Below are positions 1 through 64,000 of a stretch of DNA of 64,000 bases, in pieces (position 1 is the first letter of the stretch; every line of letters begins with the position of its first letter). The notes beneath the pieces are model-generated. The model was not told the origin of the DNA. It saw only the letters and a list, made by a program, of their open reading frames with translations, and did not search any database. This DNA comes from a virus: the IMG/VR virus record IMGVR_UViG_3300025727_000603, positions 1 through 64,000 of that record; one strand, written 5' to 3'. A program made the position numbers and the translations under genes.

Positions 1-530
1 AAGGATACAGAATAAGCTGGTATAAAATCACCAGTTGCCATTTGTTGTATCTGTATATCTGTAGAGAACACATCCTTATAATTCATCTTCATTTCATCTA
101 TATCGCCGGGTGGTGATATAAGATCCATCCAAGATTTAAAATATTTAAATATGTAGTAATCATTTGTTAATAAGAATGTCATCTCAATATCAGGTGAGTC
201 TATACCATAAGGTACTTTAGTTGTTTTCATACCTATTCTTCGATCTGATGTCATAAATGATCGACCCGGTAAAGTACATGATTCAGCGAGTAGATATATA
301 TCTCTAGGATCATTAAGAAAGGAAGTAGGAGAAAACCCACCACCAGTTACAAGAGATCTCAGACCTGTAGAGGCTACAGAACCAATAGCACCTGCTATAC
401 CTCCAGCACCTCCGGTAAGTATATTCTGACCTGCAGGGTTATTCATATATATAGCAAACCTATTAGATTTTGCTACACCCCCTCTACGATCTATACTTGA
501 TTTTAATGTATCTACATTAGCTGGTAACAT
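1..530 (-). CDS. Tail-tube family protein (gp19 fold), probable baseplate tail-tube initiator gp54, partial
   Basis: Reading the minus strand from the ATG at 530 gives an open frame to the window edge (about 176 residues seen, C-terminus missing). It begins MLPANVDTLKSSID and contains SNRFAIYM, a glycine/alanine-rich loop at about residues 38-65, and LAESCTLPGRSF followed by a short beta segment. The RxNRF...LPGRSF layout is typical of the T4 gp19 tail-tube family, which includes both the tube subunit gp19 and the tube initiator gp54. Divergent gp48, the tube cap/baseplate partner, lies just upstream and favours gp54. The ATG directly abuts the TAA of the preceding minus-strand gene (531), so the two are co-translated. 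gp19 itself cannot be excluded without the C-terminus. Confidence 0.6.
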   Translation of the reverse strand, partial: MLPANVDTLKSSIDRRGGVAKSNRFAIYMNNPAGQNILTGGAGGIAGAIGSVASTGLRSLVTGGGFSPTSFLNDPRDIYLLAESCTLPGRSFMTSDRRIGMKTTKVPYGIDSPDIEMTFLLTNDYYIFKYFKSWMDLISPPGDIDEMKMNYKDVFSTDIQIQQMATGDFIPAYSVS

Positions 531-1121
531 TTATATTGACCTTCTAGATTGTCCCCATACATGGGATTTTGATTTCTTCTTAAACGATTCTGTTTTAAGA
601 AATATTGCTATTTCCCATTCAGGTGCTTCTACCATTGCAATATTTGAATTAACATTAGGTGTTAAATAATGTTTAAAACATGGTGCAAATTCTTTTAATT
701 TAGCAACTGATTTTAACATAGAATAGTTAATTGATATCTTTGTTGACTCATCAAACTTTCTATTATTAGTATTCTCCATTAACTTATCGAGAAACTTAGC
801 TCTTAATACAGGTGAAAGATAATGTAAATTTAATCCATAAAATCCACCTTCAGCTCTTTCAACTGCAATAATTAAAGGGAATGCATCATAATAAGGTAAT
901 GTCTTACGGTGCTTAGGATCGTAAAAGAACATATACATTGATCCTGACCTAAAACCAGACTTTTGTATTAATGCTTTGTCTGCTAATACTTTATGCCCAT
1001 TAACATTACCAAGTTCTTGTACTTTTTGTCGAAACCACTGCCTAGAAGCGTCTGACCTGGCTTGTATACCTGATCTAAATGCTTCCTTTTCTAATGTATC
1101 GAATAATGATTGTTCTGCCAT
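531..1121 (-). CDS. Conserved T4-like phage morphogenesis protein, 196 aa, function unassigned
   Basis: The gene starts MAEQSLFDTLEKEAF. Its centre has a distinctive block, MYMFFYDPKHRKTLPYYD then FPLIIAV, followed by GFYGLNLHYLSPVLRAK (about residues 60-110), and a basic C-terminus ending SRRSI. I recognise this block as recurrent in marine T4-like phages but cannot assign a T4 gene with confidence. In T4 the neighbours of gene 4 are genes 2 (DNA end protector) and 53, so a gp2-like role is possible; a tail-completion role is the alternative. There is no signal peptide or membrane segment. It lies between gp4 and the gp19-family gene on the same strand. A TATAAATA on the minus strand lies only five bases before the ATG, and no clear Shine-Dalgarno is visible. 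Confidence 0.6.
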   Translation of the reverse strand: MAEQSLFDTLEKEAFRSGIQARSDASRQWFRQKVQELGNVNGHKVLADKALIQKSGFRSGSMYMFFYDPKHRKTLPYYDAFPLIIAVERAEGGFYGLNLHYLSPVLRAKFLDKLMENTNNRKFDESTKISINYSMLKSVAKLKEFAPCFKHYLTPNVNSNIAMVEAPEWEIAIFLKTESFKKKSKSHVWGQSRRSI

Positions 1122-1126
1122 ATATG

Positions 1127-1134
1127 TATTTATA
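1127..1134 (-). promoter_or_regulatory. Possible T4-type late promoter (TATAAATA) very close to a start codon
   Basis: The minus strand reads TATAAATA exactly, ending five bases before the ATG at 1121. A late T4 promoter would start transcription about six bases downstream, at the start codon, giving a leaderless message. In such an AT-rich sequence chance matches are expected. Confidence 0.35.
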
Positions 1135-1144
1135 TACCTATGTC

Positions 1145-1173
1145 TTGACTTTTACTTAAAAATGTGTTATAAT
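1145..1173 (+). promoter_or_regulatory. Sigma-70-type promoter, extended -10, antisense to gp4
   Basis: TTGACT (1145-1150), a 17-base spacer and TATAAT (1168-1173) with TG one base upstream (1165-1166) make a near-consensus bacterial housekeeping promoter pointing rightwards. Transcription from about 1180 would run antisense to gp4. The only short frame near the start is an eight-codon ATG frame at 1183. No terminator was seen. The intended transcript is unknown. Confidence 0.5.
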
Positions 1174-1206
1174 ATTACTAGTGATGCGGAAGCCAGGGAA
1201 AGTACA

Positions 1207-1653
1207 TTAATACGTGAGTAGTTTAATACCCATCCCCTTTAATGTATGCTCAGTCCATATACAAAACTCACAGTCGTTGAGTTCAGCAAAGTCACGTGCA
1301 GCTTCCCATTTACACTGATTCTTAACATAAGTCAAAGCCTCTTTAATATATCGTTTAGTCTTTCTAGTTCCTCTCGGAGGTTTTGTTTGTTTATCTGGTT
1401 TAATCTCTATTAAGTATTTCTTACCTGCAGCTGTCTTAAAGTAGACATCAATAAAGTAACGATGCATCTTATTATCTGTTTGACATCGATAAGGTATTAC
1501 TACTTCTTCAGAATTCCATTCTACTATATCAGACTGATTGTCAATCCATTTAAAGGTTTGTCGTTCCCACATGGATCTATACGTTATCTTCTGAGCATCA
1601 CCTCTATATTTTTTTAGATTTTTAGGTGTGAACTTCCCTTTATATGTTTTCAT
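1207..1653 (-). CDS. gp4: Head completion protein gp4 (TnsA-like nuclease fold)
   Basis: The ATG at 1653 gives 148 residues, close to T4 gp4 (about 150); the longer in-frame extension to 1680 would need a GTG and is hydrophobic junk. The protein starts MKTYKGKFTPKNLKKYRGD and has YRSMWERQTFKWID, then EVVIPYRCQTDNKMHRYFID, then KKYLIEIKP. The E...D...(E/I)xK spacing is the TnsA/PD-(D/E)XK-like pattern seen in this family. gp4 completes heads after DNA packaging and before tail joining. A minus-strand TATAAATA lies 28 bases upstream of the ATG. It is first in the short leftward operon and diverges from gp48. Confidence 0.85.
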   Translation of the reverse strand: MKTYKGKFTPKNLKKYRGDAQKITYRSMWERQTFKWIDNQSDIVEWNSEEVVIPYRCQTDNKMHRYFIDVYFKTAAGKKYLIEIKPDKQTKPPRGTRKTKRYIKEALTYVKNQCKWEAARDFAELNDCEFCIWTEHTLKGMGIKLLTY

Positions 1654-1659
1654 AATTAG

Positions 1660-1667
1660 TATAAATA
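1660..1667 (+). promoter_or_regulatory. T4-type late promoter for the rightward baseplate operon
   Basis: An exact TATAAATA lies on the + strand, 36 bases upstream of the gp48 ATG. Late T4-like promoters consist essentially of this octamer, recognised by gp55 with the sliding clamp. It is arranged divergently with the minus-strand copy at 1682-1689. Confidence 0.65.
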
Positions 1668-1681
1668 TAATATAATACACA

Positions 1682-1689
1682 TATTTATA
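1682..1689 (-). promoter_or_regulatory. T4-type late promoter for the leftward gp4 operon
   Basis: The + strand reads TATTTATA, so the minus strand carries an exact TATAAATA, 28 bases upstream of the gp4 ATG at 1653. It faces the + strand late promoter at 1660-1667, and the two transcripts would overlap by their leaders. Confidence 0.6.
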
Positions 1690-1703
1690 AGGCTAGAAAT
1701 CAC

Positions 1704-2570
1704 ATGGGATTATTAAGCGCAGCTGCGGACGCGGTAGGATTATCATTCGATGACGCTAAAAAAGATTTATTATCAGACAAGGTTGCCGGTAAAATTTTAA
1801 GATATCCTTTAGGAATTGGTGATAATAAATCACCTGTTATAGTATTTCATATCCATAAAGCTCAATATTCTCTGAGAGGAGTGAGTACTACTGTAGGATC
1901 ACACATAGCTCTTCATATGGTTAAGGGGTTTCAGGCAGGAGATTCTCTTAATTACACAGATAGACAATCCGGTATAGCTGGATCAGTAATGATGAATGGG
2001 CTACCTTCATCAGAGGAAGCCAAAAATTCAATAAAAGCTATGCTTGGTGAAGAATCTTTTAAAGAAGTTACTTCACTTGCAGGTACAGCAGCTGGTGGTA
2101 TGATTGGAGGTGGTAGTGGCGCTGTTATAGGTAATATAGTATCCCAATCTTTAGGGAATATGGCAGTGGAACAATTGAAGAATACACAACAGGTATTTAC
2201 TGAAAACCCATTTATAACATTTCAGGGTGTTAACCTCCGGAGTTGGGCATTTCCATGGACATTTCACCCGTCATCTAAAGAGGAATCACAAGCAGTAAAA
2301 CAAATTATTCAGAGATTTCGCGAAGCTATGTATCCGGCAAGAACTAATAATGGATTAACTCTTCAATTTCCTATGGTATTTAATATAGAAATATTAAACG
2401 CAAATCTTCCTAAAATGCCTGAAGTAGCTCTTGTTAGTTTAAATGTAACTTATAACGGCACATCAAATTCGTATTTCTTAGATACAGATGAACCTACAGA
2501 AGTAGCGCTTAATTTAGAATTTAAGGAATTAATGCCTATCTATAAAAACCATGTTAAAGAAGGATATTAA
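1704..2570 (+). CDS. gp48: Baseplate tail-tube cap/junction protein gp48
   Basis: The 288-residue protein has a glycine/alanine-rich central stretch (about 125-150). Its C-terminal half, with NPFITFQGVNLRSWAFPW, FHPSSKEESQAVKQIIQ, LQFPMVFNIEIL and a final NLEFKELMPI, is characteristic of T4 gp48. gp48 sits on the hub and primes tail-tube assembly together with gp54. T4 gp48 is longer (about 360), so this is a compact version. It is the first gene of the rightward late operon, 36 bases after a late promoter, and is followed after five bases by the gp53-like gene. A gp19-family protein is encoded divergently nearby, matching the functional pairing. Confidence 0.85.
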   Translation: MGLLSAAADAVGLSFDDAKKDLLSDKVAGKILRYPLGIGDNKSPVIVFHIHKAQYSLRGVSTTVGSHIALHMVKGFQAGDSLNYTDRQSGIAGSVMMNGLPSSEEAKNSIKAMLGEESFKEVTSLAGTAAGGMIGGGSGAVIGNIVSQSLGNMAVEQLKNTQQVFTENPFITFQGVNLRSWAFPWTFHPSSKEESQAVKQIIQRFREAMYPARTNNGLTLQFPMVFNIEILNANLPKMPEVALVSLNVTYNGTSNSYFLDTDEPTEVALNLEFKELMPIYKNHVKEGY

Positions 2571-2575
2571 ACGTT

Positions 2576-3514
2576 ATGCATTATTTTAAGTATTTTCCAA
2601 CTGTAACATGGGAAGATTTCGTTGATGGGGTTCATGAAAAAAAGACAGTAGTTAATTTAACAGCCTATACTACAATTGCATCTAAATTAATAGATGACGT
2701 TTCATACTATTCTTATGTTACAATACCTCAAGGTGACAGGCCTGACAATTTATCATACTCTTTGTATGGTACTACGGATTACTATTGGACATTTTTTATA
2801 ATTAATGATCATCTAAGAAATCTGTATACAGACTGGCCAATGACAGATTCTCAATTAATGGATTGGATTGAATCAAAATATCCAGGTATTGCTATATACC
2901 CTCAACAGGTTGGTCAGACAGATTTTTCTCATTCTTTTTTTAATTTAGATATAGGTGATATTCTTTCTTCATATTTTGATAAAAATTCAACTGATACTGA
3001 AATATCACAAAAAATATCTGTTGAAGTTAAAAACCTCTTTCCTACCAATGGATGGATTCAAGCTGAATATATAGATCCTTCGAAGGGTCAATTTAAATTT
3101 GGTGATAACCCGGTTATTGCGCAAGCACAGGTTTTAAAAATAGATGCTTCTACCAATAAATCGGATATAGGTGAATCTTTTTTAATATCCGAAATATCAA
3201 AAGCGTATGATGCACCTCATCATTATGAAAATGAAGAAGGTGAGGTTGTAGCTACTAATCCTGAACTAAACGATAGAGGTGAACGAGTCTCTCTCACTTC
3301 TTCATCAAAAGACACCACACTAGATTTTTTATCCCAGGTGGGTATAGATTCAGTAGATATTAAAAAACATCATCCAAAAATTCGTCCTGTATCATTTGTT
3401 GAATATGAGAAACGGGCAAACATTAACAGATCATATATAAGAGTAATCAAACCGGAATTTATAAAGGAAGTTTCAGAAAAGTTTAGATTAGCAATGAAAG
3501 AGCAACAAGAATGA
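2576..3514 (+). CDS. gp53: Baseplate wedge protein gp53-like
   Basis: The N-terminal third (MHYFKYFPTVTW...) carries the typical gp53 signature: a short strand, then a LysM-like part with GDRPDNLSYSLYGTTDYYW, followed by TFFIINDHLRNLYTDWPM. T4 gp53 binds at the wedge/hub interface and triggers joining of six wedges. At 312 residues it is longer than T4 gp53 (196); the extra C-terminal part (about 180-312) has no recognisable domain. It starts six bases after gp48 and overlaps the gp27-like gene by four bases. Identity rests on the N-terminal pattern and the gene order. Confidence 0.75.
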   Translation: MHYFKYFPTVTWEDFVDGVHEKKTVVNLTAYTTIASKLIDDVSYYSYVTIPQGDRPDNLSYSLYGTTDYYWTFFIINDHLRNLYTDWPMTDSQLMDWIESKYPGIAIYPQQVGQTDFSHSFFNLDIGDILSSYFDKNSTDTEISQKISVEVKNLFPTNGWIQAEYIDPSKGQFKFGDNPVIAQAQVLKIDASTNKSDIGESFLISEISKAYDAPHHYENEEGEVVATNPELNDRGERVSLTSSSKDTTLDFLSQVGIDSVDIKKHHPKIRPVSFVEYEKRANINRSYIRVIKPEFIKEVSEKFRLAMKEQQE

Positions 3515-4812
3515 GTCGTAGAGTAAATCATGACGTAATAACTGAGGTTAAACCTGATTCGTTAATTAATTCGTATGATGATTTTAAAGTAATTCTTACA
3601 ACGGTTAACTCTAATTCTATAGATATATCATCTAACGTCATCACTGTTGAGATATACGAATCTATCGACTCCCCGTACTTAAATGCCACTCTTACAATGA
3701 TGGATGATTCTGGTCTAATCTCTGGTGCCCCTCTTATTGGTCAGGAAACAATTGAAATACAATTTACTAAAGATTCATCTAAAAAACAGTTATTCTTTAA
3801 AATTAATGGATTTAATAATCTTGAATATTTAGATGATAATATAGTCCATTTTGATCTTGAATTAGTTTCAGATATTGAAATGCTTAATTCAACAAAGGCC
3901 TTTTCTAAAGCTTTTTCTGGTTCAACAACTTCGATAATTGAAATGATTTATGATCAGTATCTTAAAGAAAAGATAGAAATTATTGATAAATCTGCAGATG
4001 ACATATCAATAGTATTCCCTTTTATTAAACCCTTTCAAGCTATAGGTAAGTTACTTTCTCAAACCTTTGATAAAAATGGATTTCCTTTATTTCTTTTTGA
4101 GACTCTAAACGGATCTTCTATTAAATTAATATCTCTAGCTACCTTAAGATCAGAGAAACCTAAATATACACTTTCTAAATCACCTATTTTAAATACCGGT
4201 GATCTTGGATCATCTTTAAGAGGTGCTCATAAGCTGAGACATAAGATTCATACATTAAGTCTAGAAGACTCTTATGACACACTAAAACTAATAAGAACAG
4301 GTTCATTTTCTTCTAGATCTGAAGTAGCTGATATATCACAGAAAACAGTATATTCTAATCTATTTGGTTATGAAGGTCTTAGTCCTCTTGAATATGAATA
4401 TATTTCACCTATTCATCAGATATCGTCACCTTCTATACCCCCATCTAAATCTTTTACCTCACTTATAAGTGAACGAAGGTCCAATTTAAAAGCCTACGAG
4501 CGAAATTCAAATTATAATACTATTCAAATTAATAAGATTAATATAATGAAATCCTATTATCATAGAATGGACCTTGTTAAGATAAATGTAGAATGTGACC
4601 CTATTCAATCCATTGAGTCAGGTGATATAATTAACCTAATAATACCAAAGAATATACCTAAGATTTCAGAAACTGATAATGATCTTTTTCTTTCCGGAAA
4701 GTATATGATTCATGCGATAAACCATAGATTCCATAAAGGAGAATATAAAATGTATATTGATTTAATTGGAGATTCTATTGGTACTGAACATACTCTGGGT
4801 GCTGTAGAATGA
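3511..4812 (+). CDS. gp27: Baseplate central hub protein gp27-like
   Basis: The 433-residue protein has the hub-type start (FKVILTTVNSNSIDISSNVI, then VEIYESIDSPYLNATLTMMD) and the later FPFIKPFQAIGKLLSQTFDK block seen in gp27/VgrG-N-type hub proteins. In T4 the gp27 trimer forms the hub cylinder that holds the gp5 spike and docks the tail tube. T4 gp27 is about 390 residues, so the length fits. It overlaps gp53 and the gp5-like gene by four bases each, so the hub parts are translationally coupled. Confidence 0.8.
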   Translation: MSRRVNHDVITEVKPDSLINSYDDFKVILTTVNSNSIDISSNVITVEIYESIDSPYLNATLTMMDDSGLISGAPLIGQETIEIQFTKDSSKKQLFFKINGFNNLEYLDDNIVHFDLELVSDIEMLNSTKAFSKAFSGSTTSIIEMIYDQYLKEKIEIIDKSADDISIVFPFIKPFQAIGKLLSQTFDKNGFPLFLFETLNGSSIKLISLATLRSEKPKYTLSKSPILNTGDLGSSLRGAHKLRHKIHTLSLEDSYDTLKLIRTGSFSSRSEVADISQKTVYSNLFGYEGLSPLEYEYISPIHQISSPSIPPSKSFTSLISERRSNLKAYERNSNYNTIQINKINIMKSYYHRMDLVKINVECDPIQSIESGDIINLIIPKNIPKISETDNDLFLSGKYMIHAINHRFHKGEYKMYIDLIGDSIGTEHTLGAVE

Positions 4813-6080
4813 TGCAAGTTGAATTAGGTGTTGTTGAAGATAGAATGGACCCTGAAGAAATGGGTAGAGTAAGAGTTCGTATACTCGGTAAACATACTTC
4901 CAATTTAAGCGATATACCTACAGCTTCATTACCATGGGCTACAGTTATGTTACCTAACACATCACCTTCTACTTCTGGTGTAGGGCATACACCATTCTTA
5001 GTTGAGGGTTCATGGGTTGTTGTGGCATGGTATGACGATTTTATGCAAGATCCTATTGTACTAGGGTCTATAGCGTCTATATCTGCAATGAGACCTAATA
5101 TATCCGAAGGGTTTAATGACCCTAAAGGAAAATTTCCATGGGAGTACAATATTGGTCAACCGGACTATAATAGATTAGGACGTGGACTTAATGCGGAAGA
5201 TAATATAATGCTACAGCAGCGTAGAGGTTTAAAATTATCTGATATTCCAAAAGCCACTAAACCTAATGTAAAATCAACAGAAAATGTTAAGCCAGATGAT
5301 AGAACAACATGGGATGAGCCAGATCCTAAATCAAATACATATTCACAGTATCCTTATAATCATGTGTATGAATCAGAAGCAGGTCATATTATAGAAGTAG
5401 ATGATTCCCCTGATGGTGAACGTCTAATGACTCAACATAAGTCAGGTACATTTGAAGAAATACATCCTACAGGAGACAAAGTTGTTCATATTGTAAGAGA
5501 TCAATATGAGATAACAATGGGTAAAAAACAAGTATTCATTAAAGGGGCATGTGATATTACTGTAGATGGTACAGTCCGTCAACTTATTAAAGGGGATTAT
5601 ATTCTTGAAGTTGAAGGTGATATGACTACTAAAGTACATAAAAATAGATATACTAAGATCGGTGCTCGTGGCGATAAAAAGGGTGGTGGTAATGATGCTT
5701 TTGAAATTGTAGGAAATCGTACAGGTAATATAGCTAAAGGTGAGATACTAACAATACATAAGGATTCTTCTATTACAACTATTGAAAATCATAAGCATAC
5801 TATTAATGGTGATTGGGATCAGGCTATAATGGGTAATACACAGATTACTACTACAAAAGAATGTAATTTAACTACATGGGGTAATTTCGGTACATTCTCT
5901 GGATTAAATTCATCAATGAAAGTAGCTGGAAAATTAGAAATTGATGCTAAAGGATTGTGTACATATATAATTGGTGAGACTTTAGCTATTTCTTCAGGAA
6001 AATTAATGACAATTAACACAGGATCTGAGAATATTGAGATTGATTCTGGCGATGTTATCCATTTAAATAAATCAAAATAA
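4809..6080 (+). CDS. gp5: Baseplate hub spike gp5-like, without a lysozyme domain
   Basis: Residues 1-100 form the OB-fold of gp5/VgrG spikes (EMGRVRVRILG, then LPWATVMLP, GSWVVVAWYDD and DPIVLGSI). After a polar linker (about 100-180) comes a strongly repetitive C-terminal region (about 190-420) with short beta repeats such as GDKVVHIV, MGKKQVFIKG and GNTQITTTKEC, ending DSGDVIHLNKSK. This fits the triple beta-helix needle. The T4 lysozyme domain that normally lies between them (full T4 gp5 is 575 residues) is absent: no E-x8-D-x5-T catalytic pattern is visible. It overlaps gp27 by four bases. The cell-wall-degrading activity must therefore be elsewhere or dispensable. Confidence 0.85.
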   Translation: MMQVELGVVEDRMDPEEMGRVRVRILGKHTSNLSDIPTASLPWATVMLPNTSPSTSGVGHTPFLVEGSWVVVAWYDDFMQDPIVLGSIASISAMRPNISEGFNDPKGKFPWEYNIGQPDYNRLGRGLNAEDNIMLQQRRGLKLSDIPKATKPNVKSTENVKPDDRTTWDEPDPKSNTYSQYPYNHVYESEAGHIIEVDDSPDGERLMTQHKSGTFEEIHPTGDKVVHIVRDQYEITMGKKQVFIKGACDITVDGTVRQLIKGDYILEVEGDMTTKVHKNRYTKIGARGDKKGGGNDAFEIVGNRTGNIAKGEILTIHKDSSITTIENHKHTINGDWDQAIMGNTQITTTKECNLTTWGNFGTFSGLNSSMKVAGKLEIDAKGLCTYIIGETLAISSGKLMTINTGSENIEIDSGDVIHLNKSK

Positions 6081-6094
6081 TAGAGGATATATAG

Positions 6095-7339
6095 ATGCCA
6101 TGTGGACTAGATGTTGATGCCTTATTAGGTGGTCTTCAGAAAGAATTAGATAAGGCAAAAACAGAAGCCCTTAATATGGTAAATTCTGCCATTGGAGAAG
6201 CTGAAGCTGCAGCTAACAAGCTGAAAGAGGATATGGAAAAACAAATCCGTGACTGGATGCCAAAAATGCCTGAGCTTCCTGAATTACCAAAAATACCAAT
6301 GCAGATTGCTATGGCTCAAAAGGCAATGCTGATTGCAAAAGAAATGGAGAAACTAGCTGGTGGAAATATTCCACCTGAAGTCCGAGCAGCTGCCATGAAG
6401 AAAATAAAAGAAATTAAAGAATCTTTTAAAAAAGAATGGGGGGATGCACTAGATGAAAATGGGTTTGATATGGAGGAAATTTTTAAGCAAATAGAAGCTC
6501 TTAAAGATTTAGACCCTTGTATGCTTATACCTAATATAAAGAAAGACCCGGCTACAGGAAAGGCTAAGTTAGAAGTAGAAACACCAGTATTTCCTACTAA
6601 GTTACCTGAGGCAGAAGAGCCATCAAAACCCTCAGCGTCTGCGGAAAAATCTAAAGAGGCTATAGAGTCTACAGATCTTATAGTAGCGGCAAATGTAACA
6701 GCTGTTGCAAAAGAGGTAGAGTCAGCTCCTGATGATACTACTATAAAGGAAGCAAGATCTAGTAAGACACCTTCAGGGAATAAACAAATTAAAGGAGCAT
6801 CTGTAATATATGATGCGTCTGGTAAAGAAGTAACATATACTGGAGTTGATCTATTTTATGAATTCCTAGTGGAAAACCCAAATGTGAAAAGAGAAGATTT
6901 TAAACATGCATGGAAATATAATAGAGCTAAATGGGACACTTTAGATGAGTCTACAATTATAAAATACCAATCAAGATTTGATGCTAAAATATCAGGTAAT
7001 AATTATAAAATAGGAACTCTCTTTCAGGATAATATTTCTTATAAAACCTATGATCGAGGTAAGTATGTACGCTCAATGAGAGGGGTAGAAGATAAAGACC
7101 TTATACTAAACTATGATTTAAAATCTCATATAAAACAAATTGAAGAAAAATTAGGGGTTGTTTATGTCTCAACAGTACAATTTCCTATTGAAATGGCTCT
7201 ATATAGCCGTTTGGGTACATATACAGGAATTGAGAAAATGATGACACCTTTCAGTTGGAAATCAAATGAATTTGCATGGAAAGAACCTGCATATACTATA
7301 GAATACGATAAAGCCTCTATCAGATTTAGATATAAATAG
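6095..7339 (+). CDS. Coiled-coil hub-associated structural protein, unassigned
   Basis: The 414-residue protein has three parts. Residues 1-160 are helical and lysine/glutamate-rich with proline breaks (WMPKMPELPELPKIP). A low-complexity A/E/S/P/K linker follows at about 160-240. The C-terminal part (about 245-414) is mixed alpha/beta, with YTGVDLFYEFLVENPN, HAWKYNRAKWDTL and a terminal SIRFRYK. It lies between the gp5-like spike and gp25. Such proteins are known next to hub genes in marine T4-like phages, but I do not recognise a T4 counterpart. A hub plug or tape-measure-chaperone role is guesswork. A Shine-Dalgarno (AGAGGA) precedes the ATG. Confidence 0.6.
   Translation: MPCGLDVDALLGGLQKELDKAKTEALNMVNSAIGEAEAAANKLKEDMEKQIRDWMPKMPELPELPKIPMQIAMAQKAMLIAKEMEKLAGGNIPPEVRAAAMKKIKEIKESFKKEWGDALDENGFDMEEIFKQIEALKDLDPCMLIPNIKKDPATGKAKLEVETPVFPTKLPEAEEPSKPSASAEKSKEAIESTDLIVAANVTAVAKEVESAPDDTTIKEARSSKTPSGNKQIKGASVIYDASGKEVTYTGVDLFYEFLVENPNVKREDFKHAWKYNRAKWDTLDESTIIKYQSRFDAKISGNNYKIGTLFQDNISYKTYDRGKYVRSMRGVEDKDLILNYDLKSHIKQIEEKLGVVYVSTVQFPIEMALYSRLGTYTGIEKMMTPFSWKSNEFAWKEPAYTIEYDKASIRFRYK
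7331..7338 (+). promoter_or_regulatory. Possible T4-type late promoter just before gp25
   Basis: An exact TATAAATA overlaps the stop of the preceding gene and ends five bases before the gp25 ATG, the same spacing as the minus-strand copy at 1127-1134. It also encodes the last residues (YK-stop) of the upstream protein, so it may be coincidental. Confidence 0.3.
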
Positions 7340-7343
7340 TAAT

Positions 7344-7757
7344 ATGTCATATACAAACACAATAAATTCTAGAGAAGTTATATATTCGGACTTAAACTAT
7401 AAGTTTCGTATACTTCCTAATATAAAAGATTTAGCAATTAAAAAGGATGTGGACGCTGTAAAACAATCAGTTATGAACATTCTTTTGACTAATAGGGGTG
7501 AAAAACCATTTGAACCTTTGTATGGAGGATCTCTTAGAGATTATCTATTTGAGAATTTTGACATGATAACTGCAGCTGCTATAAGAGAAAGGATTCGCAC
7601 ATCAATAGTTAATTATGAACCTAGAGTAGAAATCCTATCAATTGAACTTAATGATTATATGGATAGAAATGCCCTAAGAATAAAACTAGAATTAAAAATT
7701 ATATCACCTGAGGATTTAATTACCTCATTAGACTTCATAGTAGAGAGACTCCGTTAA
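7344..7757 (+). CDS. gp25: Baseplate wedge protein gp25
   Basis: At 137 residues it matches T4 gp25 (132). It contains the conserved family features: DAVKQSVMNILLTNRGEK, EPLYGGSLRDYLFEN and the EPR-type motif in NYEPRVEIL (about residue 92). gp25 is the most conserved contractile-baseplate component and, with two gp6 chains and gp7, forms the core wedge bundle and initiates sheath polymerisation. It overlaps gp6 by one base (TAATG). Confidence 0.93.
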   Translation: MSYTNTINSREVIYSDLNYKFRILPNIKDLAIKKDVDAVKQSVMNILLTNRGEKPFEPLYGGSLRDYLFENFDMITAAAIRERIRTSIVNYEPRVEILSIELNDYMDRNALRIKLELKIISPEDLITSLDFIVERLR

Positions 7758-9700
7758 TGGCCATTCTAAATAACTTCAAAGTATCAGAATTAGATTTTGA
7801 TCAGATTAAATCTAATTTACTAGAGTTCCTTCAGTCACAGGATGAGCTATCTGATTATAATTTTGAGGGTTCTGTATTAAACACATTAGTAGATCTAATG
7901 GCATACACTACTCATTATAATGCATTTAATGCTAACATGGCCTTAAATGAGTCTTTTCTGGATACTGCACAATTAAGATCATCAGTAGTATCACATGCTA
8001 AATTATTAGGATATACTCCACGATCCGCATTAGCTGCACGCGCGATGGTTGATATTGAAGTATTTAACCCTTTCCCTGAAGAAAATTCTGAAAAGCGTTC
8101 TACATGGCAACGAAGTGAAACTAACGCTGATACATGGAAACCTTTAGAACTTGTACGTGGAACTCAATTTTCAACTTCCATTCATAATAAAGACTATACC
8201 TACCTTGTCACAGAATCATTAGTTCATGAACACAATACTGACACATCAGATGGAGCCCCTGATTATAAATTCAGTAATGTTATGTTAACACAAGGTGAAT
8301 ATAGAACAGTTAAGTATGTATATACAAAACAATCTTCTGAGTTATATATAATACCATTTGAAAATGCAGTCACATCTACTATAAAAGTGACAGTCCAGAA
8401 GAATAAAAGCTCTACCCCATTTGAATATTACCATCCAGCATCAAATATTGTAAATATAACCCACAAATCAAAAATATATTGGATTCAAGAATCACGAGAG
8501 GGATTTTACGAATTAACATTCGGTGATGGTATTATCGGTCAGTCATTGTCTGATGGTAATATTATTAATATAGAATGTATAGTAGCCTCTAATCCGGCGG
8601 ATATTTCTAATGGAGCATCAATATTTTCTATACATCAGGATTTAGTTAATTCTAATAAAGTTAATGTTACAACTACAATGAATGCTATCGGTGGAGCTCC
8701 TCGTGAAGATATTGATTCAATTAAATATACGGCTCCTGTTGAGTATATATCACAGAACAGAGCTGTAACTCCTGAAGATTATAAAGCTATTATCTTAACA
8801 AACTTTCCAGATATTCGTGCTATTAATGTTTGGGGTGGAGAAGATAATATACCACCTGATTATGGTAAAGTTTATATATGTATTGCACCTTTATTTCAAG
8901 AAAATACTGTTAATAATGGTATTGGTATACCTACATTATCTTTTCAGCAAAAGGACTATATTAAAAGAACAATTTTAAAACCTAAGAATATTGTTTCAAT
9001 TACCCCCGAATTTACAGATCCTTCATACACATATATATCCCTTGGTATTTCATTTAAATACAATTCTAATATTACTAAAAAGAATTCTGTAGAATTATCA
9101 ACTATAGTTAAGAATAACATTTTAGCGTACTATGATCTTAAATTAAGACATTTTGATGGTGTCTTTAGGTATTCGAATTTACTTACTTTAATAGACAACA
9201 CTGATCCTGCTATATCTAACTCCACAGCTAATGTATATATTAAAAAACGCGTTGAGCTTCGCAAAGAGATTGATAATAAATACATAATACAATTTCCTGC
9301 AGCTCTTTTAAATTCTAATCAAGAAACTATTGTTTACTCTAACTCCTTTATATTTTCTGGTCTAGAGTGTATCTTTAAAGATATTCTTAGAGCTGATGGG
9401 AAAAGAATAGTATATATAATGTCACTTGTTGATTCTAATAAGCTTCGACAAATTGGTTTAGTAGATGCTTCACGGGGTCTTGTAACTCTTGAAGATTTTA
9501 ATCCTCTCGCTATGATGGACAGAGATAAGAAATATTTTGAAATAACAGGGATTCCTAATTCATACGATCTTGCTCCTAATAGAAATGAATTATTAACAAT
9601 TCTATCAGCTGATATTATAGTAAATGGTGAAATAGATTCAATGTTAACAGGTACAACTAATGCAGGTATAGATTATATAACTGCAGCTAAAGGAACATAG
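7757..9700 (+). CDS. gp6: Baseplate wedge protein gp6
   Basis: The 647-residue length matches T4 gp6 (660). The start (MAILNNFKVSELDFDQIKSN) and ALNESFLDTAQLRSSVVSHA are the classic J-family/gp6 N-terminal helices. LTFGDGIIGQSLSDGNII and QNRAVTPEDYKAIIL (about residues 250-340) are hallmark motifs. gp6 forms the inner baseplate ring as a dimer per wedge. Its position directly after gp25 and before the gp7-like gene is the standard order. Confidence 0.93.
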   Translation: MAILNNFKVSELDFDQIKSNLLEFLQSQDELSDYNFEGSVLNTLVDLMAYTTHYNAFNANMALNESFLDTAQLRSSVVSHAKLLGYTPRSALAARAMVDIEVFNPFPEENSEKRSTWQRSETNADTWKPLELVRGTQFSTSIHNKDYTYLVTESLVHEHNTDTSDGAPDYKFSNVMLTQGEYRTVKYVYTKQSSELYIIPFENAVTSTIKVTVQKNKSSTPFEYYHPASNIVNITHKSKIYWIQESREGFYELTFGDGIIGQSLSDGNIINIECIVASNPADISNGASIFSIHQDLVNSNKVNVTTTMNAIGGAPREDIDSIKYTAPVEYISQNRAVTPEDYKAIILTNFPDIRAINVWGGEDNIPPDYGKVYICIAPLFQENTVNNGIGIPTLSFQQKDYIKRTILKPKNIVSITPEFTDPSYTYISLGISFKYNSNITKKNSVELSTIVKNNILAYYDLKLRHFDGVFRYSNLLTLIDNTDPAISNSTANVYIKKRVELRKEIDNKYIIQFPAALLNSNQETIVYSNSFIFSGLECIFKDILRADGKRIVYIMSLVDSNKLRQIGLVDASRGLVTLEDFNPLAMMDRDKKYFEITGIPNSYDLAPNRNELLTILSADIIVNGEIDSMLTGTTNAGIDYITAAKGT

Positions 9701-9703
9701 AAC

Positions 9704-12700
9704 ATGTCACTAAATCATAAAAGGTTTAATGTATCTTCTCAGATATCTTCTTTATTACCTGATCATATCCAATATGATAATAAAGAGATTAATGTATTTG
9801 TCGAAAAATTTATAGAATTTTTAGAAAGGGAGAATCAGTCTCTTTATTATCTGAATACTGTATCAAACCATAGAGATATTGATGCTACTGATTCTCATTT
9901 TATAGATAGACTTCAAAAAGAATTGGCCGTACCTATTCCACGAAAATACACTGCTAATCCTAGACTTCTATACAAACATTTAAATGATATCTATATATCC
10001 CGAGGTACTAAAGATTCTATTAAGAATTTTTTCCACATTCTTTTTAATGATAATGTAGAAGTTTATTACCCCTCTGACGACATACTTAATGTGTCTGATG
10101 GTAATTGGTCTTTAAATCGTAACCAGGAATATGATAATACTCAAGTTTTCCGACGTCTTAAAGCATCTAATGAAAATGAAAGATCAAAAACTTTAAATCT
10201 TTTTGGTAGTCTTCCGGATGCTATAACTGTATGGCATCAGTCTTCTTATATAACTTTAGTTACACCAACTAATGTAACTTTACCAGGTACTTTAATTGAA
10301 GGATCACTTAGAATACCGTCTCTTGAAGATATTGAAAATATTCAGGCTCTCGAAGATGAAACTGTAGATCAATTAGCCACTAGAACCCAAGAATATAAAG
10401 ATGCTAGAGAAAACCTATTAACCTATTTTGTTAAAACTTATATTAGACCCGGTGCTAAAGATGTTAATTATGGTCAGATTGGTATTGTCTTAAATTCTAA
10501 TTTTAAAAGAGATGTAGTATCTAATGTTGGGTCATCAGAAGGAGTCTCTAGAATAGTTAAATTTTCCGATTCTTCTGTAGTCACTTATACAGAAGATAAT
10601 CTTATAGTTCTTCCCAAATCTACATTCTATAAATTAGATAGGTCTAACTATTCTGTACAGTCAAGAACAGTTTCTCGTACATCATCTGAAATACAACCTT
10701 TTATTAGCTTTAAAGATGATATACTAAGAACTACTGATTCTATTCATTGTATACCTAAGGGCAATCCTCTATCAAATTCCGGTTATTTAAATAATAAAAA
10801 GTTTATCCAAGATTCTTATTACTGGCAAAAGTTCTCTTATGTTCTTCGTACAGGTGTTGATTTTGAGACATGGGCATCTTCGTACAATAGGTTAATACAT
10901 CCTGCTGGATTTAAACATTTTGGTGAAGTTTTAATAGCTATATTTTTTACAGGTGAAGGTCCTTTTAATAATGTATTTCAATGGCTTTACGGACCTAAAG
11001 ATGTAAGATCCCTAGAACTTAAAGATTTTGCTAATTACTCCGAGGAAACCCGGTCAGACTTTGTTAGTACTGATTTTATACACCGTGATGGTCGCCCCCT
11101 TCTTGGACATCCACTCTATTCCTTTTTAGCTAAGAATCCTGGTTCAGGGCTTGAGTTTAAGTACCACTTAATAGATGGATTGCAAAGAGAATTCCCACTT
11201 ATAAGAATTAATGTACCTTCTGTAGATGTCTTTCATGATCCTGATTTATCTAATTTTACTTTACTGAACTTAAAGTTTAAAAAAATTACTACCTCATCAT
11301 CCAGATTGATCACTCAGTCTGAATATAGAGAGCTAGATCTACTTAATTTTATATTCCTATATGAGAAGAATTTAGGTAATGTAACTCACTCACATAAAAC
11401 TCTTATAAGAGATACAGAAACTAATCATAGAACATGGGTTGATGAGGCAATTGTTCCTGGATCCTTAAGAATACCTACAGAAAATGATCGAAATAATACT
11501 AATTCTGAAGTTACAAGTGATCAGTATGATCAAGGAGTTAATCAAGGAATTAAACTTGATATTCCTACATATAGAAAAAATGGTCTTTATGATGATAATT
11601 TAACAAAATTTGAAAAGATTATAAATGATGGTAAGTTACTTTTAACTGAAATACAACATTTAGAATTTGAAATTCAGCAGATATCTGAAATAATAGAATC
11701 CTTAAAATCATACACACCGACCAATTTACAATCAATAAAGGATGAGCTAGTACTAACAAAAGACAACTTATCTTCCTATTTTAATAATATTAAAAACCCA
11801 GCTGGGTATACAGATGCCCTTAGTAATATTACTTTGAAGATAGCCTTTCTTGATAAACTTATTGAGGTAGAGAACGGCGAAAATGATTTTCAGACTGATT
11901 TAGAGACTCAGTTAGATACTAATAATACAAATCTTGAAATATACATATCTGATTTTGAAATGAAAAATGTTGATTTTCAGTCTTTATGGCGTTTTAATCA
12001 TGTAGGATCAAATTCATTTGTTAAAGGTAAATTGTCTGAACATACCACTACAAAAATTACAAAAAGAAATATTCCATTTGAAGCATTTACGAAAAATTTC
12101 CTAAGTCTACTCAGACTGCTTGTATCGCTAAGGTTTACACTCGGTAAATATTCATCCGTGGAATCACATATGGTGAAATTAGAGCAATTACCGTCAGTAG
12201 TTAGTATAGATAACTTAACTATAATAATTGATGGAAATAGGAAAAAGAACCTAGGACCAACAAATGTATTGTATGCTTCAATTCTTAGCGACTTAAAAGA
12301 CAACAAACTAACAAACCAGTATACGAACATACCTGAATTGTATAACTGGTTTTTTGGGGAGGAAGTGTCTACCCGTTACAATAGCGACTATACTACTAGC
12401 CCAGTTTATAGATGGGAAGCATATATACCCAACTTAAAGGAACCAAACCTTGACCGAGTTAAAGTAAAGTATGAAAACGGTCACTGGGTTTACAGCGGTG
12501 ATCCATTGATTCCTACAACCGGAGTCTGGTCTAAATTAGACATTCCTACCATTCTGCAGGTGCTAAGCCGAATGATAATTGGTATAGCCCCTATACCTGT
12601 AGAGACAGAGGAATTCTCACCCACTTCAAAATTCAGTGGTCAATATGTACCCACTGACTCTGATGCACCACAAGCACTTTCAGAACTTATTTCCGAAGCA

Positions 12701-14095
12701 TATACCGACGAGAAATGGGAAAGTCTTAAAAGTCAATGGAATTTAGAGATTATTAATACTCTAACAAATACTCTAGATGATAATAATCAAGCAAACTACG
12801 AACTTCTTTACAGCGAATCAGGAGGGCTTAACCAACAGGAACTTGCTAGTAGGGGTATGCTTGGTAGATATGATGTAATTAATATCACCCCATCGGCTCG
12901 TTTAAGAACATACCATTCTTCACTCCTTGTTGATCTTAAACCACAGTCACATACACCCGATACTGTATTTGGTATGGGTGAATATTTTGAGAGACGTAAA
13001 TTTCAGTATAAATCGGGAATGTATGTATGGAAAGATATTGTAATTGAGTCTATAACATCTAAAAAGTTTGGTGCTAATATAGATTCTGAGGTGATACAAT
13101 CACCTAGACATGATAGTTTTCATACTAATACCTATACATTTACATCTTTATTCAATCCTGGTACTTACTTTCAACAAAACCCAATTGATAGTTTTGGATA
13201 TTCAATAATGGCTTACCGAACTGAAACTGGAGTGGCATTAACTTTTAGTTATAATGGTGGACCGGCAACGGAGCGGATGGGTAGCTCTGATGGAATGTTC
13301 CTAGCTGGAACATGGCCACCGTATAACAACCTTTCTCACTCAACTGCATTCAATGAAAGTTTAGAGCCTGCAGGTACCAATGCGGTTGAATATAAAAACT
13401 ATGTTTTTCAGTTTAGCTTACCAGATGAAGTTCATCATAACATTATTACACAACAAGCTGATGCATTTGGAGATGTATTATCTGTAGGACATCTTAATTG
13501 GAGTGCCGGAAATGGACCTGAAGCTGCAGATGGTAGAGCTCAAGAAGTTAAAGTATATTTTGATCTTATTTATGCGGACAGTAGTATTCCTACAGTAACT
13601 ACTGAATTAACAGAGGTCCCTATTGACTGGGCAGGAACCTTTGATGAGCGGCATATTACTGAACCTAATGTTTCGCTAGAGGATAGACAATGGGATTGGT
13701 ATTACAACCCTGACGATAACTGTATATATCTCGCTTATGAAACAGCATACTTACTCGAGAATCGGACTGTATTATCAACGGATTATGATGAAGGCATTGA
13801 GTATACAACTAATAGACATAATGTGGGCGCATACTATCATGGTCTGGTCGGTTCCGAATATCAACCAAATGTTGATATGCTAGGAACCACCAGAAACTTT
13901 GACGGATGGTTGTATGGTAAAAATAACGTCTACAAAGCAGCTGCTGATCATTTGGATACTACAGGCAATTCTTTTAATATTCGAATTACTTTAAATCCTA
14001 ATCTACATTATAATGCTGACGGGAACCTTGTTACTGAACTTATAGGTAGCGATATTGAATTAGGTGCTGATATGACATCATGGGATACCGTATGA
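9704..14095 (+). CDS. gp7: Baseplate wedge protein gp7-like, very large (1463 aa)
   Basis: The N-terminal region (about 1-150) has the pattern found in gp7-position proteins of marine T4-like phages: FVEKFIEFLERENQSLYYL, then KHLNDIYISRGTKDSIKNFF, then VEVYYPSDDILNVSDG. A second block at about 365-440 (YWQKFSYVLRT, YNRLIHPAGFKHFGE) is also typical. Residues about 630-760 are helical and polar, probably coiled coil. The C-terminal 500 residues look like an added beta-rich domain. T4 gp7 is 1032 residues and joins gp6 and gp25 in the wedge. Assignment rests on order and N-terminal pattern. It starts four bases after gp6. Confidence 0.7.
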   Translation: MSLNHKRFNVSSQISSLLPDHIQYDNKEINVFVEKFIEFLERENQSLYYLNTVSNHRDIDATDSHFIDRLQKELAVPIPRKYTANPRLLYKHLNDIYISRGTKDSIKNFFHILFNDNVEVYYPSDDILNVSDGNWSLNRNQEYDNTQVFRRLKASNENERSKTLNLFGSLPDAITVWHQSSYITLVTPTNVTLPGTLIEGSLRIPSLEDIENIQALEDETVDQLATRTQEYKDARENLLTYFVKTYIRPGAKDVNYGQIGIVLNSNFKRDVVSNVGSSEGVSRIVKFSDSSVVTYTEDNLIVLPKSTFYKLDRSNYSVQSRTVSRTSSEIQPFISFKDDILRTTDSIHCIPKGNPLSNSGYLNNKKFIQDSYYWQKFSYVLRTGVDFETWASSYNRLIHPAGFKHFGEVLIAIFFTGEGPFNNVFQWLYGPKDVRSLELKDFANYSEETRSDFVSTDFIHRDGRPLLGHPLYSFLAKNPGSGLEFKYHLIDGLQREFPLIRINVPSVDVFHDPDLSNFTLLNLKFKKITTSSSRLITQSEYRELDLLNFIFLYEKNLGNVTHSHKTLIRDTETNHRTWVDEAIVPGSLRIPTENDRNNTNSEVTSDQYDQGVNQGIKLDIPTYRKNGLYDDNLTKFEKIINDGKLLLTEIQHLEFEIQQISEIIESLKSYTPTNLQSIKDELVLTKDNLSSYFNNIKNPAGYTDALSNITLKIAFLDKLIEVENGENDFQTDLETQLDTNNTNLEIYISDFEMKNVDFQSLWRFNHVGSNSFVKGKLSEHTTTKITKRNIPFEAFTKNFLSLLRLLVSLRFTLGKYSSVESHMVKLEQLPSVVSIDNLTIIIDGNRKKNLGPTNVLYASILSDLKDNKLTNQYTNIPELYNWFFGEEVSTRYNSDYTTSPVYRWEAYIPNLKEPNLDRVKVKYENGHWVYSGDPLIPTTGVWSKLDIPTILQVLSRMIIGIAPIPVETEEFSPTSKFSGQYVPTDSDAPQALSELISEAYTDEKWESLKSQWNLEIINTLTNTLDDNNQANYELLYSESGGLNQQELASRGMLGRYDVINITPSARLRTYHSSLLVDLKPQSHTPDTVFGMGEYFERRKFQYKSGMYVWKDIVIESITSKKFGANIDSEVIQSPRHDSFHTNTYTFTSLFNPGTYFQQNPIDSFGYSIMAYRTETGVALTFSYNGGPATERMGSSDGMFLAGTWPPYNNLSHSTAFNESLEPAGTNAVEYKNYVFQFSLPDEVHHNIITQQADAFGDVLSVGHLNWSAGNGPEAADGRAQEVKVYFDLIYADSSIPTVTTELTEVPIDWAGTFDERHITEPNVSLEDRQWDWYYNPDDNCIYLAYETAYLLENRTVLSTDYDEGIEYTTNRHNVGAYYHGLVGSEYQPNVDMLGTTRNFDGWLYGKNNVYKAAADHLDTTGNSFNIRITLNPNLHYNADGNLVTELIGSDIELGADMTSWDTV

Positions 14096-14105
14096 TAATA
14101 AACTA

Positions 14106-14113
14106 TATAAATA
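14106..14113 (+). promoter_or_regulatory. T4-type late promoter upstream of gp8
   Basis: An exact TATAAATA lies in the 69-base gap between the gp7-like and gp8-like genes, 51 bases before the ATG. A purine-rich AAAAGG Shine-Dalgarno precedes the start. This is the largest gap in the baseplate operon, so an internal late promoter is plausible. Confidence 0.55.
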
Positions 14114-14164
14114 TATTAAATACAACAACAAGTTAATTATAAATTTTTTAAAAGGTCAAAACAA

Positions 14165-15922
14165 ATGCCGGCAATTATAACAAGTCAATTTAGATTAGAT
14201 GTAGCGAAGAAAGTATTAAGAGATATTCGCACAAATAATTATTACCTAACCCTAGGTCGGTCTAATCCATGGCCTTTAAATGCGGAAAGTTCCGAACAAC
14301 CCGAACCTCCATATGATAATCATCAGTACTCTATTACAGATTTATACCAGAATGCTCATACTATGGTTAGTATATCGGAGTCTGTAGGAGGTACATCATC
14401 ATGTGGTGCAATATTAATGGCTCCTCTAGTTCAGTGGCAGTCAGGTATGATGTATAGAGCTTATGACCCCTATGATATAAATTTTGAAGCTCAAAGTCTT
14501 GGTAGTTACTATGTAGTAACCGAAACAAATCAAGTATATATTTGCTTAAAAGCTCCTATTAGTAACGTAAGTTCCAGCTATAATCCTGAATCTTCTATAG
14601 GAGGTGCTGTCGGTGCTTATAAACTAGAGGATGGTTACATTTGGCAGTATTTATACACTATATCTACTGATTTGTTTGAAAAATTTATGACTGCAGAATT
14701 CTTTCCTGTTCCTTATACGGCAGGGTATTACCATGAGGATTCATCAAGTGGTAATCTTACTACGGAGTTACAGTGGTCTGATGCCACGCAAATACCTGGC
14801 AGTAGCCCGGTCAATTTTTTCACTTATGCTAATGCAATATCTGATCGATTATTAGGGGAAGAAGATGCTAGAGTGGCGTACAATCAGAGTGATGATGCAT
14901 GGAATCAACTTGTAGTTGCTACAGCAGCACAAGCTTTTCCAAATGCGCTATTTAATATTAAAATCAATGGTCTAGGACTACCAGTTGATGCAACTGTTTG
15001 GAATGAAGCTCCTTCTGACTACCCACCGATTATAATTAAGGACCTTGCAGAAAGTTCCTCTACTGCTCAAAATATAATAAATCCTGAGAAGGATTTATTA
15101 ATAGACAAGGAGTTCATTACACATGTAACTAACTCGGAAGGCACTAATAAAATAACAGACATCCAAATACCATCATCTTTAGTGGCTGGTGGTACAAGCA
15201 TATTTAAACTAATCGACACCAATTTTAAAGAACCAGCAGTTTTCCTGAAAACCACTCATGCTGGCGAGTCTTCGGTGTATGAACAACAATTTGATGCTAT
15301 TGCTATTAAAGGACCAGTTGGTGGTTTTGGAGCGGACCCTCGTAATGAGTTAAGAGCTCATTATGTAGGAATATATAGAAGTCTTCAGGGTATTGATGCT
15401 TCTGATAAATTGCCAGATCAGGGTTCTTTTAGACAATTGGGTATTATAAAAGATGTTGCATTAAATACTAGTAATCATGCAGACACTTTGCGCATTTCTA
15501 AACAAATGATATTTGGTTCTAGCATCCCAGCCTCAATAGTTGCAGGTATGCAGATAAAACAAACAATAACCACTACATCAGGTGGTGCTATAGTTAATCA
15601 GGCAGTAGGTTATGTAGATGAAGTTATATCAGACGTAACTGCTGCTACATATTATATTTCTTATCATCAAACTGACGATTTAGGATTGCAACCATTCAGG
15701 CCCGAAAGTGCAACTGAGTCAGTGAGTTGGTATACCAGATCTGTTCTTCAAGAAGGTGGTTACGGGGAACAAACATTAGTATCAGCGGTACCCGTTTTAT
15801 CATCTATAGCTGATTCGGAGGTAATAACAGATTCTGGTGATGTTATTTTTCTAGAAAATAGACATAAAGTTACTCGTACTAATGAACAGACAGAAAGAAT
15901 TAAAATAGTAATAGAACTATAA
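14165..15922 (+). CDS. gp8: Baseplate wedge protein gp8-like
   Basis: The 585-residue protein starts MPAIITSQFRLDVAKK and has the gp8-family blocks NNYYLTLGRSNPWP, then AYKLEDGYIWQYLYTIS and FFPVPYTAGY (about residues 25-190). The C-terminus carries FRQLGIIKDVAL and ENRHKVTRTNEQTERIKIVI, usual for this protein in T4-like phages. gp8 is an outer wedge component contacting gp7 and gp10. It is longer than T4 gp8 (334), as is common in marine relatives. Its own late promoter lies upstream and the gp10-like gene follows after 18 bases. Confidence 0.82.
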   Translation: MPAIITSQFRLDVAKKVLRDIRTNNYYLTLGRSNPWPLNAESSEQPEPPYDNHQYSITDLYQNAHTMVSISESVGGTSSCGAILMAPLVQWQSGMMYRAYDPYDINFEAQSLGSYYVVTETNQVYICLKAPISNVSSSYNPESSIGGAVGAYKLEDGYIWQYLYTISTDLFEKFMTAEFFPVPYTAGYYHEDSSSGNLTTELQWSDATQIPGSSPVNFFTYANAISDRLLGEEDARVAYNQSDDAWNQLVVATAAQAFPNALFNIKINGLGLPVDATVWNEAPSDYPPIIIKDLAESSSTAQNIINPEKDLLIDKEFITHVTNSEGTNKITDIQIPSSLVAGGTSIFKLIDTNFKEPAVFLKTTHAGESSVYEQQFDAIAIKGPVGGFGADPRNELRAHYVGIYRSLQGIDASDKLPDQGSFRQLGIIKDVALNTSNHADTLRISKQMIFGSSIPASIVAGMQIKQTITTTSGGAIVNQAVGYVDEVISDVTAATYYISYHQTDDLGLQPFRPESATESVSWYTRSVLQEGGYGEQTLVSAVPVLSSIADSEVITDSGDVIFLENRHKVTRTNEQTERIKIVIEL

Positions 15923-15940
15923 AAAATTAAGGATTAAAGA

Positions 15941-18900
15941 ATGTCAATCAATTTTAATGTACCACCCTATTTCGATGATTTTGAATCAGTTTCTGAATTT
16001 GACGGATCCGACGGTTTATCCCCAAAAGATAAATATCATAAATTACTATTCAGACCATCATATGCAGTTCAGGCACGGGAATTAACACAGCTCCAATCTG
16101 TTCTTCAAAACCAAATCACTAATCTTGGACATCATTTATTTGTAGAAGGGTCCTTAGTAATACCCGGTGATGTATCATTCTCTAATGATATAGACTATAT
16201 TAAAGTTGAGATGGGGTCTATTCCGGACGTTAATGCAGATATAAATTATATAATGTCAAATCTGGATGACTCAGATTCTACTGGCCTTAAAGGAAAGTAC
16301 TTAGTCCGTGCTATCGACCTTGACTTGACCGGAAATATAACTCTCCCAGAACCTACATTATCAGCTAAAATTTTAAAAGTAGTACCTGCTATAGGTACTG
16401 CTCCGGCTGTACTATACATTCAATATTATGCAGCCTCTGCAGAGAAAACTGTAGATACTGGAGTTAATGTTAATGTTAATAAATTTAGGCCGTCTGATGA
16501 GCTTAAAGTTATTGATAAAATGCCTTCAGTTTATGGTAGTAATAGTAATAGTAACCCGTCTCCAACTAGTCTGACACTTCAATTTCATCAGGCTGTACTA
16601 AAGATTCCGTCTGAATTAAAACAATCTGCTATTGGTAAAGCGTCCCTAGCATTTGTTGAAAAAGGTGTTTATTTTATAAAAGGTAACTTTGTACAGGTTC
16701 AAAATTCAACACTTATAGTTGCTCCTTTCTCAACTTCGGCATCTGCAGATATTGGATTTAGAATTAAAGAATCTGTTATATCTTCTGCAGAAGATCCTAC
16801 ATTAAGTGATAATGCTACAGGATCACCTAACTTTGCGGCACCTGGGGCACACCGATATGAAATAAAAACAGAACTTATTGCTCTTGATATTAATACAGAT
16901 ATTGAAGGGACTGATGACGATTTCCTTTTGCTTTGTAGGGTAGATGAATCCGCTGTTAAATGGAAAGTTAAGAGAACTGATTATAATATTATAGAAGATG
17001 AATTTGCTCGAAGAACGTTTGACGAGTCGGGTAACTATACAGTAAGACCCTTTCATATTGATATAACAGAAGATAGAGACAATGTAGATTTATTTCAAGC
17101 CCAGCTAGAGCCATCAAAGGCATATGTACAGGGATACGAAATTGAAACATTATCCTCTATAAGTGTTCCTATTGAAAAGGCGAGAAGAGCTGAGGATACA
17201 GATGCAAAAGAGTCCGTTACAGTATCTATAGGTGTAGGTAATTATATACTTGTATCACCTAGAGATTTTTCTAGTCTTCTTTCTTCTGGTATAGTACCAC
17301 CTATAGATACTTTTGCTAGAGTCGACTTAAAGAACTTTGATAACTCAACTATAGGGTATACTAGAATTAGATCTGTAACTCGTGTTTCACCTGGATATAC
17401 TCATGACGACCAGGGTGTTATTATCCGTGATACATCTTTGGATATTTATAAAGTATATCTATTTGATGTATTTCTTAATGAATTTCAAAATTTTTCTTCT
17501 GTAGCTTCATTGTTATACTCATCGAATAATCACACATTTGATGTAAAATTGGTATCAACCCCTGCCGTTATAAAGGAAACTGATAAAAATTCACTTGTAT
17601 ATAAACTACCTTATGATCGTGTTAAAACATGCTCTATAGCTAAATTAAATACAACTGAAGAGGCAGATTATAATTACAGATTCAGAACTATTAAAATGTT
17701 TTCTCCTAAGCATGGAAATGGTAACTTTATTAATGCTACTGTTAATAATACGGAAACTGAATCTTTCGGTGCATTTAACCAATCTGATTGGATTCTTGAA
17801 AAGTTCATCCAGTCTGCAGGCACTACAATTATACCACTTACGTCAGCTATGGTAGGAGCAGCTGTTAGTGGGGATATGACATCAATTGCAATTGATTTAT
17901 CATCATGGTCTGGAGTTGTTGGAGGTGGAAAATATAGATTAACTGCACCTGTAGACTCCACAGCTATACATAGAACTAAGGAAGTACGTGATATTGAATC
18001 TGAAAGATGGGTTTATGACCAGTACGTTACTGCTGACAGTACTGCATATAATTCTGCACACCATTATGATGTTATTACACTAGCTAAAAACGACGTATTT
18101 AAAATTAATTTTGTTAAAGAATATATCGGTGACGGTGATTTAGGCGAAACCGGCACCGCAATTTATATACAAAACAATCCGGAACAATTTAAAGATATCA
18201 CAGAGCATTATATACTAGATACTGGGATGACTGATAATTATTATGACAATTCTAAACTTCGTTTAAGGTCTGATTCAGATTATATACCTTCAAATGATAT
18301 ATTCTGTTCTTATAAATATTTTCATCACTACCCTGGTGATTTCTTTTCTATAGATTCGTACCCTCCAGAAATGTATGATGATATTCCTGTATTTAATTCG
18401 GATAATCAGGGTAAATTAATAGAATTAAGATCCTCTATAGATTTTAGACAATCTAAAGATATTGAAAGTAACGTAGGTACATGTCCTCACCCTAATTCTA
18501 AATTCCAAACTGATCTTGAGTATTATCTCCCAAGAAAGGATATTATAGTAGTTGATGCTAAAGGTGATTTTAGATGTATTAAAGGTGTTTCTTCCCTAAC
18601 ACCTACATTACCTGAGACTCCATCTAATTCAATGGTTCTATATAATTTACATCTTCAGGCATATACTTTTACTCCGTCCGAAATTCAATATGAAATGATT
18701 GACAACAAACGCTATACAATGCGGGACATTGGTAAAATACAAAAAAGAGTAGATAATTTAGAATATTATACTTCCCTATCTCTCCTAGAATCGGAAGCTT
18801 CGAATAAAATAGTAGTAGATTCTGAGGGATTTTTAAGATCTAAAGCAGGATTTGTTGTTGATTCATTTAAAAACCATTCAATAGGTAATACACTATCACC

Positions 18901-21900
18901 TGAATATAGATGTGCGATTGACCGTAAAAGACGTACAATAAGACCTATCTTTCATGAGAATTCTATAGGGTTACAGTACGTCCCACCAACTTCTGAAATC
19001 AACCCTGCTGTATCAAGTCATGTTCAGAAAACAGGGGATCTTATTACACTTCCATGGTCTCCTGTAGAATTGTTCTCACAAGGGAAAGCCTCATCGACTA
19101 TTAACATAAACCCTTACGATGTATTTACATGGACAGGTTCTGTTAAACTTTCACCATCTCAAGATGACTGGAAAGATACAACTCATGTACCTGAATTAAT
19201 AGTTAATCAGACAGGTATATATGACGCCATGATGTCTATTATAGATGCGACAGATGCTCTTGGTACTGACTGGAATGAATGGGAGACAACTTTCTTTGGT
19301 TCCGAATCGACTTCATGGGTATCTGCATCAGGACGTAATTGGCAAACAACTACTACTGAAACAAACACTACTGAAGATCAAGCAAGAGATGGTATTTTAA
19401 CTGTTAATAACCCTTTTGTTAATTATACAGAGCTAGGTGAGCGAGTAATAGAAATAGGGTTTGCTCCGTTTATAAGGGGTAGAAGAGTATCATTCTCTGC
19501 AGAGAGGCTTAAACCCAATACTATAATATATCCTTTTATTGATAATGTTAACATATCGGAATATGCTATTCGAGATAATGTATTTGTGGATTATTCATCT
19601 TCAGATGATGAGATTTTTAATCAAATGGTTGAAAATTATGGCGCACATCCATTTGATACTGAGAGACTGTCGCCAATGTTTTATCCAGATAAGCAGGACT
19701 CAGTTACTGGAAAAGGTACACACCCATATAGATATGATGCGAACTCTTTAGAAACTATTGCATGGAAATTGTACGGATTAAATGACGCACCAACATATGA
19801 TAATATGTCAAATATGTATCCTAATACAGAATTAAAAACAGATGCTGCCGGTAGATTAACAGGGTCTTTTTGGTTTCCTAATGATGATGGTTTAAGGTTT
19901 AAAACCGGTACTCGTACTTTCAGATTATCGGATTCACCTATTTCTGTAAATAGAGATGAAGAAACTACTTTTGCACAAACACAATATCACGCAAAAGGAT
20001 TACTAGAAACAAAGGAAAATTTGACAATAGCTACTAAACTTCCTATGTTATCACAGACACAGGTATTTGATGAAAGAACAATATATAATACTTCTAGAAC
20101 AAACTCTACTAGATGGTGGGATCCTTTAGCTCAATCATTCCTAATAGATATTGATAAGCAACCACAAGGGGCTTTTATTACATCTATAGACTTATATTTT
20201 GCTAAAATATCAGAAACTATACCAGTAGTTCTTCAGATTAGAGAAGTTATAGTAGGTCTTCCATCTGCTATTATTGTCCCACACTCAACCGTAACATTAT
20301 ATCCGTCTGATATTAATGTAGATTCTAACCTAGGTCAGGCTGCTACTAAATTTGAATTTGAATCACCTGTCTATCTAGGGTCTGGTAAATCATACGCATT
20401 TGTTATTTTTGCTGATACTATCGATTATGAAGTCTGGATGGCGCGTACACAGGAAATAGATGTAGTTACTGATGCTGCTATTTCTAAAAATGTATTTGCG
20501 GGTGTATTATTTAAATCACAGAACGGTTCGACATGGTCTCCTGACCATAACGCAGATCTTAAATTCGCTATACATCGTGCAAAATATGATATTTCACGAC
20601 CAGGAAACCTAGTTTTAGTTAATAAAGAATTACCATTAAAAAGATTAAGAAATCATCCGTTCACAACTACTGAAACTAATGAGTTAAAAGTATATCATAA
20701 AAATCATGGTTTTGTTGAAAGTTCTTCTAGACAATCTTATGTTTCATTTTCTGGTATAGAGCGTAATCATCCTACTGAATCTCCGGAGACAGCTAATTTA
20801 TATGGTATTGATGCCAATAAAATTAATGCTATTTCTGAACACCCTTACTATGATGGATCAAACTTAGTCTCACCAACTGGTGCTGGAGTTTTCCCTGTAT
20901 TTGATGTAACACAAGACGCATATTCTGTTAGACTTGGAATTGATGAAAATAATAGTGATGGTCGAACTCAATTTGGGATTGGTGGAGGAAAAACAATTGA
21001 AGCTTCTGAAAATTATGCATTCTCCACGTGGTATCATCATGCGGCTATAGTAAACCTACCAACTACTAATATAACTTGGGGGGTTAAAACTACTAACCTC
21101 GGGACTATTGGAGCTAACAATACAACGGTATATAGAAAATCAACTAACTATAAGGCCTATGTTCCGAATACTAACATACATGAACCTTTTCCGCAAGTTA
21201 TAACCTCTAGAGAGAATCAATTACATAATGTTGATGTACACGATAACTTACCAAATAAATCGTTTGAGGTTATGGGACAACTAACATCTAATTCAGATTA
21301 TGTCTCACCTTCTGTTGATATAGAACGATGTTCTGTAGTATGTATCCAGAATAGAATAGGTAACTTCACCGGATATGGTGAATTAACCTCAGTTAATTTT
21401 AACCCTACTACACCAGAGTTAACAGGTCTAGGAAGGTTTAATGCAGGATTATATAAATTCGCTATTGACTCTAATAATGAAGCTAAAGGGGGTATACTTA
21501 ACCTATCTATTGAAGGAAAAGGCCCTATCTTATCTATAGACCATTTTATCTCAGCTTCTAATAAAACATTATTTGAGACAGATAAAGATTACTTAATGAT
21601 AATAGAAAACCCTTCTAGTTCTGATGCTACAAATGAAAATGTAGGAGTAATGAAGCTTAAGATTAACAAGTCAGATTCCGGAGCTGTAGTGTTTAATGAT
21701 ATTAAACTTAGCAGTGCTTCTACTCCTATTGCGGAATATGTTCCAGGTGTTTATGACTTTACAATTCTTGATAATAAGTCTAGATTTGGAGAGGCTACTC
21801 CTGATGCTAGTGGCCCAGGGCCTTACGGTTACGTTAATTTTAACTCTGGCTCTATGGATGTTGAATATGCAGCCAAAATAAGAGTAAGGGTAGATGCAGC

Positions 21901-24900
21901 CACATCAACAATTGCCTGGACTGATGAAGATAATAACACAGTTGCAGATAATATTAAAGTCTTAGATAATGGCTCGTCTGATAATAAATTTCCTATAGGT
22001 ACTGGTGTAGCACAGCCTGCAACCATTACACAAGATATTTCTTACTCACAGGCTCAAAAGTTAGGTATCCTATTTGATTCAGATAAAGCTTACGCACAGG
22101 ATGAAACTACTATAATATTTGCTAGTGGTAAATCGATAGCTTATAAGAGAAATGGCTCAAGTCTAAACACCAAGAATCTCCACCCAACCGAGCCACAGTA
22201 TTGGGATCAAGTCCCAGGACAGGGGGTGCTGATTAATGTTACGGCCTCAAACACATTGTTTAAAAATACACCAAGTTCAACAGGAGTAGGTGCTAAATTT
22301 AAAATTAAAGACTCGGGTTCGGGTATTGTTTCTGGTGAATATGTAGCGGATGTAGAACAAGTAAATGTATATAATATATTACCCATACCTCATGGGTCCA
22401 CTACGGTACTTCTAAGGGAGTATACTCCTTATAATGAGAATTTGATGGGGACTAATGAAAAAGTGTCTTTACTGGTTAATCCAAATGCAACAGCAGATGA
22501 AGAGGGTAATTTCGACTGGACTTTCAATTTAAAGGTAATAGTGAACTACCTGTATTCAGGAGCTTCAGGAGCGTCTAAAAGTGTCGGATTTAATATTAAT
22601 GGTATTTCCATGTCAGCTTTTAAGGATATACTTAAAGATGATCTGGGTCTGGACAGCATTCCGGCATTATCCGGTACTTATCCTAATGCTAGTTATAATA
22701 CTTATGCTTTTAAAGAAGTCGCAAATAATCAATCAGATACTTTAACTACCTGGCTTAATGATCTTGTAGTAGATAGATGGCGATCTATACAAGCTTGGGC
22801 AATTTTATTAACGGGCTCAGTAGACCTTTCTGACTCCTCTAATTTAACTGGTGACGGTGGATATATTGACCCTACTCTTTCAAACGGAGTGGCTGGAGAT
22901 ATTCTTAACATACACATAGCTAACGTTAATGATCCATCAACTCTACAGCTTTCAAGTACAGGTACCTCGATATCTATGTCCACGGACAGTAACAGTAGTA
23001 AGATAGGCATTTTTCTAGAAGATACTTGGAGCACAGCTGCGCACGGTACAACTGATCTTATATACTGGAATCTATCACCAGATGGACCTTACGAGTCTAT
23101 ACTGACTGATTATTCTGGAACTCCCGATATAATGACACTATGGGCCGGCGGTACCGATGTTCGTATTGTTCTTAATGTATGTCAGGGTACACCATCAGCT
23201 GATAATGGATGGGACAATGCAGATGCTGAGCATGAAGCAGGTAAAGTTAAAATTACCGTTAAATCAGACGCTTCACTAGAAGGAGCTGCACTTCTTAATG
23301 AAATCCAAACGAATGCGTGGTCTAATGTTATGGGGTATAATGTGGTACCATTAGATAGTGACACTAACAAATGGTCATTTGACATTAATCAGTGGAAACA
23401 TGTAAACGGTGGGGATACACATACTGTTACACTAAAACCACCCGAAGCAGTGACCGTTGACTTAGCTGAAGTGGGTATATGGGTTGATCCATATCTTGAA
23501 CTCGGAAAGATGGAACAAGATCTTGGTAATGAATCGAATCCTTCTGATAATAACATGCTCCAACCAGTAAAATGGAGATGGGGTTATGACAAATCCTACA
23601 ATCCTACAATTAATTATACTCAGATTGATGGAGATTTTGATGATAGCTTTACTAGTTTGATTCCTAACGGTTATTATTATAATTGTATGATACCAGCTTA
23701 TAATGTAGTTCCTTTATATCAGGCGTCTGACATTACACCATTTTTTAATACTCATGCTCAACATTCCAATAGTGTCTATACCGGTCCTACTGGTATACCA
23801 ATTAATGTACCTATTACAAAGTCTACCTTAGGTTTAGGAAAAAAAGTTAATAATATCGATACAGAAGCTAATTGGTTAAAAGGACTGCTTAAATATAGTT
23901 TTAATCAGCAGCTGCAGCACTACACATTTACAAAATACGTCCCTTCTTCAACTAGGGTAGTTACTCAAGAAGATTTTACAAATGGAGCTGAATATATTGA
24001 AAAGACCTATTCTGCAACAAATGCAACAACTGAAACAACGACTACAATTCCAATTACTGATTGGCAGAATGGAGTAACACGAACTGTACAGTCATATGAG
24101 TACGACTATAGTCCAGCATCAATTTCAGAAGGAGACATTGTATATTACCAAGATACTGATGAGAAAACGTTTTCGTTTTATGAATGTATAACTTCTCATG
24201 GTGATACCTCAATAGACAATAATTTAATTGACGGTCTCTTGAATGAGAATACGCACTGGCAAACAGTTTATGACTATAATATAGTACTTAATTTCCTAAA
24301 TTATAATTTAATTACATATACAGTAGTACCAGTAGAAGGTAAATTTCTAGCCTATGATAAGCTTAAAGTAAGAAAAGCACCTACTTCCTCTAACCTTTCA
24401 TATGAATCTAAGGAAGTGAATGTACAAAGATTGAATTACAGTTTCTCTTCCGAAGGTTCGTTGGCAACTCCAACCTTTAGTGGATTATCACCAACATCAG
24501 AGAAACTATTACAGCTCGAATATAATGGACAATTGGATACGGGTGGAAGTAACTGGAATACTGAACGATTTAGTAACGATGCAATTGCAGCCAATGATAT
24601 CTTTGCTAATCCTTCTATAATTAAAATACAATTAAAAAATTCACATCTTCCAAGTCATCATAGATTAAGAAAGATAGTTGCATCTCCGGGTGTACCTGAT
24701 TACAATATTATAATTAATGATAAAGTAACAGTATACGCAGATGCAGTTGAAGATACAGAAATGCCTACTCTCTATTATCAGGAAGGTATGTTTTTCTTAG
24801 AATCACCTGATAACTCTAATAAGTTAACTTCGGAGAATAGAATAGACTTTTTACCTCCACAGTCACCATACACGGCCAAAACTACCGGACTCCCTGCTGA

Positions 24901-27900
24901 TTATAACTCTTGCTTTTCGCTTCATACAAATGGGGAATCAGCATCGTCGGCTTTTAACACGCAAACAAATAGAGCTGCATTTACAGGAGATGCATATGGT
25001 ATAGCTAAAAATTTAAAAAATAACAACAGTTCAGACTTTCTTATCAATGAAGGAGATAATCGTATTCCGGATCTTCATGAATCAGGAACTATAAAACTAA
25101 GCCCATTAGAAGGAATAGAGGGTAATATAACACGTGATGGCTCTATTGTTCACTCAATAAATAGACCAAATGATGTAATGATAAATGCTGTAAATTATAC
25201 TAAAGAAGACTGTAGACTATATGATAACGGTCTTAGAGTAAATCTTCATCCTTATATAACTAACTTTGCGTTAAGGTCGTTTTTTCTTGAACTAAAGACT
25301 TCTAGTTTGATTAATCACGTTGAAGATTGGCGAGCAAATCACGCCGACATTGCCGGATGGGAGGGCCTAGTAGATAATGAATATTATAGATATAATATAG
25401 ACTCTGAATACTATAACAATAAGATTACCGGTATACTTGGTAGTCTGGCAGCAAAAATTATTTTCCCTAAACTAGATGATAATGTAGACTCAGGTACAAT
25501 AAACCACTATCGTTCTGATGAGGGTAGTATTATTGGTGATGTAGCTATTGAAGAAAATTCTGAACAGACTAATATTGAATGGATGGCAGTAAGTTCAAAT
25601 TTTGTTATTCCTGATGCTATATTAAGTTGTACAGGGACAATGCAATTTTGGGATAAAGCGGATTCTACGGCACCGGATACAATAACAACTGTTGACGGTT
25701 ATTGGCCTCGTAAAGGGGACAATTATTCGAATATACATTCCGGTCGGCAAATTGAGTCATCTAAATACTTGTTTGATTGGAATAAACTAAAAGACGATGC
25801 GGCAAACATTAATATTAAATGGAATACTCATCAATACATAGAAGGGTTATACAATCAACCGGGTTTGTTACCTAATGATAGAAAATTATTAAGACGTGAA
25901 TTCCCTTATAATTATAACATATTACAGAATATTAACTCGACAACTAATCCGGTTGATTATAGTCAAACTAGATATTCTGAAGTTGATAATTTGGATAAGC
26001 TTATGTTATCTGCTTACTCAACTTTAGGATCTGGTGTATACGGACCACCGACGACCGGCAGCGGCAGAGCATGGACATTCGGAGATCAAGCATCAACGAC
26101 ATCAGTTGTGTTTAATGATATAGTAAAAATTGACCCATTAACATCTTGTACAAGCATATCTTATGTTAATGGGCCCCTCTCGATGGTTACTAGCTCTGAT
26201 GGATCGGAAACTAGCATTAGAATAAAGATACCCCATAATAAGATTCATAAATGGGTACACATGGCGTTGGCAAATCAATCAATAGCCAACAATACAGTAA
26301 CAACTGCCTTTGATGCTAATAATAGTTCAATTCTACATAGACAATTACATAATCCTGAAATGTTTAATTTTAATTCATTCTTTACATTTGAAAGTTCAAC
26401 GGAGTCATCAACAATAACCTCAAAACTTATATATCTTAATGATGGTATGCGCGCGAGTGATGGTCTCAGTTCAGAATTTAATGTAATCTCTGGAACTGCC
26501 ACTATTGGGGTTGAATATCGAATTTGGTATCCTAATGACTCTACAGGAGTCAGTGGTTTCAAAACATATGATTACCCAGACTGGTATGAGAATTCAGGTT
26601 GGGGAGTGGATGATAACATTATTGTAGAGTTCTTAATACCATCAACACCAGGTGCTGATTTTATAAATTCATTAGTATCAGTTTCATTTACCCATTATCA
26701 GAATCTTCATGTAGTTGCCCCCACTAGCACCGGTGCTAGTATTGCGGATTCCAGTAGCCAAGCTTGTGGATTTGGAGCACGGAGTATTATTTCATCTTCA
26801 ACTGCGAGTACTAACACCACCCTCACCGATCAATCAGATTACCATGGTAAATTCAAAGATGGTAACGGACTCTCATGGACAGATGAAAAATATAAACTAG
26901 AAGAGTATAGACTATCCGATAATGCAACTGACTCTGATATTAAGGATAATACTACCACTTTATTATACTTACCAGTAGACAGTGGTGCAATCCTTAAAAC
27001 AATTAATCAATTTTCTGGAGTATCAACCTTAAAATTTACTGAGATTGGTAGTAACCCATATGAGTACTTTACAGGTATTATTACTAATATACAACTATCT
27101 CCCGCTAAAACAGGGTTTGGGTATACAACTGCTACGGCTGTAGATTCTGGTGGTGCACAAATTCAAATAAAACCAAATTGGGGTAACATGATAAGTAGTG
27201 GTACCGCAGCTCCTAAAATATCATTTACTGCGTCCAACACGGGTGCTGTATCTATATTTGAAGTATATAAACCTGATAACGCTTCATCCGGCAATATTGT
27301 TTCAGGTCAGGATTCTATGGGTTATTGGGTAGGACAAAATTACAATATAGGGGAATTTGATGATCGACATTTAAGCGTTAATTGGCATTCAATTTATGAT
27401 GTTAAGAATGCTGCCAACACAGGACTAAAATTTACTACTGATTCTGCAACTGAAAAGTCTTTACCATCTTTACAGTTTAGCGCAGACGGGACTAATGGTA
27501 AAATATCTAAAATTACAAGGAACACTCCGGCGAATGGAGTGGATAGTAGCTTCTATGTATGGAATCAGTCAGCTAGTAATAGTTCAGGGACATTTGGTCT
27601 TGGTATATGGGGTCTAACACTCAGTCTGGATGATAATACAAGTAAAACAATCAGGAATTCCGGTGTAACTAATCCCGATTTTGAAGTTGGAGAAAGCTCA
27701 ATTGGAGCATCTATAAGTGCTGTGCATATTTTAAAAACAGGATACGGATATGCTGGTAATATTAGTACCAGCTCAGCACTCACTCTGAACTCGTACATGG
27801 ATTCTATAGCACTACAAAAGATACTTAGTTTCGAAGATGCAGTTGCACAGGGAATGATATTGAATAGTAGTACTATTACTAATGTGACCTGGGATGCTGG

Positions 27901-28948
27901 AACGTGGTTAAATACCATTGGTTCGTATGATTTAGTAGATATTCAGTTTATATCAGATGTTGCACCAATAGTTAAATCTAATGTGGCAGCTCTGAATAAT
28001 GTAGAATTAGAACTCTTATATGATGGAGGGCAGGACGCCGTTTTTACAAATAATGGTTCTTCGTTCTTTGAAGCTATAGATGGTAATAGACATATTACAT
28101 TTGTTAGCTATAGCGATAGTGGGTACAGTGATGATCGAATTAGGAATATTCGAGACAATATTAGTAATATAGCTCAGGACTCACGAACAACTATGGAGAC
28201 AAACTATCTCGGATGGTACAGTGACCCAGAGAAAGCTGGTCTGCAAGACACAGCTAGATTGTTTAGTTGGGGTTCCGAAAATTCCGTTTACAATAATGTA
28301 ACAATTAAGTCTATTTTTCAGAACGATTTATCCTTTCTTCAGTTAGTTGATAATGTAAGTGGTGTATTAGATTCAAACTCTGATGTATGGTTAGAAGCTT
28401 CAGGAAATGCTTACTCTTCAAATAATATTACTCTTACTCCAATTGGAGGTAATAGTACGTCGGATCATACTGCGTTAGCAGAGCACCTAAAAGATTTTAT
28501 AACACTTGATTTTAATTATATTGATAACACAGACGATGTGAATAATTTATCTACTCGGTTTATAGCTGAACTTCATCCTTCTAAAGGTACAGCATTAAAC
28601 AAATATGTTACAAGGAATATTAAGTTAAAGAACTCTTCTAATTTATTAAATATATTTTTAGATGTTAACAGACCTTTTGGGACAGATATTGAGGTATATT
28701 ACAGAACACATACAGAAGATGATATGATTGATGAGTCAAATTGGATTCTTGGAGAACCTGTAGGTGGTACAGACATACCATTTAATGATAATCCTAATGT
28801 TTTTACAGAGACTGAGTATTATATAGATAATGTTATTTCCGCTAATAATATGTTCACAACATTTGCTATAAAAATAGTATTTAAATCCGCTAATAGTTCT
28901 GTTATACCTCAAGTTAGAGACTTAAGAGCAATTGCACTAAATGTATAG
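15941..28948 (+). CDS. Giant gp10-like virion structural protein (DUF4815-type), 4335 aa
   Basis: One uninterrupted frame of 13 kb. Residues 1-130 have the DUF4815-type signature of marine phage gp10-like baseplate/fibre proteins: VPPYFDDF, YHKLLFRPSYAVQARELTQL and GSLVIPGDV. A helix around 920-940 (RYTMRDIGKIQKRVDNLEYY) and WWDPLAQSFLID (about 1389) are further family landmarks. The extreme C-terminus (FTTFAIKIVFKSANSS then IPQVRDLRAIAL) is also typical. Between about 1700 and 4200 lies a huge beta-rich, Asn/Ser/Thr/Gly-rich insert without recognisable domain. The product probably anchors fibres to the baseplate. T4 gp10 is 602 residues. The frame is clean throughout. Confidence 0.75.
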   Translation: MSINFNVPPYFDDFESVSEFDGSDGLSPKDKYHKLLFRPSYAVQARELTQLQSVLQNQITNLGHHLFVEGSLVIPGDVSFSNDIDYIKVEMGSIPDVNADINYIMSNLDDSDSTGLKGKYLVRAIDLDLTGNITLPEPTLSAKILKVVPAIGTAPAVLYIQYYAASAEKTVDTGVNVNVNKFRPSDELKVIDKMPSVYGSNSNSNPSPTSLTLQFHQAVLKIPSELKQSAIGKASLAFVEKGVYFIKGNFVQVQNSTLIVAPFSTSASADIGFRIKESVISSAEDPTLSDNATGSPNFAAPGAHRYEIKTELIALDINTDIEGTDDDFLLLCRVDESAVKWKVKRTDYNIIEDEFARRTFDESGNYTVRPFHIDITEDRDNVDLFQAQLEPSKAYVQGYEIETLSSISVPIEKARRAEDTDAKESVTVSIGVGNYILVSPRDFSSLLSSGIVPPIDTFARVDLKNFDNSTIGYTRIRSVTRVSPGYTHDDQGVIIRDTSLDIYKVYLFDVFLNEFQNFSSVASLLYSSNNHTFDVKLVSTPAVIKETDKNSLVYKLPYDRVKTCSIAKLNTTEEADYNYRFRTIKMFSPKHGNGNFINATVNNTETESFGAFNQSDWILEKFIQSAGTTIIPLTSAMVGAAVSGDMTSIAIDLSSWSGVVGGGKYRLTAPVDSTAIHRTKEVRDIESERWVYDQYVTADSTAYNSAHHYDVITLAKNDVFKINFVKEYIGDGDLGETGTAIYIQNNPEQFKDITEHYILDTGMTDNYYDNSKLRLRSDSDYIPSNDIFCSYKYFHHYPGDFFSIDSYPPEMYDDIPVFNSDNQGKLIELRSSIDFRQSKDIESNVGTCPHPNSKFQTDLEYYLPRKDIIVVDAKGDFRCIKGVSSLTPTLPETPSNSMVLYNLHLQAYTFTPSEIQYEMIDNKRYTMRDIGKIQKRVDNLEYYTSLSLLESEASNKIVVDSEGFLRSKAGFVVDSFKNHSIGNTLSPEYRCAIDRKRRTIRPIFHENSIGLQYVPPTSEINPAVSSHVQKTGDLITLPWSPVELFSQGKASSTININPYDVFTWTGSVKLSPSQDDWKDTTHVPELIVNQTGIYDAMMSIIDATDALGTDWNEWETTFFGSESTSWVSASGRNWQTTTTETNTTEDQARDGILTVNNPFVNYTELGERVIEIGFAPFIRGRRVSFSAERLKPNTIIYPFIDNVNISEYAIRDNVFVDYSSSDDEIFNQMVENYGAHPFDTERLSPMFYPDKQDSVTGKGTHPYRYDANSLETIAWKLYGLNDAPTYDNMSNMYPNTELKTDAAGRLTGSFWFPNDDGLRFKTGTRTFRLSDSPISVNRDEETTFAQTQYHAKGLLETKENLTIATKLPMLSQTQVFDERTIYNTSRTNSTRWWDPLAQSFLIDIDKQPQGAFITSIDLYFAKISETIPVVLQIREVIVGLPSAIIVPHSTVTLYPSDINVDSNLGQAATKFEFESPVYLGSGKSYAFVIFADTIDYEVWMARTQEIDVVTDAAISKNVFAGVLFKSQNGSTWSPDHNADLKFAIHRAKYDISRPGNLVLVNKELPLKRLRNHPFTTTETNELKVYHKNHGFVESSSRQSYVSFSGIERNHPTESPETANLYGIDANKINAISEHPYYDGSNLVSPTGAGVFPVFDVTQDAYSVRLGIDENNSDGRTQFGIGGGKTIEASENYAFSTWYHHAAIVNLPTTNITWGVKTTNLGTIGANNTTVYRKSTNYKAYVPNTNIHEPFPQVITSRENQLHNVDVHDNLPNKSFEVMGQLTSNSDYVSPSVDIERCSVVCIQNRIGNFTGYGELTSVNFNPTTPELTGLGRFNAGLYKFAIDSNNEAKGGILNLSIEGKGPILSIDHFISASNKTLFETDKDYLMIIENPSSSDATNENVGVMKLKINKSDSGAVVFNDIKLSSASTPIAEYVPGVYDFTILDNKSRFGEATPDASGPGPYGYVNFNSGSMDVEYAAKIRVRVDAATSTIAWTDEDNNTVADNIKVLDNGSSDNKFPIGTGVAQPATITQDISYSQAQKLGILFDSDKAYAQDETTIIFASGKSIAYKRNGSSLNTKNLHPTEPQYWDQVPGQGVLINVTASNTLFKNTPSSTGVGAKFKIKDSGSGIVSGEYVADVEQVNVYNILPIPHGSTTVLLREYTPYNENLMGTNEKVSLLVNPNATADEEGNFDWTFNLKVIVNYLYSGASGASKSVGFNINGISMSAFKDILKDDLGLDSIPALSGTYPNASYNTYAFKEVANNQSDTLTTWLNDLVVDRWRSIQAWAILLTGSVDLSDSSNLTGDGGYIDPTLSNGVAGDILNIHIANVNDPSTLQLSSTGTSISMSTDSNSSKIGIFLEDTWSTAAHGTTDLIYWNLSPDGPYESILTDYSGTPDIMTLWAGGTDVRIVLNVCQGTPSADNGWDNADAEHEAGKVKITVKSDASLEGAALLNEIQTNAWSNVMGYNVVPLDSDTNKWSFDINQWKHVNGGDTHTVTLKPPEAVTVDLAEVGIWVDPYLELGKMEQDLGNESNPSDNNMLQPVKWRWGYDKSYNPTINYTQIDGDFDDSFTSLIPNGYYYNCMIPAYNVVPLYQASDITPFFNTHAQHSNSVYTGPTGIPINVPITKSTLGLGKKVNNIDTEANWLKGLLKYSFNQQLQHYTFTKYVPSSTRVVTQEDFTNGAEYIEKTYSATNATTETTTTIPITDWQNGVTRTVQSYEYDYSPASISEGDIVYYQDTDEKTFSFYECITSHGDTSIDNNLIDGLLNENTHWQTVYDYNIVLNFLNYNLITYTVVPVEGKFLAYDKLKVRKAPTSSNLSYESKEVNVQRLNYSFSSEGSLATPTFSGLSPTSEKLLQLEYNGQLDTGGSNWNTERFSNDAIAANDIFANPSIIKIQLKNSHLPSHHRLRKIVASPGVPDYNIIINDKVTVYADAVEDTEMPTLYYQEGMFFLESPDNSNKLTSENRIDFLPPQSPYTAKTTGLPADYNSCFSLHTNGESASSAFNTQTNRAAFTGDAYGIAKNLKNNNSSDFLINEGDNRIPDLHESGTIKLSPLEGIEGNITRDGSIVHSINRPNDVMINAVNYTKEDCRLYDNGLRVNLHPYITNFALRSFFLELKTSSLINHVEDWRANHADIAGWEGLVDNEYYRYNIDSEYYNNKITGILGSLAAKIIFPKLDDNVDSGTINHYRSDEGSIIGDVAIEENSEQTNIEWMAVSSNFVIPDAILSCTGTMQFWDKADSTAPDTITTVDGYWPRKGDNYSNIHSGRQIESSKYLFDWNKLKDDAANINIKWNTHQYIEGLYNQPGLLPNDRKLLRREFPYNYNILQNINSTTNPVDYSQTRYSEVDNLDKLMLSAYSTLGSGVYGPPTTGSGRAWTFGDQASTTSVVFNDIVKIDPLTSCTSISYVNGPLSMVTSSDGSETSIRIKIPHNKIHKWVHMALANQSIANNTVTTAFDANNSSILHRQLHNPEMFNFNSFFTFESSTESSTITSKLIYLNDGMRASDGLSSEFNVISGTATIGVEYRIWYPNDSTGVSGFKTYDYPDWYENSGWGVDDNIIVEFLIPSTPGADFINSLVSVSFTHYQNLHVVAPTSTGASIADSSSQACGFGARSIISSSTASTNTTLTDQSDYHGKFKDGNGLSWTDEKYKLEEYRLSDNATDSDIKDNTTTLLYLPVDSGAILKTINQFSGVSTLKFTEIGSNPYEYFTGIITNIQLSPAKTGFGYTTATAVDSGGAQIQIKPNWGNMISSGTAAPKISFTASNTGAVSIFEVYKPDNASSGNIVSGQDSMGYWVGQNYNIGEFDDRHLSVNWHSIYDVKNAANTGLKFTTDSATEKSLPSLQFSADGTNGKISKITRNTPANGVDSSFYVWNQSASNSSGTFGLGIWGLTLSLDDNTSKTIRNSGVTNPDFEVGESSIGASISAVHILKTGYGYAGNISTSSALTLNSYMDSIALQKILSFEDAVAQGMILNSSTITNVTWDAGTWLNTIGSYDLVDIQFISDVAPIVKSNVAALNNVELELLYDGGQDAVFTNNGSSFFEAIDGNRHITFVSYSDSGYSDDRIRNIRDNISNIAQDSRTTMETNYLGWYSDPEKAGLQDTARLFSWGSENSVYNNVTIKSIFQNDLSFLQLVDNVSGVLDSNSDVWLEASGNAYSSNNITLTPIGGNSTSDHTALAEHLKDFITLDFNYIDNTDDVNNLSTRFIAELHPSKGTALNKYVTRNIKLKNSSNLLNIFLDVNRPFGTDIEVYYRTHTEDDMIDESNWILGEPVGGTDIPFNDNPNVFTETEYYIDNVISANNMFTTFAIKIVFKSANSSVIPQVRDLRAIALNV

Positions 28949-28960
28949 AGGTTAGAGGTT

Positions 28961-29173
28961 ATGGGAAATTTAATACCTGTTAAAGGTCATTCAGGGTTAT
29001 ATAGAGATTCAAACACAATGGCCATTATAAATACTAACAACACTTCTACTACTGATAGTAATATTAGATCAGCTAAAAGTAAGATGAAACAGAGGGATGA
29101 TGATATTAAAACATTACAGTCAGATGTTTCTGAAATTAAACATATTTTAAAACAGTTATTGGAGCTAAGATAA
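28961..29173 (+). CDS. Small coiled-coil virion-associated protein, 70 aa
   Basis: MGNLIPVKGHSGLYRDS is followed by a polar stretch and a C-terminal heptad-like helix (DIKTLQSDVSEIKHILKQLL, residues about 47-67). Similar short proteins, with a VxGHxxLxRD start and a terminal coiled coil, occur in T4-like phages; I know of no function. A clear Shine-Dalgarno (AGAGG) precedes the ATG. It sits between the giant gp10-like protein and the 1512-residue fibre, four bases before the latter, so a fibre-joining or trimerisation role is possible. Confidence 0.7.
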   Translation: MGNLIPVKGHSGLYRDSNTMAIINTNNTSTTDSNIRSAKSKMKQRDDDIKTLQSDVSEIKHILKQLLELR

Positions 29174-29176
29174 GAA

Positions 29177-32100
29177 ATGGTACATATCCTAGATAAATCG
29201 ACAAGAATTAATGTCACAGAATCAGACACATTTAATGAATGGCGTTTAAAAACAAATGAAATAGGCTCCTTTATTGGTGATAAGCACCATATTGCTAGAT
29301 ATTCTACTATAAATTATGATTGGATTCCTTTATGGACTGATACAGAACTCTTAAACGGGAATGACGAGAATAGAAAACATCCCGATACTAAAGTCCCTTA
29401 CAGGAAAGCTTTGGTTAATATAAAAATACAGGGTATGCATGCTCTAGAGTCAACCTCTACCGAAGATTGGGTCGCTATGCAGACAGAAACTACCCAATCG
29501 ATTATCAAACAAGAAATTGACTTTGGAGGTATGCTCACAGAAGAAAATATTAGAGTTACTATTAAAACACATCAGCCAGGTGCTGTTAATGATGATGATA
29601 GGTATTACTATGGTGATGTTGGTACTGATTACCCTTATGGCTACGCTGATAATGACATTTTAACTATTCGTGGATCGTCTATAGGTGGTGTAGATGGGAT
29701 AAATGATCTTAAGGTTAAGGTGGCAGTGACAGCGAGTCATGTTAATGAGGGTGTTACCTTTAAATATATTAGTAATGTAAAAATTTCAGGTCAGCCTATT
29801 AACGAATCAGAATATGGATCAGACTACATAACTCTGGCATTAACTAAATTACCTCCGGCCTCCATATATAACGAACTTCATCAGATTAGGTCCGATTTAG
29901 CCGGCGAACAGGAAAATCCAAACTTTATTCCTTTTACAAAATTAACAACTAATGCACAAACTATAGCATTAGCTATTAATGAAGTTAATGCAAAAATTCA
30001 AGGTACACAAGGTAATTTAACATTACTTAAAACTATTGATGACGAATTACAATCAATACCTTGGTCTAAATATTATAAACAATATACGATTGATGGTAAT
30101 GGCAATACCACAATCACTGATGGTTATAAAATAGATGATATTGTCTATGTAGACCCAACGATTATAAATGACATCGGGGATACCCTATATTTTAAATCTA
30201 TTACTGAATATAATGTAGACAATCCTGTATCCCGGGATAATGACGGAAACTTTGATCGTAGTTATAATCTAACACAACAAGGTCAGGGTAACCTCGTTGA
30301 AAATGGGGTTCCTGTCGATTCATCAATAACATGGTTTCAAGTTGACAGTACTGTATATTCCTCCATGTCATTGAATAAATCCTTAAATATAGTTAATACT
30401 AGTCTCGGTATTACTAGTAATAACACACTAGCTTCATTAAAAAATAACCATCCTGACTATACCGGCCCACAAGATACTATATATCATTCCCTAAGAAATA
30501 TTGATTCTTATATAGGTAATTACTTAGGACTTAAATCTCAAGTATATAATAGATATGTTAACCCATACCGTACAGTAACATTAGATGGAGTTGCTACTAA
30601 TAATATAGACTATTCTAGTATAGGAACCGGAGATCCTGGTACTATAAAATTACCTACAGGTATGTTGCTTAGTCAGGCCTTTACGGATCCTAACGACTTG
30701 GAATATAATTTCTTACCTGTTGATGCTGACAAAAATGGCCTATATGCGCAATGGACTACACAAGTAACCGAACCCTATCAGTTATACACTAAATCTTATC
30801 ATCCTGATACCAACGTCTTCAACGGTTTTGTTGCAGCAGCTGATGACGACATTGTAGTAGCTCTAACTAAGCTTAGGTTAAGAGTAGATATGCTCACAGA
30901 AGAGATATATCTAACTAAGCGTGACGCAGGAGATAGTTCGGCGGCATGGCAATGGGCTCAGAGAATTACTAAGAGTGATCAATTTGAGAATAACTTTTCC
31001 GGAATGCACGGTATTATTAATATTCTTAAGGGACTAGAAGATCTTGTATCTCCGATTACAGGAGATTCTTTGGATAGAGGGAAACTATCACGTTCTGGGT
31101 TTAAAACAGACTACGCTGATACAGCTGGTTGGGATCAGTCTATACCAACTGGTTCTAAACAAGAGCAGTCACTGACTAATAATATTTATGAAGATTATGA
31201 CTCTTCTCATGTAGAAGGTCCTTTATGGGCTGGCTCCACTGATTCTGATGATAAGCCATTAGGTATTATTGCAGGTAGTATTACACGAATATCGGCGGAT
31301 GGTGGTTATAAACCTCAATACTCATCTGATCTTCTAATACTAAGAACTGCAGGGGTAACTCCTGTTGATGGGACTAGCCACAATAATATTGATTTTCCAA
31401 GCACGGTAACTGGAACCTCTAAATCGGCCGATATTAGGACATTATATCCAGAACGAATAGTTATTAATAACGGTAGTGAAACACAGGTAGCTATAGGTTA
31501 TACTGAAACTGATCGTACAGATACTAATTTCTGGACTAATAACGACAACACATTTATTGACCACTCCAGTAACCCGAGTTGGGTCTGGGAAACCTCCTCT
31601 GGACTAAACTTACTTCAGCAGACAGCTACAGACCAACCAATGAACCTGGATGTTAAGGGGGATATAAGAGCAACTAATAAGATATATATTGGACCTTCTG
31701 ATAACATAAGGTCAATTGACGATTTATACTTATCATCAGGTATTAGAGAAAAGGAAGCGAGTGAAAATGCACCTGTCCAAAATATATTTACTAAACCTAT
31801 TTTCCGTGAAGGTTTAGTAGTCCACTCTGAAAAACCAATGAATGATTGGTATACCTTTACGGAGGATGGAAGAATACAGCCTGATGCTCAACTTCTGCAG
31901 AGAGAAATAGAGGATGTTGTAGGGGCTATGGTTACTGATAAAATCTCTGCAACCGGTACCCCAAGCACTCTTAATATGGAATCTGGTTTAAACGTTCGGT
32001 ATGACAGTCTTAAAGCAGATACTAATAGTGGTCTAAGGTCTCCACATCAAGCAACTTTAAACTTTGAGGTTCATTCACCTGATATTTTAATTACAGGAGA

Positions 32101-33715
32101 TATGTTAGGAAACACCAAGATGATGAGTTTATCCGATGTAGTAATTGATACTCATATCAATAAAGACTCAACGTATATCAAAAAAGTAGTTAAAGAACTT
32201 GTATATGACTCTTTAAATCCAGCTCATTGGGATTCAAGCGTTACAAACAAATATCATGACGGAATATCGGTCACTGATGCTCATAGTGGGATGGCTTCAA
32301 ATAAATACTATCGTGCTATGAAAATGGAACTTTTAGATGGGTTTGTATCTGGTGATACTCTGACATTTCATTACCATGACGGAGAGAATTTAAAAACTAT
32401 TTCCATTTCGGTTCCGGATAACGTATCAACTGGTTTAAATACAAAGGGTATATATCCGGCCGGAGTAATATCACAGGATCAATACAACGATAATCCTGAA
32501 TGGAAAAAAACAGCACGGTTTGGTGCTTCTAAATGGTTATCTCAATATCTTAAAGCAGAGTCTACCCCTGAACTCGCTACCTTTAACAGCTATTGGGATG
32601 TAACCTTCGCAACATACTATGACGGTAATGCTGATGTTGTTCCTGTTATAGTATTTACAGAGAAAAACCCTCTTTCTGTCAGTAATGAAACAAATTCACC
32701 TAACAATCAGTCACAATTGTGGAAACTTGGTCTGGAGTCTACTAACGCTGGTACTATTGCCTCTGGAAATTTTGACAATAGCAATACTGACAAAGTAGCA
32801 TATAATGAGAAATGGCACAGAGATGGCAACTACAATGACGAATTTAATCAATTTGATATATCTAAGGCAAACGATAGCAGTGGAATCTATACCAAAAATA
32901 AAACACCTCAGTATGCAGACAATTATATAACATCAATAGTAAATGTGCAAATTTCTGAACCTGAAATTATTAAAGATGATTTATCAGATACTCCTAAATT
33001 ATCTTTAAATATAGCAGGACAGACATCTACTAACCACATAGGGTCTTTCACACCATCAATAAGTGTTAATTCAAACGGCGTGGCAGAATTAACAATTACA
33101 ACTAGTGAGGATTTGACACCTTGGAAGGACGAGGGATACCTTAAATCGGCACCTAATAATACATACTCGGCAAGCGCTACCGGTCATATGACTAAAAGTA
33201 CAACCCAATGGGCCAGTGGAATTTTTAGCACAGATGCCGAACCTGGTACATCAACTGACTTCAAAGCAGGTAAAATTGTTTCTCGTAATGATTCGGGTGA
33301 CTTCTATGCTAATATTATGAATGGTACAGCAACTAAAGCCCGATATGCAGATTTAGCGGAAAACTATGTTGCTGATAAACAATATGAAGTTGGTACAGTA
33401 TTATCCTTAGGTGGTGAATTTGAGGTTACAGAATCAGATAGGATAATGGATTCTAGAATCGTAGGAGTCGTTTCTGAAAATCCTGCATACTTAATGAATT
33501 CATATTGTACAGGTGAATTTATAGCTACTGTAGCACTAAGAGGAAGAGTACCTGTTAAAGTAGAAGGACCAGTTGATAAAGGTGACATTATTATATCATC
33601 TGGAAGAGGTACAGGAGTTTCTAATAATAACCCTTCATTTGGTTCTATTATAGGAAAGGCTGTAGTATCTAAAACTTCTGAAGGTACCGAGTTAATAGAG
33701 GTAGTTATCACCTAA
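29177..33715 (+). CDS. Long tail fibre with C-terminal self-processing/chaperone-type domain, 1512 aa
   Basis: The protein begins MVHILDKSTRINVTESDTF, has LKTNEIGSFIGD near the N-terminus, and is beta-rich and Asn/Asp/Thr-rich through the middle (about 100-1370). Residues about 1385-1512 (ARYADLAENYVADKQYEVGT, IVGVVSENPAYLMN, VALRGRVPVKVEGPV) match the peptidase-G2/intramolecular-chaperone-like endings common in marine phage fibres. These domains trimerise and may be cleaved off after folding. It is the last tail gene before the accessory island, whose first gene overlaps its stop codon by one base (TAATG). A long tail fibre or side-fibre role is inferred. Confidence 0.75.
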   Translation: MVHILDKSTRINVTESDTFNEWRLKTNEIGSFIGDKHHIARYSTINYDWIPLWTDTELLNGNDENRKHPDTKVPYRKALVNIKIQGMHALESTSTEDWVAMQTETTQSIIKQEIDFGGMLTEENIRVTIKTHQPGAVNDDDRYYYGDVGTDYPYGYADNDILTIRGSSIGGVDGINDLKVKVAVTASHVNEGVTFKYISNVKISGQPINESEYGSDYITLALTKLPPASIYNELHQIRSDLAGEQENPNFIPFTKLTTNAQTIALAINEVNAKIQGTQGNLTLLKTIDDELQSIPWSKYYKQYTIDGNGNTTITDGYKIDDIVYVDPTIINDIGDTLYFKSITEYNVDNPVSRDNDGNFDRSYNLTQQGQGNLVENGVPVDSSITWFQVDSTVYSSMSLNKSLNIVNTSLGITSNNTLASLKNNHPDYTGPQDTIYHSLRNIDSYIGNYLGLKSQVYNRYVNPYRTVTLDGVATNNIDYSSIGTGDPGTIKLPTGMLLSQAFTDPNDLEYNFLPVDADKNGLYAQWTTQVTEPYQLYTKSYHPDTNVFNGFVAAADDDIVVALTKLRLRVDMLTEEIYLTKRDAGDSSAAWQWAQRITKSDQFENNFSGMHGIINILKGLEDLVSPITGDSLDRGKLSRSGFKTDYADTAGWDQSIPTGSKQEQSLTNNIYEDYDSSHVEGPLWAGSTDSDDKPLGIIAGSITRISADGGYKPQYSSDLLILRTAGVTPVDGTSHNNIDFPSTVTGTSKSADIRTLYPERIVINNGSETQVAIGYTETDRTDTNFWTNNDNTFIDHSSNPSWVWETSSGLNLLQQTATDQPMNLDVKGDIRATNKIYIGPSDNIRSIDDLYLSSGIREKEASENAPVQNIFTKPIFREGLVVHSEKPMNDWYTFTEDGRIQPDAQLLQREIEDVVGAMVTDKISATGTPSTLNMESGLNVRYDSLKADTNSGLRSPHQATLNFEVHSPDILITGDMLGNTKMMSLSDVVIDTHINKDSTYIKKVVKELVYDSLNPAHWDSSVTNKYHDGISVTDAHSGMASNKYYRAMKMELLDGFVSGDTLTFHYHDGENLKTISISVPDNVSTGLNTKGIYPAGVISQDQYNDNPEWKKTARFGASKWLSQYLKAESTPELATFNSYWDVTFATYYDGNADVVPVIVFTEKNPLSVSNETNSPNNQSQLWKLGLESTNAGTIASGNFDNSNTDKVAYNEKWHRDGNYNDEFNQFDISKANDSSGIYTKNKTPQYADNYITSIVNVQISEPEIIKDDLSDTPKLSLNIAGQTSTNHIGSFTPSISVNSNGVAELTITTSEDLTPWKDEGYLKSAPNNTYSASATGHMTKSTTQWASGIFSTDAEPGTSTDFKAGKIVSRNDSGDFYANIMNGTATKARYADLAENYVADKQYEVGTVLSLGGEFEVTESDRIMDSRIVGVVSENPAYLMNSYCTGEFIATVALRGRVPVKVEGPVDKGDIIISSGRGTGVSNNNPSFGSIIGKAVVSKTSEGTELIEVVIT

Positions 33716-34461
33716 TGATCGGTATTCTTGGTTATGGTTTTGTTGGGAAAGCAGTTGATAAAGGGTTCACAAAAACAGATAAAATAATATCGGACCCTTT
33801 ATATAATGACGTATCTATTGAAGATATGATGGATACAGAATGTATATTTGTATGCCTTCCAACACCTACAGTAAACGGTAAAATAGAAGCAACAATACTA
33901 TTAAATGCACTCAAGCATCTAGAAGAACTCGAGTACTCTGGTCTTATAATAATAAAATCTACTGTTCTTCCAGACCTAATTAAAGGGTACTCTAATAATG
34001 TAGTATGTGTACCGGAATTCTTATCTAGAGCAACAGCTCACCATGATTTCATTAACCCTCATGTATTAATAATAGGATCAAATTCTATTGTTACATCACA
34101 CCATACTTTAGCTATATTTAAGAAATATTCTGAGGTTTCCACAAAGAATGTACATCTAACAGATATAAAAACAGCTTGTATATTAAAGTATACTATGAAT
34201 ACCTTTAATGCCCTAAAAATAACATATTTAAACGAGATATATAAAGTATGTGGGATAGAGGGTATAGATTACAAAGAAATAGTATCTGTATTAGAGCGAG
34301 TACCGAGAATGGGTACAGGTCTTTTTGATGTTCCTGGTCCAGATGGTAAGTATGGATTTGGTGGTCCGTGTCTTCCTAAAGATGCTGAGTCTTTTGCCTC
34401 TGCATACTCTATGGATTTAGTAAAAGGTATATTAGAGGTTAATTCGTTATTAAGACATTAA
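33715..34461 (+). CDS. Nucleotide-sugar (UDP-glucose/GDP-mannose) dehydrogenase family, short form
   Basis: The Rossmann motif GYGFVGKA lies at residues 6-13, FVCLPTP at about 45-51, and KSTVLPDLIKG and VPEFLSRATA follow. NTFNALKITYLNE (about 162-174) supplies the conserved lysine, and FGGPCLPKD holds the catalytic cysteine (C219). At 248 residues it has the NAD and central domains but lacks the C-terminal UDP-binding domain of full-length enzymes (about 400 or more). The reaction would be oxidation of an NDP-hexose to a uronate. Short versions are known in T4-like marine phages. It shares one base with the fibre stop codon, so it is translated with the tail operon. Confidence 0.82.
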   Translation: MIGILGYGFVGKAVDKGFTKTDKIISDPLYNDVSIEDMMDTECIFVCLPTPTVNGKIEATILLNALKHLEELEYSGLIIIKSTVLPDLIKGYSNNVVCVPEFLSRATAHHDFINPHVLIIGSNSIVTSHHTLAIFKKYSEVSTKNVHLTDIKTACILKYTMNTFNALKITYLNEIYKVCGIEGIDYKEIVSVLERVPRMGTGLFDVPGPDGKYGFGGPCLPKDAESFASAYSMDLVKGILEVNSLLRH

Positions 34462-35438
34462 ATGTTCTATTATCAGAAGGGTGTAATCTAAACTGCTCAT
34501 ATTGTGGAATGGATAAATGGTCTAAAACCACTATATCTCAAGATTCTGTAATAAATAGATTTAAAGAACTTAGACTTGAGTACCCTAATGATCGTATACG
34601 AATAGACTTTTTTGGAGGTGAACCTCTTCTCCAAATGAAGATGGTTAAGTCAATTATATCAAAGATGAAGAAAGTTGATGATAATTATACCTTAGCTATG
34701 CCTACTAATGGGATATCTCTAACACCTGGAATACTAGATTACCTAAAAAAAGAAAAAGTCTCTGTATCTCTCTCATTCGATGGCTTATGGCAAAACGATA
34801 GGAGACCTATTAGAGATTCCAATCTATCTTCTTTAAATGTACTGTACGCTAAACGAAAATTGTTTTCTGGATTAAAATGTCATTCTATGATATCCGGATC
34901 TGACTATAATTTACTAGAAAATCATTTATATATAACTCAAAATTTTGGGATGAATCCTGAACTAACATTAGTTAGGGATAGAGGGACATGGACACCAGAA
35001 TCAGTTAAACTTCTTCAGATCGGTATTAACGAAATTTATGAGTGGTACAAAAATAATCTCTCTGAAGATATGCCTAATTTTATATTATTCTGGCTTCGCG
35101 ATATATTAAGATATCATTATAAAGGATTTACAGTTGAAGGATGTGGTGTAGGAAGAGATCTTCATGCATTAACAGAGACTGGAGAGTCCGTTACATGTGA
35201 CAGATTTGCTGGGGATAAAGAAGCAGTTGAGAAGATAAATGAGTTTTACTCTATGCCTGAATGCTCAACTTGTCGTGTAAAGAATTATTGTCATAAAGGT
35301 TGTATGTATGAACAAATTAAGTCAAATGGGCCAATCCCTGAACTTTGTGATATATATAAGTATTGTTATGATAAAACAAAAGAAATACTACCCCTGATAC
35401 CTAAAGATATAATAAGGAGAGAATTGAATGATTCATGA
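34449..35438 (+). CDS. Radical SAM/SPASM peptide-maturase-type protein (start corrected to ATT)
   Basis: The first ATG (34509) would remove the radical SAM cluster. Upstream in frame the sequence reads MKTLNVLLSEGCNLNCSYC if translation starts at ATT 34449. An AGAGG lies ten bases before it and the in-frame TAA at 34440 bounds the frame. C12, C16 and C19 bind the [4Fe-4S]/SAM cluster, and GGEP lies at about 56-59. The C-terminus is a textbook SPASM domain: C232-x12-G-x4-C250, then C-x2-C-x5-C-x3-C and a final cysteine near 307. SPASM enzymes modify peptides (thioether or carbon-carbon crosslinks) or mature sulfatases. At 329 residues it is compact. It overlaps the upstream gene by 13 bases. 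Confidence 0.85.
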   Translation: MKTLNVLLSEGCNLNCSYCGMDKWSKTTISQDSVINRFKELRLEYPNDRIRIDFFGGEPLLQMKMVKSIISKMKKVDDNYTLAMPTNGISLTPGILDYLKKEKVSVSLSFDGLWQNDRRPIRDSNLSSLNVLYAKRKLFSGLKCHSMISGSDYNLLENHLYITQNFGMNPELTLVRDRGTWTPESVKLLQIGINEIYEWYKNNLSEDMPNFILFWLRDILRYHYKGFTVEGCGVGRDLHALTETGESVTCDRFAGDKEAVEKINEFYSMPECSTCRVKNYCHKGCMYEQIKSNGPIPELCDIYKYCYDKTKEILPLIPKDIIRRELNDS

Positions 35439-35658
35439 TATTACTGATATTAATCAGATTAATACAAGATTATTGAAGACTGTTACACACCTGATAGATG
35501 CGTCTAAATATCTTTCGGATATACCTGAATTTCAAGAAGAATCCTATAAAATTGCTCTTCTGGCAAAATGTTTTATTGATGTAGTCGAACCTCAAAAAGA
35601 AAAAATTACAGAAGAAACAATTAATTCTATACTAGATGAGATATTAAATGCTCAATAA
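35428..35658 (+). CDS. Small helical protein between two radical SAM/SPASM genes, unassigned
   Basis: The 76-residue protein is mostly helical by composition (TRLLKTVTHLIDASKYL, YKIALLAKCFIDVV, ETINSILDEILNAQ), with one cysteine and no membrane segment. It has a good AAGGAG Shine-Dalgarno and overlaps both neighbours by 11 bases, so it is translated in step with the two SPASM enzymes. It could be a substrate-recognition or chaperone partner, as small RRE-type proteins are in RiPP operons. No RRE winged-helix pattern is evident, and it is not a cysteine-rich precursor. Confidence 0.65.
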   Translation: MIHDITDINQINTRLLKTVTHLIDASKYLSDIPEFQEESYKIALLAKCFIDVVEPQKEKITEETINSILDEILNAQ

Positions 35659-36784
35659 TAAAAGACAACAATTTACGTTTGAAATTACAACTACTGCTCT
35701 CTGTAATATGAATTGTACATATTGCTTTGAAGGTCTAAAAACAGATAAGCGTACTTTAAACAATGTACAGGTTTCTGTATTAAAGTCTAAAATAGAGGAA
35801 ATATTAAAATCCAATTGGTTTTTAAGAGATTATGGAGTCCTTAATATATCATTTTGGGGTGGAGAACCTACATTAAATGGACCATTAATTGTTGATATGA
35901 TGAATACATTCGAGCTAAATGATTCTGTAACCTATCATATATATACTAATGGACTAGATAGAAAGAAACTTGATTATGTACTTGATTCAGTATCTACAGA
36001 TAAACTTGCAATTCAGGTATCTTGGGATGGTGATGTCATTAATAAAAAGTATAGAGTTCAGGGAGTAGATAAAGATACAACTGCACGAGTACTTAATAAT
36101 TTAGAGTATCTAATAGAAAGGGGTATAAACGTCTCAATGAAAGCTACAATACCTCTAGAGTCTATGGACGATATTGAAGAAACATGGGATTCATACAAAA
36201 CTTTATATGACAAATTAGGGTCTAGAGCTAATATATCTTATGCCCCTACAATAGATTATGTAAATGAATTACCTGAGGAGACCCAAGAAGCTTCAATAGC
36301 TACATTTAGATCAGCTATGATTAGAGTAGCAAAAAAGGAATTAGAATTTTATAAAGAGCATAATCATTTTTTATGCTCTTGGTTTGACGGTAATGAGCAG
36401 AAAGTACATTGTTCCTCGGGTGCTAATATGGTTGCTATAGATGTAACGGGTAAGTCTTATGCGTGTCATGGTTCATTATATTCTCCTAATAAAGAATCAA
36501 TGGGTTCAGGATCTATAACAGATGCTGAGTGGGTTAAGAATTTAGGTTCTGAAACTAAAAAATATAAAAAGGCTATTAAAACTGTACCTGAAACATGTGT
36601 AGATTGTGTTGCAACAACTTGTATGATTTGCCCTGTATCTTCCTTAGATAATTCAAAAAAATCAGATTTTATGGATAGGTGGACTGATAGATATATAAAT
36701 AATATGTGTGGGTATTTTAAAACATTTGGTGAAATAGACCGAGCGGTTGTAACCAAAATAAACAGAGAAAGAGAAGAGGCATAG
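35648..36784 (+). CDS. Radical SAM/SPASM protein, second copy
   Basis: The 378-residue protein has the cluster motif LCNMNCTYC (C19, C23, C26), then FWGGEPTLNG at about 74-83. The C-terminal SPASM-like region has C255-x12-G268-x4-C273, then C-x2-C-x4-C-x2-C near 318-329 and a last cysteine in NNMCGYF. The spacing is slightly different from the textbook SPASM of the first enzyme, suggesting a specialised auxiliary-cluster arrangement. It is followed after three bases by the cysteine-rich protein, its most likely substrate. The family acts on peptides via the 5'-deoxyadenosyl radical. Confidence 0.88.
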   Translation: MLNNKRQQFTFEITTTALCNMNCTYCFEGLKTDKRTLNNVQVSVLKSKIEEILKSNWFLRDYGVLNISFWGGEPTLNGPLIVDMMNTFELNDSVTYHIYTNGLDRKKLDYVLDSVSTDKLAIQVSWDGDVINKKYRVQGVDKDTTARVLNNLEYLIERGINVSMKATIPLESMDDIEETWDSYKTLYDKLGSRANISYAPTIDYVNELPEETQEASIATFRSAMIRVAKKELEFYKEHNHFLCSWFDGNEQKVHCSSGANMVAIDVTGKSYACHGSLYSPNKESMGSGSITDAEWVKNLGSETKKYKKAIKTVPETCVDCVATTCMICPVSSLDNSKKSDFMDRWTDRYINNMCGYFKTFGEIDRAVVTKINREREEA

Positions 36785-36787
36785 ACT

Positions 36788-37576
36788 ATGACAAATACAT
36801 ACGGGACATCAACCTTTATACCAGAAGATAAGTGGCATACAGCTTCGACCGGTGGAAACGAATACAAATCAGTCAGTTCTACTTGTAGCGGTCATAGAGC
36901 TAATAATTCCCACAATAATGTAGACTGGAACCTATTTGGGACTGACACAATAATCAGCATAGGTGATTATAATACTATATACGATGCTGTTCAGACAGAA
37001 CTAGAAGAATGGTTAGCGTTTAAAAACTACAGTGGTACAAAGACATATTCGGATCTAAAAGGTTATAGAAATGTAGGTTCCAGAAAAACAACAGATAGTG
37101 TAATAGACGATCAAGATCTTGTCGCTATCCATTCTATATTAGAGGCTATACTTGGAGAAAACGGAGCAAAACATACAAACACTAATTATGGAAATAGCGG
37201 TCAAGCTAACCGAATAGGTACGGGATGGACTAACAGCTCAGGTACTGCTCCTACATCAACAAAAACAAGCGCTGAGAAAGTTAAAATCACTGATGTTACC
37301 TCTACTGCTATTAGAAAAGGTGCTGTTAAAGGGGCGGGCATGATTGAAAAATCGTATAGTTCAGAATTTGGTGGTAAGGTAGAAGGTACGCTTATTCAAA
37401 ACGAATTCTACAATCCAACTGGTGCAGCTGAGTTTGATGGAAAAACGAGATGGGCAGACAATTCCATTGAGGAAAAATTTAACCGATGTCGTAGTAATTG
37501 TATTTGCGATTCTGATTGTGCCTGTAATGCTGTTTGTAATTGTAACAATAACTGTGATTGTAATTATACTCAATAG
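36788..37576 (+). CDS. Cysteine-rich hexad-repeat protein, candidate substrate of the SPASM enzymes
   Basis: Residues 1-225 are polar and virion-like: GDYNTIYDAVQTELEEW at about 60-76, then Gly/Ser/Thr-rich segments. Residues 234-258 hold nine cysteines in an exact alternating spacing, C-x3-C-x1 repeated, with Asn/Asp/Ser between them (for example CNAVCN, CNNNCD), ending NYTQ. Only one other cysteine (about residue 33) occurs in the protein. RiPP precursors put the modified core at the C-terminus after a leader, as here, but 230 residues is a very long leader. A phage virion protein carrying a modifiable tip fits the size better. I recall phage structural proteins with CNCNY-type tails but cannot search. 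Confidence 0.75.
   Translation: MTNTYGTSTFIPEDKWHTASTGGNEYKSVSSTCSGHRANNSHNNVDWNLFGTDTIISIGDYNTIYDAVQTELEEWLAFKNYSGTKTYSDLKGYRNVGSRKTTDSVIDDQDLVAIHSILEAILGENGAKHTNTNYGNSGQANRIGTGWTNSSGTAPTSTKTSAEKVKITDVTSTAIRKGAVKGAGMIEKSYSSEFGGKVEGTLIQNEFYNPTGAAEFDGKTRWADNSIEEKFNRCRSNCICDSDCACNAVCNCNNNCDCNYTQ
37487..37573 (+). repeat. 18-base coding repeat producing the C-x3-C-x cysteine hexads
   Basis: Four full hexads plus one partial are encoded in an 18-base period, each starting with TGT or TGC and with a second cysteine codon 12 bases later. The third-base differences between units show that it is maintained at protein level rather than being a recent DNA duplication. Confidence 0.8.
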
Positions 37577-37588
37577 GAGATGAAATAA

Positions 37589-38203
37589 ATGATGATATAT
37601 AATATGGCACTAGTGACAGATAAAGGAACACATTTTGAGATAAATGGGGTTACAACTAACGTAGCCTCTAATATAAAAAACAAAGAAGAGCACTATCTTA
37701 ATCTTTCTTCAAAAGCAGCAGAAATTATTAAGGAAGCATTAAACTCTGGTAATAATAGAATTAATGTCTATAAACCATTAAAGTCTATGGAAGTTTTACC
37801 GGGAGAAGTTATTATAGAGGATATAGATCCAGAAGATATCAGAAATGTTAAATCGTCAGAGATTAAAAGAATCAGGGTCCTAATAACACCCGAACTAGCT
37901 TCCATTTCAGGTATAGCACTCTATTCATGGATTATGCTTAATAATGAACTAAATTCTAAAGGATACTTTATATATGATGGTAATAGAGAAGAAGTATACC
38001 TAAGTATATTAGAAACTGGTGATGAAGAGCTTATTAACAAGCTGGAAGAATATTTAAATTATAAAGATGAGATTGCTAGAGTAGCTCAATTAAATTCTAA
38101 ATTTTCTAATATTATTAAAGAAATAATGACTCTTACAGATAAAGATGAGATTATTGAGAAAGCTAACAAATTTATAGAAAATTATATGAAGTTAAATGAT
38201 TAA
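37589..38203 (+). CDS. Unassigned protein of the radical SAM island, 204 aa
   Basis: No family was recognised. The N-terminal half (MALVTDKGTHFEINGVTTN, LSSKAAEIIKEAL) is mixed alpha/beta; the C-terminal third (about 140-204) is charged and helical, possibly coiled coil (ELINKLEEYLNYKDEIARVA). There is no signal peptide, transmembrane segment or cysteine. It follows the cysteine-rich protein after a strong TAGGAGAT Shine-Dalgarno and precedes two GT-like genes by two bases. A scaffold, leader-recognition or virion accessory role are all possible. Confidence 0.6.
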   Translation: MMIYNMALVTDKGTHFEINGVTTNVASNIKNKEEHYLNLSSKAAEIIKEALNSGNNRINVYKPLKSMEVLPGEVIIEDIDPEDIRNVKSSEIKRIRVLITPELASISGIALYSWIMLNNELNSKGYFIYDGNREEVYLSILETGDEELINKLEEYLNYKDEIARVAQLNSKFSNIIKEIMTLTDKDEIIEKANKFIENYMKLND

Positions 38204-38205
38204 TA

Positions 38206-38976
38206 ATGAGCAGGCGAATTGGTGTAGTATATAAATGGCAAATACATAATAAGATAAATGGATCTTTATTCTATGCATTTGAGTATGCAGTATACCTCAA
38301 AACTGAGCTATACATAGTAGGAATCACAAAAGAAGATTTAAATCTAGTTAACAATATCTTCAGAGCAAAATACTCTATTTCTCCGGTGAATATTAAATCA
38401 ATTAATGTAACTAATTTATATAGCCTTGATCTCCAGAAAACTCTATTAGTTGATATTAAATCGTTCTATAATGTAAAGGAATTCCTGACAGGAGATGTTC
38501 ATGTATTCTCCGATGTATCTCATCCTATGTTTAGATATAAGAATGAAAGGAGTGTAACATACTATGGATCATATGATTATCAGAATTATGATGTATTTAA
38601 TTATCTTAAATTAAACTTTTCTATATTTAAAGATATTATAAAGTCTGAAGATAAAACCTTTGTATCAGGGGTGTATCCATTCTTAGGATTCTCGAAATAT
38701 CGGAATAAAGATAATATTATAATGAAAGAACATTATGTGGGTCGTGGAGATTTATTTGAATTAATATCTTCAGTAGTATATGTACATAGCTCACGTGATA
38801 CTAATAATAGAATAATTCCAGAAGCCTTTTATTACTCTAAGAAAATTAAAATCATTGAAGAACTAGAGAATATAATAGACTCTGTTACTCTTAGATATAA
38901 TGATATTAAGACTAATGGTCTTTCTAATTATACATTATCCCGTGACGATATGATGATACAAGGAATGCTAGGATGA
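38206..38976 (+). CDS. Glycosyltransferase-like protein, 256 aa, tentative
   Basis: The protein has an alternating alpha/beta layout with no clear N-terminal nucleotide-sugar motif. Near the C-terminus SSRDTNNRIIPEAFYYSKK (about 195-213) resembles the acidic/Arg...PEA loop that binds the sugar nucleotide in GT-B enzymes. It overlaps the next gene by four bases (ATGA); that gene has a comparable size and a similar terminal motif. Glycan transfer onto a virion protein would fit the neighbourhood. It could equally be a non-catalytic relative; confidence in function is low. Confidence 0.4.
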   Translation: MSRRIGVVYKWQIHNKINGSLFYAFEYAVYLKTELYIVGITKEDLNLVNNIFRAKYSISPVNIKSINVTNLYSLDLQKTLLVDIKSFYNVKEFLTGDVHVFSDVSHPMFRYKNERSVTYYGSYDYQNYDVFNYLKLNFSIFKDIIKSEDKTFVSGVYPFLGFSKYRNKDNIIMKEHYVGRGDLFELISSVVYVHSSRDTNNRIIPEAFYYSKKIKIIEELENIIDSVTLRYNDIKTNGLSNYTLSRDDMMIQGMLG

Positions 38977-39929
38977 GTAAAATACTACAATTACCTAAAG
39001 AATATGAATTATGGTTGACTTATTCATGGAGTAATGACAACCACGGCATATGTGGTCATACTTTTGAAGTCATTGATTACTACCATATATTAAAAAACCA
39101 TTTTAAAGTTGGTATATTATTAGCTGAAGATATAGATATGAATATGTTTGTTCAGGCTATTCAAGAGAAATACGATTTTAATACTGATGAACTTAAAGAT
39201 ATAAAGCGAAATACTCTTTTTAAAAAGAGACCTAGACTAGTATCAGGATCTAATATTATCTTTACTGATGGTGGTGTATTATCAACAAAAGATAGTACAT
39301 TACTATTTGATAATATCTTTCATATGGCTTGTGGTGATAAAGAAATAAAAGATAATACAAAAGAAAATGTGTGGATACTTCAAGATGATAGAGTTTATGA
39401 CCCAGTAACTCTTAATGGTATTAATTACAAAAAGAAGATACTATTTTCTAGATTAAAACGACTTAAACGACCTGCATTATTCCCTGGCTGGTTAAGAACT
39501 ATTATGCTATATTCTACTAAGAATTGTCGTAATATTCCAGAAGCTCAAATTAAAAAAATATCTAATAAGTATAAAGGATATCATATAATGGTGCTTACTA
39601 ACTCAGAAAATAAAGGTAAAGACTCTGAGTGGATTAAATATTATGAAGTACCTACAAAGGATCTATTTAATCGGTTTATTATGTATTATTATACACCTAT
39701 AGAAAGGAAGCATGATTGTTCTCCTAGGTTTATAGCTGAGTGTAGGTATTATAATAAACAAGTTGTATACGATTCTAAAATAAACGATGAGTATCTTCAG
39801 ACGGACTTAGGGTTAAAGTATAGAATGCAGGATATTGAAGAGGACTTTGAGTCTTTATACTTAGAGGAAAATGATGACATAATTAATATTATTAAGAATA
39901 TTATATATAATGAGCCCAATAAACTATAA
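38973..39929 (+). CDS. Second glycosyltransferase-like protein, 318 aa, tentative
   Basis: LWLTYSWSNDNHGICGHTF at the N-terminus is followed by alternating alpha/beta structure. YTPIERKHDCSPRFIAECRYYNKQVVYD (quoted in two parts: YTPIERKHDCSP, then RFIAECRYYNKQVVYD; about 240-267) looks like the donor-binding region of GT-B glycosyltransferases, where a selected acidic residue and an EC/EA helix precede a 'different strand'. It forms a pair with the preceding gene and overlaps the next radical SAM gene by 20 bases. The acceptor cannot be predicted. Confidence 0.4.
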   Translation: MSKILQLPKEYELWLTYSWSNDNHGICGHTFEVIDYYHILKNHFKVGILLAEDIDMNMFVQAIQEKYDFNTDELKDIKRNTLFKKRPRLVSGSNIIFTDGGVLSTKDSTLLFDNIFHMACGDKEIKDNTKENVWILQDDRVYDPVTLNGINYKKKILFSRLKRLKRPALFPGWLRTIMLYSTKNCRNIPEAQIKKISNKYKGYHIMVLTNSENKGKDSEWIKYYEVPTKDLFNRFIMYYYTPIERKHDCSPRFIAECRYYNKQVVYDSKINDEYLQTDLGLKYRMQDIEEDFESLYLEENDDIINIIKNIIYNEPNKL

Positions 39930-40956
39930 CATTGTATCACATCATAAGATTCAGCCTGAAAATAAAGACAAACTATGTTCAAGAGCTAAGTTAGACACAG
40001 GTACTCATTGTAATTATGACTGTGAGTTCTGCTATTACGGAGAACAACTCCATATTCGTACTGATACTGATGTTATAAAGAAACGTATTGATTATCTCTG
40101 GGATACAGGTATGGAAGAAATAGACTTCTCTGGAGGGGAATCTTCTATACATAAAGACTTTTTTGAGCTAATACAATATACCAAAGATAAAGGTTTCTCT
40201 AACATATCTACACTATCTAATGGACACAAATTCTCCAAGATTGACTTTATGCGCAAGGCCTATGATGCTGGCCTAACAGAAATATTATTTTCTGTTCACG
40301 GCGCTAATGGAAGTATACATGATAAAATAGTAAGACGATCAGGAGCATTTAATCGTATTATTAAAGCTATTAATCTCTGTAGAGAAGTAGGTATTAAAGT
40401 TCGTATCAATACTACTGTTACTATGGAAAACTTTACTGCTTTATCAGAATTCTCTACACTAATTCAAAGTCTCGATGCTGATGTATTTGAGGTTAACTAC
40501 TTACCCCTAAATCATTGGGATGACGCTAAGACACAGATACCATTAGATTATAATGTAGTATGTACTGAAATAAAAAAGTCTATTGACATACTTAAATCAG
40601 CAGTTAAAATAATTAATGTTAGATATACTCCATACTGTTACATGGGAGGGTATGAGAAATATGTATGCTCTACATATCAACATATATGGGATGTCTATGA
40701 TTGGAATATCGGGGTATATGACTATTCTGTTGATCCTCAGGTATATAAAAAAGATCCTCTAAAACATCTACTTAAAGTAGCTAAAGAAAATAGAAATCAA
40801 ACATATATGAAACCTAAATCATGTATGGGATGTAAGTATTTTTTTATATGTGATGGTATTGAGACTGAAAATAACTCTACTCTACCCTTAGCAATAAAAG
40901 GTGAATTGATATATAATCCTATACATTATCGTAAAGGATATTATGAATCTATTTGA
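39910..40956 (+). CDS. Radical SAM protein with shortened C-terminal cysteine domain
   Basis: C34, C38 and C41 (HCNYDCEFCYYGE) form the SAM-cluster motif. FSGGESSIHKDF replaces GGEP; TLSNGH and SVHGANGSIHDKIV are further barrel strands. At the C-terminus a CMGCKYFFICDG stretch (about 311-322) gives C-x2-C-x5-C, a twitch/SPASM-like half. It is 348 residues and resembles MoaA/PqqE-like enzymes in layout. It overlaps the GT-like gene by 20 bases and the next radical SAM gene by 14. The substrate is unknown. Confidence 0.82.
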   Translation: MSPINYNIVSHHKIQPENKDKLCSRAKLDTGTHCNYDCEFCYYGEQLHIRTDTDVIKKRIDYLWDTGMEEIDFSGGESSIHKDFFELIQYTKDKGFSNISTLSNGHKFSKIDFMRKAYDAGLTEILFSVHGANGSIHDKIVRRSGAFNRIIKAINLCREVGIKVRINTTVTMENFTALSEFSTLIQSLDADVFEVNYLPLNHWDDAKTQIPLDYNVVCTEIKKSIDILKSAVKIINVRYTPYCYMGGYEKYVCSTYQHIWDVYDWNIGVYDYSVDPQVYKKDPLKHLLKVAKENRNQTYMKPKSCMGCKYFFICDGIETENNSTLPLAIKGELIYNPIHYRKGYYESI

Positions 40957-42004
40957 ATTAATACCAACAGATGAGTATCCTACATTCGACTTTAAAGTTA
41001 CATTAAAACCCTCATTTAGATGTAATCAAGCTTGTTGGTTCTGTACTGAATATGATAATAATTCGTATGAATGGTCAAAAGTGGATTGTAATAAAGTATT
41101 AGATAAGCTTGATAATGTATTAAAACCTTATCAATCTATTTTTATATACTTCTATGGTGGTGAGCCTACTCTATCTAAATATTATGAGTATCTACATTAT
41201 GAGATTACTAGAAGACACAGACATAAAAAATTATTTATACAGACACAAACTAATGGTTCTATGGAGACTGAGAGGTTAAAAACTTTTCTTAATACATTAG
41301 AATTATATGATGGGCATACATTAGATATATCAACTTCTGTACATCTTAATAAACAGAAGATTGAAAATCTAATAGATAAGCTTAAAATATTAAGAGAGTA
41401 TAATGTACTAGGTAATATATTTCCTTCTACTGAATACCTTCATGAAGAACAATTTATAGAAGAGTTGAAGTTAATGATACAGGAATTTGATAATAAAGTC
41501 AAGATAAAATTCACAGAAATTGGTTTAGGAGTTATTAATTCAAGAGAAGCTCAATTATATCCTTTGGATCAAGGTGATATTAAATCATTTGAATTTAGAT
41601 ATTTTACACAGAAATATCCTTTTCTACTTAATCATCTTGAAGAGGGATTTAATTTTCAGGTAGATGATAAGGTTGTTAACTATTCTATGGTGAAAGCTAA
41701 TGATATACATAAACAAGTGAGATTTATGAAGTGTGAGTGCGGCACTAAGAATCTTGTTATAGACCATAACCTAAAGATGTATAGGTGTAATGACGACTTT
41801 TATAACAACATAGGTATACAAGATATAACAGAGGATATAGAGATAAAAAATAAGTATTGTCTTAATAAGGCTTGTTATGATGGTCTAGAGTTTAGGAAAT
41901 GGAAACCTATCACTATACAACCTCAGAAGGATATACCAGAATTTTGTAAACCATGTACCTCGGCATATTGTTCATATAATTGTAGGAGAGATAATAATGA
42001 ATAA
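40943..42004 (+). CDS. Radical SAM protein with C-terminal cysteine cluster
   Basis: C27, C31 and C34 (RCNQACWFC) are followed by FYGGEPTLSKYYEYL (about 72-86) and QTQTNGS. The C-terminus contains several pairs (MKCECGTKN, YRCNDD, then CKPCTSAYCSYNC), suggesting one or two auxiliary clusters. It is 353 residues with a Shine-Dalgarno AAAGGA. The next radical SAM gene starts eight bases before its stop. No closer subfamily could be named. Confidence 0.82.
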   Translation: MNLFELIPTDEYPTFDFKVTLKPSFRCNQACWFCTEYDNNSYEWSKVDCNKVLDKLDNVLKPYQSIFIYFYGGEPTLSKYYEYLHYEITRRHRHKKLFIQTQTNGSMETERLKTFLNTLELYDGHTLDISTSVHLNKQKIENLIDKLKILREYNVLGNIFPSTEYLHEEQFIEELKLMIQEFDNKVKIKFTEIGLGVINSREAQLYPLDQGDIKSFEFRYFTQKYPFLLNHLEEGFNFQVDDKVVNYSMVKANDIHKQVRFMKCECGTKNLVIDHNLKMYRCNDDFYNNIGIQDITEDIEIKNKYCLNKACYDGLEFRKWKPITIQPQKDIPEFCKPCTSAYCSYNCRRDNNE

Positions 42005-42842
42005 AGATTGTATTCAGGAACTAGAAATTGATTTAATTGATGCCTGTAACCTATCATGCCCTTTATGTAATAGGAATGTATTAAAGTCTAAAGATGGTTA
42101 TATCCCTTTAGATGAATGGATCTCTATTTTTGATCAGTACAAATATCTAAAGGCTATATTCCTCATTGGAACTAGATCTGAACACACATTATATCCAGAA
42201 TTTTTAAACCTCATGAGGTACTTTAAGAGTAGAGGATTATCAATTATTATATCGACTAATGGTTGTACTAATAAATTAAATTTTTGGTCTGAATTAAAAG
42301 ATATACTACAAGTCGAAGATGAAGTTCGATTTGCCGTTGATGGTATTACCCAAGATATATATGAGCAATATAGAGTTGGTGGTAATCTAGAAAAATTAAT
42401 GAATAATCATAAAGCTTTTAAATCAGAGAAAGATAATGATATAATGCAATATATTAGATTTGAGCATAACCAGCATGAAGACATTACTGAGTTCCTTCAG
42501 CAGTTCTCTGGATTAAGAACTACTAATTCCTCTTTTGAAGGTAATCATGATGGTTCTATTGTTAAACAAACTCCTCAGGATTCTAAGAGATATAACTTAG
42601 TTACAAAAATTATACGGAATAGAAAACCAAATATAAGCTGTGAAACTAAGGGTAAGATGCACTTTATTAACCACAGAGGTCAGACTTCTCCTTGTTGTTA
42701 TTATAATGAAGATGTTGTACTTCAGGGTGGTGAATGGGATGGGACATATGAAGATATTGAAGCAGCTAAATTTGACTTTTGTACAATAATGTGTGATAAG
42801 TTTTGTACGAATCTGTTAAAGTCGTTAGATATAGAATTATGA
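41997..42842 (+). CDS. Radical SAM protein, variant lacking GGEP
   Basis: C17, C21 and C24 lie in ACNLSCPLC. The usual GGEP strand is replaced by FLIGTRSEHTLYPEFL (about 55-70), which has lost the glycine-glutamate pair. STNGC and FAVDGITQDIYEQYRVGG follow, as in MoaA-type and tungsten-cofactor-like enzymes. The C-terminal region has SPCCYY and a final CTIMCDKFC. It is 281 residues. The altered second motif may change SAM binding or indicate divergence. It is coupled to the GT2 gene by an ATGA overlap. Confidence 0.78.
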   Translation: MNKDCIQELEIDLIDACNLSCPLCNRNVLKSKDGYIPLDEWISIFDQYKYLKAIFLIGTRSEHTLYPEFLNLMRYFKSRGLSIIISTNGCTNKLNFWSELKDILQVEDEVRFAVDGITQDIYEQYRVGGNLEKLMNNHKAFKSEKDNDIMQYIRFEHNQHEDITEFLQQFSGLRTTNSSFEGNHDGSIVKQTPQDSKRYNLVTKIIRNRKPNISCETKGKMHFINHRGQTSPCCYYNEDVVLQGGEWDGTYEDIEAAKFDFCTIMCDKFCTNLLKSLDIEL

Positions 42843-43402
42843 GAGTATCTATATTAATACTAACACATAATAGACCTCTCTTATTTAAGCGGTGTATTTC
42901 ATCAGTATTATTAAATAAACCAGAGAATGTAGAAATATTAGTTAATAATGATTCAAAAGATATAAAGGAGATTGCTGGTGCGACATATTATTATAAAACT
43001 CATTCGGATCTAAGTGATACTTATAAGTATCTATTTAATAAGGCCTCAGGTGAATTTATATATTTTTTAGAAGACGATGATTATGTATCTTCTGACTTTT
43101 GGAAGATACTATCTCAGGTTAAAGAGAATACAGTATTTAGATATATCCCTGAGAAGAGTATTAAGTTATACTATGAATACTTTATACATAACCCTTCATT
43201 TGAAGAACATTTTCAATTAGGGCAACTGGTATTTAAAAAGAAATCATTAACCTCCTTTCCAAAAGGTAATAATATACACAATGATTATCAACTATATAAA
43301 TCTCTTTCGGGTTCGATAATGAATGATCGAAGACCAATTTATACACAAACTACTGATGGTAACGACAATATAAGTTTTGATGAATATCCAGAAACAATAT
43401 GA
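42839..43402 (+). CDS. GT2-family glycosyltransferase, short
   Basis: The start is placed at the ATG overlapping the upstream TGA (ATGA), which gives MRVSILILTHNRPLLFKRCI directly; a longer in-frame start at 42803 adds 12 unlikely residues. The GT-A fold motifs are ILTHNRP, then VEILVNNDS (donor binding), then FIYFLEDDDYVSSDF with the metal-binding DxD. At 187 residues it is about the minimum for a GT2 catalytic domain. It transfers a sugar from an NDP donor to an unknown acceptor. It is embedded between radical SAM genes. Confidence 0.82.
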   Translation: MRVSILILTHNRPLLFKRCISSVLLNKPENVEILVNNDSKDIKEIAGATYYYKTHSDLSDTYKYLFNKASGEFIYFLEDDDYVSSDFWKILSQVKENTVFRYIPEKSIKLYYEYFIHNPSFEEHFQLGQLVFKKKSLTSFPKGNNIHNDYQLYKSLSGSIMNDRRPIYTQTTDGNDNISFDEYPETI

Positions 43403-44327
43403 TGTAAAGCATAAAATGCAAAGACTCTATGTACATTGGGATGTATCTACTCAATGTCAATTAGAGTGTTCGTATTGTTATGCCATAAAAGACTATGGTT
43501 CAGAGTGGGGTAATATTGATTCATGGGTACGTCAAAAGTTAGTAATTAGGAATATAGCCCACTCAACTCTTCCTGTCTTTCTTGGCCTCCTAGGAGGTGA
43601 ACCTACAATACATCCTCGTTATAATGAGTTAGTAGCTCTTTGCCATGAAGCTATATCTAAACACAAAGATGGTAGACTATATATTACTACTAATGGTTTA
43701 AATCCTACTCGTTGGTTTGAGAAATTAAAGTACTATGATAATATGTATTTTTTATGGTCAGCTCATTTCGAATATGAAGATAAATATGGTACTGGGTTTC
43801 AAAGGATTATAGATAATATAAAGGTGGTAACAGACAAAGGGTTTAGATCTAAGATAAATGTAATGTTAAATCCTGACCCAAAAACTTGGCCTAAGATACA
43901 TGCTCTGGTAGACCAATTAGAAAAGATAGAGGGTCTAGAGATACATCCACATTTCTTATATAACGAGGGGAATGTACATGATCTTTATAAATATTCACCT
44001 GAGTTTTATGAAGAGTTTAAGAGATTTGAGGATTATCCCAATTATCTAGTGTTTGAGGATAATGGTGAAAAGACTATATATAATGACTACACCATATTTA
44101 ATAATAAGAAGACTTCATTTACTGGATGGGATTGTTACAATAATAACTATGAAATTGATTATAAAGGAAGTGTAAATAGATTCTGTTTTGATGAGTCAGA
44201 TGATCTAATTACTAACTTTAACTTTTTTCGTGACATAGGAAAGGTGACACCAGTTAAATGTCCCCACTCAACATGCAACTGTGATGGATTACTAAAGATA
44301 TGCAAAGTGAATCGAAAAAACTTGTAA
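43380..44327 (+). CDS. Radical SAM protein with CDGLLKI C-terminal tail
   Basis: The start is taken at the ATG 43380 (a TTG lies three bases upstream). QCQLECSYC gives C26, C30 and C33; LLGGEPTIHPRYNELV and ITTNGL follow. A central GWDCYNNNYEIDYKG begins the terminal cysteine section, which ends in VKCPHSTCNCDGLLKICK. The same CDGLLKI tail recurs in the unrelated-looking protein at 45214-45963. It overlaps the GT2 gene by 23 bases and the next radical SAM gene by 28. The substrate is unknown. Confidence 0.82.
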   Translation: MNIQKQYDVKHKMQRLYVHWDVSTQCQLECSYCYAIKDYGSEWGNIDSWVRQKLVIRNIAHSTLPVFLGLLGGEPTIHPRYNELVALCHEAISKHKDGRLYITTNGLNPTRWFEKLKYYDNMYFLWSAHFEYEDKYGTGFQRIIDNIKVVTDKGFRSKINVMLNPDPKTWPKIHALVDQLEKIEGLEIHPHFLYNEGNVHDLYKYSPEFYEEFKRFEDYPNYLVFEDNGEKTIYNDYTIFNNKKTSFTGWDCYNNNYEIDYKGSVNRFCFDESDDLITNFNFFRDIGKVTPVKCPHSTCNCDGLLKICKVNRKNL

Positions 44328-45217
44328 AGTCCGGCCGAGCAAAAGCTGATGTCTATATTGGGTATGATATAACTTATAGATGTAATTTAAGATGTGAGTA
44401 TTGTTATGTACTACATAAGCTTGATAACAAATTAACGGGTAACAAGTTTATAGCTACCATGGTTTTATTAAAATTAAAACGATTTCTCTCAGAGAATAAA
44501 GATAAAACTGTAGAATTTGATATTTTAGGAGGTGAGCCTTTATCGTTCGAGGGACTTACTGAATATGTACATAAACTAGAAGATATTCGACTAGAATATA
44601 ACAATCTTAAAATTATAACAATTACAACTAACGGAGTATTCCCTACACTCCCTAATTTTAATGATATTGAATATAATAATAATATTCAATTTCAGGTGTC
44701 GTATCATAACTACTCAAATAATATCAAACTTTTAAAGGAGAACCTACTAAAGTTTCTAAGAATTACAGATCTAGTTACATTAACAATTCATTTATATGAT
44801 GATAAATTAAGAATTCAAGAGATTAGAGATATTATAGAGTTCTGTAATTCTAATCATATACATACTTGTACTATAGATATTAACGACCTTGGTAATGATT
44901 TTAAAATGGTAAATAATTCTGTATTCACTGAGATATCAGACTTAACTTCTCTAGATAATATTAAAAATTATCAAGTAGGTAACACAGAGATGTCAAGAAA
45001 GAATATACATGACATAAACTGGATAAAGGACTCAATGAAATACTGTAATCTTTCTTGTTTTAATATAGATTACTACGGTGACATTACAGCGGATTGTAAT
45101 TATACTTTAGATAGAAAAAATATTACAACATCTGATATAGAACTCTATAAAGTATACTGTAAACATATATCGTGTATGGGTGGTTCTGGTTTAGACCAGA
45201 AGAAGGAATATGTATGA
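44300..45217 (+). CDS. Radical SAM protein
   Basis: YRCNLRCEYCYVL supplies C28, C32 and C35. ILGGEPLSFEGLTEYV (about 75-90) and ITITTNG are the next barrel motifs. The C-terminus has YCNLSCFNIDYYG, TADCNYTLD and YCKHISCMGG, i.e. three cysteine pairs that could bind auxiliary clusters. It is 305 residues. It is coupled by a four-base ATGA overlap to the following gene and looks like a paralogue of the preceding radical SAM protein. Confidence 0.82.
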   Translation: MQSESKKLVKSGRAKADVYIGYDITYRCNLRCEYCYVLHKLDNKLTGNKFIATMVLLKLKRFLSENKDKTVEFDILGGEPLSFEGLTEYVHKLEDIRLEYNNLKIITITTNGVFPTLPNFNDIEYNNNIQFQVSYHNYSNNIKLLKENLLKFLRITDLVTLTIHLYDDKLRIQEIRDIIEFCNSNHIHTCTIDINDLGNDFKMVNNSVFTEISDLTSLDNIKNYQVGNTEMSRKNIHDINWIKDSMKYCNLSCFNIDYYGDITADCNYTLDRKNITTSDIELYKVYCKHISCMGGSGLDQKKEYV

Positions 45218-45963
45218 TAATTAACCAGCTTAAACTATATAGGCGATGGGAACGTATAATGTCTAAGGGTCATTCTCTATCTCCCACGATGTTTAGTCTA
45301 AAGAAAACACTCTACTTTAATAATAAAGTATCAAAACTTCTATATAAAGACACAGGTGTGTTGGTTGACGTAAAATCAATTATTCCTTTAGTAAGTCATG
45401 AAAACAAGTTTACATATAATTGTGTCATTAACTCTAAAAAATATGTATTAAAGAATGAGCTACGGCGTAATATAGAATCAACTCTTATATATCAATTTTA
45501 CTATTTTGATAAATTGAAAAAGAGATATCCATTTGTTTTTGAGAGATTTAGGACAAAGGAAGATGTTCTAAAGTATAATTCGATTAAGGCAAAAGAATTA
45601 ATTAATTTTATAGGCTCCTACGAATACTCTATACAAGAACACCTTCCAGAGTTATTAGAGGAAACTGATAATTTTTTTGTATTTAAATACTATGATATTA
45701 TAGAGTATTCAGAGGATGAATATAAGAATAATATGCATACCTTATTAAATATATTTAATAATGATATTGTACCTATAGTTTTAGCGCGCCAGAATGTCGC
45801 GAAGTTAGTAGACTCAGATAAGTTTATAATGTATGATATTGATATATTAAATAAAGATCCTATAATTAATTGGCCACGCGAGGGAGTTTGTACGATAGCT
45901 CCCTCTGGAATGGATGATAACAATTGTGATGGTCTTCTCAAAATATATAAGGAGAAGAAATGA
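45214..45963 (+). CDS. Unassigned protein with possible kinase-like layout and CDGLLKI tail
   Basis: The start is the ATG overlapping the upstream TGA, after AGAAGGA; a longer in-frame start 14 residues upstream lies inside the radical SAM gene. KKYVLKNELRRNIESTL (about 84-100) and FIMYDIDIL (about 205-213) vaguely recall the Lys/Glu and Asp-x-Asp elements of kinase/aminoglycoside-phosphotransferase folds, but no HxDxxxxN loop is clear. The end (NNCDGLLKIYKEKK) nearly repeats the tail of the radical SAM protein at 43380. It is 249 residues. Function is open. Confidence 0.5.
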   Translation: MIINQLKLYRRWERIMSKGHSLSPTMFSLKKTLYFNNKVSKLLYKDTGVLVDVKSIIPLVSHENKFTYNCVINSKKYVLKNELRRNIESTLIYQFYYFDKLKKRYPFVFERFRTKEDVLKYNSIKAKELINFIGSYEYSIQEHLPELLEETDNFFVFKYYDIIEYSEDEYKNNMHTLLNIFNNDIVPIVLARQNVAKLVDSDKFIMYDIDILNKDPIINWPREGVCTIAPSGMDDNNCDGLLKIYKEKK

Positions 45964-46838
45964 AAATACAGGTTAAATTAGCTGGTGCGGTATCTCATTA
46001 TAATTTATTTAAATTATTAAAAAAATCTATTCAGAGGTATCAAGGGATATTTGATTTTACTGTTTATGATGCACCCAATCTTTGTAAATGGAATGCTGGT
46101 CGTGTAAATCGTGATATAACAATAACGCCGGAAATGGTAAGGTGGTATAATGACGCAGGGATAGGGGTGGCATTTACATTCACAAATGATATTATTGATG
46201 TCACTGATCCGGTGGGTATTGACTTATTAGAGATGCTTGATCACAATCCATTGAATTCTATAATACTAATAAACGATGACTTCAGGGAATTTTTGCGTGA
46301 GTCATACCCAAAATATAAATTAACTTTCTCTATTACTGGGCATCCGAATGATATAACTATAACAAATAAATTATTACAACATTATCTCAATTTAGAATCT
46401 AAGTATGATGTTATTGTTCCTAGATTTGAAATGACCTTTAATTCAGAATTTCTTTCGGCCATTGATTCTAAAAAATATGAACCTATAACAAATGACACTT
46501 GCATATATGGATGTAATATATTGAGAGAGCATATGTCTACCATAGCAGATAAGAATAGGATGTATGATAACCCTTGGGTAGACATGGAACATGGTGAGGC
46601 ATTTAAGGTAGAGGAGTGTTGGATAAAACATTTTGATCCTGATGTCGGGTCAGATAAAGATAGAGAAGAATATGGAGAAGAACTTGGGATGGATTTTACA
46701 AAGAGTATGTATACAAGGGCTCTAAAATCTGGGTATCGTAGATTTAAAGTTATGGGCCGTGAACTTGGTAGTTTAGAACTTCGTACTGAAATTATAAACA
46801 ATCTTAAATTATTAAAAGAAGCATATGAAGAAATCTAA
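45960..46838 (+). CDS. Unassigned alpha/beta protein, possibly TIM-barrel/U32-like
   Basis: MKIQVKLAGAVSHYNLFKLL opens a regular strand-helix series, with LCKWNAGRVN (about 40-49), GIGVAFTFTNDI, NSIILINDDFREFL, YKLTFSITGHPNDI and FKVMGREL near the end. The order of strands and the CIYGCNI and EECWIKHF cysteines recall peptidase U32/YhbU-like barrels, some of which are radical-independent partners in RNA or cofactor modification. The resemblance is weak. It overlaps its neighbours by 4 and 14 bases, within the radical SAM run. Confidence 0.45.
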   Translation: MKIQVKLAGAVSHYNLFKLLKKSIQRYQGIFDFTVYDAPNLCKWNAGRVNRDITITPEMVRWYNDAGIGVAFTFTNDIIDVTDPVGIDLLEMLDHNPLNSIILINDDFREFLRESYPKYKLTFSITGHPNDITITNKLLQHYLNLESKYDVIVPRFEMTFNSEFLSAIDSKKYEPITNDTCIYGCNILREHMSTIADKNRMYDNPWVDMEHGEAFKVEECWIKHFDPDVGSDKDREEYGEELGMDFTKSMYTRALKSGYRRFKVMGRELGSLELRTEIINNLKLLKEAYEEI

Positions 46839-47679
46839 CAGTAGGATTCCTATCAGATCTGTTGAATGGTTGGTCACAGAAAATTGTAATTATACTTGTG
46901 ACTATTGTGCTTTATATAACTCTAATAAGCCATCCAGAGATTTGAATGAGATAAGAAAATTTCTAATTGGGATAGCAAGGAAACAAATTATATATGACTT
47001 TACTTTTTTCGTATTCGGTGGGGAACCATTTCTTCATCCATCAATAAAAGAAATTATAGTAATGATGAATGAACTACATATTGATTATGTCTTCCAAACA
47101 AATCTTTCTAATAAGAGTGTAAAGAAAATTACTGATATACTTGATTCTGGAGTCACGATACAGGGGATTAATATCTCTGTCCATTTCTCTCAGCAATCAC
47201 TATCTCAGTACATAAAAAATATTAGGAGTATGATAAATCTTTCTGCTAATATTAAAATAATAGATGTGATGTATGATGGGTTTTATAATGTAGAATTATA
47301 TAGACAATTAGTAAAAGAATTGAAGCACTTTAAGTACTTTAATGATATAGCTATATTTCTAGTACCTGTATCTGATTTTTTGGTCACTGGATTTGGTGAT
47401 CATCTTCGGGAGTATAATAAATTAGTTATTGATTCAAAGTATAATGATATTAAATTTGAAGAAGAGTTTATGGTGCATCCTATTACAGGAAAGGATACTG
47501 AACGAAGAATTATTTGGGAAGAATTTGTAAATAAAGAATGGTCACCAAGGGGTAAAGAATGTCTTATGAAAAAGAGTTTTGAGATGTATGATTCTAATCT
47601 AAAATTATTTAATTGTTGTTTCCATGATTATATTGAGGAACCATATATTTGTCCTTATGATAAATGCTTTTTGAGTTAG
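46825..47679 (+). CDS. Radical SAM protein, last of the series
   Basis: ENCNYTCDYCALY gives C21, C25 and C28; FVFGGEPFLHPSIKEII (about 65-81) and FQTNLSN follow. The C-terminus has KECLMKKSF, then LFNCCFHDY and ICPYDKCFLS, an arrangement similar to the CPHxxC ends of its neighbours. It is 284 residues. It overlaps the preceding unassigned gene by 14 bases and ends ten bases before the transketolase half. Eighth radical SAM gene in about 13 kb. Confidence 0.82.
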   Translation: MKKSNSRIPIRSVEWLVTENCNYTCDYCALYNSNKPSRDLNEIRKFLIGIARKQIIYDFTFFVFGGEPFLHPSIKEIIVMMNELHIDYVFQTNLSNKSVKKITDILDSGVTIQGINISVHFSQQSLSQYIKNIRSMINLSANIKIIDVMYDGFYNVELYRQLVKELKHFKYFNDIAIFLVPVSDFLVTGFGDHLREYNKLVIDSKYNDIKFEEEFMVHPITGKDTERRIIWEEFVNKEWSPRGKECLMKKSFEMYDSNLKLFNCCFHDYIEEPYICPYDKCFLS

Positions 47680-47689
47680 AGTACTGAGA

Positions 47690-48376
47690 ATGAAAAAGGA
47701 ATTACTTACCTACTCATATGAACAGGGATTATCTCATATCCCATCTGCCTTATCTATGCTTGATTATGTTGACACACTATTCTCTAATAGATTAGTAACT
47801 CCAGAAGACTATATAATAATAGGTAAACCGTTTGGATCTCAAGCATATTATCTGGTATGGGAGAAGCTTGGTTATTTAGATAATATAGAATCTCTAAGTC
47901 CTGGTCTTAAACATGATGAAATAGATTTTGTGGATTATTCAGAAGAAACTATAGGCAATGCTCTTGGTGTAGCATCAGGTATCGCACTTACTACTGATAG
48001 ACTGATATGGGTTAATATAACAGATGGAGCACTTCAAATGGGTAATACCCTAGAAGCTATACAGTTTATTGGAGCTAAATGTCAGAATAATATATTACTT
48101 ACAGTTGATTATAACGGATCTCAAGTGACAGGGAGAACGGATGATATTATTACAGTAGATCCAGTAATACAGATGCTATCTTTATATGGATGGGATGTAC
48201 ATTATGATAGTCTAGATAATTTTAAGATATCAAGTAAGCCGTGTGCCTTTATAATGAATACAGTAAAGGGTGATGGGGTTGATACTATGATACAGGATGA
48301 GAAGAAATGGCATTACAAGAAAATAGAAACATTGAAAGAATTACAATCGTTGGTGGTGGAACTTCAGGTTATCTAA
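47690..48376 (+). CDS. Transketolase-like N-terminal (TPP-binding) subunit
   Basis: The 228-residue protein has HIPSALSMLD, GKPFGSQAYYLVW, then EETIGNALGVASGIAL and DGALQMGNTLEAIQF followed about 12 residues later by the metal-ligand region VDYNGSQVTG. This is the two-subunit transketolase N-half, with the first GD of the usual TPP motif replaced by TD. VKGDGVDTM and KKWHYK near the end are also family features. It transfers two-carbon units between sugars once joined with the second half at 49529. The halves are separated here by the halogenase gene, which overlaps this one by 70 bases. Confidence 0.82.
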   Translation: MKKELLTYSYEQGLSHIPSALSMLDYVDTLFSNRLVTPEDYIIIGKPFGSQAYYLVWEKLGYLDNIESLSPGLKHDEIDFVDYSEETIGNALGVASGIALTTDRLIWVNITDGALQMGNTLEAIQFIGAKCQNNILLTVDYNGSQVTGRTDDIITVDPVIQMLSLYGWDVHYDSLDNFKISSKPCAFIMNTVKGDGVDTMIQDEKKWHYKKIETLKELQSLVVELQVI

Positions 48377-49548
48377 GTGCTTTATTTTTAGGTAAAACAT
48401 ACCCAGAGAAATCTATTACATGGATATATCCAGAAGATAATAATCCTATAGGTGTAGGGGAGGCATTAGTACCTCCTGTATCTAAGTTCCTTTATAATTT
48501 AGGTATTTCACATGAAGATATTCTTAAACATTGTAACGGAACATTAAAGCTTGGAATAAAACTTGAAGATTTTAGTCTGAAAGAATGTGTATTTCCTTTT
48601 GGTATTGGGGCCTCTGAAGAAAATAGTATATTAAATATAATTAAATCTAATAAGATACCTTCTAATATATTAGATTACCAAGATATATCAGTACATTTAA
48701 GAACAACAGAAGCATTAACATTTATAGAGAAGTTAATACCATCTAATGTAAGTATCTCTAGAGATAAAGTAGATAGAGTAGAGGGATATGACTTATTAGT
48801 GGATTGTACAGGATTTACTCGTAAATTTAGTTATCTTAAAGATAATCACAAATCTATATCACATATAATACCAAATAATAGAGCCTTATCTTACAGAGCG
48901 GAATATACTAATCTCAAAGAACAAATGCTCCCGTATTCCATATTTAAAGCAATGGATTTTGGTTGGGTATGGAATATACCCTTAGGTGATCAATTAGCTA
49001 TGGGATATGTACATAATAGTAAATATGATGTCCAATCTGAGTTTATTTCTTACATTAAAGATAAAATGGGTATTATTGTAGAGAAGGATGATATTGATGA
49101 AATAGATATGGTAACCGGACGTAATAAAATACATCTTCATAATAATATAGTCCCTATAGGACTTTCATCAGGGTTTATAGAACCATTAGAATCAACTGGG
49201 TTATATCTAACAACATACGCTCTTGAAACATTAAGTAAATATATTAACTCAGAGATATCTGAAAAACAATATAATGAATCTATTAACTCCACCTTTGATG
49301 GTATTACTGATTTTATAGGAGCTCATTATAAGTTCTCTAATAGAGATAATGAATACTGGAATATGTATAAAGATATTGATATTAATCTATATAATGAAAT
49401 AGATATATTTCCAAAGGAAGCATGGGATTATATTCTTTCTGGATTTGGTATGACCGAACGACCAAAAGAACAGTTGGATATAAAAGAGATGATAAAGATA
49501 TCAAAAGGTATAAATTACACAGAATGGTATGAGAGCAACTTTAAATAA
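48307..49548 (+). CDS. Flavin-dependent tryptophan-halogenase-like enzyme
   Basis: The 413-residue protein has the FAD motif GGGTSG at 16-21, GVGEALVPP at 49-57 and LKLGIKLEDF with K81 in the position of the catalytic lysine of PrnA/RebH. The signature WxWxIP is present in FGWVWNIPLG, and SGFIEPLESTGLYL holds the Glu-Ser pair near the chloride site. These enzymes use FADH2, oxygen and halide to halogenate indoles or other aromatics; a flavin reductase must come from the host. Phage precedent: VirX1 of cyanophage Syn10. It is shorter than PrnA (about 540) and lies within the split transketolase. No other start precedes GGG in frame. Confidence 0.88.
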   Translation: MALQENRNIERITIVGGGTSGYLSALFLGKTYPEKSITWIYPEDNNPIGVGEALVPPVSKFLYNLGISHEDILKHCNGTLKLGIKLEDFSLKECVFPFGIGASEENSILNIIKSNKIPSNILDYQDISVHLRTTEALTFIEKLIPSNVSISRDKVDRVEGYDLLVDCTGFTRKFSYLKDNHKSISHIIPNNRALSYRAEYTNLKEQMLPYSIFKAMDFGWVWNIPLGDQLAMGYVHNSKYDVQSEFISYIKDKMGIIVEKDDIDEIDMVTGRNKIHLHNNIVPIGLSSGFIEPLESTGLYLTTYALETLSKYINSEISEKQYNESINSTFDGITDFIGAHYKFSNRDNEYWNMYKDIDINLYNEIDIFPKEAWDYILSGFGMTERPKEQLDIKEMIKISKGINYTEWYESNFK

Positions 49549-49990
49549 ATTTATAAGACGTACCGATAACACTATACTACTTCATTGTGATATGTGGGGT
49601 TTTGATTGTCCTTCAATCAATGTAGGTATACAAGAACCTAATATGGTTAATATAGCAGCTGGTCTTGCATCACAAGGTAAGAAAGTAGTTATATACGGTG
49701 TTGCTGGATTTGTATTGTATAAAGCATATGAACAAATAAAACTCAATATAAAGGGTTGGTCTGAGAACTATGGATCTATAGTATTTGTTAATGCAGGCCG
49801 TAATGGTTGTTATTCTATATGTGGTCGTGGCCACTTAGTAGAAGATGACCAAGATCTTTGTAAGGCATTAGATCTAGATTTATATACACCTGCAACAAGA
49901 AAGGAATTTCTAAGAGTTCTTAAAGAAGGACTTCAAGTAAATGGATCTAGATTTATTAGATTAGGGTATGACGGTGAGGTATGGGGATGA
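49529..49990 (+). CDS. Transketolase-like pyrimidine-binding subunit
   Basis: The 153-residue protein has INVGIQEPNMVNIAAGLASQ, containing the catalytic Glu that activates TPP, then GKKVVIYGVAGFVLYKAYEQ and IVFVNAGRNG. It matches the central PYR domain of transketolases; the C-terminal domain present in full-length second subunits (about 300 residues) is missing. It overlaps the halogenase by 20 bases and the next SDR by 10. With the 47690 subunit it could form an active two-subunit enzyme. Confidence 0.78.
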   Translation: MRATLNKFIRRTDNTILLHCDMWGFDCPSINVGIQEPNMVNIAAGLASQGKKVVIYGVAGFVLYKAYEQIKLNIKGWSENYGSIVFVNAGRNGCYSICGRGHLVEDDQDLCKALDLDLYTPATRKEFLRVLKEGLQVNGSRFIRLGYDGEVWG

Positions 49991-50592
49991 GATGTCTAGT
50001 TACTGGATATAACGGATTCTTAATGAGTTATCTGATACCCTGTTTAAAGTATGATATTGTATATTATGAGGTTGATAAGGAATACAAGGATATTGATATT
50101 GTAATACATTTTGCATCACCATCAGATGATTTTGATTTCCTTGATAAATCTAAAACTGCACATAGTATGATAGATATGACTATAGAACTATTAAATATAG
50201 CTAGAAAGAACAATGCTAAGTTTATATTCTCTTCTTCAATGGCATCTCAAGAGATTACAAATGAATACTCTGTATATAAGCTTGCAATGGAACACTATAT
50301 ACAAAGTACATATAATAATCATTGTATTCTTAGAATACCAAGAGTATATGGTCAACTGAAGAAAAAGGGATTAATGAGAAAGTTTAGAGAAGATTTAGTA
50401 CCTCCCTCTGATATGAACTTATCTATAGAATATATAGACATACATGAATGGTTATTACAAACTATTCAGTACATAAAAGGTCCTTTAGGACTTTTTGAAT
50501 ATAACAATTTAACAATAGATACATTATATAACATTAAACATGAATATATTAATACTAGGCGGGACAGGATTTATAGGAACACATCTAGCTAG
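49981..50592 (+). CDS. NAD-dependent sugar epimerase/reductase (SDR), short
   Basis: LVTGYNGFL is the GxxGxxG-type nucleotide loop (residues 6-14), IVIHFAS follows, then FIFSSSMA and YSVYKLAMEHY with the YxxxK catalytic pair, and LRIPRVYG. It is 203 residues, about two thirds of a typical extended SDR, with the C-terminal substrate domain reduced. It would act on an NDP-sugar. The next SDR gene starts 53 bases before its stop, an unusually long overlap. Confidence 0.78.
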   Translation: MGMRCLVTGYNGFLMSYLIPCLKYDIVYYEVDKEYKDIDIVIHFASPSDDFDFLDKSKTAHSMIDMTIELLNIARKNNAKFIFSSSMASQEITNEYSVYKLAMEHYIQSTYNNHCILRIPRVYGQLKKKGLMRKFREDLVPPSDMNLSIEYIDIHEWLLQTIQYIKGPLGLFEYNNLTIDTLYNIKHEYINTRRDRIYRNTSS

Positions 50593-51439
50593 ATCATATG
50601 AAGAATCAGGTGACTCTGTAACTGTAATAGATAACTATTCTACATCAAATTCTGGTGGTCTTAAAGTACTTAAGAACATTGATATAGTCTATAATGATAT
50701 AACAAAGATGGATGATTCCATACTTTACCCATATATTGGAAATGCAGATAAGATTTATTTTCTTGCAGGATCTGTTGGTGTATCTAATATAGACTCTAAT
50801 CCCTATCAAACTCTTTTGAATAATGTTGATATCTGTAGAAAACTTATCCCCCTATTTGAAAAGGCTCAGAGGCATGTAATATTCACATCATCCTCTGAAA
50901 TATATGGTTCTGCTGAGTATGCATTTTCTGAAGACGATCCAGCATCTATACCCTCATCACTTAATACAAGAGGTGGGTATGCAACCTCTAAGTTATTAAC
51001 AGAGTTTATGATAACATCCTCTTCTTTTCCATATTCTATAGCACGTCTATTTAATGTAGTAGGATCTGGTCAGTTATCTAAGTATGGTATGGTCCTACCA
51101 AGATTTATTGAAAAGGCAAAAAAGAATAAACCTTTAGCTATATATGGTACAGGAGAGCAAATAAGATCATTTTGTCATGTCTCAGATGCTGTAAGTCTTC
51201 TACAAAAGATAACACCTGAAGATAAATTAATTAATATAGGTAATTCTGAGGACCCTATTACTATGACAACACTAGCTATGTTAGTTATTAAACTTCTTCA
51301 CTCAAAATCTATAATTTCCTATAAAAATCCAAGGTCTGGTGAGATTATGTATAGAATACCCGATATGTCTATGGCAATTAATAAGTATGATTATAAACCT
51401 AGATATGATTTAGGTGATATAATAAAGGAAATGATGTGA
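50540..51439 (+). CDS. NAD-dependent nucleotide-sugar epimerase/dehydratase (extended SDR)
   Basis: ILGGTGFIGTHLA holds the Rossmann loop; VIDNYSTSN is the NAD-binding strand; FTSSSEIYG and GGYATSKLLTE carry the Ser and YxxxK catalytic set; ARLFNVVGSGQ and IYGTGEQIRSFCHVSD are classic GalE/RmlB/UXS signatures. It is 299 residues, near full length. Together with the UDP-glucose dehydrogenase-like gene it may make a UDP-uronate-derived sugar. Overlaps PIG-L by four bases. Confidence 0.88.
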   Translation: MNILILGGTGFIGTHLARSYEESGDSVTVIDNYSTSNSGGLKVLKNIDIVYNDITKMDDSILYPYIGNADKIYFLAGSVGVSNIDSNPYQTLLNNVDICRKLIPLFEKAQRHVIFTSSSEIYGSAEYAFSEDDPASIPSSLNTRGGYATSKLLTEFMITSSSFPYSIARLFNVVGSGQLSKYGMVLPRFIEKAKKNKPLAIYGTGEQIRSFCHVSDAVSLLQKITPEDKLINIGNSEDPITMTTLAMLVIKLLHSKSIISYKNPRSGEIMYRIPDMSMAINKYDYKPRYDLGDIIKEMM

Positions 51440-52077
51440 TACTTTTTATATTTGCTCACCCAGATGATGAATCGTATGGGCCATCAGGTACAATATCAAA
51501 ATTATCTGATAATAATAAAGTTGTAGTTATTTCACTATGTAAAGGTGATAAACCGCATGCAACACATGTATCTTCCGATCGAATATTAGCATTTAAAGAG
51601 TCATGTCGTCTCTTAAATGCCCAACCTATTATATTCGATCAGTCAGATTGTAATATGGATTATTCTGAAACTCTTGAAACAATTGAAACTGTTATTGAAA
51701 CATACAAACCTGAAGAAGTATACACACATAATATATCAGATATACATAAGGATCATAGAATAGTATCGGAAGCTTGTATGGTAGCATGCAGACCTAAGAC
51801 CCAGAGTACAGTACGTGCTCTATACATGTTAGAAATACCGTCTTCTACAGATTGGAGTTTTGGACAAATTGAACCTGTATTTGTACCAAATTATTATGTT
51901 GATGTAACAGATAAGATAGTGCTTAAACAACGTGTAATGTCATTATATTCAACTGAACTCTATAATTACCCTGATTGCAGATCTATAGAATCTATGGAGG
52001 CCTTAGCTATGTACCGTGGAAAGCAAGTAGGAGTACATAGGGCAGAGGCGTTTAAACAAGTATATCGTCTATGTTAA
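51436..52077 (+). CDS. PIG-L/LmbE-family deacetylase
   Basis: AHPDDES at residues 7-13 is the zinc-binding signature and DIHKDHRIV (about 95-103) gives the second zinc histidines. It is 213 residues, the usual length. The family removes acetyl groups from N-acetylglucosamine-type sugars or related small molecules. It is the last + strand gene of the island and converges with the minus-strand polysaccharide deacetylase, sharing 26 bases with it. Confidence 0.88.
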   Translation: MILFIFAHPDDESYGPSGTISKLSDNNKVVVISLCKGDKPHATHVSSDRILAFKESCRLLNAQPIIFDQSDCNMDYSETLETIETVIETYKPEEVYTHNISDIHKDHRIVSEACMVACRPKTQSTVRALYMLEIPSSTDWSFGQIEPVFVPNYYVDVTDKIVLKQRVMSLYSTELYNYPDCRSIESMEALAMYRGKQVGVHRAEAFKQVYRLC

Positions 52078-52579
52078 TACGTTCTGAACCATAAAAGTCA
52101 GTAAAGCCGTATGATTTTGAGAGTATTGCCTTATATAGACCATCAAGATCATCATTATAAGGAAAACAGAATGATGTAGGTACTGAGTTAAAATATTTTA
52201 ACCAGAATTCTAACATTTCATCTGTATCTTGTTTTATCCAAGATATCTTATCTACTAATCTCTCAAACTTATTAAGATTTTGATGATAATGTGAATGGGC
52301 TCCAAGAGGTAATTCAAGCATTTGATCAAGAGTCATATAATTTTCCATATTACCCCTAAATGCTTCTTTATGAGCATTTCCACATGTTATAAATCTAGAG
52401 GATTGTATTGACTTCTCTGGACAAATAATTCCAGACGATATAAAGAATATCTTTTGATTCTTAAGATGTCTTGCATATTCATATTGTGTGTATAGACCAT
52501 CATCAAACGTTAAAAATAGATTTGGATCTATTATAAGAGGCTTTCTTAATTCGTGTATCATTAGGGTCTTATTAGTCAT
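52052..52579 (-). CDS. Polysaccharide deacetylase (NodB/CE4-like), short
   Basis: LTFDDGLYTQYEYA (residues 23-36) carries the catalytic base/metal Asp pair, and LGAHSHYHQN the metal histidines of the NodB motif 2; SFCFPYNDD corresponds to motif 3. At 175 residues it lacks flanking regions. It is the only minus-strand gene after 1653 and faces the PIG-L gene tail to tail, with a 26-base overlap. A host-wall or glycan-modifying role is plausible: deacetylation of virion glycan or of host polysaccharide during adsorption. No signal peptide is seen. Confidence 0.78.
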   Translation of the reverse strand: MTNKTLMIHELRKPLIIDPNLFLTFDDGLYTQYEYARHLKNQKIFFISSGIICPEKSIQSSRFITCGNAHKEAFRGNMENYMTLDQMLELPLGAHSHYHQNLNKFERLVDKISWIKQDTDEMLEFWLKYFNSVPTSFCFPYNDDLDGLYKAILSKSYGFTDFYGSERINIDDILV

Positions 52580-52596
52580 ATAAATATATATAAATA
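52579..52596 (+). promoter_or_regulatory. Tandem T4-type late promoters for the fibre operon
   Basis: Two exact TATAAATA octamers lie at 52579-52586 and 52589-52596, ten bases apart. The second ends 36 bases before the ATG at 52633. They restart rightward late transcription after the convergent deacetylase gene. Confidence 0.65.
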
Positions 52597-52632
52597 GTAA
52601 TAACGATACTTATACCGAGAGAAACCACAGTT

Positions 52633-53037
52633 ATGGCCGCAATTAGCAATTTAAATATAGATCAGGGGACTGATTTTGAAGTCTCAGTATCCTTATTCGA
52701 TAAAGATTTAAATCCTTTTGATCTTAGAGAATATGTTTTGGATGCTGAGAATATCCCAACTTTCCAGACACCTGGTACATATCCAGTTATTGAAGGTCAG
52801 ATTAGAAAATCCTTTAATTCAATCAAATCTTATGAATTTGATATTCAAGTAATTGATGCAATAAATGGTGTTGTAGTTCTTAGGTTACCTTATACTGTAT
52901 CAAATACAATGAAACCAGGCCGGTATATTTATGATATTGAGGTTAAATCGTTTAATGTGGTAATAGGACAGCCAATGGTTGAAAGGATTTTGCAGGGAAA
53001 TATATTACTTTCCGGTAATGTAACCAAACTCATATAG
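52633..53037 (+). CDS. Virion/tail-fibre-associated protein, 134 aa
   Basis: NLNIDQGTDFEVSVSLFDKD at the start, QIRKSFNSIKSYEFDIQV and VLRLPYTVSNTMKPGRYIYD in the middle describe a small beta-sandwich of the kind found near fibre genes (QGTDF...KSF...GRYIYD). Such proteins occur in marine phages and resemble N-terminal domains of baseplate upper proteins. It is first in the second tail operon, 36 bases after the late promoter pair. Confidence 0.65.
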   Translation: MAAISNLNIDQGTDFEVSVSLFDKDLNPFDLREYVLDAENIPTFQTPGTYPVIEGQIRKSFNSIKSYEFDIQVIDAINGVVVLRLPYTVSNTMKPGRYIYDIEVKSFNVVIGQPMVERILQGNILLSGNVTKLI

Positions 53038-53054
53038 ACTGGGAGTAGAGAAAG

Positions 53055-53273
53055 ATGAGTACAATAGATTATATAAAGGTAGGAACAGCTACACAGAATA
53101 TCCAACTTACATCTACTATTAACAATTCAGGTAGATTGGATACTTTAAATGATGTAGATATAACAGAAAAGATAGATGGGTCCGTTATTGTATGGGACGA
53201 ACAATCAAATAGATATAAAGTAAAACCAAAATTAGAACATTCTAATTTATTCATTATAGGTGGAACGTTTTAG
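53055..53273 (+). CDS. Small fibre-region structural protein, 72 aa
   Basis: LDTLNDVDITEKIDGSVIVW followed by DEQSNRYKVKPKL matches a short repeat unit (LxDVxx...G..L.W....N.Y) common within marine phage fibres. Here it stands alone as a protein. It has a GGGAG Shine-Dalgarno. A 14-base palindrome overlaps its stop codon. It could be an adaptor between the preceding sandwich protein and the following fibre. Confidence 0.65.
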   Translation: MSTIDYIKVGTATQNIQLTSTINNSGRLDTLNDVDITEKIDGSVIVWDEQSNRYKVKPKLEHSNLFIIGGTF

Positions 53274-53286
53274 TCTTATATAAGAC
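53273..53286. repeat. 14-base perfect palindrome after a stop codon
   Basis: GTCTTATATAAGAC overlaps the stop codon of the 72-residue gene. It could form a weak hairpin, but it lacks a T-run, so it is a poor terminator. Confidence 0.4.
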
Positions 53287-53344
53287 AGATAACCCTACCG
53301 ACAATAAAGCAAATATAAATTAAATAGAATTAGGAGTTCTAACA

Positions 53345-55390
53345 ATGGCAACAGTAATAAAAATTAAACAATCTGGGAAACAGGCGGCCGCGGCTGAGGA
53401 TTTAGCACAAGGTGAATTAGGATACACTTTTGGGGAGGCAACGGTAGTTGCAAGCGAGCTCCAATCAGCTGCTCCTGGTGGCTCTAGATTATATATAGGT
53501 TATGGCGATACCAATGCCGAGAATTTAGTTATTGGTGGGTCATATTTTACCAATATGCTCGACCATGTTCATGGTGAATTAATCCTAAATTCAGCAATTA
53601 TAGTAGATGGAAATAAAAAAATTAATGAGTTAAATGTAGATAATATTACATTAGATGGGAATGCAATATCTATTACAGATACTAATGGTGATTTAACATT
53701 AGGTGCAAATGGTACCGGTAAGATTAAATTTATATCAGATCAGGAATTTGCTGGTGATTTAGAGATTGGTAACACAACAACAATCCAACATCTTAAAGTA
53801 TATGGCTCGGCAATAGTTGATAATCTTAAGATCGATGGTAATACAATAAATGCAGAAGGTGGTCTTTTTGACCAAACTGCTAATCAATCTATTACTATAA
53901 CACCTAAAGGTGCTGGTGATGTTGAACTTGGAACATCAGGAGCAGGTGTTCTTCGAATTCCTGCAGGCCCTACTCTTACTAGAAAAGAAGCATCATCTGC
54001 AACAGTTAGTGATACTGAAGCAATGACTGGTTCTATGAGATACAATACAAGTACTCATAGATTTGAAGGTATAGTTAATGGTAGTTGGACTGGTCTTGGT
54101 GGTGTAATAGATAATGACCAAGATACATATATCACCGCAGAAGAAGATAATGCAGGAGATTCTACAGGAAATCCAAGTCACGTTATAGTTGATGATACAC
54201 TAAGATTCTTTATAGCTAATACTGAAGAAATGAGACTTAACTCAACTGAACTTCAAGTTGATGTAATTAATGGTAGGACTGCACAAGCATCAAGTGGTCA
54301 AGTTAAAGTAGATACTAACTTATTAGTATCAGGTGATCTAACCGTAGAGGGAACTACTACTACTGTAGAATCTACTGTTGTAACTATAGCTGATCCTGTA
54401 ATGCATCTCGGTGAAGGTTCATTAGTAGCCAATGATGGTCTTGATCGTGGGGTTAGTTTTGATTATGGTAATGGTACTGCAGTCAAAACTGGTTTCTTTG
54501 GTTTTGATATCCAGACTTCAAAGTTTGTATTTAAACCCGATACTTCGGTTGCAACGGCACCTGTTGCAGTGACTGTTACTGCAAGTACAAGAGTACCAAC
54601 ACTTGTAGATTGGACACAAAGAGCCTACTCAGGTATTACAGAGGTACAGTACAATAATGGTTCAGGGGCATCTATTGCAATAGCTGAGTATACATACACT
54701 CCTGAAGACTTTAGTTCCACTTGGGGTGATGTTGCTTTTGGTAATATGGCACTATCTGCATCCGCTACAATTGGAACATCTGCAACAATTGGAACAACTT
54801 TAGGTGTTACTGGAGCAACTACATTAACTGGTCTATTAACAGCGAATGGTGGTATCACATGTGATTCTGGTGTATTTTCTGTCGCGGATACTACTGGTGA
54901 TGTAGTAACTACAGGCACATTAACTGCTAGTGGACTATCTACACTTAATGGTGGTATAGTCGTTGATACTGATAAGTTTACTGTCGCGGATACTACTGGT
55001 GATGTAGTAACCAAAGGTACATTAGATGTTACCGAAGCATCTAGTTTTAATAAAAAAACAGGCCTTGTAACTGTTGCTACACAGAATGACAACAAAGTAA
55101 CCATAGGAACCGAACCTGAATTATGGAATGGTTCTGACTCAGCTGTGTATAATGCATACTCAGAGGGAGTTGTTGTTAAACATGCAACTAAATATTATAG
55201 ATATAAAGCTGCTTCTGAGTACATAAATATGAATCCTGCCAATACACCACCTGGCGATACCTCTACGGCCGTAGACCTCAATGCATGGGCAGAGATTAAT
55301 TATAAGGCACCAATGGTTATAGATTTTGCAGGTAGGATGACAGATGGTGTTATAACAGGAGCTACTATCATTGATTGTGGATCATTCTAA
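53345..55390 (+). CDS. Tail fibre protein, 681 aa
   Basis: MATVIKIKQSGKQAAAAEDL and QGELGYTFGE form the usual N-terminal attachment domain of marine phage fibres. Residues about 90-330 are short beta repeats; VDVINGRTAQASSGQVKVDT and TVVTIADPVMHLGEG are standard fibre blocks. At 510-575 two copies of a VADTTGDVVT unit lie in beta-helical repeats. Shine-Dalgarno AGGAG. It is followed by a second fibre with a related N-terminus. Confidence 0.8.
   Translation: MATVIKIKQSGKQAAAAEDLAQGELGYTFGEATVVASELQSAAPGGSRLYIGYGDTNAENLVIGGSYFTNMLDHVHGELILNSAIIVDGNKKINELNVDNITLDGNAISITDTNGDLTLGANGTGKIKFISDQEFAGDLEIGNTTTIQHLKVYGSAIVDNLKIDGNTINAEGGLFDQTANQSITITPKGAGDVELGTSGAGVLRIPAGPTLTRKEASSATVSDTEAMTGSMRYNTSTHRFEGIVNGSWTGLGGVIDNDQDTYITAEEDNAGDSTGNPSHVIVDDTLRFFIANTEEMRLNSTELQVDVINGRTAQASSGQVKVDTNLLVSGDLTVEGTTTTVESTVVTIADPVMHLGEGSLVANDGLDRGVSFDYGNGTAVKTGFFGFDIQTSKFVFKPDTSVATAPVAVTVTASTRVPTLVDWTQRAYSGITEVQYNNGSGASIAIAEYTYTPEDFSSTWGDVAFGNMALSASATIGTSATIGTTLGVTGATTLTGLLTANGGITCDSGVFSVADTTGDVVTTGTLTASGLSTLNGGIVVDTDKFTVADTTGDVVTKGTLDVTEASSFNKKTGLVTVATQNDNKVTIGTEPELWNGSDSAVYNAYSEGVVVKHATKYYRYKAASEYINMNPANTPPGDTSTAVDLNAWAEINYKAPMVIDFAGRMTDGVITGATIIDCGSF
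54879..55011 (+). repeat. Two 31-base direct repeats in a fibre gene
   Basis: The 31 bases at 54879-54909 recur exactly at 54981-55011, 102 bases apart, encoding VADTTGDVV twice. The identity suggests recent duplication or ongoing recombination in the fibre shaft. Confidence 0.8.
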
Positions 55391-55439
55391 AACAACTAAA
55401 TAAGAGTATATTAAATAATATATAAAGAGACCCATATAT

Positions 55440-57902
55440 ATGGCTACTAGATTAAAAATAAAACAAACTGCTGTACCAGGTAAGAAACCTGTTGCTTCCC
55501 CATCAACTGATTCTGCCTACATAGAGCAGGGTGAGTTGGCATTAAACACAGCCGATAAAAAACTCTGGACAAATGATGGTTCTGCAATAGTTGAATTAAC
55601 TACTAACGATATAGCATCAATTCTGTTTCCAGGATTAATTAAAATAGGATTTACGGAGAATGGTAGGGATTATCCACTTGAATTAGATAGTTCTAATAAG
55701 GCTTATGTTAATGTACCTTGGACTGATACAGATACTCTTGCAGGTTTAACAGATACTGATACTGCTGGAGCCGTTAATGATTCTATTCTTAAATATGATA
55801 GTAGTACATCTAAATGGGAAATTGCTGAAAATACTATTGACCTTTTAGAAGATACTGATACTACTGGAATCAATCACAACGCTATTCTTAAATATGATAT
55901 TATTGCTGGGAAATGGGTTATTGGAACTAATGCTACAGCAGGTGCTACATCATCAGCCATATTACCAGTTGCTTATGCTAGATTATTTACAACATATTCT
56001 GGTACAGGAACAGGTATAAATTGGAGTGCCTATAATTCTAGTAACGGACAAATTCAATTTTATTTTAATACTGTACAACCAGATTTCAATTACTCTGTAG
56101 TTACAGATTCAGAAGGATATGATAACTTACAAATACAAACTATTAATAAAACTACTACTGGGTTTAAAATAGTATCAGCTGATGCATCAGGTTCATATGT
56201 ACCACCATCAACATTTCCATTTTCATTAATTGTATATCCAAGTAACCCATTACAAACTATAACGTCAGATTCATATACCGGTTCCGGATTAATTTCTATA
56301 TCTGGTTCCGGTGCTATATCAACTACTGCTGAAACTAATGTTCAATCTGATTGGACTGCTACTTCTGGTGATGCAGCTATTCTGAATAAACCCACTGACT
56401 TTTCCACTGGTACCAGTGGATTTGTAGCGGGCCCATCTACTGCTGATGAGTCAGCTGGTAGAATATTAGATGCTAATAATACCTGGGTAGATAAACCAAC
56501 TAACGGTACTGACGGTAATGGTATTACAGGATCTAGTTATAATGCAAGTGACGGTAAGGTTACACTAACATTTGATACTACAGCTGATTTTACTACTGGT
56601 GATTTAAGACGTCCTGTAGGTGCTATAGCTTCTGGCTCTAATGATATTGTATCATCAGGTACATTACACGCCGAGTTTTTGGGATACGCTACATCGTCTC
56701 ATGGTATACATGTACCTAGTTCTACAACTCAAGGTGATGTATTAACTGCTGGAGCTACTGCCGGAGCATTAACATGGGCAGCTCCTTCTTCCTCCTCTGT
56801 TGAAATATCTGATGATGTACCAATTTCTCCAAGTGCTGGGGATCTTTGGATTGATTCTGCATCGATGAGTTTAAATGCTTATTATGCTGATGGTACTTCA
56901 TCACAATGGGTAGGAATATCCGGTTCAAGTGGTGGTGGCAGCGGTGGTTTCAATGGAGTTATGGATGATCATATGATACCAACTACCAATGATACATATG
57001 ATATTGGTTCTGCAGAATACAAGATAAGAGATCTTTATGTATCAGATAACTCTCTTTGGATTGGTGACGATCATAAGGTGAGTGTCGAAGGTGGGAAACA
57101 AAAGAATAAGAAGCGGAAGCAGGGTAAGACCCCCAAGAAAGTATTTGATGCTTTAATTGGTGACGCCCCTAAACCATTTCCTACTGAAGCTGATTTAAAG
57201 GCTAAGTTTAAAATAGATATACATGACCCTGCACCAGATCCTACAGTAGATCCTGATCACGTAGATTTTCAACCATTAACGCATCAATGGTTACATTTTG
57301 CTATAATTAATGGAATGGCAGGGGCTATTACCCCAGAAAATATATTTGATAATACTGATGATTTTGCAGATGATTCTGATACTACGACATCAACAACTGG
57401 CCCGCTCACCACATCAAACCCAGGGAGTGTAGGACACTTCTGGATTAACTCAACATCTGGTGAGGCATACGTTTGTACTGATGCTTCTACGGATGCGAAT
57501 GTTTGGACGGGTATTAGTGCCGATCTTAGCAACTATGTTTCAACATCTTCACCCGCTTTTAATGCAAGGCTAAATGGTAATGGGAACGACTATTACAATT
57601 TTCATCCGCGAGTCTATAACGCTTACCCGACAACCGGTCAAGTACATTCATTAAATTTTCTATATCCCCAATATAGGCTAATATTTAGCGGCGATGCTAC
57701 ATTGACTTATACCGCTAGTATATTTGGCTCAACAATGATGTTGATGCTAAAACCCAATGGACATACAATTACTTGGTCAGGCAGCGCATTTAAATGGGCC
57801 GGGGGTACGGAACCGACATGGTCGGAGCATACCTGGTGGTTGATTGGTTTGACGTATGTCGATTCCGGTTATGTTTTTTGTAGTCCGACAGGTGCGACGT
57901 GA
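55440..57902 (+). CDS. Tail fibre protein with basic module and VFCS-type tip, 820 aa
   Basis: MATRLKIKQTAVPGKKPVAS and YIEQGELALNTADKKLW are the N-terminal attachment domain. SPSAGDLWIDSASMSLNAYY lies at about 464-483, and YDIGSAEYKIRDLYVSDNSL then WIGDDHK at about 520-546, followed by a lysine/arginine-rich stretch (KNKKRKQGKTPKK). The C-terminal 100 residues end GGTEPTWSEHTWWLIG... VFCSPTGAT. This tip reappears in the fibre at 58925, and both are followed by an MSLPHTF adhesin gene with a four-base overlap. Receptor binding or fibre tip role inferred. Confidence 0.8.
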   Translation: MATRLKIKQTAVPGKKPVASPSTDSAYIEQGELALNTADKKLWTNDGSAIVELTTNDIASILFPGLIKIGFTENGRDYPLELDSSNKAYVNVPWTDTDTLAGLTDTDTAGAVNDSILKYDSSTSKWEIAENTIDLLEDTDTTGINHNAILKYDIIAGKWVIGTNATAGATSSAILPVAYARLFTTYSGTGTGINWSAYNSSNGQIQFYFNTVQPDFNYSVVTDSEGYDNLQIQTINKTTTGFKIVSADASGSYVPPSTFPFSLIVYPSNPLQTITSDSYTGSGLISISGSGAISTTAETNVQSDWTATSGDAAILNKPTDFSTGTSGFVAGPSTADESAGRILDANNTWVDKPTNGTDGNGITGSSYNASDGKVTLTFDTTADFTTGDLRRPVGAIASGSNDIVSSGTLHAEFLGYATSSHGIHVPSSTTQGDVLTAGATAGALTWAAPSSSSVEISDDVPISPSAGDLWIDSASMSLNAYYADGTSSQWVGISGSSGGGSGGFNGVMDDHMIPTTNDTYDIGSAEYKIRDLYVSDNSLWIGDDHKVSVEGGKQKNKKRKQGKTPKKVFDALIGDAPKPFPTEADLKAKFKIDIHDPAPDPTVDPDHVDFQPLTHQWLHFAIINGMAGAITPENIFDNTDDFADDSDTTTSTTGPLTTSNPGSVGHFWINSTSGEAYVCTDASTDANVWTGISADLSNYVSTSSPAFNARLNGNGNDYYNFHPRVYNAYPTTGQVHSLNFLYPQYRLIFSGDATLTYTASIFGSTMMLMLKPNGHTITWSGSAFKWAGGTEPTWSEHTWWLIGLTYVDSGYVFCSPTGAT

Positions 57903-58855
57903 GTTTGCCGCATACTTTCTACGCGGCGACTTTTGCGGGTGCATTGCCGGCCCCAGAGGGGTCCACATGTGAATTCTCTAACACATTCACTAATGCAGGA
58001 CAAATAGGTAGGACTGGACCTTCTCAAAGTCAAATTAATCAAGCATATTCAGATGTAACTGTTACTAATGGTATTCAAGAATGGATAGTTCCTTGCACCT
58101 CTACCTATAGTATCACTGTAGCTGGAGCATCAGCTGACGGGACGAGAAAAGGACTAGGGGCGATTATAAAAGGGGAGTTTTATCTTACAGAAGGGGATAC
58201 TATAAAAATAATTGTTGGCCAACAAGGTACTCTAGAGGGAGAACCACAGCACAATGACATGTCTAGTTCTGGAGGAGGAGGTAGTTTTGTGTGGAATTCA
58301 AATATTGGAACCCCCTCAAGTTCAAATACCCCTCTGATAGCAGCTGGTGGAGGAGGAGGAGGAAGTGGCATCGTCGGAAACCACACCGGAACAAACGCTT
58401 CATACTCTACATCTGGTGCCCTTGGAACAGGTGGCTGTCCTGGAAGTGGAGGTACAAGTGGAGGGGCTGGAGCTCCAGGAGGTTGTGATGGTAATTGGTG
58501 GGATGGAACAGGTGGAGCAGGTTGGCATCAAGACTCTGTAACCTCTGGACAAAATTCTGGACTAGGAGCTCCCCCAGTTTCAGTTGCAAATGGTGCGGTA
58601 GGTGGACTTGGGCATTATCAGTCGACTGTCGAAGGTGTTGGTGGCTTTGGATGCGGTGCAGGAGCTACCGGAGATGGTATTTGGGGTGTTGGTGGCGGTG
58701 GCGGTGGCTACTCAGGCGGTGGCGGTGGCGGTAATACTGGTACTGATAGTGATAGAGGAAGTGGTGGCGGTGGCGGTTCATATAACAACGGTCAAAATAC
58801 CACCACTCTTGGTTATCAGACTGGTCATGGCTACGTCATAATCGAAACTCTTTAG
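57899..58855 (+). CDS. Glycine-rich receptor-binding adhesin (Gly_rich/ALK-like), 318 aa
   Basis: After a short MSLPHTF leader, residues about 65-130 are a beta domain (WIVPCTSTYSITVAGA, IIKGEFYLTEGDTIKIIVGQ). The rest is a glycine-rich domain with poly-Gly tracts (AAGGGGGGSG, GGGGGGYSGG, GSGGGGGSY) ending GHGYVIIETL. This matches the glycine-rich domain of ALK-type proteins and resembles gp38-type adhesins (poly-Gly II helices) of T-even relatives such as S16. It probably caps the preceding fibre. The start region is locally GC-rich (57781-57960), unlike the neighbours. Confidence 0.75.
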   Translation: MSLPHTFYAATFAGALPAPEGSTCEFSNTFTNAGQIGRTGPSQSQINQAYSDVTVTNGIQEWIVPCTSTYSITVAGASADGTRKGLGAIIKGEFYLTEGDTIKIIVGQQGTLEGEPQHNDMSSSGGGGSFVWNSNIGTPSSSNTPLIAAGGGGGGSGIVGNHTGTNASYSTSGALGTGGCPGSGGTSGGAGAPGGCDGNWWDGTGGAGWHQDSVTSGQNSGLGAPPVSVANGAVGGLGHYQSTVEGVGGFGCGAGATGDGIWGVGGGGGGYSGGGGGGNTGTDSDRGSGGGGGSYNNGQNTTTLGYQTGHGYVIIETL

Positions 58856-58922
58856 CTTAGATGATAATAAATATATGTGGAACGAAGAAACTAGTAACTG
58901 GCACTTAACAGAGGTTGAATAA
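58842..58922 (+). pseudogene. Possible remnant of a fibre-gene segment
   Basis: A frame without start codon reads LDDNKYMWNEETSNWHLTEV and ends TAA just before the next ATG. K-Y-x-W-N-x-x-x-x-x-W resembles fibre attachment modules (compare TFTYNSTKTLWEP in the next gene). Short, so chance is possible. Confidence 0.35.
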
Positions 58923-58924
58923 GA

Positions 58925-60286
58925 ATGGCGATTAATTTTCCAAGTAGTAATTTATATAACGGGTACACCCATGTAGTAGGGGATGTAACATTTACCTACA
59001 ATTCAACTAAAACCTTATGGGAACCATCGACGGCTGCTGCAACTATTCATGATACTCCAGTTGATGGTTCTAGTACAATCGCCATTTCTTCAAATTGGGC
59101 ATTTGATTCTGTAAAAACGAATGTACCTACAGGTGCATTGTTTACAGATACTACAGGATCATCAGTTGATATTGATGATAACCCACCAACTTCTCCAAGC
59201 GCTGGGGATCTTTGGATTAATTCAACATCGATGAAGTTGAGTGTATATTATGATGATGGGGGTTCATTACAATGGGTTGAAACTAATACTGCTGGATCTA
59301 ACAATTATGTTGATGGAGTATCACTAGTAGGGGGATCGACTCTAACCTTAACTAGATCCGGTACACTAGGAGATCTAACTACAGATTTATCATCTTTGTC
59401 TGGGCTTGAAGGTATGGTGACGGATGCTACATTTGTTGGTAGAGATTTAACATTACTTAGAAGTGGAGGTGTGGGTAACTTAACAGTTAATATACCAGCA
59501 GCTACAAATACATCTGCTATAAACGAGGTTGAATATATAGTAGGTACAGCGTCTGGAAATTATGATGGTATCAGTACAAGTGCATTTCCAATGGCATATG
59601 ATCCGACAGAGGATACTTTAACACTTTACATAAATGGTGTAAAACAGGCAGCGTCCACATATACAGCTGTATTGGGTACCGGCACCGCCAATAATATAAA
59701 TCTTACCGTAGGCAATGAAGCCAGTGCTACTGATGAGGTAACAATTGTTGTAGTATCCACATTATTTGTTAATGAACAAATAGTTGGCAAGTCTGGGAAT
59801 AATGGTCAAGCATTTATACCAGCAGGAACTACAGCACAAAGAACAACGCATACGACAGCCCAGGGAGGGATGACTGGTCATTTAAGATTTAACACGGATA
59901 ACATCAATCTAGAGGTTTACGATCAGTATGGGTGGTGGCGTCAGATATTACAATCTGGCACTAATTTTGAGTATGAGAAAATTCATCCAAAATCAGTAAC
60001 AATGACAAATACTACTATTGATTTGGATAATAATAATATATTTAAGGTATTAACAGGTACTACATCTTTTGGTTTTACCAATTATACTAGTGCTGGTAGA
60101 ACTACAATACTCCATATAGATAGAACTACCTCAGGATATACTTTTAATTGGCCAGGAGTAGTAAGATGGATAGGCGGGACAGAACCTACATGGACGGATC
60201 ATAGAGATTGGATTATTAATATGTTTTGTTCCGGAGCTAATGCATCTAATTATGTATTCTGTTCAGCTACAGGATATAATAGATGA
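58925..60286 (+). CDS. Tail fibre protein, 453 aa, paralogue of the 820-aa fibre
   Basis: MAINFPSSNLYNGYTHVVGD plus TFTYNSTKTLWEP form the attachment domain. SPSAGDLWINSTSMKLSVYY (about 90-109) parallels the block in the 820-aa fibre; the C-terminus (FNWPGVVRWIGGTEPTWTDH, then VFCSATGYNR) parallels its tip. EVEYIVGTASGNYDGIST and VLGTGTANNINLTVGNE are shaft segments. It overlaps the next MSLPHTF gene by four bases, like the first pair. Trimeric fibre is likely. Confidence 0.8.
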   Translation: MAINFPSSNLYNGYTHVVGDVTFTYNSTKTLWEPSTAAATIHDTPVDGSSTIAISSNWAFDSVKTNVPTGALFTDTTGSSVDIDDNPPTSPSAGDLWINSTSMKLSVYYDDGGSLQWVETNTAGSNNYVDGVSLVGGSTLTLTRSGTLGDLTTDLSSLSGLEGMVTDATFVGRDLTLLRSGGVGNLTVNIPAATNTSAINEVEYIVGTASGNYDGISTSAFPMAYDPTEDTLTLYINGVKQAASTYTAVLGTGTANNINLTVGNEASATDEVTIVVVSTLFVNEQIVGKSGNNGQAFIPAGTTAQRTTHTTAQGGMTGHLRFNTDNINLEVYDQYGWWRQILQSGTNFEYEKIHPKSVTMTNTTIDLDNNNIFKVLTGTTSFGFTNYTSAGRTTILHIDRTTSGYTFNWPGVVRWIGGTEPTWTDHRDWIINMFCSGANASNYVFCSATGYNR

Positions 60287-61128
60287 GTTTACCTCATACT
60301 TTTCTTAATGCTCGAGGAATGCCTGCTGCTGGTGGTGGTGGGTTGGCACCTGTATTTACTTATTCAGCATCTTATTTACCGTCACCTCTTAGCACTTCAA
60401 TAAGCTCATTAACAACGTGGAATTATACGTTTACTAATGTTCCATCAGTTACGACAGCAGGAAAGAGGTATATTATTGTAGTTACTGGTAACCGCGACTG
60501 GAATGGTAATAGCTATAATACATATAGTCAGCAGTTCTTAACTACATCAAGTGGTAGTATTGTAGTAAATGATGGAAGTGGTAACACTATGTCGATGACA
60601 AAAGCCAACAATAGTAGTCTAATTGAGGGTCATAGTGCTTATAATGCAACAGTTATTTCTGGTGGATTTGTTGATGCAGCCGGTAATATTACAGTTACGT
60701 TTAATAGAGCAGCAGGTCAGGTTAGTGGTGGTGGTGATCAGTATACATCAATATTTGTTTTTGATGATATTACAACTATATCATATATAGCAAATAATAT
60801 CGTTAATTCCAACACCTCGGGTGATAATTCCCAGACTTTAAATGTGACTGCAAATAATAGTACTAATGCTTCAGCTGTATTTAGAGTGGTAGGAGGTAAC
60901 AGCAGTAATAGCGGTAATGCGTTTCCAGTTTATATGAAAGCTACCTCTGAGCCAGCTTATACAAAGCTTTTTGATGGTATGAACGGGACTTCGGAAAATT
61001 TTGGAGTGTATTACTATTGGAATGGTACACATGGAACACAAGTTAATTTAGACGGTCAAATAACATTAACAACAACACCAGCTAATAACGGGCTTGCTGG
61101 CGCTGCGGCTATATTCGGATTTGAATAA
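60283..61128 (+). CDS. Fibre-tip/adhesin protein, second MSLPHTF copy, 281 aa
   Basis: MSLPHTFLNARGMPAAGGGG shares its leader with the 57899 adhesin, but the body differs: residues 30-281 are a beta-rich domain (KRYIIVVTGNRDWNG, AGNITVTFNRAAGQVSGGGD, SIFVFDDITTISYIAN) without long poly-Gly. It looks like a jelly-roll-type carbohydrate-binding tip. It forms a pair with the 453-aa fibre. The two adhesins thus share the connection and vary the binding domain. Confidence 0.72.
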   Translation: MSLPHTFLNARGMPAAGGGGLAPVFTYSASYLPSPLSTSISSLTTWNYTFTNVPSVTTAGKRYIIVVTGNRDWNGNSYNTYSQQFLTTSSGSIVVNDGSGNTMSMTKANNSSLIEGHSAYNATVISGGFVDAAGNITVTFNRAAGQVSGGGDQYTSIFVFDDITTISYIANNIVNSNTSGDNSQTLNVTANNSTNASAVFRVVGGNSSNSGNAFPVYMKATSEPAYTKLFDGMNGTSENFGVYYYWNGTHGTQVNLDGQITLTTTPANNGLAGAAAIFGFE

Positions 61129-61157
61129 AAAGATAAATACAAAAGGATAATAACACT

Positions 61158-61787
61158 ATGGCAATAAATTTTCCAAATGCACCTACTCATGGACAATCAT
61201 TCGCAGGTGATGATGATACTTGGATATGGGATAGTATAAATTCCAAATGGGGTCTTCAAGATTCTGGGCAGGTACATTATACGGCCGGAAACGGTATAGT
61301 ATTAGTAGGTACTGCCCTTTCTGCTAATGTTGGTACCTCACCTTTACAGATAATTCAATTAGACAATAGTTCTAAACTACCAGCCGTTGATGGTTCACAA
61401 TTAACAGGTATTGCAACTGGTTATTCATATACTGGAGAGACTCCAGTCAATAATAATACTATATTAGCAGATTCAGATAACTCTTATTATCTTATAAATA
61501 ATTATGAGGTTGTCGCTTTTACAATTACTATTGCTGCAGTAAGGGGAACTGCAGCTGCAGCTTGGAAAATTGAAGGATTGGCTAGACGAACTGACTATGT
61601 TAGTACTGTAATAGTAAATTCTAACATAACAGTTATAAGCAACACTTGGGTTACGAATGACCCAAGTGTTACTATTACCGGTGGTAATGATGCTCCCAAC
61701 TATATTCAAATATTAGCGACAGGAAATTCAACTGGCTCTACTATTAAATGGGCAGCATCGATGTCGACAACCATAGTAAGCGCATAA
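61158..61787 (+). CDS. Short tail fibre, 209 aa
   Basis: MAINFPNAPTHGQSFAGDDD then TWIWDSINSKWGLQDSGQ repeat the attachment module of the 453-aa fibre. QIIQLDNSSKLPAVDGSQLT is a typical fibre collar motif, and the C-terminal 100 residues are a small beta domain ending STTIVSA. A perfect inverted repeat lies at 61641-61670 within it. It overlaps the next small gene by one base (TAATG). Confidence 0.78.
   Translation: MAINFPNAPTHGQSFAGDDDTWIWDSINSKWGLQDSGQVHYTAGNGIVLVGTALSANVGTSPLQIIQLDNSSKLPAVDGSQLTGIATGYSYTGETPVNNNTILADSDNSYYLINNYEVVAFTITIAAVRGTAAAAWKIEGLARRTDYVSTVIVNSNITVISNTWVTNDPSVTITGGNDAPNYIQILATGNSTGSTIKWAASMSTTIVSA
61641..61670. repeat. Perfect 11-base inverted repeat, 8-base loop
   Basis: AACACTTGGGT and ACCCAAGTGTT flank TACGAATG inside the short fibre gene. 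As RNA it would be a stable hairpin; it is not followed by a T-run. Confidence 0.75.
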
Positions 61788-61960
61788 TGTCTATTAAGAT
61801 AGATCATTCTAATAATACTAACACTATATTATCTACAGGATCACCTGTAACTATGCCATCAGAGATGGCAACATATCGTCAAGTACTTAGAGACTTACCC
61901 GAAACTATAGATATTAACAATCAAATATTTCCAGAAAATCCAATTACAAAGACTAGTTAA
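61787..61960 (+). CDS. Small fibre-assembly/chaperone-like protein, 57 aa
   Basis: The start is the ATG in the TAATG overlap with the short fibre; the ORF otherwise extends upstream into it. MPSEMATYRQVLRDLPETID is the hallmark of small tail-fibre assembly or tail chaperone proteins (A.YRQALRDLP). It is acidic/polar and short. It probably helps fold the preceding fibre. Confidence 0.65.
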   Translation: MSIKIDHSNNTNTILSTGSPVTMPSEMATYRQVLRDLPETIDINNQIFPENPITKTS

Positions 61961-61965
61961 AATAA

Positions 61966-61973
61966 TATAAATA
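61966..61973 (+). promoter_or_regulatory. T4-type late promoter
   Basis: An exact TATAAATA in the 49-base gap, ending 36 bases before the ATG at 62010, the same spacing as at gp48 and at 52633. Confidence 0.6.
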
Positions 61974-62009
61974 CTAACATACACTTAAAGTACTTACTAC
62001 GAGAATAAT

Positions 62010-62813
62010 ATGTCAAAATCAAGAGACTTAGCTAAAGTAATTAATTCGGATGGGGGAATAACTCTTCGCGGTAATACCCTATTTGAGTCGGATAATGCTT
62101 TTGATATAGGATCGGCGGAATTTAAGGTTAGAGATTTATTTGTATCTGAAAATTCACTTTGGATAGGGGATGAACATAAATTATCCATTGACTCCACAAC
62201 AAAGAAGTTTAAAACCCGTAAAAGAAAGAAGGGTAAAACTCCTAAAAAACTTAGAGATAGGTTAGTAGGGTCTGGTAAACAATTCAATACAGAAGCCGAA
62301 ATGAAGGCTGATTTTAAAAGTAGATATTTTACTGGCGTCTCAAATCAGAAAGATAAAAACAATCCAGATCATGCTGATTTTAATCCAAATACTAAAAAAT
62401 GGGTTCGGTTTTTAAATGATCTTGAGATCAAAAAAGATGATGGATCAAATAAAGATTATGAAACTCCAGAAGATGTTATGGATGATGATGAGGATTTTGA
62501 TGAGGATAGGGATGATGATAAAGTAGAATCAACACAAACTGCAACAACAGATACTCTTGGTTTAGTTAAGATTGGGTATACTGAATCGGGTAAGAATTAT
62601 CCTGTTGAACTGTCTTCTGAGCAAATGTACGTTAATGTACCTTGGACAGATACGCAAGTAACAGTAAATGATACATTAACATCTACATCCACATCAGAAG
62701 CTCTGAGTGCTAATCAAGGTAAAGAATTAAAAGCTTTAGTTGATGCTGCAGGTGGTAGTGGTAGTGGAGTTTCAACAGGAAAGGCGATTGCAATGGCAAT
62801 TGTCTTTGGTTAA
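62010..62813 (+). CDS. Fibre-region structural protein with charged module, 267 aa
   Basis: FDIGSAEFKVRDLFVSENSL then WIGDEHKLS (about 32-58) and a basic run (KTRKRKKGKTPKK, about 70-82) copy the module at 520-590 of the 820-aa fibre. An acidic run follows (DDDEDFDEDRDDD, about 155-168), then TDTLGLVKIGYTESGKNYPV and a terminal GSGSGVSTGKAIAMAIVFG. The C-terminus is a typical phage structural ending. Own late promoter. Confidence 0.75.
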   Translation: MSKSRDLAKVINSDGGITLRGNTLFESDNAFDIGSAEFKVRDLFVSENSLWIGDEHKLSIDSTTKKFKTRKRKKGKTPKKLRDRLVGSGKQFNTEAEMKADFKSRYFTGVSNQKDKNNPDHADFNPNTKKWVRFLNDLEIKKDDGSNKDYETPEDVMDDDEDFDEDRDDDKVESTQTATTDTLGLVKIGYTESGKNYPVELSSEQMYVNVPWTDTQVTVNDTLTSTSTSEALSANQGKELKALVDAAGGSGSGVSTGKAIAMAIVFG

Positions 62814-62830
62814 TAAATAGGAAAAAATAA

Positions 62831-63184
62831 ATGGCAAATCCAAATATAGTCAATGTAACAAGTATCTACGGCAGAACAATATCAGCTGCATTAACAACTG
62901 CATCAAGTACATTATTAAGCCCCTCATCGGGTACTGTTAGAAAAATCAATAGTATTACTGTTGCAAATAAAGATGGTACAAATGATGCCGATGTTACTGT
63001 ATATGCATTAATCGATGGAAACGTTAGATACCTTGCATATGCAATAACAGTTCCTGCGAAATCAACATTAGTTGTTTCTTCTAAGGACACATCTTTCTAT
63101 CTGGAAGAAGCAGATATACTTTCTGCAAATGGTAGTGCTTCAAACGATTTAGACATAATCGTTTCGTATGACGAAATTTCTTAA
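62831..63184 (+). CDS. Small virion structural protein, 117 aa
   Basis: MANPNIVNVTSIYGRTISAA, then VRKINSITVANKDGTNDADV, then TVPAKSTLVVSSKDTSFYLE form a beta-sandwich of a kind that occurs as a single-domain virion protein in marine T4-like phages. Starts 17 bases after the preceding stop with an AGGAAAAAA leader. No function assigned beyond structural. Confidence 0.72.
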   Translation: MANPNIVNVTSIYGRTISAALTTASSTLLSPSSGTVRKINSITVANKDGTNDADVTVYALIDGNVRYLAYAITVPAKSTLVVSSKDTSFYLEEADILSANGSASNDLDIIVSYDEIS

Positions 63185-63195
63185 TAGTTACATAT

Positions 63196-64000
63196 ATGGG
63201 TTACTTTTCAAAAAATAGTGGGTTAATAGGCACAGGTCAGAACAAACGTGTAGGCGTGCATGATATTATATCCAGTAAACTTAATAATAGTGGATCATTC
63301 TTTTCATCAGGTGAGAATTTAATATTTACAACATCCAGAATGGTTGGTCCTATTGGTCCATCCAAACAAATGACCGATGCCTTTTATGGAGACTATTACA
63401 CAGCTGGTGTTATGGATCTATTTGATACGCAACCATACAACGGTATACAACGATTCAATGTACCTGCGTCGGGTGATTATAGGTTTTATATGATGGGTGC
63501 TTATGCTGGAGGTAATAGATATCAAGGGTACAGCAATAGCGATATATTTGACACAACTTTAGCTATATCTAATGAGCAGGCAATAACTAGCAGTACTAAC
63601 TTAAATTATACATTTGGATGTCCAGGTCTTCTAGTATGCGATATTACTCTAACAGAAGGCGATGTTCTCGACATACTAGTGGGGCAGTCTGGTAATCAAT
63701 CCTTTTTTAGTAACAGGTTTTCTGTTGCTGGTTCTGGCGGTGGTGCTTCAGCAGTTTGGGTTGGTGGGCATGGATCGTCTACGTGGGCTATTGCTGGCGG
63801 TGGCGGATCTGATCGTGATGCCGGAACCGGCTATAACAATGGAAAGGGGAATGCGCCATATAGCACAACGGGCGGTTCTGGTGGTTCTGGTTTGGGTGGT
63901 ACTAACGGCGCTGGTGGTGCTTCGAGTGATAATCATGGTGCTGCTGGTGCAGGTCTAACGGGAAATGGTTCTAGTCACAACGATAACCGAGGGAATTTTT
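63196..64000 (+). CDS. Glycine-rich adhesin, partial at window end
   Basis: From the ATG at 63196 the frame is open to the window end (268 codons). The N-terminus is MGYFSKNSGLIGTGQNK; a beta domain follows (FNVPASGDYRFYMMGAYAGG, then LLVCDITLTEGDVLDILVGQ), then a glycine/serine-rich part (GSGGGASAVW, GGSGGSGLGGTNG). The order beta domain then LTEGDxxxIxVGQ then glycine-rich is the same as in the 57899 adhesin, so they are related. It is probably another receptor-binding tip. Confidence 0.75.
   Translation, partial: MGYFSKNSGLIGTGQNKRVGVHDIISSKLNNSGSFFSSGENLIFTTSRMVGPIGPSKQMTDAFYGDYYTAGVMDLFDTQPYNGIQRFNVPASGDYRFYMMGAYAGGNRYQGYSNSDIFDTTLAISNEQAITSSTNLNYTFGCPGLLVCDITLTEGDVLDILVGQSGNQSFFSNRFSVAGSGGGASAVWVGGHGSSTWAIAGGGGSDRDAGTGYNNGKGNAPYSTTGGSGGSGLGGTNGAGGASSDNHGAAGAGLTGNGSSHNDNRGNF

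Follow-up and report, generated by a model that had tools for sequence, protein, structure and literature searches.

A cysteine ladder next to two radical SAM genes

The window analyzed here is a stretch of 64,000 nucleotides (positions 1 to 64,000) from the 79,310-base viral record IMGVR_UViG_3300025727_000603, whose source is a T4-like myovirus. Proteins of the baseplate hub and wedge are encoded at 1-16 kb and very large ORFs at 16-34 kb, followed by an island with eight radical SAM genes and then by further structural proteins. The features under consideration are as follows.

33715..34461, plus strand: nucleotide-sugar dehydrogenase-like gene, given as context, which heads the cassette in several relatives
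34449..35438, plus strand: rSAM1, the second PapB-like radical SAM/SPASM enzyme (PapB 4e-27; 5wgg 6.1e-12)
35428..35658, plus strand: small all-helical protein of 76 aa, putative substrate-binding partner, found just 5' of rSAM2 throughout the hexad group
35648..36784, plus strand: rSAM2, radical SAM/SPASM enzyme of 378 aa, putative maturase paired with the tail protein (PapB NF047865 1.1e-21; 5wgg 7.5e-13)
36788..37576, plus strand: Cys-ladder protein of 262 aa, candidate tail tip, with a variable body (residues 1-224) and a constant tail (225-262) ending in CDCNYTQ, without S74
37487..37561, plus strand: the Cys ladder, residues 234-258, putative modified core of nine Cys with 4,2 spacing
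37589..38203, plus strand: 204-aa protein of unassigned function, with similar-sized relatives 1-2 genes past the Cys protein at most hexad loci

The 262-aa protein contains ten cysteines, namely Cys33 and those at residues 234, 238, 240, 244, 246, 250, 252, 256 and 258, the last nine being spaced 4,2,4,2,4,2,4,2. The exact nine-cysteine alternation at the C-terminus (residues 234-258, 4,2 throughout) that a first-pass annotation of this DNA had described is thus confirmed, as are the radical SAM/SPASM neighbors it had reported: rSAM2 ends at 36784, leaving a gap of 3 bases, and the second gene ends at 35438, upstream of the 76-aa ORF. Other open frames of at least 60 aa in the window hold a maximum of 6 Cys per 27 residues. 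Residues C238, C240, D243, C244, V249, C250, C252, C256, C258, N259 and Y260 are invariant in 12 aligned homologues. Relative to locus L002, DNA identity is 100% in the ladder region, 99.6% in rSAM2 and 86% in the body (residues 1-224), and the Cys-protein gene as a whole differs at 55 codons non-synonymously and at 15 synonymously. Another 11 phages have the same Cys register behind bodies that differ greatly, and in each of them the gene lies directly 3' of an rSAM2 homologue. Because the tail DNA is identical to that of L002 while the body has diverged, and because the register recurs in those 11 phages, the ladder is not due to chance. A fast-changing body combined with a constant tail and constant enzymes would fit a protein for host recognition whose processed tip is shared. 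The AlphaFold model of the protein was unusable (mean pLDDT 48). A comparable pattern of body and tail is seen in the 1512-aa protein encoded at 29177-33715, the DNA of which is 87% identical between strains and the C-terminus of which is still conserved in L131 despite a much shorter body there.

Both enzymes carry the CxxxCxxC cluster motif (CNLNCSYC in rSAM1, CNMNCTYC in rSAM2) and match Pfam PF04055 (4.6e-13 and 1.4e-12, respectively). SPASM cysteines were assessed as CX9-15GX4C, then CX2CX5CX3C, then C. Those of rSAM1 are canonical; rSAM2 has C255-x12-G-x4-C273, a slightly shorter CX2CX4CX2C (C317-x2-C-x4-C-x2-C328) and C354. PapB (NF047865) is the top NCBIfam match of both enzymes, at 95.3 bits for rSAM1 and 77.5 bits for rSAM2, and because these scores lie far below the curated cut-off of 340 we refer to the enzymes as PapB-like and not as PapB. 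Among the NCBIfam maturase families shown, neither enzyme reaches a cut-off; the QhpD model is one of their better matches. The nearest solved structure for both is 5wgg, which we take to be CteB, and the alignment spans most of rSAM2. With 18 residues ahead of its first cluster Cys, rSAM2 is without an N-terminal RRE-like extension.

The rSAM1 gene overlaps the 3' end of the dehydrogenase gene, and its listed ATG (34509) is downstream of its CxxxCxxC motif. There is no ATG, GTG or TTG ahead of the cluster motif at 34449-34464, and the start codon of relatives beginning 'MKTLLxVLSExCNLNC' aligns to ATT at 34449; a rare ATT start is therefore likely. L131/L141 has the same start arrangement.

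The predicted structure of the 76-aa protein consists of three helices (pLDDT 87) and is not a winged helix, and a fold search with it returned nothing below E 1.6. Neither a leader peptide nor an RRE was identified; the enzymes have no N-terminal extension and the small partner is predicted as three helices. No protease or exporter was recognized among the neighboring genes scanned.

Elsewhere in the island, six more radical SAM genes are located at 39910-47679 (starts 39910, 40943, 41997, 43377, 44300 and 46825), and a regex search found the complete SPASM signature in none of the six. Relatives of the ORFs at 38206 and 38973 recur within the same island, the latter also having a homologue in Campylobacter phages. 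A tryptophan-halogenase-like flavoprotein is encoded at 48307-49548 (PF04820, 2.8e-64). Beside it, in the region 47690-52077, are two ORFs that align to distinct portions of transketolase, a pair of epimerase-like ORFs and a PIG-L deacetylase; L137 contains similar transketolase-, epimerase- and PIG-L-like ORFs.

Co-occurrence of ladders and enzymes among phages

A profile built from rSAM2 and three homologues retrieved 33 viral loci, and a Cys-repeat ORF was present in the fetched stretch at 29 of them: 12 with hexads (such as CICNSDCSCNNVCSCHNDCGCNY), 12 with heptads (CNCNYCTCNCNY and so on) and 5 with other registers (e.g. CSCNATCYGY in L168). The four enzyme-bearing records in which no Cys repeat was found are L154, which is an 8.6 kb fragment, L159 and L160, which represent one virus, and L170. 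The tail alone led to L137, a 13th hexad locus, in which the small protein and rSAM2 again lie immediately upstream. At all 13 hexad loci the Cys protein is directly 3' of rSAM2 (the two genes overlap slightly or are no more than 34 bases apart), the commonest gene order being rSAM1, small protein, rSAM2, Cys protein. These 13 loci form one clade on the rSAM2 tree (support 100/99), so that the substrate register follows the enzyme lineage; the pattern would fit enzyme/substrate co-evolution, and shared descent alone could produce it. Several hexad Cys proteins have a common N-terminal Cys/His motif (like CSGSHCSNHGTGTSTCSNHRGTCSTNR), of which the window retains only TCSGHR, at 36881-36898. This motif may be a metal-binding site, a second modified site or an enzyme-binding site.

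The reverse search used a DNA pattern for CNCNYCxCxC, blind to the enzymes, and gave 60 viral stretches, in which a script accepted 44 Cys-repeat ORFs. Radical SAM genes are present in the stretch for 36 of the 44, and for 2 of the other 16 matches (Fisher P = 1.5e-6). This P value is to be taken as only indicative, because three of the 16, L208, L212 and L217, are real repeats truncated by the end of the stretch, and there are many close relatives among the 44. Searches of whole records located radical SAM genes for 6 of the other 8, raising the count to 42/44 Cys-repeat records. The two records without them, L190 (22.7 kb) and L193 (16.1 kb), are fragments with the same Cys protein, and in L239, their relative from a Chloroflexi MAG, an rSAM gene lies 3.2 kb downstream. 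All three genome contigs with clear matches (L235, L239 and L247) contain a radical SAM gene. In L247, from Clostridium rectalis, a prophage-like tail module has, in a row, a Dit-like gene, a prophage endopeptidase tail gene, an rSAM gene with SPASM and the Cys protein. The proposed pairing of substrate and enzyme thus emerges from the forward and the reverse search alike, in highly diverse phages. Occurrence of the same Cys register apart from radical SAM genes, which the first-pass annotation had named as evidence against its reading, is limited to the two fragments of 16-23 kb and does not refute it.

Across 273 heptad units of the form C-x1-C-x2-[YHF], x1 is Asp or Asn in 237 (87%) and x2 in 264 (97%), a composition consistent with the prediction that Asp/Asn are acceptors of Cys bonds. 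Other Cys-repeat registers (CSCNATCYGY and the like) are located near weaker rSAM2 relatives at L265:732-1289, L169:13120-14757, L171:708-1448 and L165:496-894, and are a possible third class. A seven-Cys DNA pattern searched across viral contigs was uninformative, its matches being nearly all low-complexity or in the wrong frame.

Cultured phages are represented by the Campylobacter Firehammervirus group, in which 15 of 15 records contain an rSAM2 homologue (27-31% identity) and, likewise in 15 of 15, a 534-aa protein with CDCNYCT heptads. In CP220 these are gp136 and gp140, respectively, with three genes between them. Neither the window's Cys protein nor a marine heptad protein gave a tblastn match against cultured phages. 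Timms et al. (2010) described 11-12 radical SAM genes in CP220/CPt10, which they took to boost host metabolism, as well as a 21-bp repeat located inside a coding sequence (PMC2853527). The present analysis links the repeat and the radical SAM genes to each other. The CP220 homologue of the Cys protein is not among the gel-identified virion bands listed in that report.

The S74 chaperone and the position of the ladder

In 15 distinct proteins the ladder is followed directly by a full-length stretch of the Peptidase_S74 type, which is the self-cleaving chaperone of tail fibers and spikes (PMC4728585). The Pfam match begins at profile position 1 in all 4 such proteins tested, and the ladder often continues straight into 'SDERLK', the start of S74. 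The window protein has no Peptidase_S74, which is present in homologues with the same ladder; it is one of 14 other proteins that stop 0-4 residues past 'CNY', at the point where S74 would start. Since S74 begins right after the ladder and the versions lacking it stop there, the tail protein, once mature, probably has the ladder as its C-terminal tip. The known S74 cut is after Ser.

A further 18 proteins end 12-15 residues past CNY ('SDERLKTNIxxL'). In the cases tested (L155, L235, L202, L214, L164 and, weakly, L185) the S74 match of the following ORF starts at about position 16-20. Judged by sequence, the stub of 12-15 residues and the next ORF carrying the remainder (Pfam about 16-55) are a split chaperone, in many relatives. 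The loci are L185:4721-7545, L155:8162-9040, L202:539-1407, L214:5417-6315, L235:2165-3047 and L164:8046-8854. Because L185 has four tandem Cys-tip proteins followed by one small S74-remainder ORF, it is suggested that one chaperone part serves several tips in trans.

The ladder could remain unmodified, its CxC pairs binding metal or forming disulfides in a trimeric tip and the radical SAM genes serving some other purpose. Regular CxC pairs just ahead of S74 would suit a trimeric needle, and the context is T4-like; in T4 itself, HxH motifs at the gp37 tip bind iron. We nonetheless regard an unmodified ladder as unlikely, for it leaves unexplained both the SPASM maturase-like enzymes found beside ladders in either search direction and the match between register and clade. 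It is still harder to accept the Cys protein as the precursor of a free antimicrobial or signal peptide, with no place in the virion. The enzymes do resemble RiPP maturases and the window protein is without S74, yet its homologues are fused to a tail-fiber chaperone and sited in tail or baseplate modules, their bodies are large and variable, and the neighborhood scan recognized no gene for processing or export. Least probable is an auxiliary metabolic or glycan role for the radical SAM genes, which would merely share a host-recognition island with tail proteins: the six further radical SAM genes and the sugar-nucleotide, transketolase-like and halogenase-like genes of the window, the proposal of Timms et al. 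and the gain of radical SAM cassettes by pelagimyophage host-recognition clusters (PMC7029224) speak for it; against it stand the tight gene order, in which rSAM2 and the Cys protein stay neighbors in phages that have diverged widely, the prophage-like tail module from Clostridium, and the PapB/CteB affinity with SPASM motifs. The judgment against auxiliary metabolism applies to rSAM1 and rSAM2 only. All three alternatives are weaker because the two-way association is left unexplained.

A proposed crosslinked tail tip and its relation to known systems

We give a probability of about 0.73 to the reading that the Cys protein is a tail-tip protein of the receptor-binding type, that its ladder is the substrate of the adjacent PapB/CteB-like enzymes and that the helical protein is a likely substrate-presenting partner. 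This reading draws on the anatomy of the protein and its variable body, the co-occurrence, the position of S74 and the SPASM motifs. The interpretation offered in the first-pass annotation is therefore supported in its testable parts, including assignment to the tail, for which the relatives with Peptidase_S74 right after the ladder and the Clostridium contig with tail genes, rSAM and Cys protein in a row both speak; the peptide 'rod' it envisaged is unsupported. The gene partnership is observed and from it we infer the chemistry, by which phages probably build chemically stapled tail tips for gripping hosts.

In the proposed sequence of events, the ribosome would make the tail protein, to which the helical partner and the enzymes would bind. 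The ladder would then be crosslinked, probably by thioethers between ladder Cys and neighboring Asp/Asn, giving a stiff and resistant distal tip that would trimerize with the help of S74 where present. In S74-bearing relatives the chaperone would cut itself off after ...CNCNYS and leave the ladder as the mature C-terminus, and for the window protein translation would simply stop where S74 would begin. The particle would thus display a stapled receptor-binding tip on a body that varies between strains. With less confidence, we lean towards an unrecognized and widespread class of phage adhesin, with a radical-SAM-crosslinked Cys-ladder tip, dedicated enzyme cassettes, swappable bodies and, in some lineages, tandem tips sharing a split S74 in trans.

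If true, this would help to explain why some phages, such as CP220/CPt10 with their 11-12 enzymes, carry so many radical SAM genes, and it would represent a novel means of making a receptor-binding tip stable, for which cultured phages allow a direct test. Protein stapling would gain maturases that work on C-terminal tags of large, varied proteins. Secreted peptides and a few enzyme subunits are known to be crosslinked by radical SAM enzymes. For virus particles, searches of open-access PMC turned up no such report, nor any literature linking radical SAM enzymes to Cys-repeat tail proteins. The proposed chemistry is of a known kind in a setting that we could not find described there.

The closest comparison is with PapB/PapA (freyrasin), a ranthipeptide system that shares regularly spaced Cys with nearby Asp, SPASM motifs and the top NCBIfam match. 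Ranthipeptides are defined by a thioether from Cys to a non-alpha carbon. PapB joins Cys to Asp/Glu via thioether bonds, and it accepts Cys-Xn-Asp for n = 0-6 (PMC9413430). However, the candidate substrate here is a phage tail protein of considerable size (about 125-534 aa) and not a small leader-bearing peptide, two enzymes and a small helical protein are present, and the Asp/Asn near Cys in the window do not form the regular CX3D/E core of PapB. CteB/SCIFF (thermocellin) is related through 5wgg, the nearest structure for both enzymes, but neither a SCIFF peptide nor the N-terminal RRE-like extension is found here. In the QhpD/QhpC system of quinohemoprotein amine dehydrogenase, thioether bonds are installed in a protein subunit, although that is a single bacterial enzyme subunit as opposed to a repeat ladder on a phage tip. 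In two-enzyme sactipeptide systems such as thuricin CD, two radical SAM enzymes jointly act on Cys-containing substrates (PMC12093266), which are unrelated here, being small antibiotic peptides. Finally, Peptidase_S74 fibers and spikes (T5 Ltf, endosialidases) have the same C-terminal self-cleaving chaperone (PMC4728585) that directly follows the ladder in many relatives, and differ from the present proteins in that the latter have a Cys ladder at the putative mature tip, with S74 missing in the window and split over two genes in many relatives.
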